This document shows, one piece after another, positions 1 through 27,131 of a stretch of 27,131 nt of DNA. The notes under the pieces were generated by a model. That model was not told the DNA's origin and did not search any database. It saw nothing but the letters and a program-made list of their open reading frames with translations. The DNA comes from a virus. How positions within the stretch are numbered: the stretch's first letter is position 1; each line of letters begins with the position of its first letter. A program made the translations under genes and the position numbers. The stretch covers positions 1 to 27,131 of IMG/VR virus record IMGVR_UViG_3300020203_000083, one strand, 5' to 3'.

Positions 1-904
1 CATATGCCTGTTTCGCGGCAGCGTCAGAGAAGCTTGAATCGAGGACGCTCTTTAGGTTAACGGCGGATCGGACCTGCTCCGCTGCGGCCTGCGTCCCCGG
101 ATCAAGCTGTGACTGTACTGCATCACTACTAAGGCCGGGAATTGATTTCGATATTCCACCCGTTTTGATCGTACCCTTTATCAGTGCGTCACGAATCTCT
201 TCTAGTTTCGCAATGCCTGTATCGACCTTAGCCGAACCGCCTTCATTGACGTAATGCTGATAATCGAGGAGAATTTTTTTACTTGCAGCAACTTTCGGTG
301 ATGCGTTTTGCTCTTGAACCTGACGGCCCATTTGTGCCGCTGCTCCAATCCTTGCATTCTCTTTCGTTGCTTCTTGCTGAGTGCGTTCGTCTTGTAGCTT
401 CTCAAGTTGTGGGCGATATGCATTCATTGTGGCATTGATTGCCTCGACGCCACCGAATTGTGCGAACTCGGGCGATGCTGCAACTTTAGCTACACTTTCC
501 GCGTTACTTAATATGCCTACATCAACTACACCTTCACGTATTTTTTGACCTATGAAACTAAATAGCCGGGGGTCACCCTGTCCCATTTTTAATACAGTTG
601 GGTCAATCTTATCGCTAATTCCTAGTGCTTTAATTCCATTCGGGACGAAGTCCTTAATGAATGCGCTCTTGGCCGCACCGTCAGGCATCTTCGAGGCGGT
701 CTCAAACCAACTACCCACTTTTTCCAGTTTCATAACTTCGTGGTCATCTTTTTGCTGCGCAAGTGCTCCCTGCCTTTGTTGCAGTTCCTGCGCTCTTTGC
801 GCTAACGCCGCACCATTCATAAATGACTGGGACAGATCGTTAAACTTCCTCGGATCTGTTGCCTCCAGTTCACTCTGCACCATCATGTCAGAAATCGACG
901 CCAT
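1..904 (-). CDS. Partial internal virion / DNA-ejection protein (N-terminal 301 residues)
   Basis: This open frame begins at the ATG at 904 and runs off the left edge, so only the N-terminus is present. The translation starts MASISDMMVQSELEATDP and is rich in Ala, Gln, Lys and Glu. A predicted helical and coiled-coil stretch lies around residues 28-60 (QRAQELQQRQGALAQQKDD), followed by a mostly alpha-helical body. The start overlaps the upstream stop by one base (TAATG), which indicates translational coupling. Position at the distal end of the virion operon, helical composition and the absence of any enzyme motif fit the ejection proteins of short-tailed phages (P22 gp7/gp16/gp20 or T7 gp14-gp16 type). 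That assignment comes from context and composition, not from a diagnostic motif. A lytic transglycosylase or other domain could follow beyond the edge. Confidence 0.6.
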   Translation of the reverse strand, partial: MASISDMMVQSELEATDPRKFNDLSQSFMNGAALAQRAQELQQRQGALAQQKDDHEVMKLEKVGSWFETASKMPDGAAKSAFIKDFVPNGIKALGISDKIDPTVLKMGQGDPRLFSFIGQKIREGVVDVGILSNAESVAKVAASPEFAQFGGVEAINATMNAYRPQLEKLQDERTQQEATKENARIGAAAQMGRQVQEQNASPKVAASKKILLDYQHYVNEGGSAKVDTGIAKLEEIRDALIKGTIKTGGISKSIPGLSSDAVQSQLDPGTQAAAEQVRSAVNLKSVLDSSFSDAAAKQAY

Positions 905-1209
905 TATTTATTCTCCTTCTTCGGAGTATACTTAATCTGTTTAATCTCTTGCAGCTTCACACTAAACGCAGCTTCTTTGTCAAAATCCTTAATGATGTCA
1001 GTAATGCCGGGAAGGTTACGGTATTGATCGCCGAAGCGCAGACGAAGGGCATTTGTAAGACGAAGACGCCCAACGGGAGAGAACTCGAGCTTCGGCATTC
1101 GCTCACCGAGGATTGTACTGAGGTCATCAAGGGAGAGCTTCTTTGCTCCGCCCTTTTCACCTCGTTCGCCCATCATTTCGTTTAGCGTAACTTTACCTTT
1201 GCCTGGCAT
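904..1209 (-). CDS. Small conserved-looking virion-operon protein (101 aa), function unknown
   Basis: The gene encodes 101 residues with a basic Gly/Lys-rich N-terminus (MPGKGKVTLNEMMGERGEKG) and a compact helical core: LSLDDLSTILGERMPKLEF, then a GRLRLTNALRLRFGDQYRN segment. The C-terminus is lysine-rich. It is preceded by AGGAAA about 11 bases before the ATG. Its stop overlaps the start of the next gene in a TAATG arrangement, so the two are probably made in fixed ratio. It sits between two ejection-type proteins, so a minor virion component or ejection-complex assembly factor is plausible. I recognise no named domain. Confidence 0.75.
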   Translation of the reverse strand: MPGKGKVTLNEMMGERGEKGGAKKLSLDDLSTILGERMPKLEFSPVGRLRLTNALRLRFGDQYRNLPGITDIIKDFDKEAAFSVKLQEIKQIKYTPKKENK

Positions 1210-1272
1210 TAAGATATGTTTCCTGTGTCTTCATGGTTTCCTTCAGCTACTGTCTATGTGGTCGGTTTTACT

Positions 1273-2088
1273 TTACCTGCTCCGGCCACCCATTCCGCCA
1301 CTTGCTGCGCCACCCATTACTGTTGCTCCAGCTTGTGTTATCTGTCCGCCAAACTGTTGCATTGCCCTTCCGTTGAGTTGGGCACCCAGGTATTGATGTC
1401 CCGTCGTCTCAAGAACCTGAGCATTCGTGCCCATCATGGCATTTAGAGTTGACTGTCCGGTTTGCATTGTTGCATTACCCATGCGGTTGGCGCGGTTTCC
1501 GTAGAGTTGTCCGATCTGTGCGATATTACCTGCACCTGCATTTGTCGGACGCCCATTGATGAGCCCCATGAGTGACGCGAGAGACTGGCCCTGTGTCGAT
1601 GCACTTAAACTCGCTGACTCAGAGTCAAACCGAGTGAGTGCCTGTATGCCTGCCGTTGAGGTCTCTGCACCGGGTCCGAGTTGTTCGCGAAGCGATGAAA
1701 GGAGTTTCTGCCGTTGCATTGCTCGTTGATTATTTACTATGTTTCCAACACCCGATGTATCGCCTTTGAGGAGACCGAGGACTTGCTTACTTGCGTCCAT
1801 GAGTGCGGGATCGATCGAATCAATAAGTCGCTGGTCTTGGTCAGCTTGCTTTTGCGCATAACCGAGTGACTGGCCGAATGCATTTAACTCCTCGATTGAA
1901 TTCATCGCAGAGAGAGTGTTTGCTTGATTCTCTTTGGCGTAGGCCATGGTCTCGGTACGCTGGCGATAGGCTTCTGCTGCTTTTGCCCTCGCCGATTTCT
2001 GCGCTGCTTTTGCAGCTTTCCTTGCGCCAGTATACTGTATGGCTCCACCGACTGCTATGGCACCCGCTCCGACTGCGATAAAACTCAT
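1273..2088 (-). CDS. Putative internal virion / ejection protein with hydrophobic N-terminus
   Basis: The product is 271 residues. It opens with a hydrophobic Gly/Ala segment (MSFIAVGAGAIAVGGAIQY, residues 1-19), followed by a basic Ala-rich helix (KAAKAAQKSARAKAAEAYRQR, about 24-44) likely to form a coiled coil. The remainder is Gln/Asn/Gly/Met-rich, ending in a Gly-rich tail. A hydrophobic N-terminal helix, a coiled coil and a low-complexity tail match internal core or ejection proteins of podoviruses (T7 gp14-like). Its place after the tail genes supports this. The ATG overlaps the cupin stop codon, with a strong GAGGAGGG site six bases upstream. A small tail-assembly factor is the alternative. 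The family assignment is inference. Confidence 0.65.
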   Translation of the reverse strand: MSFIAVGAGAIAVGGAIQYTGARKAAKAAQKSARAKAAEAYRQRTETMAYAKENQANTLSAMNSIEELNAFGQSLGYAQKQADQDQRLIDSIDPALMDASKQVLGLLKGDTSGVGNIVNNQRAMQRQKLLSSLREQLGPGAETSTAGIQALTRFDSESASLSASTQGQSLASLMGLINGRPTNAGAGNIAQIGQLYGNRANRMGNATMQTGQSTLNAMMGTNAQVLETTGHQYLGAQLNGRAMQQFGGQITQAGATVMGGAASGGMGGRSR

Positions 2089-2546
2089 ACGCCCTCCTCA
2101 TAGGATTCCATTATTAGCTGCTTTTCAAGTTCTGCCAAGTCCTGGGTATTTGTCGGATTAGGATGGACCGTACTCCAGATCATATCTTCCTCAATGAGTA
2201 ATGCGCGTTTTACTCCGGGCGGACTAACGAAAACCATAGGTGCGGAAAGTACCCTATCGCCAAACTCCTCCGAGGTTACTTGAGCACTGCCCATGCTAAT
2301 AATAACCGTATGCTCGAGTTTGTGTATTTTGCCTACGATAACATCGCCCGCTCTCATCATGCATGTTCGAACGTAGATACCGTCAGTGAAATGATGTGTA
2401 AGAGGAAGTTGATGAAACCGTTGCTCCTCGGGCATCGCCATACATGCAGCTTCGAGAGCAAGAATATCCTGACGTATCTCTAATGCTTCCGGCGCTAATT
2501 CCGAATTGGGTTTAATTAAATTACTCACGGCCCGTACTCGTGCCAT
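2085..2546 (-). CDS. Cupin-fold protein of the tail module
   Basis: This 153-residue protein has a helical N-terminal part (residues 20-45) and then a single beta-barrel pattern typical of cupins: LTHHFTDGIYVRTCMMRAGDVIVGKIHKLEHTV in outline, with GDV, GKxHKxxH and a later PPGVKRAL, ending at WSTVHPNP. The two histidines of HKxxH and the later TVHP histidine are candidate metal ligands. Cupin-like proteins are common next to phage tail genes, where no reaction has been established. The ATG at 2546 lies 22 bases inside the preceding fibre gene. A GTG at 2528, overlapping the fibre stop as GTGA, is an equally reasonable start. The downstream gene is coupled by ATGA. Catalytic activity cannot be judged from sequence alone. 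Confidence 0.75.
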   Translation of the reverse strand: MARVRAVSNLIKPNSELAPEALEIRQDILALEAACMAMPEEQRFHQLPLTHHFTDGIYVRTCMMRAGDVIVGKIHKLEHTVIISMGSAQVTSEEFGDRVLSAPMVFVSPPGVKRALLIEEDMIWSTVHPNPTNTQDLAELEKQLIMESYEEGV

Positions 2547-4879
2547 CCGGCAATTGCGACTTTCGCCGTAAAGGAGAGTGTACTCGTGATAACTGCAATT
2601 ACGTTTCCGTTTGTAGCTTGAAGGGCCTGCGCAGCACTTGTGTAGTACTGACCGAAACCAATAGTTGTGCCGCTGTTTTGATAAACAGTAAGTCCGCCAC
2701 CGCCATTAATAGTTGTTCCGTAGACACCAACGGGACGCGAAAGTGACCCATAAAGACCTGTGTCGATTGTTATATTAGCGGGTGTGTTTGTCCCCGCAAA
2801 GCCAATAGTAAAGCTTGCCCCGACTGCAGTTGGAGTACCCGATTGAACAGCAGCATCAATAATAAGATGGCGTCCCTCACGATGGGACAAGACGACAATT
2901 CCAGTGGGCGATCCGAAGCCCGTAAAGGTTGGCGTGTAAGATATAGGCTGAGTGCGGTTTATGCGCGGTACTGCGTTTAGGCTCACCTCAGAGATCGCAG
3001 TAGCCCACGTTCCGGCTGTTGTTTGCGTTGATGTAAGTCTTCCGCAGAGGTGAAAGGAACGATTCCCTGCAATGGAGCTACTCGAGTAAAGCACGTATCC
3101 CGATGTCGCACCCGAACTGACTTGAGTTGGTGTAGCGATGGAAGATTCTGCAAAGGGAGAAACACCAGAGACACCGAGATCTAAGGTTCCGTTATCGTCG
3201 ATAACTGCGACCCATACATATTGACCTACGTTTGACGTATGCCCGAGTGTCGCTGCATTGGGTACTACAATCGTAAGTGGCTTGTAAAGTGACCTTGTGT
3301 ACTTCTGTCCCGTTGTAGCTGTTGTATTGCGGAAGGAGAATTTCACCGGAGCAAGTTGGCTTGGAACGTCACCGAATCGATCCATCAACGTAATGGTTAA
3401 GTTATTTGATCCAACAGAAGTGTTTAAAGAAAAGGGTGTTTCCATCGAGGCTTCTTGTCCGATGTCACCGGAGAGGGCAATATTGCCGAAACCCTGCACC
3501 GTGGATTCATCGAAGTTAGAACTTGCATTATTCTTAATCCGTCCTATACAACGCCACATTTCTGCAGGGTGATATAGTCCATAACGACTTCCGCGCATAT
3601 CACTCGGAGCAATGTCGGAAATAACAGGCGCACCGGATTCTTTTACGTAGAGGTAATAAAATGTACTTGCAGCTTCGACGACACCGGAATCGAGATTCGC
3701 TGCAATATCCCACGTAGGGAGTTGTAGTCCGAAGCGAATCGTCGATGAGCCTACCGCAACAGACGCGAAGTGATTCCTCGCTCGCACAACAGTACTTGAG
3801 ACATATTCGAGTTCAATTGAACTGAAAGAGGAAAACGCAGCAGAAGAATCAAAGGTCCTTGCAGCGACGCATGCAGTAGAGGTCTGAGCAGAGACACCGA
3901 TAAGAGTGGCATTCGCAGCGACCCACGTCGTTGAGTTATAGGTCTTCCAGGTAGATGCCGTAAGGTCAAACCAGTAATCACCTGTGCTCGGAGCACTGGG
4001 TTGGGTCGCTGCATAAGTCGGAGTACTATAGGTAACGGCGAGTCCGCTTGATGTATTACCGAATATCCAAGTCAGGCGCAGAAGTGTAATCGTATCATTG
4101 TCGGAGAACTTAATGCGTTTAACTGTCGCCTGGCTGGAATTAAAGAAACAACCTCTCCATGCTTTTGTGAGTTGTGTCGCGGAATTTATATAAGCGATGA
4201 AATACTCAGTATCTGCTCCGTTGTTAATGGAGAAGGCCGCATATTGACCGACTTTGTTTGTAATTTCCGTTCCTGCCGCATCAATCGTAATGGTCGTTCC
4301 GTATTCACCCAAATGCTGTGTGAACTGATTATCCGCAAGGAGTGTGTCATTTATGAGGGCGGTGTTGTTTATTGCGGGTGCAGTACTTAGTCCCGTTATA
4401 GTAATGTCTGTTGTGACCGTATAGACGACGCCATTGATGTAGTAAACAAAATTAGTAGGTGTTCCGTCCAGGACAATAGTCGCAGCAGTTCCGTCTGGAT
4501 CAAGTGCAACGAGTTGGCTGGAATTTGCAGAGACCTTACCGGAAGAAATACGATTCGTTGCGAGTCCCGTTCCGACTGCATTTACGAGATCGGCAAGTGT
4601 CGTATCTGGACTTTCGTACCAGTAGTCCTTTCCCGTAACAGACTTCAGCGAAAAGCGCAGACGCGCTATTTCACCCGCGAGGGTTGTCGCAAGAGACTCG
4701 GTTCCGACTTCTCCTGGATCTGTCATCACCTGCATTTGCGAAACATTCGTCGAATAATCATCGACCATTGCGGGAAGGAGGTTTTGCAGAATGTTATTAA
4801 ATTCCGCATTGAGGTCACTGTATGTGACGTCTTCCGTCGCGACCCAGGTCTTTAGTCGTGAAAATAACGCTCCCGGCAT
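2525..4879 (-). CDS. Tail fibre / appendage protein with virion-anchor N-terminus
   Basis: This protein has 784 residues. Residues 1-100 look like the virion-attachment module of many podovirus fibres: FSRLKTWVATEDVTYSDLN, then AEFNNILQNLLPAM, ESLATTLAGEIARLR and WYESPDTTLADLVNAVG. The rest is Thr/Ser/Gly/Ala-rich and predicted to be all beta, with spaced SAPSTGDYWFD and Gly-Thr-rich strands, as in trimeric fibre shafts and receptor-binding tips. No enzymatic (depolymerase, lyase) motif is evident. GGAGAG precedes the ATG by three to four bases. The gene follows the nozzle/hub gene with an eight-base gap, fitting an adsorption apparatus fixed to the tail hub. Receptor specificity cannot be read. 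Confidence 0.8.
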   Translation of the reverse strand: MPGALFSRLKTWVATEDVTYSDLNAEFNNILQNLLPAMVDDYSTNVSQMQVMTDPGEVGTESLATTLAGEIARLRFSLKSVTGKDYWYESPDTTLADLVNAVGTGLATNRISSGKVSANSSQLVALDPDGTAATIVLDGTPTNFVYYINGVVYTVTTDITITGLSTAPAINNTALINDTLLADNQFTQHLGEYGTTITIDAAGTEITNKVGQYAAFSINNGADTEYFIAYINSATQLTKAWRGCFFNSSQATVKRIKFSDNDTITLLRLTWIFGNTSSGLAVTYSTPTYAATQPSAPSTGDYWFDLTASTWKTYNSTTWVAANATLIGVSAQTSTACVAARTFDSSAAFSSFSSIELEYVSSTVVRARNHFASVAVGSSTIRFGLQLPTWDIAANLDSGVVEAASTFYYLYVKESGAPVISDIAPSDMRGSRYGLYHPAEMWRCIGRIKNNASSNFDESTVQGFGNIALSGDIGQEASMETPFSLNTSVGSNNLTITLMDRFGDVPSQLAPVKFSFRNTTATTGQKYTRSLYKPLTIVVPNAATLGHTSNVGQYVWVAVIDDNGTLDLGVSGVSPFAESSIATPTQVSSGATSGYVLYSSSSIAGNRSFHLCGRLTSTQTTAGTWATAISEVSLNAVPRINRTQPISYTPTFTGFGSPTGIVVLSHREGRHLIIDAAVQSGTPTAVGASFTIGFAGTNTPANITIDTGLYGSLSRPVGVYGTTINGGGGLTVYQNSGTTIGFGQYYTSAAQALQATNGNVIAVITSTLSFTAKVAIAGWHEYGP

Positions 4880-4887
4880 GATCTCTC

Positions 4888-6462
4888 CTAAACTCTCGTT
4901 GCTTGCTCCGCTGAAGCGCGGAATCCTATCGTAATTGATGCTACTGCGAAATTCTGATTCTCTCCAGCTTGATAAGCATGGAAAGAAATGCGCCGCCCCG
5001 ATCCGTGGAGCGGCTTACGAATTGTCTGGGTCTCCTCTCGTCCGAGTGGGTCGGTATCGAGTGTGAAGGTGTCCAGACCGTCGTCCCTGACGTCCTGAAG
5101 GAAATTAATTGTTTCACTAAATGTTCCGTCAATGTAGACGTCAACGGAGAGGTTCCAGGTTCCAGTAGGAACGAACTCCACTGATAAGAAGTCGAATAGT
5201 TTATTTTTTTCTGCAATCCGAGTATCGAGCCATTTAAAGTCCGTGTGACCGAGCTTGAATGCTCCGGTGTAACCCGCACCACCGACAAGGCGATCTTCTT
5301 GATCCATCAAGTAAACATATCCGTCCGCTGATCCGTAAATGGGTCTGCGGACGCGATTAATGTCGCGACGAAGGGCTAGGCAATCGGCCTGGTCTTTTGA
5401 CCAGAAAGAGGCTCTCGCCGCTTCTTTATTAAAGTCGATATGAAAAAGTGTGTCGTTCGTCGTGCGGTAAGTTGTGCGCCAAGTGAAGAAAGCCTGTTTC
5501 TTCGCTTCGTAGTATATCGCATGGAGGTTTTCGAGTCCTGCGAGATTTGTACTGTTGCGAAAATACTCCTCTATTTGAAGCATACGGAGAATGTCGGCAG
5601 ATTCGATCTCGCCAAGTGCATTTGTCGCATTGTAACTAATAGGAGATCCCGACTCATTTACCGCCATCATGTCATTAATGGCTTCGATTATTCCGTGCGG
5701 TGAGCAGAGACCGAAATTTGAGGCGAGCTTGAGCCAATTCCAGTTATCGGAATCTACGTTTTCGTCATCGAGGTAGTAGACGAATCCGCCCTCTTTGAAG
5801 GCAAAGAGTCTGCTTTTAAAGACATGAGCGCCGATGATCGACCCGCCCTCGCCTGGGAAGATATTCTGCGTAAGATTATTCGTGGTCTGGTTTTCGTGGT
5901 TTCCCGTATCACTCCCGTAAGCTCGCTGACCCATGAACGCCCATAGGCGATTACGGTGAACGAGGCCAATAGTTGGAAAGTTCGGCGTCGTCCAATCCGT
6001 AGCGGGGTTAGCGATGTCAGCAAAGGTCGATTCGTCTCCGGAGAGGACCTTTACTTGAGCGGAGCCAGAAAAGAAGAAGAGTTTCTTTGAGCGGGATGCA
6101 GTCTCCTGCCCTCCCTCGACGAACATCGAGCGCGGAGTAAGTGTTCCGAGTCCTGTTGCGATAGCCGTAGCGTCGTTAAACAACCTGTCTCCGATGTCAC
6201 GATAGAGTGATCCATTCGTACATGCGGCGATAAGGCGCTGAGTGACGGGATTAGGCCAATAGTCGATGAGGGCCACGATGCCAGCCGGAAGGACTTGAGT
6301 GTTGTAGCGCAGTGATCCCGGAGCCTTCGTGAGAAGTCCAGTTTCGAAGGAAATATTCTCTGCACGAATGAGTGCTCCGGGCGGAATGTCAGACGGGGGG
6401 ATGTCCGTCAGAAGTCCCATGGGACCAAGTGCAATGCGGGCTTCCATTCCGATGTAAGCCAT
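4888..6462 (-). CDS. Tail nozzle/hub beta-propeller-like protein (P22 gp10 / T7 gp12 type by context)
   Basis: The 524-residue product has the repeating short-strand pattern of a phage tail propeller: NRLWAFMGQRAYGSDTGNHE (about residues 170-190), then FPGEGGSIIGAHVFKSRLFA, FKEGGFVYYLDDENVDSDNW and YGSADGYVYLMDQEDRLVGG. This style is typical of the long structural protein that closes the short tail in podoviruses. Identification with P22 gp10 or T7 gp12 is inferred from position between fibre genes and overall pattern. The ATG lies one base after the stop of the Gly-rich gene, and GAGGAG inside the final EEYY codons provides the ribosome site, so the two are coupled. The last residues (ASAEQATRV) show nothing special. 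Confidence 0.7.
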   Translation of the reverse strand: MAYIGMEARIALGPMGLLTDIPPSDIPPGALIRAENISFETGLLTKAPGSLRYNTQVLPAGIVALIDYWPNPVTQRLIAACTNGSLYRDIGDRLFNDATAIATGLGTLTPRSMFVEGGQETASRSKKLFFFSGSAQVKVLSGDESTFADIANPATDWTTPNFPTIGLVHRNRLWAFMGQRAYGSDTGNHENQTTNNLTQNIFPGEGGSIIGAHVFKSRLFAFKEGGFVYYLDDENVDSDNWNWLKLASNFGLCSPHGIIEAINDMMAVNESGSPISYNATNALGEIESADILRMLQIEEYFRNSTNLAGLENLHAIYYEAKKQAFFTWRTTYRTTNDTLFHIDFNKEAARASFWSKDQADCLALRRDINRVRRPIYGSADGYVYLMDQEDRLVGGAGYTGAFKLGHTDFKWLDTRIAEKNKLFDFLSVEFVPTGTWNLSVDVYIDGTFSETINFLQDVRDDGLDTFTLDTDPLGREETQTIRKPLHGSGRRISFHAYQAGENQNFAVASITIGFRASAEQATRV

Positions 6463-6741
6463 TTAGTAATACTCCTCGACGATAATTATCCCACTACCAC
6501 CTGCGCCGCCCGTCGAAAATCCTGAACCTGATCCGACGCCACCAGCGCCACCAGCGCCAACTGTATATGTGTAGCTTGCAGCTACAGTCGAGTAAATGTG
6601 CTCGCAATATCCACCAGCACCGCCGCCAGCCGTTGCCGAATACGATGAGCTAGTGCCCGTTCCACCGCCGCCGCCACCCGAGTTAGCTTCGCCAGCGCCG
6701 CCTGTAGTGCGCTCATTTATCACTGTTACCTCTGTGCTCAT
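6463..6741 (-). CDS. Small Gly-rich fibre-tip-like protein
   Basis: The 92-residue protein is dominated by Gly, Ser and Thr: a GGGGGGTG run at residues 22-30, then GGGAGGY, YTYTVGAGGAGGVGSGSG and the C-terminus GGAGGSGIIIVEEYY. This YTVGAGGAGG plus GSGIIIVEEYY layout is familiar as the extreme C-terminal tip of phage tail fibres, where Gly-rich loops form a distal receptor-contact domain. Here it stands alone, starting 12 bases after the long fibre gene stops. AGGG lies six bases before the ATG. It may be a separate fibre-tip subunit or a detached C-terminal module left by recombination. Its codons (many GCC/GGC) resemble the distal part of the preceding fibre. Confidence 0.7.
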   Translation of the reverse strand: MSTEVTVINERTTGGAGEANSGGGGGGTGTSSSYSATAGGGAGGYCEHIYSTVAASYTYTVGAGGAGGVGSGSGFSTGGAGGSGIIIVEEYY

Positions 6742-6753
6742 GACCCTAATCCC

Positions 6754-9339
6754 TTACTTGATCCTTCGTGCGCTTAAGCGATAGCCGGTATATTGGAAGT
6801 TCGCCACGGCGCTAATACAAATACCTTTTAGGTAATACGTTGTTGCTGTGGTTATAACTTGTCGATAGCTAGGAATAGTTAGGGAGTAACCTAAGCCGGT
6901 CGTGCCAGCATTCGGGAATATTACCCGATTAACTCCAACTGAAATGCCAGTGGCACTGTTTCCACTTGTAGAGGAGATCGCCATCGCTACATTCCCAGCG
7001 GTCACGGCACCATTGTTCGTCGTCTCCATAGTGGCTGATATATCCCACTCACCCGGAGATAGAGCGATTGAAGTTAAATCGCCATAAGCACCTGCCGAAA
7101 ACGGCCAATTCGTGGCCGAACTAGAAACCGCTTCCTGATACTCAGTCGTCCCGTAAACACTAAAGATTGAGAAGTCGGGGAGTTCTTCGATTGTCACATA
7201 GTTTAACGTGCCCTGATTGAGCAGAAGGACAGCGCCACCTGAGTTATGGCTTGTGCGAATATCAACGTAGTCGCCCCTCGTTAAATAAATGGTATCCACG
7301 CCGCTGGCACTTGGATAGTCTTCGCCAGCATACGTTCTTCTGCTTTGAAGCACCGAGTAGATTGAGCCATTCTTATAAAGCGCAATATCCAAAACTTCAT
7401 CTGCGTCAAAGCTCGTCGTCGCATCATAATCAATCTGCGCTTTGACTTTGTAGTACCCAGTTTTTGACGCTGTGAACTTCCATGCAGCTCCAGTCGTAAC
7501 CGACGTTCCGGGCGTATCGAAGGTTACATCTTCAAAGTTAATAATCGTTATCGTGCTACTAGGAATGGACTGAGCCGCATTGGTACTGTAGCGAGCCCGT
7601 GTAGCCGTGAGCATCGTCTCAGTCGTTGAGAGAGCGGCAGATGCGGACCAACCGGTCACTCGCCATCTAGCGTTCCACATTACCTTGTCGCCGTTAGCCC
7701 AAGTGAACGGAACTGTCGCCGAAAGATTGGCCGGGGCACCATAAGCGGCAGACGAAGAGCTTGCACTGATAAATAGTGCGGTCGTGCTGACTGTGTGAAC
7801 CTTACCTTCATGGTAGGCCGAGCTTGCGTTATTAACGAAGTGGGCATGGCCTAAGGAATGAATTTTAGTTGCCGGGGTCGGATATACTGCCGGGTCGAAG
7901 GTATAAGCAGTCGGAACGGTGACGGTAGTTTGCGCGAGCGTGAAAACTCCCGTAGCCGTAGTGATGCCTTCAACTTCCAGCCATTGTCCGTTACGCGTAA
8001 GCTTTACCGTCGTTGTGCTATTGGCTTCGCTATCTGTCCACGTCTCAGTCCCAAGGTCGGCAACAATCGCGCCCGGAACTGTTTGATCAGGGCTTACTCT
8101 TAAATCGACAACATCAACGTCCCACGCCGCAGCGGTCGTGCCAGCGACGTGAAAGATCAGCCGATAGTCATTGTTCGCGCTGTTTGGATAAAACACGCCA
8201 GTGTACAGAGTCGTGCTCGTGCTTGCTGCAACGGAACCATCACCCGTAAGGGAGGTGACGTTAAGAAGTGTCGCGCCGTCGCGGTCATATACAAACATGC
8301 GAACATCGTTGTTCACATAACCCGCTGAAGTTTTATAACGAAACGAAACTACGACGGGCTTAGCTCCTTCATAGTCCGCGCGATCGAGCGTGAAGTCGTA
8401 ACTCCAACCCTCGCCTTGCTCGTTAACCGCAGTCTTAGACAGGCGCTGCGAGCTTAAGCCTCGAAGTGGCGTTGAGGTATTTAAAGCCGCTGCCGTTAAA
8501 GAGCTTGATCCGCCCGTGCCATCAACCGGAGACGCTGCGACGGCGTCGGCATAGCGATTTATGCCCGTTACACTCTCGCCCGAGAAAAGGTCTTGCAGGT
8601 AGTTCTTGCCCGAACCGCCAGCGCCAGCGCCGACTTGCGACTCTAGCCCGGCTGAATCTTTCGTGTACACCTTGCCATCGGTTTTTGCGTAAAGGAGCTT
8701 TTGCCCAGCACTCGGAGAGCCTGGCGATGATCCTTGCTCAGTGAAGTTTGCAAGGTTGACGATGGGCGAGGTCAAAGTTTTATTAGTGAGGGTAACGCTT
8801 GCAGCATTTTTTGTGGCGTCAGACGTGTTGTCGACACTCCCTAAGCCAACATCCCCTTTAACTATACCCGTTGGTGACGTGATCGCGGGCGTCGTTAAAG
8901 TCTTATTAGTTAAAGTCTGAGCGCCCGCGAGTGTTACAAGTACTGACGTATCGGTAATGCCATGAATGCTCGTGGTGTCGGCCTCGTGCGTGCTTAGATC
9001 AGTAGTTGAGGCCTTCGTGTTTATTTGCGTCTGAGCATTCGACGTCAGTGAATTGATGTATTGAAATTCCGTCGAAGAGACCGTTCCGTCCGCAATCTTA
9101 CTTGCATCAATTGCTGCAGATACAGAGATGTCCGCATTAACAATAGGAGAGAGAATCGGCGTCCATGTATTAAGCGCCGTGCAGGAAGAGACCTTATAGT
9201 TATTTGCCGAGTCTACGCGAATGTCCCCTATTGTGCACGTAGCGGGAAGTGTCGTCGGAGAAAGACGAAGTACTTTCCCGGAGAGATTTTGCGCTTCGGC
9301 AGAAAGACCAAGCATGAGGGACAGGATTAAATGGATCAT
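6754..9339 (-). CDS. Long tail fibre with N-terminal signal peptide and C1q-like domain
   Basis: The 861-residue protein begins with a hydrophobic segment ending in an AXA site (MIHLILSLMLGLSAEA, residues 1-16), looking like a Sec signal peptide. This is odd for a virion protein. Residues 17-60 hold two cysteines (C35, C53). Two fibre-shaft repeats, TLTNKTLTTP (142-151) and TLTNKTLTSP (183-192), and GLGSVDNTSDATKN (165-178) are classic tail-fibre signatures. Around residues 596-721 the pattern (FTASKTGYYKVKAQIDY, then DIALYKNGSIYSV) resembles a C1q/TNF-like jelly roll, and a further beta domain (722-861) closes the protein. The ATG overlaps the adaptor stop as ATGA, with AGAGG 11 bases before it. 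An internal ATG at 9315 lacks a ribosome site. Role: receptor binding by inference. Confidence 0.8.
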   Translation of the reverse strand: MIHLILSLMLGLSAEAQNLSGKVLRLSPTTLPATCTIGDIRVDSANNYKVSSCTALNTWTPILSPIVNADISVSAAIDASKIADGTVSSTEFQYINSLTSNAQTQINTKASTTDLSTHEADTTSIHGITDTSVLVTLAGAQTLTNKTLTTPAITSPTGIVKGDVGLGSVDNTSDATKNAASVTLTNKTLTSPIVNLANFTEQGSSPGSPSAGQKLLYAKTDGKVYTKDSAGLESQVGAGAGGSGKNYLQDLFSGESVTGINRYADAVAASPVDGTGGSSSLTAAALNTSTPLRGLSSQRLSKTAVNEQGEGWSYDFTLDRADYEGAKPVVVSFRYKTSAGYVNNDVRMFVYDRDGATLLNVTSLTGDGSVAASTSTTLYTGVFYPNSANNDYRLIFHVAGTTAAAWDVDVVDLRVSPDQTVPGAIVADLGTETWTDSEANSTTTVKLTRNGQWLEVEGITTATGVFTLAQTTVTVPTAYTFDPAVYPTPATKIHSLGHAHFVNNASSAYHEGKVHTVSTTALFISASSSSAAYGAPANLSATVPFTWANGDKVMWNARWRVTGWSASAALSTTETMLTATRARYSTNAAQSIPSSTITIINFEDVTFDTPGTSVTTGAAWKFTASKTGYYKVKAQIDYDATTSFDADEVLDIALYKNGSIYSVLQSRRTYAGEDYPSASGVDTIYLTRGDYVDIRTSHNSGGAVLLLNQGTLNYVTIEELPDFSIFSVYGTTEYQEAVSSSATNWPFSAGAYGDLTSIALSPGEWDISATMETTNNGAVTAGNVAMAISSTSGNSATGISVGVNRVIFPNAGTTGLGYSLTIPSYRQVITTATTYYLKGICISAVANFQYTGYRLSARRIK

Positions 9340-11048
9340 TCGGTCACGACCTCTTGGAAGTAGAGCGTTACGGAGCCCGCAGTAAGTGCATCGAGATTCG
9401 CTCCGACTGCAGTCGCTGTAATAATAAGGGGCGTCGCAGTGGCGGGAAAGTAAACCGTAAGGTTCGAGTCTTGTGCGGAGTCCGAAACCGCCTGCATTAC
9501 GTTAAAGGAGTTGATGAACTTTGTCGTATCTCCGGCAATGCCGACTGACAGAGTGAGGGCGGAGATTGCTCCCCCTGCAAACACCGTTGAGTGTTTAATA
9601 ATAACGGCAAAGAGGGTTCGATTCGCAGCGAGAGTGCGGGCTGTAACGGTTGTCGTGAGTGCTGCAGTCTGGAAACTCGTGTAGGACTTCACTACTGTCA
9701 CCATAGGAGTAGAGGAGTCCGCAGACGTCGCAGGCTGGCTCGACGGATACGCGAACATGCGGCGAGGAGCACGTTTAACCATGTCACGACGGGCGACGAA
9801 TTGACCAAAGTTCTCTCCCGCACGGAGAAGGCTTCCGCGATTTTGCGCGACCATAGCCTTGAGCTTGCCTTGCATAAGTCCTGCATAGACCTGTGCCCGG
9901 TCATCTGACTTGTTCATCATGATATAAAAGGTCGTGGCGTCTTCGAGAACGTCGATGTGTTTTCGCGGAATGAGTGGAACGGAGGCGGACGAATCCTTCA
10001 GGTCCCGTGGAACGGGAACGTGCTCAACTTCGATCCTTACGCGAGACTGCGGAAAGCCATTAAACCTAACGGTAAGTGTCCCATCGGGGTTTTCTTTAAT
10101 CACCGTAAAGCGATCAGGGAGTGACTCGCCAATGGTCGAGAGTGGGTAGTTACGATGAAAGGACTCCGAGTCGGTGCCGCGAATTCCCTCGCCCGATCCT
10201 TTGTGCATGCGAAAGGGTTCGATGAGGCGGGCAATACCACCGAGGACGTAAGTCGAGGTAATCGACGCTGCATTAGTTGAATCAACGTCGTCGAATCCGA
10301 GAATGCGATGAGCGGAGAATTCCGTCTGCGTTCCTGTTCCGACAAGGACGAAAACCGCACTTGATGCGCGATCAGAGGCGATAGTGAATTTTCGTGTAGT
10401 GCTCGAGTACGTAACGGTATAGGCCGGAGCGCCTCCGGTCGAAAGCAATTGTATCTGCACCTGTGCTGCGAGTTCATCGGGCGTATATGTGCCCGAAGTG
10501 AGCGTTGCAGTGAGCGTTGTCCCTGCGGCTTCCTGAAACTGGACTTTATTACAGCTTGAATCAATGACGATATAACTGGGGATTAGCTCGTAGTCGAGTT
10601 TCGCAACTTCAAAGGAAAGAGCCGCGCCCGTCTCATCCGGATACTGTCCATCAAGGTCAAATGCCGTCGAAGAGGCCGTATGACTTGCGATCTTAAACCA
10701 TTCCTCTCGTCCGTTGATACGGATATGGCGTCCCGCCATCGAGAGGGTTGGCGCTGCGGAGAAGACTCCGCTTGAGTCTCCGGTCGTAAGGGAAACGGTC
10801 CCTGTGATGTATTTCGGAATAAGCTCAATAATGAGTGGTCGCTTTGCCTTAGCCCAAGGCCATACTTCATCGATCTCAACGGTCTGGTCTTTTCCGAGTG
10901 GAATAGTTCCACCCGCAATTATGGCCATATGTACGCGATTTAGGTAATTAAGCGCCTGCGCCTCATAAGAAGAGGTCCCCGAAGTGACCTCTCCTGCATT
11001 CTGCAATGCTAAATCAATGATGTCGGCAGAGGTTCGAAACTGAGCCAA
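9336..11048 (-). CDS. Head-tail adaptor / tail tube protein with extra beta domains
   Basis: The 570-residue product starts with TTG at 11048, six bases after GGAGG. Its N-terminus (ADIIDLALQNAGEVTSGTS, then YEAQALNYLNRVHMAIIAGG) and the central block (RIEVEHVPVPRDLKDSS, PLIPRKHIDVLEDATTFYIM) follow the layout of podovirus adaptor proteins that join portal to tail (P22 gp4 / T7 gp11-like). Between them, about residues 170-255, lies the beta module TLTATLTSGTYTPDELAAQV with YTVTYSSTTRKFTIAS, seen in many viral structural proteins. After residue 430 there is another beta-rich Thr/Ala tail of about 140 residues. It is therefore an adaptor with one inserted and one appended domain. The stop overlaps the fibre start. 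The precise ring position is inferred. Confidence 0.7.
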   Translation of the reverse strand: MAQFRTSADIIDLALQNAGEVTSGTSSYEAQALNYLNRVHMAIIAGGTIPLGKDQTVEIDEVWPWAKAKRPLIIELIPKYITGTVSLTTGDSSGVFSAAPTLSMAGRHIRINGREEWFKIASHTASSTAFDLDGQYPDETGAALSFEVAKLDYELIPSYIVIDSSCNKVQFQEAAGTTLTATLTSGTYTPDELAAQVQIQLLSTGGAPAYTVTYSSTTRKFTIASDRASSAVFVLVGTGTQTEFSAHRILGFDDVDSTNAASITSTYVLGGIARLIEPFRMHKGSGEGIRGTDSESFHRNYPLSTIGESLPDRFTVIKENPDGTLTVRFNGFPQSRVRIEVEHVPVPRDLKDSSASVPLIPRKHIDVLEDATTFYIMMNKSDDRAQVYAGLMQGKLKAMVAQNRGSLLRAGENFGQFVARRDMVKRAPRRMFAYPSSQPATSADSSTPMVTVVKSYTSFQTAALTTTVTARTLAANRTLFAVIIKHSTVFAGGAISALTLSVGIAGDTTKFINSFNVMQAVSDSAQDSNLTVYFPATATPLIITATAVGANLDALTAGSVTLYFQEVVTE

Positions 11049-11072
11049 AGAATCCTCCTAGAGGGGAGTGCT

Positions 11073-11480
11073 TTAGGCTCCCGGTTTCGTGAACGGCTTT
11101 GTGTCCTTCTTCGTCTTCTCTTCGCTAATGGACAGAAGCTCGCGTTCTAGTTCGGCGATCTTTTGATCCTTTTCGTTGAGTGAACGAGCAAGTTTTTGAT
11201 CCTGCGTCTCGGGTCGTGTCCACGCAATGTGCTCGGCCTTTTCTTCGTGTTGGCCCTTTTTGGTTTTCGGATCAATTACCCAGCGACCAATTGAATTGCC
11301 CTTACGGTCAAAGAGATTGCCCGATCCCTTGGGACGCTCCCACAAACGTGTCTTTCCGTCTGCGCTACCAAGGACACGTAAAGTATAGGAGTCATTGTCT
11401 ATTACGAGACCTGTTTTTTCGTCACGATAAGTGACCTTAAGGTCGAAGCCCGTGGGCTTGGTTTCTTGCTCTTTATCCAT
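11073..11480 (-). CDS. Small charged coiled-coil protein of the head region, unknown function
   Basis: I place the start at the ATG at 11480 (MDKEQETKPTGF), five bases after GAGGAG, giving 135 residues. The longer in-frame ATG at 11531 has no ribosome site. Residues 10-75 look beta-structured (GFDLKVTYRDEKTGLVIDND, LRVLGSADGKTRLWERPKGS), and residues 95-125 form a charged heptad-like helix (KLARSLNEKDQKIAELEREL), probably a short coiled coil. The C-terminus is Lys/Thr-rich. It lies between a capsid-associated protein and the adaptor, so a minor capsid component or assembly factor is likely. No named family is recognised. Confidence 0.65.
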   Translation of the reverse strand: MDKEQETKPTGFDLKVTYRDEKTGLVIDNDSYTLRVLGSADGKTRLWERPKGSGNLFDRKGNSIGRWVIDPKTKKGQHEEKAEHIAWTRPETQDQKLARSLNEKDQKIAELERELLSISEEKTKKDTKPFTKPGA

Positions 11481-11545
11481 AACTGCTCCTCGAATGGTGT
11501 TTCCCCAAGTCTCCCGACCGAGGGAAACCATGTCAAGGGCCGGTG

Positions 11546-12040
11546 TTACCAGCCGATGACTTCTACTTCGATGATTTGTGCGGCAATTGCAACGGCTGAT
11601 GCTTCACTTCCTGCGAGAGCAGCAGAGGCGAGAACACCGCCTTTAGTAGCAGAATCAGCAGCGGTAATTGTCGTGTCCGTTGCAGCTTCTTTACCAAAGA
11701 TGTCCGTTGCGTAATATGCAGTTGCTGCAGTACCAGCCGCCGACCGTCCGCCAATAATCTTTAGCGCATGAGCGTGTGCAGGACTTTGTATTACAACAAG
11801 TTTTTCTGTGCTCTGGTCGTACTGAAAACGATACCCAGAGACACCCTGATCAACTACAACCATGCTCTCGATTATCGTAGGACAGCCCATCTTACCCTTT
11901 GAGAGGGGGATTCCGTTAGCCGGAACGGTAAGGGAACTGTCCCCGAAGGAAATACGAACACGATTCGAATTACGTGAACCAGAGGTTTTGCGTTGATTCA
12001 AAATTGAGTATGTGACGTCACCTGCTGCAATATCTGCCAT
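11546..12040 (-). CDS. Putative capsid-associated (decoration-type) protein
   Basis: The 164-residue protein has the pattern DVTYSILNQRKTSGSRNSNR, then VRISFGDSSLTVPANGIPLS, MGCP and GYRFQYDQSTEKLVVIQSP, found in a widespread family of small proteins encoded just after phage major capsid genes. The C-terminal half is Ala/Thr-rich and ends IIEVEVIGW. These proteins are usually abundant in virions, but a defined decoration role for this one is inference. The ribosome site GGAG is well spaced. A GC-rich hairpin lies just before the gene (12062-12085). Confidence 0.65.
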   Translation of the reverse strand: MADIAAGDVTYSILNQRKTSGSRNSNRVRISFGDSSLTVPANGIPLSKGKMGCPTIIESMVVVDQGVSGYRFQYDQSTEKLVVIQSPAHAHALKIIGGRSAAGTAATAYYATDIFGKEAATDTTITAADSATKGGVLASAALAGSEASAVAIAAQIIEVEVIGW

Positions 12041-12061
12041 ATTAGCTCCTTAGAAGAGAAG

Positions 12062-12085
12062 TGCGGCCCCCCGAGAGAGACCGCA
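12062..12085 (-). terminator. Terminator-like or processing hairpin between capsid-associated genes
   Basis: TGCGGTC pairs with GGCCGCA on the minus-strand RNA (one G-U pair, 10-base loop), followed by a pyrimidine-rich CTTCTCTTCT stretch rather than a pure U tract. It sits in the 52-base gap after the gene at 12093-12560. A partial terminator limiting expression downstream of the abundant capsid genes, or an RNase processing site, would fit. Confidence 0.35.
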
Positions 12086-12092
12086 GATCGAA

Positions 12093-12560
12093 TTAACCAG
12101 CGATCATGTCAGAATTCGATGAAGCAACATCAGCACTTTCGTCGCAGATGAAGTAGTAAACACCTTGGCCGGTCGGAGTACCGACGCCAATCGTGTGACT
12201 GATCTCCATTGAGTCGCCGACGTTGAACTTCACCGGGGTGTTGTTCTCGTAAGCTACTTTGCCGATTCCACTGCCAGTAGCAACAGTTACTGTTGCAACA
12301 ACAGCCTCTCCCGTTGCCGAGAGGGGAGTGATTCGCTTAGTGAAAATCACAGTTGGTGCGGTAGTAGTTCCAGAAGCGGCTTCACTCGTGAGAGCAAAAC
12401 CACACTGGGTTACGAAGCATGAACGAATACATACGAGTTCGCCGTGATCTGCTGCAGTTGCACCGATGTCCATTTCCTTTAGAACTTCAGCAGCAGCTTG
12501 CGCCAAAGTTATAATAGGAGTGAAGAACGATAAGTGACTGCCTTTAGTAGTGTAGCTCAT
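12093..12560 (-). CDS. Beta-rich protein directly after the major capsid gene, possible head decoration
   Basis: The 155-residue protein is predicted to be mostly beta: TVIFTKRITPLSATGEAVVA, a VATVTVATGSGIGKVAYEN stretch and VKFNVGDSMEISHTIGVGTP. It has four cysteines (CIRSCFVTQCG near residues 44-54, and YFICDE near 138). Its immediate position after the capsid gene (23-base gap), small size and lack of enzyme motifs suggest a head decoration or capsid-stabilising protein. This is context only. AGGAG precedes the ATG by eight bases. The internal dyad at 12280-12296 simply reflects a repeated Val-Ala-Thr codon string. Confidence 0.6.
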   Translation of the reverse strand: MSYTTKGSHLSFFTPIITLAQAAAEVLKEMDIGATAADHGELVCIRSCFVTQCGFALTSEAASGTTTAPTVIFTKRITPLSATGEAVVATVTVATGSGIGKVAYENNTPVKFNVGDSMEISHTIGVGTPTGQGVYYFICDESADVASSNSDMIAG

Positions 12561-12583
12561 TTAATTTTCTCCTTCATTTACTG

Positions 12584-13543
12584 TTAAGTTGACGAGGTCA
12601 TGTAAACTACACGCGCTTCGCCAGCGTTTGCAGAATCAGACCAGATCTGTCCGAAGCCATAAATTCCGTACCATGCAACAGACTTAGAGCGACCGAAGTC
12701 GTGTCCGACGTTCTCTTCTGCAATTAGGTGCGGGTCTTCAGCTACAGCCATCGTTACGGGGTCTTCGCCGAAAAATACAGCCTCACCCATTACGTCGCCA
12801 GTACCCATGTCCTGTGCGAGTGCCGAAGTGTGGTTCGTTTCTACGAAACGAGTATTTTCGATACGTCCGACTTCGCCGTTAAATTTCGCAGCGGGATCGG
12901 TGTACTTTTTCCAGTCAACCCAAGCCGGATCGCGCATAAGACCGCGCTTTGCCTGAGTGATCAGAATACATACGTAATCGTCATCCATATAAGGAGCGAT
13001 GTTTAAGGTCGAGAACATGTAATCGCGGATTGATTCCACGTGGAACATGTTGAGGTTCGACGTTGCTGCATTAGATGCTGCGCCGTCTGTCTCAAAAGTC
13101 GTTTCGCTCACTCCAGTGGGGATCGCAAGGATCTTACCGGCCTTGAAAGCTGCAGCAGCACTGATGTCCATGCGCAACTTTAACTGATCCTTGAGCTTCT
13201 TCTGAATTGCATTAGCAAGGTCAAAACAAGAAAGATCAATCGCAAGTTTCGTGTAAGGAATCGCACGTCCACGCTCACTTACGGTAATTGCCTGAGTGCT
13301 TAAAGAAAGCGTGTCCTCAGGAATGCGCGAAAGCTCAACGAGAGCATCATCACTTGGAACGGTTACGTTAGAAACGCGAGTGATCGTAACGGACTCGCCC
13401 TTCTTCTTGCCGTAGCCTTCTTCGGGCTTAACGAACTGCATGAACTTGGCTTCCTTGATTGCGGCCATGCGGATCTTAGAGCTTAGATCATGATTCTTGT
13501 AGACGCCACTGGGGCCGTCGTTAACCCAACTATGAGCTGCCAT
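12584..13543 (-). CDS. Major capsid protein, N4-gp56 / P22-coat-like HK97 fold
   Basis: The 319-residue protein has hallmarks of the N4-gp56 family of HK97-fold coat proteins: an N-terminal AIKEAKFMQFVKPEEGYGKK segment with GESVTITR, an internal ERGRAIPYTKLAIDLS, MRDPAWVDWKKYTDPAAKFN and GEVGRIENTRFVETNHTS, and a C-terminal WYGIYGFGQIW block. It forms the icosahedral shell, assembled on the scaffold encoded just upstream. There is no sign of a cleaved N-terminal delta domain, consistent with a separate scaffold. AAGGAAGG lies six bases before the ATG. A 62-base leader with a strong stem-loop precedes it, probably tuning or protecting this highly expressed message. Confidence 0.9.
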   Translation of the reverse strand: MAAHSWVNDGPSGVYKNHDLSSKIRMAAIKEAKFMQFVKPEEGYGKKKGESVTITRVSNVTVPSDDALVELSRIPEDTLSLSTQAITVSERGRAIPYTKLAIDLSCFDLANAIQKKLKDQLKLRMDISAAAAFKAGKILAIPTGVSETTFETDGAASNAATSNLNMFHVESIRDYMFSTLNIAPYMDDDYVCILITQAKRGLMRDPAWVDWKKYTDPAAKFNGEVGRIENTRFVETNHTSALAQDMGTGDVMGEAVFFGEDPVTMAVAEDPHLIAEENVGHDFGRSKSVAWYGIYGFGQIWSDSANAGEARVVYMTSST

Positions 13544-13565
13544 TGATACCTTCCTTGGTTAGGTC

Positions 13566-13595
13566 CCCCTATGGTGTCAAACCGTGACGCCGGGG
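13566..13595 (-). promoter_or_regulatory. Nested stem-loop in the leader of the major capsid gene
   Basis: In the gap between scaffold and capsid genes, outer CCCC/GGGG arms enclose GGCGTCA and TGACACC arms (six of seven pairs on the minus-strand RNA) around a five-base CGGTT loop, with an asymmetric ATA bulge. No U tract follows. It lies about 23 bases before the capsid start. An mRNA-stabilising 5' hairpin or processing site is more likely than a terminator. Confidence 0.45.
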
Positions 13596-13605
13596 ATAGC
13601 TTAAA

Positions 13606-14388
13606 TTATCTTTGAGTTCTCATCTTGCGCATTTCTTCTGCGAAACTCAAGGGGCGATCTTGTTTTTTCTCCGGTGTTACACTTTTCGCCGCCCCTCCAC
13701 TGGGTCCAGTCGCAGTCACTTTCTTCGACGTCAGTTCCGTTCTAGGTTTGTGTATTTCCATGATTTCTCGGTATTCGTCGCGTGTTTTTTGCGCAAGTAA
13801 CTGCATGCCCTTTTTAATGTCCGTTATTTTTCCAAACACGTCGGCATTTTCACCAAAGATTCGCTCCGCATCCTTGCGACGAACGTCTGGGTAATCACTA
13901 AGGAACTGATTCCAGAGCGTTTCACGTTGAGTTTCTGCGCGAATCAGGGCGATGGCTTCTTGTGTCGCCTGTGCTTTCATTTCTTTGAGCTTCGCCTTCG
14001 GATTGGCGTAGAACTCCTCTTCGAATGTATCTTCTATTTCTTCAGGCACGTGCGCGGGAGCTTGACTGCGAAGAGTCTCGCGAATTCCTTCATTGTAGGC
14101 TTCGTTAACGATTTTTTCGCGCTCAAGTGTTTCTGCATACTTTATTGCCTCGGACTGGGTCTTAAAGGTCTGGTCACCGATACGAATCAGCGTCTCTTCT
14201 TCGGCGTCCTCCTTTACTTCTGTCTCCTCTACTACATCTTCCGGAGCAGCGTCGTCCTGCGCCTGGACCTCTACGGGGTCAGATCCCGCAGGAAGATCAC
14301 TCAACTCCGCTGATCCGCCTTCTCCCGTTACCGCCGTATGTTTAGCGTCTTCTCTTGTTCGTGCGAGTTCCTTGAGCATTTCAGACAT
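13606..14388 (-). CDS. Capsid scaffolding protein
   Basis: The 260-residue product lies directly upstream of the major capsid gene. It has an acidic disordered N-terminal half (DPVEVQAQDDAAPEDVVEET, residues 36-55), a helical coiled-coil middle (EAIKYAETLEREKIVNEAYN, about 80-100, and LKEMKAQATQEAIALIRAE), and a basic C-terminal tail (SFAEEMRKMRTQR). Acidic, helical, with a short basic coat-binding tail is the usual scaffold design of P22 and related phages. It would direct procapsid assembly and leave before or during packaging. The start lies eight bases inside the preceding small gene. No protease motif is visible. Confidence 0.85.
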   Translation of the reverse strand: MSEMLKELARTREDAKHTAVTGEGGSAELSDLPAGSDPVEVQAQDDAAPEDVVEETEVKEDAEEETLIRIGDQTFKTQSEAIKYAETLEREKIVNEAYNEGIRETLRSQAPAHVPEEIEDTFEEEFYANPKAKLKEMKAQATQEAIALIRAETQRETLWNQFLSDYPDVRRKDAERIFGENADVFGKITDIKKGMQLLAQKTRDEYREIMEIHKPRTELTSKKVTATGPSGGAAKSVTPEKKQDRPLSFAEEMRKMRTQR

Positions 14389-14632
14389 TTCGTTTCTCCT
14401 CTAGAGTGCGGTAAAATTGATCTTTCTGGTTAATGTCGCGCATGATGTTCGTAATTACGCTCAATTCAGCGACTAAGTTGAGCGTATTCTGGTCACCGTC
14501 ACGGTACTTTGCCATGAGTCGCTCGAATGCGACCTTGCGCATGCGCTCGAGCAGCGGCATTAGTACGGGACCCGCGAGATAGAAGGTCTTTGCGTCTAGT
14601 ATTTCGTCTTCTCGACTTACTCCGTCTCTCAT
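14381..14632 (-). CDS. Small helical protein between portal and scaffold, unknown function
   Basis: The 83-residue protein is predicted almost entirely helical (YLAGPVLMPLLERMRKVAFE, then LNLVAELSVITNIMRDINQK). Its ATG overlaps the portal stop by one base (TAATG), and it overlaps the scaffold start by eight bases, so its synthesis is coupled to both. Many podoviruses carry a short gene at this point. A portal- or scaffold-associated assembly helper is plausible, but no family is recognised. Confidence 0.75.
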   Translation of the reverse strand: MRDGVSREDEILDAKTFYLAGPVLMPLLERMRKVAFERLMAKYRDGDQNTLNLVAELSVITNIMRDINQKDQFYRTLEEKRNV

Positions 14633-16521
14633 TACATCCCCTTAGTGGCGGGGGAGCCGGGAAAGTCCGCTTGCGGAAAAGACGGTGTCCCCATCATTTC
14701 CTGCATGGCCCCTTGCATGTCCGGACCCGGAACTTGGCTCATTGTATCGGGCTGGCCCTGATTTCCTGGGTCCATCGGTTGCTCCTCCTCACCCGGTTTC
14801 ATTGTCGCCTGTACGGCCTTCGGGTGTTCGAGCTTGTATTTATCAATACTGAGCGACGTCATGACTTCTTCGAGATACTTCGTGAGGTCATACTTCTGCG
14901 AGAAGGCCTCCATGAGTGGGGGCGATGCCGAAATAGTCTGAAGGAGTGTCGTGAGTTTCGTATAATCCTGCGCCCGCGCAAGCGTCATCGTAATCCCGTA
15001 AACGCGAAAACGAACTCCATTTACTGTCGAAGCGAAGACTTCTTCGGCGGGAATTACGGCCATCTCCGCACCTCGTTGAGGACCAAAGAGCGAAATGAAA
15101 ACCTCACGGTCAATCATGTCCCAGTTCTGTGCCGTCGTCATCCAGGCGAGTTCGATCTCCTTCTGACTTTGTCTGCTCTCGTAGTTCTTCGCCATGCCTT
15201 GAAATACTGACGTAATGGACTGACTTGCTTCGACGACTTCAGTCGCCTTTACTGCACGAAAGGGCATCACTCCCTGACGAAGATCGTTCGTGAGGGCTGA
15301 CGAATTAAACTCCTGATTCATGATGTTGTAGACGTTAAAGGCTTCATTCGGGATCTGTACTGCTGTGACGTCTTCCATTACTTTTGCTCCATAGGGGAGC
15401 ATGGAATTTACAGCGAGTGTGGCTCCGGGCTGAATCCCATCGGCGACCTGGCCCGGATTATCGAGCGCATCTTTTCTGATCTGCTTAACCGCATGTACCT
15501 GCATCATGCCCGCATCCACCATGAGATTATACATCTCGATGAGTGCGCGATTGTGCTGTGTTGGTGCGTCCATCGGGGCCTTATGCCATACGGAGTTAGC
15601 GACTTCCATGAGAGGAGAGACTGTATAGGGTGAGCGTTGATGCCAGAGAGGATTCGGAGTTGGCGGGCGAATTAAATCCGTATCGTTTGCAATTGTAATG
15701 ACGACGTTTTCGTATTCGATCTCCCCCGTGGTCGGGTCAATGACGGTGCCCCAGAATTCTGTCACCTTCACAGTTGGACGGTGGCCGGAGTTCGTCGTAT
15801 TCTGTCCGACTTCTCGTGCAACATCGGCCTTTTCTGCACTGTCTGCAGCGCCCGATCGTGAGAGTCCTTTAACTATGTCACTTTCGTAAATTGCATTATC
15901 TCCCTCGGCGAGAGCGAGGACTTCATAGAAGTCAGGAAATGAATCTTCGATTTCGTACATTTTTCGCCCGGTCGGATCGGGGTAGTAGTTCTCCGCCCGC
16001 ACAAGTGAGAACATGATCTCCCATGTTTTGTTCTCGATCTTCTCGATCCAACGGCGAAAGGACTTACCGCGTCCCTTTTTTCGCGCAATGAAGCGCGGCT
16101 TCGGAACGAGTTTCCCGGAGGTCTTTGAGATCACGAGTGAGGCGAGCATTGCACTCTCGACGGAGTTTCCGACGTGGGCGAAATATCCCGACTGAGTCAT
16201 CATATAGTTAGTTAGTTTAGTGATCTCGTGTGGACGAACGACCATTCCTTGTTCGGTGTCCGGGTAGCAGGCTTCGGCAGTCCACCAATCGCCTAGATCT
16301 GCGAGTGCCTGCTGGAAGAAGGACTTATTTTGCTCCACTGCCATACTTTGCTTCGAGAGAACTTCTTGACTCTGTCCTTCGCGTTTATGACTGAAGTCGT
16401 GACGCAGGTGAAACATGTCGTAGTTTTCACGATTGCGACTCATGCGATCGCGCTTTGCCTCTTCGGCCTCGTCTCTGCATGAAAGTACGAACGCGATAAT
16501 CTCTTTATCTGTCATTGCCAT
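14632..16521 (-). CDS. Portal protein
   Basis: The 629-residue product has the size and arrangement of podovirus portals: a helical N-terminus (EIIAFVLSCRDEAEEAKRDR), the clip/wing motif AENYYPDPTGRKMYEIEDSF (about residues 175-195), the long wing region with WHKAPMDAPTQHNRALIEMY, and a helical crown/barrel with YESRQSQKEIELAWMTTAQN. The C-terminus is Pro/Gln/Met/Gly-rich and probably disordered. It forms the dodecameric ring at one vertex through which terminase pumps DNA. It overlaps the terminase gene by 17 bases, and AGGA lies six bases before the ATG at 16521. A second ATG six bases downstream is a less likely start. Confidence 0.9.
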   Translation of the reverse strand: MAMTDKEIIAFVLSCRDEAEEAKRDRMSRNRENYDMFHLRHDFSHKREGQSQEVLSKQSMAVEQNKSFFQQALADLGDWWTAEACYPDTEQGMVVRPHEITKLTNYMMTQSGYFAHVGNSVESAMLASLVISKTSGKLVPKPRFIARKKGRGKSFRRWIEKIENKTWEIMFSLVRAENYYPDPTGRKMYEIEDSFPDFYEVLALAEGDNAIYESDIVKGLSRSGAADSAEKADVAREVGQNTTNSGHRPTVKVTEFWGTVIDPTTGEIEYENVVITIANDTDLIRPPTPNPLWHQRSPYTVSPLMEVANSVWHKAPMDAPTQHNRALIEMYNLMVDAGMMQVHAVKQIRKDALDNPGQVADGIQPGATLAVNSMLPYGAKVMEDVTAVQIPNEAFNVYNIMNQEFNSSALTNDLRQGVMPFRAVKATEVVEASQSITSVFQGMAKNYESRQSQKEIELAWMTTAQNWDMIDREVFISLFGPQRGAEMAVIPAEEVFASTVNGVRFRVYGITMTLARAQDYTKLTTLLQTISASPPLMEAFSQKYDLTKYLEEVMTSLSIDKYKLEHPKAVQATMKPGEEEQPMDPGNQGQPDTMSQVPGPDMQGAMQEMMGTPSFPQADFPGSPATKGM

Positions 16522-18109
16522 TTGGTTTCCTCATATTAGGGAGAAGTGATTCGGGTTTAGGGGTATCGTTATGACGCTGAAAACCATAAGTCGGAGCGGG
16601 GATTGGTGCGGAACTGTAATGTTCGCTGCGATAGGATTTAAGTCCGCCGCATAAGTACTGAAGTGCATCGTGCGGGTGCGAGTGAATGTCCTTCATTGGG
16701 CGAACTCTGTCGGGCTCAAGGTCGATGACTTTGTCGGGGTAGCGAAATCCACCCTTGAACCCCGCAACGAGAACGGGACAATCGGGCTCGTAGATTTGTA
16801 GACGTGGACGTCCCGACGAAAGTCCGAGGAGAAAGTCCGTTACTCCCTCAACTCGTTTCTTCCATGTCATTGGACCCGGACGGATCTGTCTGAATCCACC
16901 CATCATGAGTGACTGGAGGTAGGTCTCCTCGGTGATTTCGTTCTTCTTAAACCCCGCTGGATCGAAGAATGAAATAGTCTGCGCCGTTATGTCAGTGATC
17001 TGCGGGTAGTGAAGGAGTATTTCTCGCGTAACGTAAGGAATGAAGCGTTTTGCGCCCATGCCGGAGCCTATGATTTCTCGAATTATGACGATAGTTTCGC
17101 CTTGTAGTTGTGCCAGGACGCATGCGGGAGTGAGACCCGATGAGTCCCATCCGAGCAAGAGGGGTAGTCCTACATGGACACTTGGTCGAACTCTCACTCC
17201 ATGGATGAATTCATTAAAGTCCTCATAGACGGGCTTACCTTCAAAGGTCGCCCAACTCTTTCCATACTCCATCCGATATATGTGCAGAGGGAGAGTCTTC
17301 TTTAGTCCCTCCTCGAATTCAATTGAGCGTTTGGCGGGATTGGCCCTGTGACTGAGGTCGATGACGGTGAATTCGTTGCGGGGATTCTCCCAGACTTCAA
17401 CCCCTTCCATTGGTGACTTCGGCGTCACTGGGGGGATGTCGGCGAAGTTCAAGTCTTTCGCATCGAGCTTATCGTAGACGATTTTTTTGAAGAAGCCTGG
17501 AAATCGGGTCGAGACCATGACCATGCGACCGCCGCCCTTGACGGTCGGTTCTGCTGACGCATACGAGGCCTCCGCATCCTCCCAGAAGGCGCATTCGTCT
17601 TCGAGAATACCGGAGAAACCCCTTTGACGAAGCTGGTTTCCTCCGCTCGGGAAGCCCATAATTTTCGAGTAAATGTCGGGAAACTCCATCACCGGAGGAG
17701 ATGACTGCATTTCTCCGCGTTTTAGTTTCGGCAGTAAATCGGGCGAAATCATATTTGCAGGAATGTGATCGTAGATGAACTTTGCCCGCTGGACGAGTTC
17801 CTTTGAGTCCTCCTCCTTCTTTGAGACGAAGGCCCAACTTCGGCCCTTATGAAAGATCACGTCCCAGAGTGAGAGTGCGATGAAGGTCCATGAGACGGTG
17901 AGGCGGCGAGACTTCGGAATGGCGAGCTTCTTTTTCTGTACCCACATGAGTGTCAGGAATTTCAGGTAAAGCAAATGTGTCGGGAATTGCTTGATGGGAT
18001 TTTCTTGATCGACTTCGTCTGACGTCCAGACGCAATACTTCAGAAACATCCAAGGATCATCGCGAAAGAGGGCATACCGCTCGAGCGCATCGTCAGGTAA
18101 TTCGGTCAA
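16505..18109 (-). CDS. Terminase large subunit
   Basis: The 534-residue packaging motor has an N-terminal ATPase and C-terminal nuclease. An atypical Walker A (IPKSRRLTVSW, residues 64-74), Walker B (GILEDECAFW, with D171 and E172) and a coupling motif (VMVSTRFPG, S200-T201) are visible. The RNase-H-like nuclease carries acidic residues in LLLGWDSSGL (D322), SFFDPAG (D383) and HDALQYLC (D481). The start is TTG at 18109. No strong Shine-Dalgarno is present (a GGGG lies 11-12 bases upstream), which suggests modest translation. The upstream gap holds two palindromes. It overlaps the portal gene. Packaging mode (headful versus cos) cannot be read here. Confidence 0.93.
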   Translation of the reverse strand: MTELPDDALERYALFRDDPWMFLKYCVWTSDEVDQENPIKQFPTHLLYLKFLTLMWVQKKKLAIPKSRRLTVSWTFIALSLWDVIFHKGRSWAFVSKKEEDSKELVQRAKFIYDHIPANMISPDLLPKLKRGEMQSSPPVMEFPDIYSKIMGFPSGGNQLRQRGFSGILEDECAFWEDAEASYASAEPTVKGGGRMVMVSTRFPGFFKKIVYDKLDAKDLNFADIPPVTPKSPMEGVEVWENPRNEFTVIDLSHRANPAKRSIEFEEGLKKTLPLHIYRMEYGKSWATFEGKPVYEDFNEFIHGVRVRPSVHVGLPLLLGWDSSGLTPACVLAQLQGETIVIIREIIGSGMGAKRFIPYVTREILLHYPQITDITAQTISFFDPAGFKKNEITEETYLQSLMMGGFRQIRPGPMTWKKRVEGVTDFLLGLSSGRPRLQIYEPDCPVLVAGFKGGFRYPDKVIDLEPDRVRPMKDIHSHPHDALQYLCGGLKSYRSEHYSSAPIPAPTYGFQRHNDTPKPESLLPNMRKPNGNDR

Positions 18110-18125
18110 ATGGATGGCCCCGTGT

Positions 18126-18136
18126 GGTGTAACACT
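18126..18136. promoter_or_regulatory. GGTGTAACAC(T) palindrome before the terminase large subunit gene
   Basis: This site matches GGTGT(A/T)ACACC at 10 of 11 positions and lies 17 bases upstream of the TTG start of the terminase large subunit. It belongs to a set of similar palindromes found before other genes in both arms (18940-18950, 23527-23537, 23833-23843, 24909-24919). It may be an operator or promoter element; the binding protein is unknown. Confidence 0.45.
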
Positions 18137-18141
18137 ACTGT

Positions 18142-18159
18142 AATGTAAGTTCTTACATT
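18142..18159. promoter_or_regulatory. Perfect 8+2+8 dyad in the terS-terL gap
   Basis: AATGTAAG and CTTACATT flank a central TT, giving a perfect inverted repeat of 18 bases, too tight for an RNA hairpin loop but ideal as a dimer binding site. It lies about 33 bases upstream of the terminase large subunit start, next to the 18126 palindrome. A related ATTACACTGTAAT dyad overlaps the end of the small subunit gene (18239-18251). Confidence 0.45.
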
Positions 18160-18228
18160 CGAGCCTAGGGAAAGATTTACAGGGTGACTAGGTGAAAATG
18201 GTCCTGATGCACTGCGCTATGCGCCCCG

Positions 18229-18933
18229 TCAACTGCGAATTACACTGTAATCCGTAACCCAGTCCTCGAGCAGATCCTCTTCCGTGCGCGGCTTTGTTTC
18301 GGTGACTGTCCGGAGCGGTGCATTGAGTTGGCGATCTGTCGCAAATATCTTCCCGCTTTGTTTCATTCCATCAAGACGGTCCATCAAGACGCCAAGGACG
18401 TTTTCACCAATATCGTGTTTTTGCGTCGCTTTACCGTCGAGCTTCTCAACGAGCCATTTCGCAATATCAAGCTGCTCGGACTTCTTATAGATATTCTTCT
18501 TGTCCTTCAGACACTCTTCGAGCTTTTGCAGAGCGGGCTCGGCAAAGGACCTAAGTCTCGATCCGATGGAATCCTCAAACAGCTTGTCCTGCAGGCGAAC
18601 GATCTCGTCCGCAATATAAGGACTCTTTAGCAACGTAGAAGTCCACGCCGCCGTATATCCAAGCTCCGCACCTATGTCGTTGTTTGATTTACCCGATGCA
18701 GCTAGTTGGCAAAAGCGCCTGTGCCTCGGAGTAAGGACTCCGTTGGAGAGGGTTTGCCGCACTGCGTCTTCATTAAAGGCTTCGGTTTCTAGTAATGAGC
18801 CTGACGAAACTGGCGGAGATGACGAAACTGACGGAATCGGCGGACTCGTCGCGGGAGGAGCAGCGAAGGCCGACCGTGTCACCGCCGCAGGAGCGTCACT
18901 CCAATCACTTAGCTCGTCGTCAACGTCACTCAT
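18229..18933 (-). CDS. Terminase small subunit
   Basis: I choose the ATG at 18933 (MSDVDDELSDW), giving 234 residues. AGGGG lies directly before it, and the longer frame to 19122 has no ribosome site and an unlikely sequence. Residues 1-60 are acidic, then Ser/Pro-rich and probably disordered. Residues 77-110 (LTPRHRRFCQLAASGKSNND, IGAELGYTAAWTSTLLKSPY) form a helix-turn-helix typical of terminase small subunits, followed by a helical oligomerisation region (RSFAEPALQKLEECLKDKKN). It recognises the packaging site and recruits the large subunit, which is encoded next. The C-terminus ends DYSVIRS. The 119-base gap to terL is unusual in this packed operon. Confidence 0.85.
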   Translation of the reverse strand: MSDVDDELSDWSDAPAAVTRSAFAAPPATSPPIPSVSSSPPVSSGSLLETEAFNEDAVRQTLSNGVLTPRHRRFCQLAASGKSNNDIGAELGYTAAWTSTLLKSPYIADEIVRLQDKLFEDSIGSRLRSFAEPALQKLEECLKDKKNIYKKSEQLDIAKWLVEKLDGKATQKHDIGENVLGVLMDRLDGMKQSGKIFATDRQLNAPLRTVTETKPRTEEDLLEDWVTDYSVIRS

Positions 18934-18939
18934 TCCCCT

Positions 18940-18950
18940 AATGTTACACG
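18940..18950. promoter_or_regulatory. Partial TGTTACAC palindrome before the terminase small subunit gene
   Basis: TGTTACAC matches eight of eleven positions of GGTGT(A/T)ACACC and ends about seven bases before the ATG at 18933, next to the AGGGG ribosome site. Its location relative to the start parallels the other copies, but the match is weaker. Confidence 0.3.
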
Positions 18951-19191
18951 AACGTGCGCGTGGGTCGAGAGGGTAACGCGTTGTGTCAAGTCTAAAATCA
19001 CTCACGCTAGTGGGAGGTTGATAGCCTAAGCACAAGCTCGCCGGGTCACCGTGCCACCCCGTAGGGCGGGGGTTCGCCGTTGTCAAGACGCACCTCGGCC
19101 CAAAACATGTTGGAGAACCCACGTGCTCCGCACCTTTCGATGGCTCTCTCGCCTTGAACTGCTGATATGTAATGCAGATACCGTGCCGCGT

Positions 19192-19224
19192 CTAAGTGCG
19201 CGGAATCATTACGCGGTGTATTAG
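19192..19224 (+). repeat. Long direct repeat, copy 1
   Basis: CTAAGTGCGCGGAAT followed by a variable centre and CGCGGTGTATTAG matches 20035-20068 in the same orientation, with a few substitutions and a one-base indel. Both copies are intergenic and contain two CGCG boxes. See the second copy for interpretation. Confidence 0.6.
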
Positions 19225-19246
19225 TTACACTGTAAAACTTTTGGGC

Positions 19247-19264
19247 GTTCACGCGAACGTGAAC
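19247..19264. promoter_or_regulatory. Perfect 7-bp hairpin in the divergent region
   Basis: GTTCACG and CGTGAAC flank a CGAA tetraloop. The dyad lies between the two TGTAAAACTT repeats. It is not followed by a T tract on either strand, so an operator or a structural element is more likely than a terminator. Confidence 0.45.
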
Positions 19265-19311
19265 TACATTCACCAATGATCACGGGGACTTAAGTCGTAT
19301 TGTAAAACTTA

Positions 19312-19324
19312 TTGACAGTGTCAA
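19312..19324. promoter_or_regulatory. TTGACA-G-TGTCAA palindrome
   Basis: This is a perfect 6+1+6 palindrome. Read on the minus strand, TTGACA could serve as a -35 box, with TACAAT 15 bases downstream as a -10 box, giving a weak promoter towards the terminase operon. The same half-sites recur in reversed order at 20006-20022. Confidence 0.4.
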
Positions 19325-19327
19325 AAT

Positions 19328-19351
19328 CTGCAACCTGCAACCTGCAACCTG
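19328..19351 (+). repeat. Heptamer iteron array (CTGCAAC x3)
   Basis: Three perfect tandem copies of CTGCAAC plus CTG occupy 24 bases. The reverse complement (GTTGCAG units) differs by one base per unit from the array at 19552-19575, so the two arrays are inverted relative to each other across about 200 bases that include a T-rich tract. Confidence 0.8.
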
Positions 19352-19551
19352 TACTTTTACCCCCTCTGTGTACCACTTTGACGCAGTGTGTTGGCATAGA
19401 TTTTGCAATGCGTCACGCCGTTAAAACTTTTTTGATCTACGGATACCTCGAAGTTTTTTTTTTAATACAGACCCCTATTTGGAAACCCCTCTGTAGACGG
19501 GAAGAATGGCGGGAAGTTGACGTAGAGAGGGGGGCGAAATACAGGTTGCGC

Positions 19552-19575
19552 GTTGTAGGTTGTAGGTTGTAGGTT
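19552..19575 (+). repeat. Heptamer iteron array (GTTGTAG x3), inverted partner
   Basis: Three perfect tandem copies of GTTGTAG plus GTT occupy 24 bases. ACAGGTTGC just before (19541-19549) also matches the reverse complement of the edge of the first array. Inverted arrays of equal size suggest a paired initiator-binding site or a large imperfect cruciform. Confidence 0.8.
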
Positions 19576-19604
19576 ATACGTCACCGCAACCGCAACCGTG
19601 ACCG

Positions 19605-19629
19605 CCCAGTGACCGTAGTTGTCACTGGG
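19605..19629. promoter_or_regulatory. Perfect 9-bp dyad upstream of the first rightward gene
   Basis: CCCAGTGAC and GTCACTGGG flank a seven-base loop. The dyad ends seven bases before TACTAT (19636-19641), which resembles a -10 box, and 12 bases before the AGGAG ribosome site. No good -35 box was found at standard spacing. An operator controlling the rightward arm is a reasonable reading; an mRNA leader hairpin is the alternative. Confidence 0.5.
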
Positions 19630-19651
19630 GTGACATACTATAGGAGTGACC

Positions 19652-19903
19652 GTGACCGTGAGTGACGAAGAGAGCGCGAAGAGGCTCGAAGAGATTAGGC
19701 GACGGGCGAGGGAGTACGTGAACGAGGCGTACGCTCTCACGCAAGCGCCTGTACCGCTTAGACACCTTGGTGCGAGGTTTGGGAGACTGTGTCGGTCACT
19801 TGACCTTAATATTAGAGACGTACTCGTGGCAGACGCACAAGAACGGTTTATCGTGACGCTCAATCCAGTGACCGGCGGCTACTTCGTGCATACGAAGGAT
19901 TGA
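19652..19903 (+). CDS. Small possible winged-helix protein, first gene of the rightward arm
   Basis: GTG codons occur in frame at 19646, 19652 and 19658. AGGAG occupies 19642-19646, so 19652 (five-base spacing) is the best start, giving 83 residues. A charged helix (ESAKRLEEIRRRAREYVNEA) is followed by PVPLRHLGARFGRLCRSLDL, then IRDVLVADAQERFIVTLNP and VTGGYFVH. A PVPL-LG helix followed by helices and a beta wing resembles small winged-helix (LOTUS/OST-HTH-like) domains. This is pattern reading, not a secure match. Being first after the control region, a regulatory role is possible. The start lies inside a GTGACC repeat array. Confidence 0.6.
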   Translation: MTVSDEESAKRLEEIRRRAREYVNEAYALTQAPVPLRHLGARFGRLCRSLDLNIRDVLVADAQERFIVTLNPVTGGYFVHTKD

Positions 19904-19979
19904 GTGGCGACGTCTTGTACAGTGACTGAAGGTTTGACGGAGTTGTAAATAGCGTCCTTGTTTTAGGGGTTTAGCTGGG

Positions 19980-20002
19980 GTGAGTCTCGTCCTGAGGCTC
20001 AC
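19980..20002 (+). promoter_or_regulatory. Hairpin after the first rightward gene
   Basis: GTGAGTCTC pairs with GAGGCTCAC (nine pairs, one G-U) around a GTCCT loop. No T tract follows, so it is at best a weak terminator. It sits in the 231-base gap 19904-20134 with other dyads and could act as an attenuator or RNA-processing site. Confidence 0.4.
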
Positions 20003-20005
20003 GGG

Positions 20006-20022
20006 TGTCAATAAGTTTGACA
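20006..20022. promoter_or_regulatory. TGTCAA-N5-TTGACA inverted repeat
   Basis: Perfect six-base arms flank TAAGT. The half-sites are the same as in the 19312-19324 palindrome but in the opposite arrangement. TTGACA is also the -35 consensus; no clear -10 box follows at 17 bases. Candidate operator shared by both edges of the control region. Confidence 0.4.
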
Positions 20023-20034
20023 GGTTGGGTGGAG

Positions 20035-20068
20035 CTAAGTGCGCGGAATTACTCGCGTGGTGTATTGG
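20035..20068 (+). repeat. Long direct repeat, copy 2
   Basis: CTAAGTGCGCGGAATTACTC continuing to GCGTGGTGTATTGG matches 19192-19224 in the same orientation. The copy lies 67 bases upstream of the gene at 20135. Same-strand intergenic repeats of this length could be phage-specific promoters or binding sites. Confidence 0.6.
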
Positions 20069-20095
20069 CCCGTCCAGTGCATTGAGTGAGTGCGT

Positions 20096-20115
20096 GACCA
20101 ACGCGAATGTTGGTC
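20096..20115 (+). promoter_or_regulatory. Perfect 7-bp hairpin before the gene at 20135
   Basis: GACCAAC and GTTGGTC flank a GCGAAT loop. It ends seven bases before the GGAG ribosome site of the following gene, a position from which it could tune translation or act as an operator. There is no T tract. Confidence 0.45.
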
Positions 20116-20134
20116 GAAACCTGGAGTAGAACGA

Positions 20135-20386
20135 ATGAGAGCCTCTAAACTAAGTAGCCGACGTCAAGACCTGATCGATTTAGCCGCCGAGCTTGGTATT
20201 CAAATTAAGGTCGCTAAAGAGAGTGATCGTAATGCCATTGGTATTCACCTATTACATCCAGATCTGGAAGCCTTAGAAGATGCGCTACAGGTCGCTGAGC
20301 GAGACATGTTTCCGGCCATTTACATTCACCGTGGCAACCCTCGTTCGTTTAGCCAATCCCTCATTAAGACTGTTGAGGGCAAGTAA
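20135..20386 (+). CDS. Small hypothetical protein (83 aa)
   Basis: The ATG at 20135 (MRASKLSSRRQDL) is preceded by GGAG at nine bases. The longer GTG start at 20090 would run through the 20096-20115 hairpin and is disfavoured. The protein has a basic N-terminus, a helix (LIDLAAELGIQIKVAKESDR), IGIHLLHPDLEALEDALQVA and a C-terminal IYIHRGNPRSFSQSL. An alternating beta/alpha layout is likely, but no family is recognised. The next gene starts one base after its stop. Confidence 0.7.
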   Translation: MRASKLSSRRQDLIDLAAELGIQIKVAKESDRNAIGIHLLHPDLEALEDALQVAERDMFPAIYIHRGNPRSFSQSLIKTVEGK

Positions 20387-20387
20387 C

Positions 20388-20891
20388 ATGGACCTTAGAA
20401 CTCAACTAGAGGCCGCTCAGAAACGTGCATACAGCCTCAAGACTAAAAAGGCTCAGACTAAGGCGTTCTTAGTAGTCCGTGAACTCCGTGATCAGATACT
20501 CAACGGCCTGTACGAACAGTCTAATAAGTATGCGAAACATTCAGTCAAGGCGACTGTACGAGTTGCATACTCAGGTGATGATTCACTGTTTGATACTGAG
20601 TATGGGAGTTTCTGGATTAGTCCGGCGAACGATGAGTTAACGAAGTCATGGTACGAACATACGTCGTGTATTGAATACACCGAAGGCCAGTCCGTGGTGA
20701 TTGAATTCGACGTCGAAGTAGACAGTGACCGCTTGTGTATATACCGCATCCCTAAGCGCGTTTACGGCGGACGTGTGAACGAGGCTCAATACGCTGAACT
20801 CTGCAAGCGTGATGATTTAGCGTTCTTTAAGTACCCCAACAGCACGGGCGTGACCGGCTTATTTAAGCAGACGGCGGTCCAAGGTGAATAA
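20388..20891 (+). CDS. Hypothetical protein (167 aa)
   Basis: The start is the ATG at 20388 (MDLRTQLEAAQKR), with GAGGG nine bases upstream. The longer frame beginning at 20280 overlaps the previous gene and is rejected. Residues 1-50 are helical and basic (KTKKAQTKAFLVVRELRDQI). The middle is mixed beta with many aromatics (YGSFWISPANDELTKSWYEH), followed by SVVIEFDVEVDSDRLCIYRI and a C-terminal AELCKRDDLAFFKYPN. No catalytic motif is recognised. The following gene overlaps it by eight bases, so it is part of an operon. Confidence 0.7.
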   Translation: MDLRTQLEAAQKRAYSLKTKKAQTKAFLVVRELRDQILNGLYEQSNKYAKHSVKATVRVAYSGDDSLFDTEYGSFWISPANDELTKSWYEHTSCIEYTEGQSVVIEFDVEVDSDRLCIYRIPKRVYGGRVNEAQYAELCKRDDLAFFKYPNSTGVTGLFKQTAVQGE

Positions 20892-21099
20892 CCGACAATT
20901 CAAACTTCACTTATTAGCTCGCATTGAAATTCTACTTCGTGGTGATCATGCGGAATGTGAAGGCGCGGAAGAGCTTCAATCAATCGTTGACTGGATTGAC
21001 ACAGTTGGTGACGGGCATACACATCACGCAACGTTGCAGGACATGTGCGACTGGGTTGGTGAGCCGAATCTAGTCCAGGTGAGCGATAACAAGGCTTAA
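20884..21099 (+). CDS. Small acidic hypothetical protein (71 aa)
   Basis: The start is the GTG at 20884, overlapping the previous stop region by eight bases, with only AAGG nearby as a weak ribosome site, so expression probably depends on coupling. The sequence is acidic and helical (LHLLARIEILLRGDHAECEG, then IVDWIDTVGDGHTHHATLQD). The GHTHH cluster could bind metal, but this is speculative. No known family. Confidence 0.6.
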   Translation: MNNRQFKLHLLARIEILLRGDHAECEGAEELQSIVDWIDTVGDGHTHHATLQDMCDWVGEPNLVQVSDNKA

Positions 21100-21124
21100 T
21101 TAACTTTAAACAAAGGATATTTAC

Positions 21125-21445
21125 ATGAAACCATTTACGAATAAACTAGATTCAGCGATAACCATGTTCCGTACGGATTACCAAATTATGTGCGATAACC
21201 TTAAGGATATCCAATCTACCCTAGGGCACGGTCAAGACATTGACATACGCTTGTGTGTAGACTTCGAAGATACTACGCCGTCTTGGATTATTCGAAGCGG
21301 CGACGCATCTTACGACCAACGTCATTCCGATGTTTGCGGGGCTTCCAGTATCGATAAAAAAACTAAACTCAAATCTGAACCCGCATGCGAAGTTTTGGAA
21401 GAGTTGATTAACCAATGCTTAGACCAAATACACGAATTAATTTAG
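21125..21445 (+). CDS. Hypothetical protein (106 aa)
   Basis: The ATG follows AAACAAAGGATATTTAC, a good ribosome site that recurs nearly word for word before the gene at 21511. The protein has a helical N-terminus (LDSAITMFRTDYQIMCDNLK), a central beta strand (DIDIRLCVDFEDTTPSWIIR) and an acidic helical C-terminus (CEVLEELINQCLDQIHELI). It carries four cysteines without a metal-binding spacing. No family recognised. Confidence 0.7.
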   Translation: MKPFTNKLDSAITMFRTDYQIMCDNLKDIQSTLGHGQDIDIRLCVDFEDTTPSWIIRSGDASYDQRHSDVCGASSIDKKTKLKSEPACEVLEELINQCLDQIHELI

Positions 21446-21477
21446 GCGTACAGAGACAAGGTTTTTTTAACATTAAC

Positions 21478-21492
21478 AGGGCCACCGGCCCT
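21478..21492 (+). promoter_or_regulatory. GC-rich hairpin in the gap between two small genes
   Basis: AGGGCC and GGCCCT flank ACC. A seven-T tract lies upstream (21462-21468) rather than downstream, so it is not a normal rho-independent terminator for either strand. It may be a processing or translation-tuning element for the gene that starts at 21511. Confidence 0.4.
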
Positions 21493-21510
21493 AAACAAAG
21501 GATGACTGAA

Positions 21511-21750
21511 ATGAATAACTCATACATATCAAGCATCGTCACGAAGTACGGCGACCTGGATAACGTGAGGCGCGACGCTAAGACACTTAATGAGATTCAG
21601 TCACGTCAAGGTGCAAGCCTGCTGATCGATGCGGTAGCTGAGGCAACAGGCCGTGCCGTTAATGAATTTAGTATGTCGGCTGCAGACCGGAAGCGACTCG
21701 TTGACTCATTGATTTTAGAATTTAAAGACGCATTATTGGAGAGGACTTAA
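21511..21750 (+). CDS. Small hypothetical protein (79 aa)
   Basis: AAAGGA lies seven bases before the ATG at 21511 (MNNSYISSIVTKYGD). The in-frame ATG at 21502 directly abuts the ribosome site, and the frame start at 21415 lies inside the preceding gene, so both are disfavoured. The protein is helical: DLDNVRRDAKTLNEIQSRQG, then LLIDAVAEATGRAVNEFSMS and LVDSLILEFKDALLERT. It resembles small phage helical proteins of unknown role. Confidence 0.65.
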   Translation: MNNSYISSIVTKYGDLDNVRRDAKTLNEIQSRQGASLLIDAVAEATGRAVNEFSMSAADRKRLVDSLILEFKDALLERT

Positions 21751-21762
21751 TTATGGTGCCAA

Positions 21763-22032
21763 ATGAATAAGCCTAAACATACTCCAGGACCGTGGATGGT
21801 TAACGATATGACGCTGAATTATGTCGTGTATTCAAATACGAGTATTCAAGCACGTACCGATGGCCATACAGCATTGGACGAAGCCAACGCCCGGCTAATA
21901 GCTTCATCACCTGACGCCGTATTGCTGTTCGAAGATTTGCAAGAGTACTTAAGTGAGCACGGCGGGCAGGGAGTCGAGTTACTTAGTCGCATCGATGCAT
22001 GGCTTGCTAAAGCAACAGGGGGTACCGAATGA
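21763..22032 (+). CDS. KHTPGPW-family small phage protein, unknown function
   Basis: The 89-residue protein opens with MNKPKHTPGPWMVND and contains DEANARLIASSPDAVLLFED. KHTPGPW followed by ANARLIAxxP is a very common signature of small proteins in phage genomes, whose function is not established. The ribosome site is weak (no clear Shine-Dalgarno in the 12 bases upstream). The end overlaps the next gene by ATGA coupling. Confidence 0.75.
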   Translation: MNKPKHTPGPWMVNDMTLNYVVYSNTSIQARTDGHTALDEANARLIASSPDAVLLFEDLQEYLSEHGGQGVELLSRIDAWLAKATGGTE

Positions 22033-22424
22033 AACCCTGTCCAACCTGTACCAGGCCCTTAGACCCGAGTCTCGACTCTCATCTCGGCACCATGGACGGG
22101 CTCGAGTTTTACAATTGTACTTGCGGTTCGACTTATACGAAAGAGGCGAAAATGAAATTTGACCGAATACGTGATGCACTGATCGAAGAGTTATGCGATG
22201 CGGGCGAACTTATTCGCCGTGGTGGTGATCTCTTCGAGGACATGGGCGGGCATGTCGTCCATGAGTCACAACTTGACAGATATATAGATGACTACATGGT
22301 GAACTTGAGTGAGGAAGATCGCAACGAACTTGTAGAGCGAACGCGTAGTGAAGGCTCACCGAATGACGATAACGATCAAGCATACCAGAGCGCAGTCGAT
22401 TGTGAAGAGGAAGATAAGGTATGA
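22029..22424 (+). CDS. Zinc-ribbon-like acidic protein
   Basis: The 131-residue protein starts MKPCPTCTRPLDP and has a second cysteine pair in FYNCTCGSTY (C4, C7 and C30, C32), forming a probable short zinc ribbon. The remainder is acidic and helical (IRDALIEELCDAGELIRRGG, then SEEDRNELVERTRSEGSPND), ending in an acidic tail. Zinc-ribbon proteins in early phage regions may contact nucleic acid or host proteins. The start and stop are both in ATGA overlaps, marking it as an internal member of a coupled run. Confidence 0.7.
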   Translation: MKPCPTCTRPLDPSLDSHLGTMDGLEFYNCTCGSTYTKEAKMKFDRIRDALIEELCDAGELIRRGGDLFEDMGGHVVHESQLDRYIDDYMVNLSEEDRNELVERTRSEGSPNDDNDQAYQSAVDCEEEDKV

Positions 22425-22615
22425 CATCACCCCATGGAACACTAGAGGTCCTCGTCGTAAACCACTATGGGCGCGAAACAATTCGGCCCATGAATGATCT
22501 CGCCCGAAGGTTTGCTGAGTTACTCGGGCAAAAGACACTTACGAGATTAAACGTTGAGGCGATTAAACACATAGGATTTACAGTTATGGTTAAATCCGGA
22601 GAGGTTACACTATGA
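22421..22615 (+). CDS. Small hypothetical protein (64 aa)
   Basis: It starts in an ATGA overlap with the zinc-ribbon gene and ends in an ATGA overlap with the membrane-protein gene, which supports translation. The sequence (TLEVLVVNHYGRETIRPMND, LARRFAELLGQKTLTRLNVE) suggests a small beta-alpha fold. Not recognised. Confidence 0.65.
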   Translation: MTSPHGTLEVLVVNHYGRETIRPMNDLARRFAELLGQKTLTRLNVEAIKHIGFTVMVKSGEVTL

Positions 22616-22842
22616 ATAATTCAATCAAACTAATTACGCTCATGGGAATGGTACTGGTAGTTGGCGTAATTCTCGGCTTTGGTCTCATGCTCAGCGAGCC
22701 ACTATTACTAAGCATCCAGGCGATCATTAAACAGTTACCGGAATTAGCCTCACTTTCTTTTCAGACGTGGAGAGTCATCGGCTATGGTGCAGTCGTGACA
22801 GTTGTTATTCTTGCCATAGTGGGAGAAGGAGAAACGCCATGA
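22612..22842 (+). CDS. Small two-helix membrane protein
   Basis: The 76-residue product has two hydrophobic segments: residues 6-28 (KLITLMGMVLVVGVILGFGL) and about 54-71 (VIGYGAVVTVVILAIVG), separated by an amphipathic stretch (SIQAIIKQLPELASLSFQTW). It is preceded by GGAGAGG and a partial copy of the palindrome (GTTACAC, 22604-22610). Size and topology would fit a holin or a superinfection/membrane modulator, but no endolysin lies nearby, so a lysis role is only a possibility. Confidence 0.7.
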   Translation: MNNSIKLITLMGMVLVVGVILGFGLMLSEPLLLSIQAIIKQLPELASLSFQTWRVIGYGAVVTVVILAIVGEGETP

Positions 22843-23018
22843 CAGCAATTGAAATTAAATCAATACAGGAAGAAATGGAAAAGAAGATCAACGTCCATGG
22901 AGAGCTTCACCTCGATGCGACACAGACGAAGCTTCTCTTTTCGTGGATGAAACGTCTTACCGACACGGTACAGATGTACGATGGACTAATGCGACGGTTA
23001 CTAGGAGAGAAATCATGA
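22839..23018 (+). CDS. Small helical hypothetical protein (59 aa)
   Basis: The start is the ATG at 22839 (MTAIEIKSIQEEM), overlapping the previous stop as ATGA with GGAGAAGGAG just upstream. The longer frame from 22767 is rejected because it lies inside the membrane-protein gene. The sequence is amphipathic helix throughout (IQEEMEKKINVHGELHLDAT, then LLFSWMKRLTDTVQMYDGLM). It may interact with its membrane neighbours. Function unknown. Confidence 0.65.
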   Translation: MTAIEIKSIQEEMEKKINVHGELHLDATQTKLLFSWMKRLTDTVQMYDGLMRRLLGEKS

Positions 23019-23272
23019 TACGTCACCTCCTACTCGCTGTGTTTATTGTTTATTTCGCCTCACTCTTCGTGCCGCGCTTTAGTGCGGATGCGAAAGTTGG
23101 TGGACGTCCACCGACTCACTGCCCGGACGGATACGCTTACCAGTTGCCCGCCACCTATCCCACTGGCGGACAATACATCGCATGTGAGAGTTTCGATGAG
23201 TTTCATGCCCTACTGGCCAAAGGTCATGTCACAGAGGCTGAAAAAATGATTTTCGGTCCTGCTGCTCCTTAG
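23015..23272 (+). CDS. Small exported or membrane-anchored protein
   Basis: The ATG at 23015 overlaps the previous stop (ATGA). The N-terminus MIRHLLLAVFIVYFASLFVP, then RFSADA, is a clear signal peptide or membrane anchor with a plausible cleavage after ADA (about residue 26). The mature part carries HCPDGYAYQLP and IACESFDEF, two cysteines that could form a disulfide outside the cytoplasm, and ends in GPAAP. There is no lipobox, so it is not an obvious o-spanin. With 22612-22842 it forms a membrane/export pair that may act at the envelope. Function unknown. Confidence 0.7.
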   Translation: MIRHLLLAVFIVYFASLFVPRFSADAKVGGRPPTHCPDGYAYQLPATYPTGGQYIACESFDEFHALLAKGHVTEAEKMIFGPAAP

Positions 23273-23312
23273 GGTAAACTGGTCGGATTAATCCAAACGA
23301 AGGAGCCCTTGA

Positions 23313-23504
23313 GTGGCACACAGTTATCCGACAAAAGAACAACTAGAAGCTGCTCGACGTGCGAAAGAACCGACCATGGTCGATCAAATGAAAAACGCAT
23401 GGGATGACTTTCAGGCTGCTGGCGCTAATTCCTTCTCGGGCGCAAACAGTGAAGCGATAAAGCGCGTAGAAGAACGCGGTAAGGTAAAGAAAAATAGCAA
23501 ATAG
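23313..23504 (+). CDS. Small basic hypothetical protein (63 aa)
   Basis: The start is GTG at 23313, eight bases after AGGAG. The sequence is helical and charged (YPTKEQLEAARRAKEPTMVD, then QMKNAWDDFQAAGANSF) with a Lys-rich C-terminus (GKVKKNSK). A short gap upstream holds the palindrome GGATTAATCC (23285-23294), which may mark a promoter or operator. Not recognised. Confidence 0.6.
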   Translation: MAHSYPTKEQLEAARRAKEPTMVDQMKNAWDDFQAAGANSFSGANSEAIKRVEERGKVKKNSK

Positions 23505-23513
23505 CTTTGCGTA

Positions 23514-23555
23514 TTGAGGGGACAATGGTGTAACACCGTCCTTTCACCCCCTCAA
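23514..23555 (+). promoter_or_regulatory. Nested dyad with GGTGTAACACC at its centre
   Basis: TTGAGGGG (23514-23521) pairs with CCCCTCAA (23548-23555), GGAC (23520-23523) with GTCC (23538-23541), and the perfect palindrome GGTGTAACACC (23527-23537) lies in the middle. The AAAGGAG of the next gene begins within the right arm, so folding could hide the ribosome site. It may work as an operator in DNA, as a translational switch in RNA, or both. Confidence 0.5.
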
Positions 23556-23567
23556 AGGAGACCCAAC

Positions 23568-23819
23568 GTGGGCGGATTCAAGGATACGCTGAGCGAGGAC
23601 GCTAGTGAACTCGACGAATGGCTCGACCGTAGCGAGTCTCCGACTAATGAGGAAATTACTCATATGGCACTCGCGGCGACACTTAAGGACATCGAAGAAT
23701 TCGAGATCCGTTTGCTGCGTCTGTGCGACCGGGCGAAATACTACCACGAAAACGTAGACTACGACACGCTCGAGTTTCTGGCTCGAGAGATTCAGCGCAT
23801 CAAGAAGGGTTTCCCTTGA
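23568..23819 (+). CDS. Small acidic hypothetical protein (83 aa)
   Basis: The start is GTG at 23568, seven bases after AAAGGAG. The longer frame from 23514 would translate through the dyad and is disfavoured. The protein is acidic and helical (DTLSEDASELDEWLDRSESP, TLKDIEEFEIRLLRLCDRAK), ending LEFLAREIQRIKKGFP. Its last codons form part of a three-way repeat (AAGGG, CCCTT, AAGGG) ahead of the next gene. Function unknown. Confidence 0.65.
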   Translation: MGGFKDTLSEDASELDEWLDRSESPTNEEITHMALAATLKDIEEFEIRLLRLCDRAKYYHENVDYDTLEFLAREIQRIKKGFP

Positions 23820-23843
23820 TCAGGTAAGGGAAAATGTTACACC
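23805..23843 (+). promoter_or_regulatory. Attenuator-like alternating hairpin and palindrome copy
   Basis: AAGGG (23805-23809), TTTCCCTT (23810-23817) and AAGGGAAA (23826-23833) can pair in two mutually exclusive ways, the second being an 8-bp perfect stem over an eight-base loop. The first arm and the middle lie in the closing codons of the preceding gene, so ribosomes finishing that gene could choose the fold. A 9 of 11 match to the palindrome (AATGTTACACC, 23833-23843) follows, ending seven bases before the next ATG. Confidence 0.45.
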
Positions 23844-23850
23844 TTATGCC

Positions 23851-24243
23851 ATGGCAAACCGTAAAGATGAGAGAGAAAAGTTAATCCGAGAAGTCACCAA
23901 TGACCTACTTACTTCGAAGTTCATTACTGACGTAGGACAAAAGGCACAGGTTGAACGTGTCCGCATCGAAGCCTCGCAACATATAGATGAACTGCGAGAG
24001 GTGATACGTGAAGTTGGTCGAAACCTCGAAGAGATCGGTGCCGTCCCAAAGGGCATGACCTATCGTGGCTCACTTACTGTGCATGTTTACACGGGAGATG
24101 CCACGAAGACCTTCGCTGCCGCATCAATCTCCGCCTTTGACACCATGACATTTGATCTCGCCGATGCAGCACTGCGCGAACTTACGGGCTCTACCTTAGA
24201 GAGTTACGGCAGATCACGCAAGAAACTCAGGAGTGGATTTTAG
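23851..24243 (+). CDS. Hypothetical protein (130 aa) lacking a clear ribosome site
   Basis: The product begins MANRKDEREKLIREVTNDLL and is helical up to residue 65 (ERVRIEASQHIDELREVIRE, coiled-coil-like). A beta-containing C-terminal part follows (SLTVHVYTGDATKTF, SISAFDTMTFDLADAALREL), ending in a basic tail RSRKKLRSGF. No Shine-Dalgarno is visible before the ATG, unlike its neighbours; the stretch holds a palindrome copy instead, so initiation may be leaderless or regulated. The stop overlaps the next start (TAGTG). Not recognised. Confidence 0.65.
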   Translation: MANRKDEREKLIREVTNDLLTSKFITDVGQKAQVERVRIEASQHIDELREVIREVGRNLEEIGAVPKGMTYRGSLTVHVYTGDATKTFAAASISAFDTMTFDLADAALRELTGSTLESYGRSRKKLRSGF

Positions 24244-24536
24244 TGAAAGCAAAAGTGAAAGCGAAAAAGAAACCTGGACGTGTAATCAGAATCGATCCCC
24301 TTTTAGTAAAGACACTTGAGGAAAAGAAACGTCCATACGAAACCATGAGTGGGCTTCTTCGTAGACTCATGGGCCTGCCCTCCCGTAAAGGAGCCGTCGA
24401 AGTTCGTGCTTATTATGTTCTTCCGAGTGATATGGCAGAGACAGTCGAAGAGGCCAGAGGTCGCGCCATCATCGAAAAGGTAAAGCGTAAACTCGCTAAG
24501 CCCGAGCGTCCCGTCGTTGTCCGAGAAGTCGTATGA
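24243..24536 (+). CDS. Ribbon-helix-helix DNA-binding protein
   Basis: The start is GTG at 24243, overlapping the previous stop as TAGTG. A Lys-rich N-terminus (MKAKVKAKKKPGR) precedes the ribbon-helix-helix pattern VIRIDPLLVKTLEEKKRPYE, then TMSGLLRRLMGLPSRKG (residues 14-50), as in SeqA/CopG-type domains: one beta strand, then two helices. The C-terminal part (YYVLPSDMAETVEEARGRAI, then EKVKRKLAKPERP) is helical. It would bind DNA as a dimer and is the best visible candidate to bind one of the palindromes in this window, although that is inference. Confidence 0.7.
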   Translation: MKAKVKAKKKPGRVIRIDPLLVKTLEEKKRPYETMSGLLRRLMGLPSRKGAVEVRAYYVLPSDMAETVEEARGRAIIEKVKRKLAKPERPVVVREVV

Positions 24537-24892
24537 AGGAGGACTGGATACCGCTCCTTTCCCCTTGCGCGTTTGAGTTATTTACTGCGGAGGCCTTTAA
24601 AGTCTATGTGCGCGGACTCAATACGCCCCGTCGAGTAAAGCGAACGGCGGCGGTGAAGAAAACACCACCTCCTTTTGCATGGCGGGTGAATGCAAAGGGC
24701 ACCCTCGTTATTACTATTCGGCGAAAACCCAAGTGGCTTACTCGTGCAGAGGTTGACGGGATCGCAGCAGCAGCGAAGATTGATTCACGTCTCGTGTGGC
24801 TTAAGGTTATGGCGAAGAAGTCCGCCATACTCATTATGGATACGGAAGAAAGTGCAAGTCGCATTGCGAAAGCCCTAGACGCTAACGTCTGA
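24533..24892 (+). CDS. Basic hypothetical protein (119 aa) coupled to the RHH gene
   Basis: The ATG overlaps the stop of the ribbon-helix-helix gene (ATGA). The 119-residue product is rich in Lys, Arg and Ala: VKRTAAVKKTPPPFAWRVNA, then GTLVITIRRKPKWLTRAEVD and AILIMDTEESASRIAKALDA. The arrangement suggests a small alpha/beta domain with a basic face, perhaps nucleic-acid associated. Coupling to a DNA-binding protein hints at a joint role. Not recognised. Confidence 0.65.
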   Translation: MKEDWIPLLSPCAFELFTAEAFKVYVRGLNTPRRVKRTAAVKKTPPPFAWRVNAKGTLVITIRRKPKWLTRAEVDGIAAAAKIDSRLVWLKVMAKKSAILIMDTEESASRIAKALDANV

Positions 24893-24908
24893 TGATGTAA
24901 TCTCTTCG

Positions 24909-24919
24909 GGTGTTACACC
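24909..24919. promoter_or_regulatory. Perfect GGTGTTACACC palindrome before the methyltransferase gene
   Basis: This is a perfect 11-bp palindrome (odd central base), flanked by TCTC and GAGA four and three bases out. It ends 13 bases before the ATG at 24933 and abuts the GGAG ribosome site. With 23527-23537 it is the strongest member of the set. Confidence 0.5.
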
Positions 24920-24932
24920 ACGGAGAAACTCA

Positions 24933-25859
24933 ATGAACCCCTTTAGCAACGACCGCGTTCCAGCGGATCTCTCGCACTCACCACACTCCGAAGCGCACAC
25001 GCAGGAAGCGAGGCTCGAAATGATCATTGTCGGCGACTCGTTTCAAGAGCTAGCGAAGCTTGAGAATGGATCCGTGCAGACTTGCGTGACGTCGCCACCT
25101 TACTGGGGTTTACGCGACTATGGGCATGAGGGCCAGCTGGGCTTAGAGAAAACGCCTGAGCAGTACGTGGGTAATTTGCGGCTGATCTTTGAGCAGGTGC
25201 GCAGAGTGCTTAAGCCTGACGGCACACTTTGGCTTAATCTGGGCGATAGCTATTCGAGCGGTAATAGTGGACTTACGATGCGACCAAAGAACCTGCTTGG
25301 CATCCCGTGGCGTGTGGCCTTTGCACTTCAGGCTGACGGCTGGTATTTGCGCCAGGACATTATTTGGGCCAAGCCAAACCCGATGCCAGAGAGTGTGCGG
25401 GATAGATGCACAAAGGCGCATGAATATATATTTCTGCTCGCGAAGTCTGAGAAGTATTTTTTCGATATTGGCGCAATTAAAGAACCAAGTGTTGAATGGG
25501 CAAAGGGAAGGTCTCGCCCACGAAATAAACCCAACGGAACGAGCGCAGAGGATCTTAAACGCTTTAAGCTCCCTAGCGAATGTCAAATTACCCCTTTTCG
25601 ACAAAAGCGCAGCGTTTGGACAGTAACAACGAAGTCATTCAAGGGCGCTCACTTCGCGACATTCCCGCCAGGCCTAATCGAGCCGTGCATTCTCGCGGGC
25701 TCTAGACCGGGCGATACTGTCTTGGATCCTTTCTTTGGCGCTGGTACCACTGGGCTTGTCGCAAAGAAGCACGGGCGAAATTACATCGGCATTGAGATCA
25801 ACCCAGAATATGCGGCACTTGCCCAAGGGCGCATTGAACTTAGTGAGGCAACTGCATGA
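24933..25859 (+). CDS. Solitary DNA methyltransferase, beta class (N4-C or N6-A)
   Basis: The 308-residue enzyme has catalytic motif IV TSPPYWG (residues 53-59) ahead of the AdoMet-binding motif I DPFFGAGTTG (265-274), the order that defines the beta class. Between them lie LKPDGTLWLNLGDSY (motif V/VI region) and the target-recognition stretch NPMPESVRDRCTKAHEYIFL. IGIEINPEY follows motif I. TSPPY favours N4-cytosine but is also found in N6-adenine enzymes; the target site cannot be read. No restriction endonuclease lies next to it, so protection of phage DNA against host restriction or regulation of expression is likely. GGAG precedes the ATG; a second ATG at 25020 also has GAGG and may be the true start. 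Confidence 0.88.
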   Translation: MNPFSNDRVPADLSHSPHSEAHTQEARLEMIIVGDSFQELAKLENGSVQTCVTSPPYWGLRDYGHEGQLGLEKTPEQYVGNLRLIFEQVRRVLKPDGTLWLNLGDSYSSGNSGLTMRPKNLLGIPWRVAFALQADGWYLRQDIIWAKPNPMPESVRDRCTKAHEYIFLLAKSEKYFFDIGAIKEPSVEWAKGRSRPRNKPNGTSAEDLKRFKLPSECQITPFRQKRSVWTVTTKSFKGAHFATFPPGLIEPCILAGSRPGDTVLDPFFGAGTTGLVAKKHGRNYIGIEINPEYAALAQGRIELSEATA

Positions 25860-26155
25860 GCGAAGTAGAAACGAGTAGATACAAAATAGCGTTCGCCATT
25901 AGCGGTTTACCTCGCTCGCCAAACGAGCTGCTCGGCGCGCACTGGACGATTCGAGCGGGCCACGCAAAGAAGTGGCTAAAGCTCGTTGAGCGTGCCTTGA
26001 TGCTTAACGGCCGACTTCCAGCGGAGCCTTTGCCCTTCGCGCATGTGCACTGCGTGCGTCTATCGTCAGGAGTAATGGACGACGATAACTTGCGAAGCTC
26101 GTTTAAAAGCGTTGTAGTGGAAGAGATGCCAAAACCAGTAAAGGGGGAGCTATGA
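25856..26155 (+). CDS. RusA-like Holliday junction resolvase, C-terminally truncated
   Basis: The 99-residue product has the RusA layout: FAISGLPRSPNELLGAHWTI (residues 13-32), KKWLKLVERALML and then GVMDDDNLRSSFKSV (72-86) with the DxDN acidic pair D75 and D77. RusA proteins usually run about 120-140 residues, and the region after DNL contributes a third catalytic Asp, a WxY motif and Q. Here the frame stops after KGEL. The missing part appears to lie in another frame, where MSDKRGYAWAYK is encoded (26152-26187). The protein may be inactive or depend on a frameshift. The start overlaps the methyltransferase stop as ATGA. Confidence 0.7.
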   Translation: MSEVETSRYKIAFAISGLPRSPNELLGAHWTIRAGHAKKWLKLVERALMLNGRLPAEPLPFAHVHCVRLSSGVMDDDNLRSSFKSVVVEEMPKPVKGEL

Positions 26156-26190
26156 GCGACAAAAGGGGGTACGCGTGGGCCTACAAATAG
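26107..26190 (+). pseudogene. Out-of-frame remnant resembling the RusA C-terminus
   Basis: In the frame one base behind the resolvase, after an in-frame TAA at 26104, the translation includes RDAKTSKGGAMSDKRGYAWA and YK, then TAG. RusA-family C-termini end in a pattern of the type DA, then D-K-R, then W-x-Y-x-Q, and this remnant has DA, DKR, WAYK and a TAG where a CAG glutamine codon would be expected. The likeness was judged by eye. Alternatively the segment is a 12-residue leader ORF (26152-26190) with its own GGGGG ribosome site. Confidence 0.3.
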
Positions 26191-26318
26191 TTTGGTACGA
26201 CGCCAAACTCGACAAGATATTTCAAAGCGGACTTTTGGAGGGGTTATTCTTCGCACTCGCTTTTCGCAAAACTTGGTGGGGTGAGAACCCTCAGATTGAT
26301 TTGATTGGAGTGTTATGA
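26175..26318 (+). CDS. Very small hypothetical protein (47 aa)
   Basis: This GTG-initiated frame begins MGLQIVWYDAKLDKIFQSGL, followed by LEGLFFALAFRKTWWGENP and QIDLIGVL. GGGGG lies about six bases upstream, and its TGA overlaps the ATG of the next gene (ATGA), which supports translation. It is hydrophobic in the middle (LLEGLFFALAF), perhaps a short membrane-active helix. Short enough to be missed by standard length cut-offs. Not recognised. Confidence 0.5.
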   Translation: MGLQIVWYDAKLDKIFQSGLLEGLFFALAFRKTWWGENPQIDLIGVL

Positions 26319-26758
26319 CCTGCTATTGCAAAGATTGCGGCAAAACTTTGTGCGTTTGTGTTGCGGTAGCTGCGCAAGTGAGCGAGAGGTCGACATTCGG
26401 GCGTGACGTTATAAAAGCAATCAACTATCTCGACGGCGTTGCAGCGGTTAATCTCGCCGAGCCTAACCCCGGTGATCTTGAGCGCGTGGTGCAAGCATTT
26501 GCTAAAGCCCGTGCGGACCTGCGTGAGGCGCAAGCTGAGCTAACCAATTGCGGGGTTGAGATTGATCGCTACATGAGAGAGCGCGACGAGGCACTGGTTG
26601 AGTTGGGTCAGATGCGTGCGCAAAACGTCGAGGCGAAGGACGAAATATCTAAGTTGATATATGGCTGGCCGAAAGAGCGCGACGCCTTACGCGCTGAAGT
26701 GAAACAACTAAACACTTTAGTTCAGGTTTTACGTAATCGAGAGGCGGGTTTAGAATGA
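26315..26758 (+). CDS. Cys-cluster plus coiled-coil protein (147 aa)
   Basis: The N-terminus MTCYCKDCGKTLCVCVAVAA holds five cysteines (C3, C5, C8, C13, C15), a dense cluster that could bind a metal ion. The rest is a long charged helix (LERVVQAFAKARADLREAQA, then ELTNCGVEIDRYMRERDEAL), typical of a coiled coil, followed by EAKDEISKLIYGWPKERDAL, the part that is duplicated in the gene at 26946. It may be an oligomerising structural or regulatory protein. The start overlaps the preceding small gene and the stop overlaps the next (ATGA). Confidence 0.65.
   Translation: MTCYCKDCGKTLCVCVAVAAQVSERSTFGRDVIKAINYLDGVAAVNLAEPNPGDLERVVQAFAKARADLREAQAELTNCGVEIDRYMRERDEALVELGQMRAQNVEAKDEISKLIYGWPKERDALRAEVKQLNTLVQVLRNREAGLE
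26629..26684 (+). repeat. 56-bp perfect direct repeat, copy 1
   Basis: This segment inside the Cys-cluster gene is identical over 56 bases to 26990-27045, and both copies encode EAKDEISKLIYGWPKERD in the same frame. Similarity continues more weakly downstream (ALRAEVKQ versus GLRAELKE), which points to an older duplicated module with a recently homogenised core. Confidence 0.85.
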
Positions 26759-26949
26759 GCGACAAGCCGATTGTCCGGGTACTTTGGCACGAGCCATCGA
26801 ACATGCTCGCAGCGTATGAGATCCGCCAAAGTAGCGGGCTTCCACTGCTTATGGTACTCGACGATGAATTCACGGGCAGTAATCCGTTCTACACGTACCC
26901 GCAAAGCTTTCTTGACGGTTTCGGTTGGCACGTATTGGGGGAACTATGA
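26755..26949 (+). CDS. Small hypothetical protein (64 aa)
   Basis: The protein begins MSDKPIVRVLWHEPSNMLAA, followed by YEIRQSSGLPLLMVLDDEFT and SFLDGFGWHVLGEL. The start overlaps the preceding stop and the stop overlaps the next start, both as ATGA. Its first 16 bases (ATGAGCGACAAGCCGA) are identical to those of the next gene. A small beta-sheet fold is likely. Not recognised. Confidence 0.65.
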   Translation: MSDKPIVRVLWHEPSNMLAAYEIRQSSGLPLLMVLDDEFTGSNPFYTYPQSFLDGFGWHVLGEL

Positions 26950-27131
26950 GCGACAAGCCGACATTCGTGGAATTTGAGGCGGCATTACGCGAGGCGAAGG
27001 ACGAAATATCTAAGTTGATATATGGCTGGCCGAAAGAGCGCGACGGGCTTAGGGCAGAGCTTAAAGAGTGTGAGATCACAATCGAAAAGCTTGATGAAGC
27101 ATGCGACAATCTACTCAGCCAGCGCCGCCAT
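26946..27131 (+). CDS. Partial gene sharing a duplicated module with the Cys-cluster gene
   Basis: The frame opens MSDKPTFVEFEAALREAKDE and runs off the right edge after 62 residues. It is coupled to the preceding gene by ATGA. Residues 16-33 are encoded by the 56-bp direct repeat shared with 26315-26758, and a charged helix follows (GLRAELKECEITIEKLDEAC), so a coiled coil is likely. It appears to combine the start cassette of the gene at 26755 with the helical module of the gene at 26315. Confidence 0.6.
   Translation, partial: MSDKPTFVEFEAALREAKDEISKLIYGWPKERDGLRAELKECEITIEKLDEACDNLLSQRRH
26990..27045 (+). repeat. 56-bp perfect direct repeat, copy 2
   Basis: Identical to 26629-26684 and in the same reading frame of a different gene. 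The copies are 361 bases apart; recombination between them would delete the gene at 26755-26949. Confidence 0.85.

Follow-up and report, generated by a model that had tools for sequence, protein, structure and literature searches.

Gene arrangement and palindromic sites

The analysed DNA, hereafter the window, is a complete IMG/VR viral contig of 27,131 bp. Its structural and packaging arm runs leftward, and the rightward arm consists of small genes. Named phage relatives of the window were sought and none was close, and bacterial genomes searched with MCP or TerL alignments revealed no host. The genes and sites considered here are listed below, with matches counted against the 11-bp palindrome GGTGTWACACC (intact form, GGTGTAACACC).

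12584–13543, minus strand: major capsid protein (MCP), 31% to the putative major capsid protein of a Vibrio phage, with the 13673 site upstream of it
13673–13683, minus strand: palindrome in the last codons (AGT-GTA-ACA-C) of a 260-aa head/scaffold-like ORF, 10/11 match
14632–16521, leftward arm: portal-like gene
16505–18109, minus strand: terminase large subunit (TerL), phrog_2, E 4.5e-11, downstream of the 18126 site
18126–18136, minus strand: TerL palindrome AGTGTTACACC (sense), 16 nt before the TTG start at 18109, 10/11 match
18229–18933, minus strand: terminase small subunit (TerS), assigned by an HMM common to all relatives covering the region and by its position before TerL
18940–18950, minus strand: weaker TerS palindrome CGTGTAACATT (sense), 6 nt before the ATG at 18933, 8/11 match
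22601–22611, plus strand: possible degenerate copy GAGGTTACACT touching the ATG at 22612, two core mismatches, doubtful
23527–23537, plus strand: site A, perfect palindrome (11/11) before the 83-aa gene
23568–23819, plus strand: gene A, 83 aa, GTG start at 23568, homologs in G004, G006 and L012
23833–23843, plus strand: site B, AATGTTACACC, 7 nt before the p130 ATG at 23851, 9/11 match
23851–24243, plus strand: p130, a conserved early-cluster gene
24243–24536, plus strand: 97-aa candidate regulator with an unconfirmed ribbon-helix-helix (RHH)-like N-terminus, homologs in G004 and G006
24533–24892, plus strand: p119, third cluster gene
24909–24919, plus strand: site C, perfect palindrome immediately upstream of the Shine–Dalgarno (SD) sequence of a DNA methyltransferase gene (ATG 24933), just past the RHH operon

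The initial annotation of this DNA had reported perfect copies at 23527–23537 and 24909–24919, together with 10/11, 9/11 and 8/11 matches at 18126–18136, 23833–23843 and 18940–18950, and all of them lie where it placed them. Its distances to the start codons hold for TTG 18109 and ATG 18933 on the minus strand and for GTG 23568, ATG 23851 and ATG 24933, and the one site described as having no ribosome site beside it is that of the gene starting at 23851, which has no SD sequence. A partial relative that it listed at 22604 received no comparative support.

The two arms are separated by a long non-coding stretch (18951–20089), which is a candidate origin or divergent promoter region. This stretch contains a 43-nt inverted repeat (19325–19367 / 19526–19568, units GCAACCT/AGGTTGT), a 17-nt inverted repeat at 19301 / 20006, and a direct repeat, CTAAGTGCGCGGAAT, at 19192 and 20035. 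It also contains GTGTATTAGTTACAC at about 19216–19231, an inverted repeat of the form GTGTA-N5-TACAC that resembles a split palindrome. At the right end of the window, near-identical AKDEISKLIYGWPKERD is found in two adjacent ORFs (26630–26690 and 26990–27050), which suggests a recent duplication.

Enrichment of the core and its conservation at late genes

The meaningful unit of the palindrome is the 9-bp core GTGTWACAC, which is often extended to GGTGTWACACC. The core occurs four times in the window against 0.08 copies expected from shuffles, and 33 times in 16 same-clade contigs (275 kb) against 0.90 expected (Poisson P ~1e-39). Among 256 odd palindromes counted in these 16 contigs, it ranked first, and the runner-up reached 4.4-fold. 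No excess was observed in distant capsid relatives (670 kb; 1 copy vs 2.6 expected) or in unrelated phages (1.07 Mb; 3 vs 5.4). Because the excess is limited to the clade, the element is clade-specific and not general to phages or a product of base composition. The motif had been proposed for a test against shuffled sequence, and its enrichment holds for the core but not for the 11-mer with three mismatches allowed, for which the window contains 37 matches vs 41 expected; the weak copies are therefore credible through comparison only. Other palindromes that might fill the same role in sister clades (e.g. GGGGTWACCCC, found at the VT codons of L134) were rejected because they are not enriched. 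The papers listed by a literature search on the motif letters were all unrelated.

The TerL relatives compared (L005–L015) are 59–99% identical, and capsid relatives were compared as well. Ahead of each of the ten TerL starts examined, the best match to the palindrome is located at a distance of 10–27 nt. Eight of these sites have no core mismatch, and the remaining two have one and two; the probability of finding at most one mismatch in random 45-nt windows is 0.012. In G003, L007 and L101, the TerL start codon follows one base after the palindrome. Weaker sites are present at the equivalent position before TerS in G003 (CGTGTAACACT), G004 (AGTGTAACTTT) and L012 (GGGTTACAC), so that the weak copy at 18940 has counterparts at TerS homologs. 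Apart from the capsid copy, the spacing between palindrome and start codon across the sites is 1–30 nt. A short ORF (1019 on) that begins with MEYFKDMPGHEHRYQVSNYGRVFS is situated between the TerL-type palindrome and TerL in L126 (994–1120), and it resembles a remnant of a NUMOD4/HNH endonuclease.

The copy at 13673 lies 130 bp ahead of the major capsid start at 13543 in the window. It had been annotated as a partial relative inside coding sequence; the position was right, but the copy, a 10/11 match, is among the best conserved. In the relatives, the capsid copy is found 122–148 nt ahead of the capsid start within the final codons of the upstream 260-aa gene, and every relative with an MCP identity of 77% or more has it. 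At this distance it is too far from the start to be a translation-start element. The peptide (S/G/N)VT(P/Q) is also kept in several motif-free relatives, but it is spelled there with different codons. The threonine codon is ACA in 10/10 relatives whose capsid identity is 77% or higher vs 2/8 motif-free ones (Fisher 0.0015), and the palindrome is spelled at the capsid position in 8/8 phages with a TerL site vs 0/4 without one (Fisher 0.002), the true significance being below both P values because the phages are related. Judged from these codons, the capsid copy is under nucleotide-level constraint beyond the SVTP peptide, as coding does not require the palindrome.

The element, its positions and its conservation at the nucleotide level are direct observations. 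Conservation in related phages, which the initial annotation had put forward as a further check, is borne out by orthologous sites at TerL, TerS, the capsid gene and the early cluster, in line with the clade-wide count.

The early cluster and candidate binders

The early cluster of the window is arranged in the order site A, 83-aa gene, site B, p130, 97-aa protein, p119 and site C. In G004, sites A (38155) and C (36927) are perfect in the core, while G006 has only site A (28077), at the counterpart of the 83-aa gene. Site B, the weak copy at 23833, is degenerate in G004 (AGTTACACT) and perfect in the core in L012, which is cut by the contig end. A further site in L012 (1021) is followed by an extra helix-turn-helix gene and then by the 83-aa gene. 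This extra gene (about 680–1000, minus strand) matched PF13936 (HTH_38) with E 3e-5, under the curated cut-off, and is possibly another regulator. The gene that follows site C is a methyltransferase in the window and a different one in G004, and site C therefore belongs with the cluster and not with the methyltransferase.

The 97-aa protein encoded at 24243–24536, which the initial annotation had suggested as a ribbon-helix-helix binder, is the leading named candidate, though only a tentative one. Among the contigs searched, its homologs were found only in G004 (45%) and G006 (39–40%), in addition to the near-identical L006 contig, and always within the cluster. Sites lie on either side of its operon in the window and G004, and in G006 there is one upstream of it. 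A low-confidence AlphaFold2 model (pLDDT 63) places a strand and two helices at the N-terminus (E13–16, H19–27, H35–42), but no family or fold match was obtained in Pfam, PDB sequences or Foldseek, and none to Arc by hhalign. The confidence of the p130 model was too low for use. Since p64 (22421–22615) is common to the window, G004, G006 and L012, the same four phages that have the cluster, it is also a possible regulator; no convincing domain match was found for it. TerS was set aside as the binder, being found in motif-free relatives too. TerS aside, the genes common to all motif-bearing phages yielded no universal phage regulator.

The 41.9-kb contig G003, which differs in its replication region, has neither a homolog of the 97-aa protein nor the early-cluster genes. 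It retains perfect TerS/TerL sites and has TerS, TerL and portal in common with the clade. Either its packaging module was acquired together with the sites, or the sites are served by another binder or by a host binder. G003 also encodes an unrelated NikA-like RHH protein of 54 aa. The region 36964–41155 of G003 (L110–L112) carries the TerS–TerL–portal genes of this clade amid otherwise different replication and tail genes, an arrangement that is a module swap. The same contig carries a Zn-finger-like ORF in duplicate (58–321 and 36674–36970).

Mode of action and comparison with known control sites

Complementarity at the outer flanking pair of the palindrome was seen at 14 of 31 sites vs 13.0 in shuffles, and there is therefore no RNA-stem covariation at this pair; the invariant inner core hardly varies, so covariation is not assessable there. 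Degenerate copies tend to retain one half of the palindrome. We favour an element that acts as DNA and not as RNA. A search for sigma-70 -10 and -35 boxes at a fixed offset from 23 sites gave -10 scores at shuffle level and a two-box score with P 0.035, and the regulated promoters were not located because no consistent boxes were present. Individual -10-like sequences include TATAAT 5 nt before the core at TerL of L098 and TATAGT 3 nt before the core at 30596 of G006. With regard to the earlier proposal of a phage-wide operator or promoter element, a regulatory DNA site is upheld by the enrichment, the orthologous positions, the constraint inside a gene and the absence of stem covariation, while no consistent sigma-70 boxes were found that would decide between promoter and operator.

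We consider it probable from the sequence comparisons that GTGTWACAC is the dyad DNA operator of a phage regulon comprising packaging, capsid and early-cluster genes. As expected for such operators in general, it is a repeated and over-represented dyad site that lies upstream of genes and is kept at orthologous ones. The regulator would be a dimer, most likely a phage protein made from the early region, that binds the dyad site and controls transcription into the late genes for TerS, TerL and the major capsid protein, as well as into the early cluster bracketed by sites. Both the dimeric nature of the binder and the sign of regulation are what we infer, the likeliest action being repression, or a roadblock a short way downstream of where the transcript begins. 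Because the site usually coincides with the ribosome site or start codon or just precedes it, the promoter would need to be upstream of it.

Among the alternatives, the most plausible, at perhaps a third of the weight we give the phage operator, is that a host transcription factor binds the palindrome and that the phages borrow this regulator for late-gene timing, making a phage binder unnecessary. The perfect TerS/TerL sites of G003, which persist with a different early/replication region and without the early cluster, are consistent with this explanation, as is the failure of the common genes other than TerS to reveal a universal phage regulator. However, unrelated phages have no motif excess, though their hosts may differ, and the sites bracket a regulator-like phage cluster in several phages. 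It is rather unlikely that the palindrome is part of a phage-specific promoter, at or near which an activator or a phage-modified polymerase initiates. The -10 sequences at L098 TerL and G006 30596 would start transcription inside the palindrome, and a TerS–TerL spacer exists where the motif is present, whereas in several motif-free relatives TerL directly adjoins or overlaps the gene before it; against this, the -10 score is at shuffle level over the 23 sites and the palindrome-to-start spacing ranges from 1 to about 20 nt.

A role in RNA, with a GGUG-UWA-CACC hairpin beside the ribosome site controlling translation or processing, is improbable. At TerL, TerS, p130 and the methyltransferase gene, the palindrome does adjoin a ribosome site or start codon, and GGTG could be part of an SD sequence where the start follows one base later, but the outer pair shows no compensatory change, only one half survives in degenerate sites, and the MCP copy lies within a gene, remote from the start. 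Chance repeats or codon bias would fit the absence of a window excess for the 11-mer with three mismatches, yet they are refuted by the clade-wide enrichment and carry a negligible probability.

Under the phage-operator reading, a more specific and speculative picture is that a possibly strictly lytic clade uses one short palindromic operator of graded strengths (weak at TerS, strong at TerL, and one inside the scaffold-like gene that precedes the capsid gene) for coordinated control of packaging, capsid and the early regulator cluster via a new small regulator family, with no antiterminator or phage polymerase. The ten G004 genes scanned included no integrase or other lysogeny gene. The palindrome gives a concrete, testable control element for phages known from metagenomes alone, and it unites an early cluster with the late genes for packaging and capsid in a single candidate regulon. 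It also provides a case of a regulatory palindrome kept inside coding sequence and puts forward a few unknown small proteins that may include its binder.

The RHH phage repressors Arc and Mnt are small dimers that act on a short symmetric operator in a compact autoregulated operon. By analogy, a small dimer on a short symmetric operator is proposed here, but unlike Arc, the 97-aa candidate has no detectable Arc homology (hhalign) and no Pfam or PDB-fold match. The stoperators of Cluster A (L5-type) mycobacteriophages are 13-bp asymmetric sites, oriented with transcription and present in more than 20 copies per genome, that are bound by the monomeric immunity repressor of these temperate phages (PMC9283540). 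Like stoperators, the palindrome is short and recurs across the phage genome in small gaps between genes, where stoperators are thought to control transcription initiation or elongation (PMC9283540). In contrast, the present site is a symmetric 9–11-mer with few copies per genome and one copy inside a gene, and as an odd palindrome whose central W is A or T in either sense, it has neither their asymmetry nor their orientation. The SAS/ESAS of Cluster K mycobacteriophages are 13-bp GGGATAGGAGCCC-type sequences with the SD core AGGAG, located 3–7 bp before the start; the SAS is non-palindromic, has one orientation and is found only at non-structural right-arm genes (PMC3203893). Both elements are short conserved sequences a few bases before the starts of orthologous genes, and the function and binder of the SAS are likewise unknown (PMC3203893). 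The palindrome differs from the SAS in sequence and symmetry, has no AGGAG/SD consensus, lies at variable distances with one copy 122–148 nt upstream, and also occurs at structural and packaging genes. It is a repeated control site like stoperators and SAS, but a member of neither.
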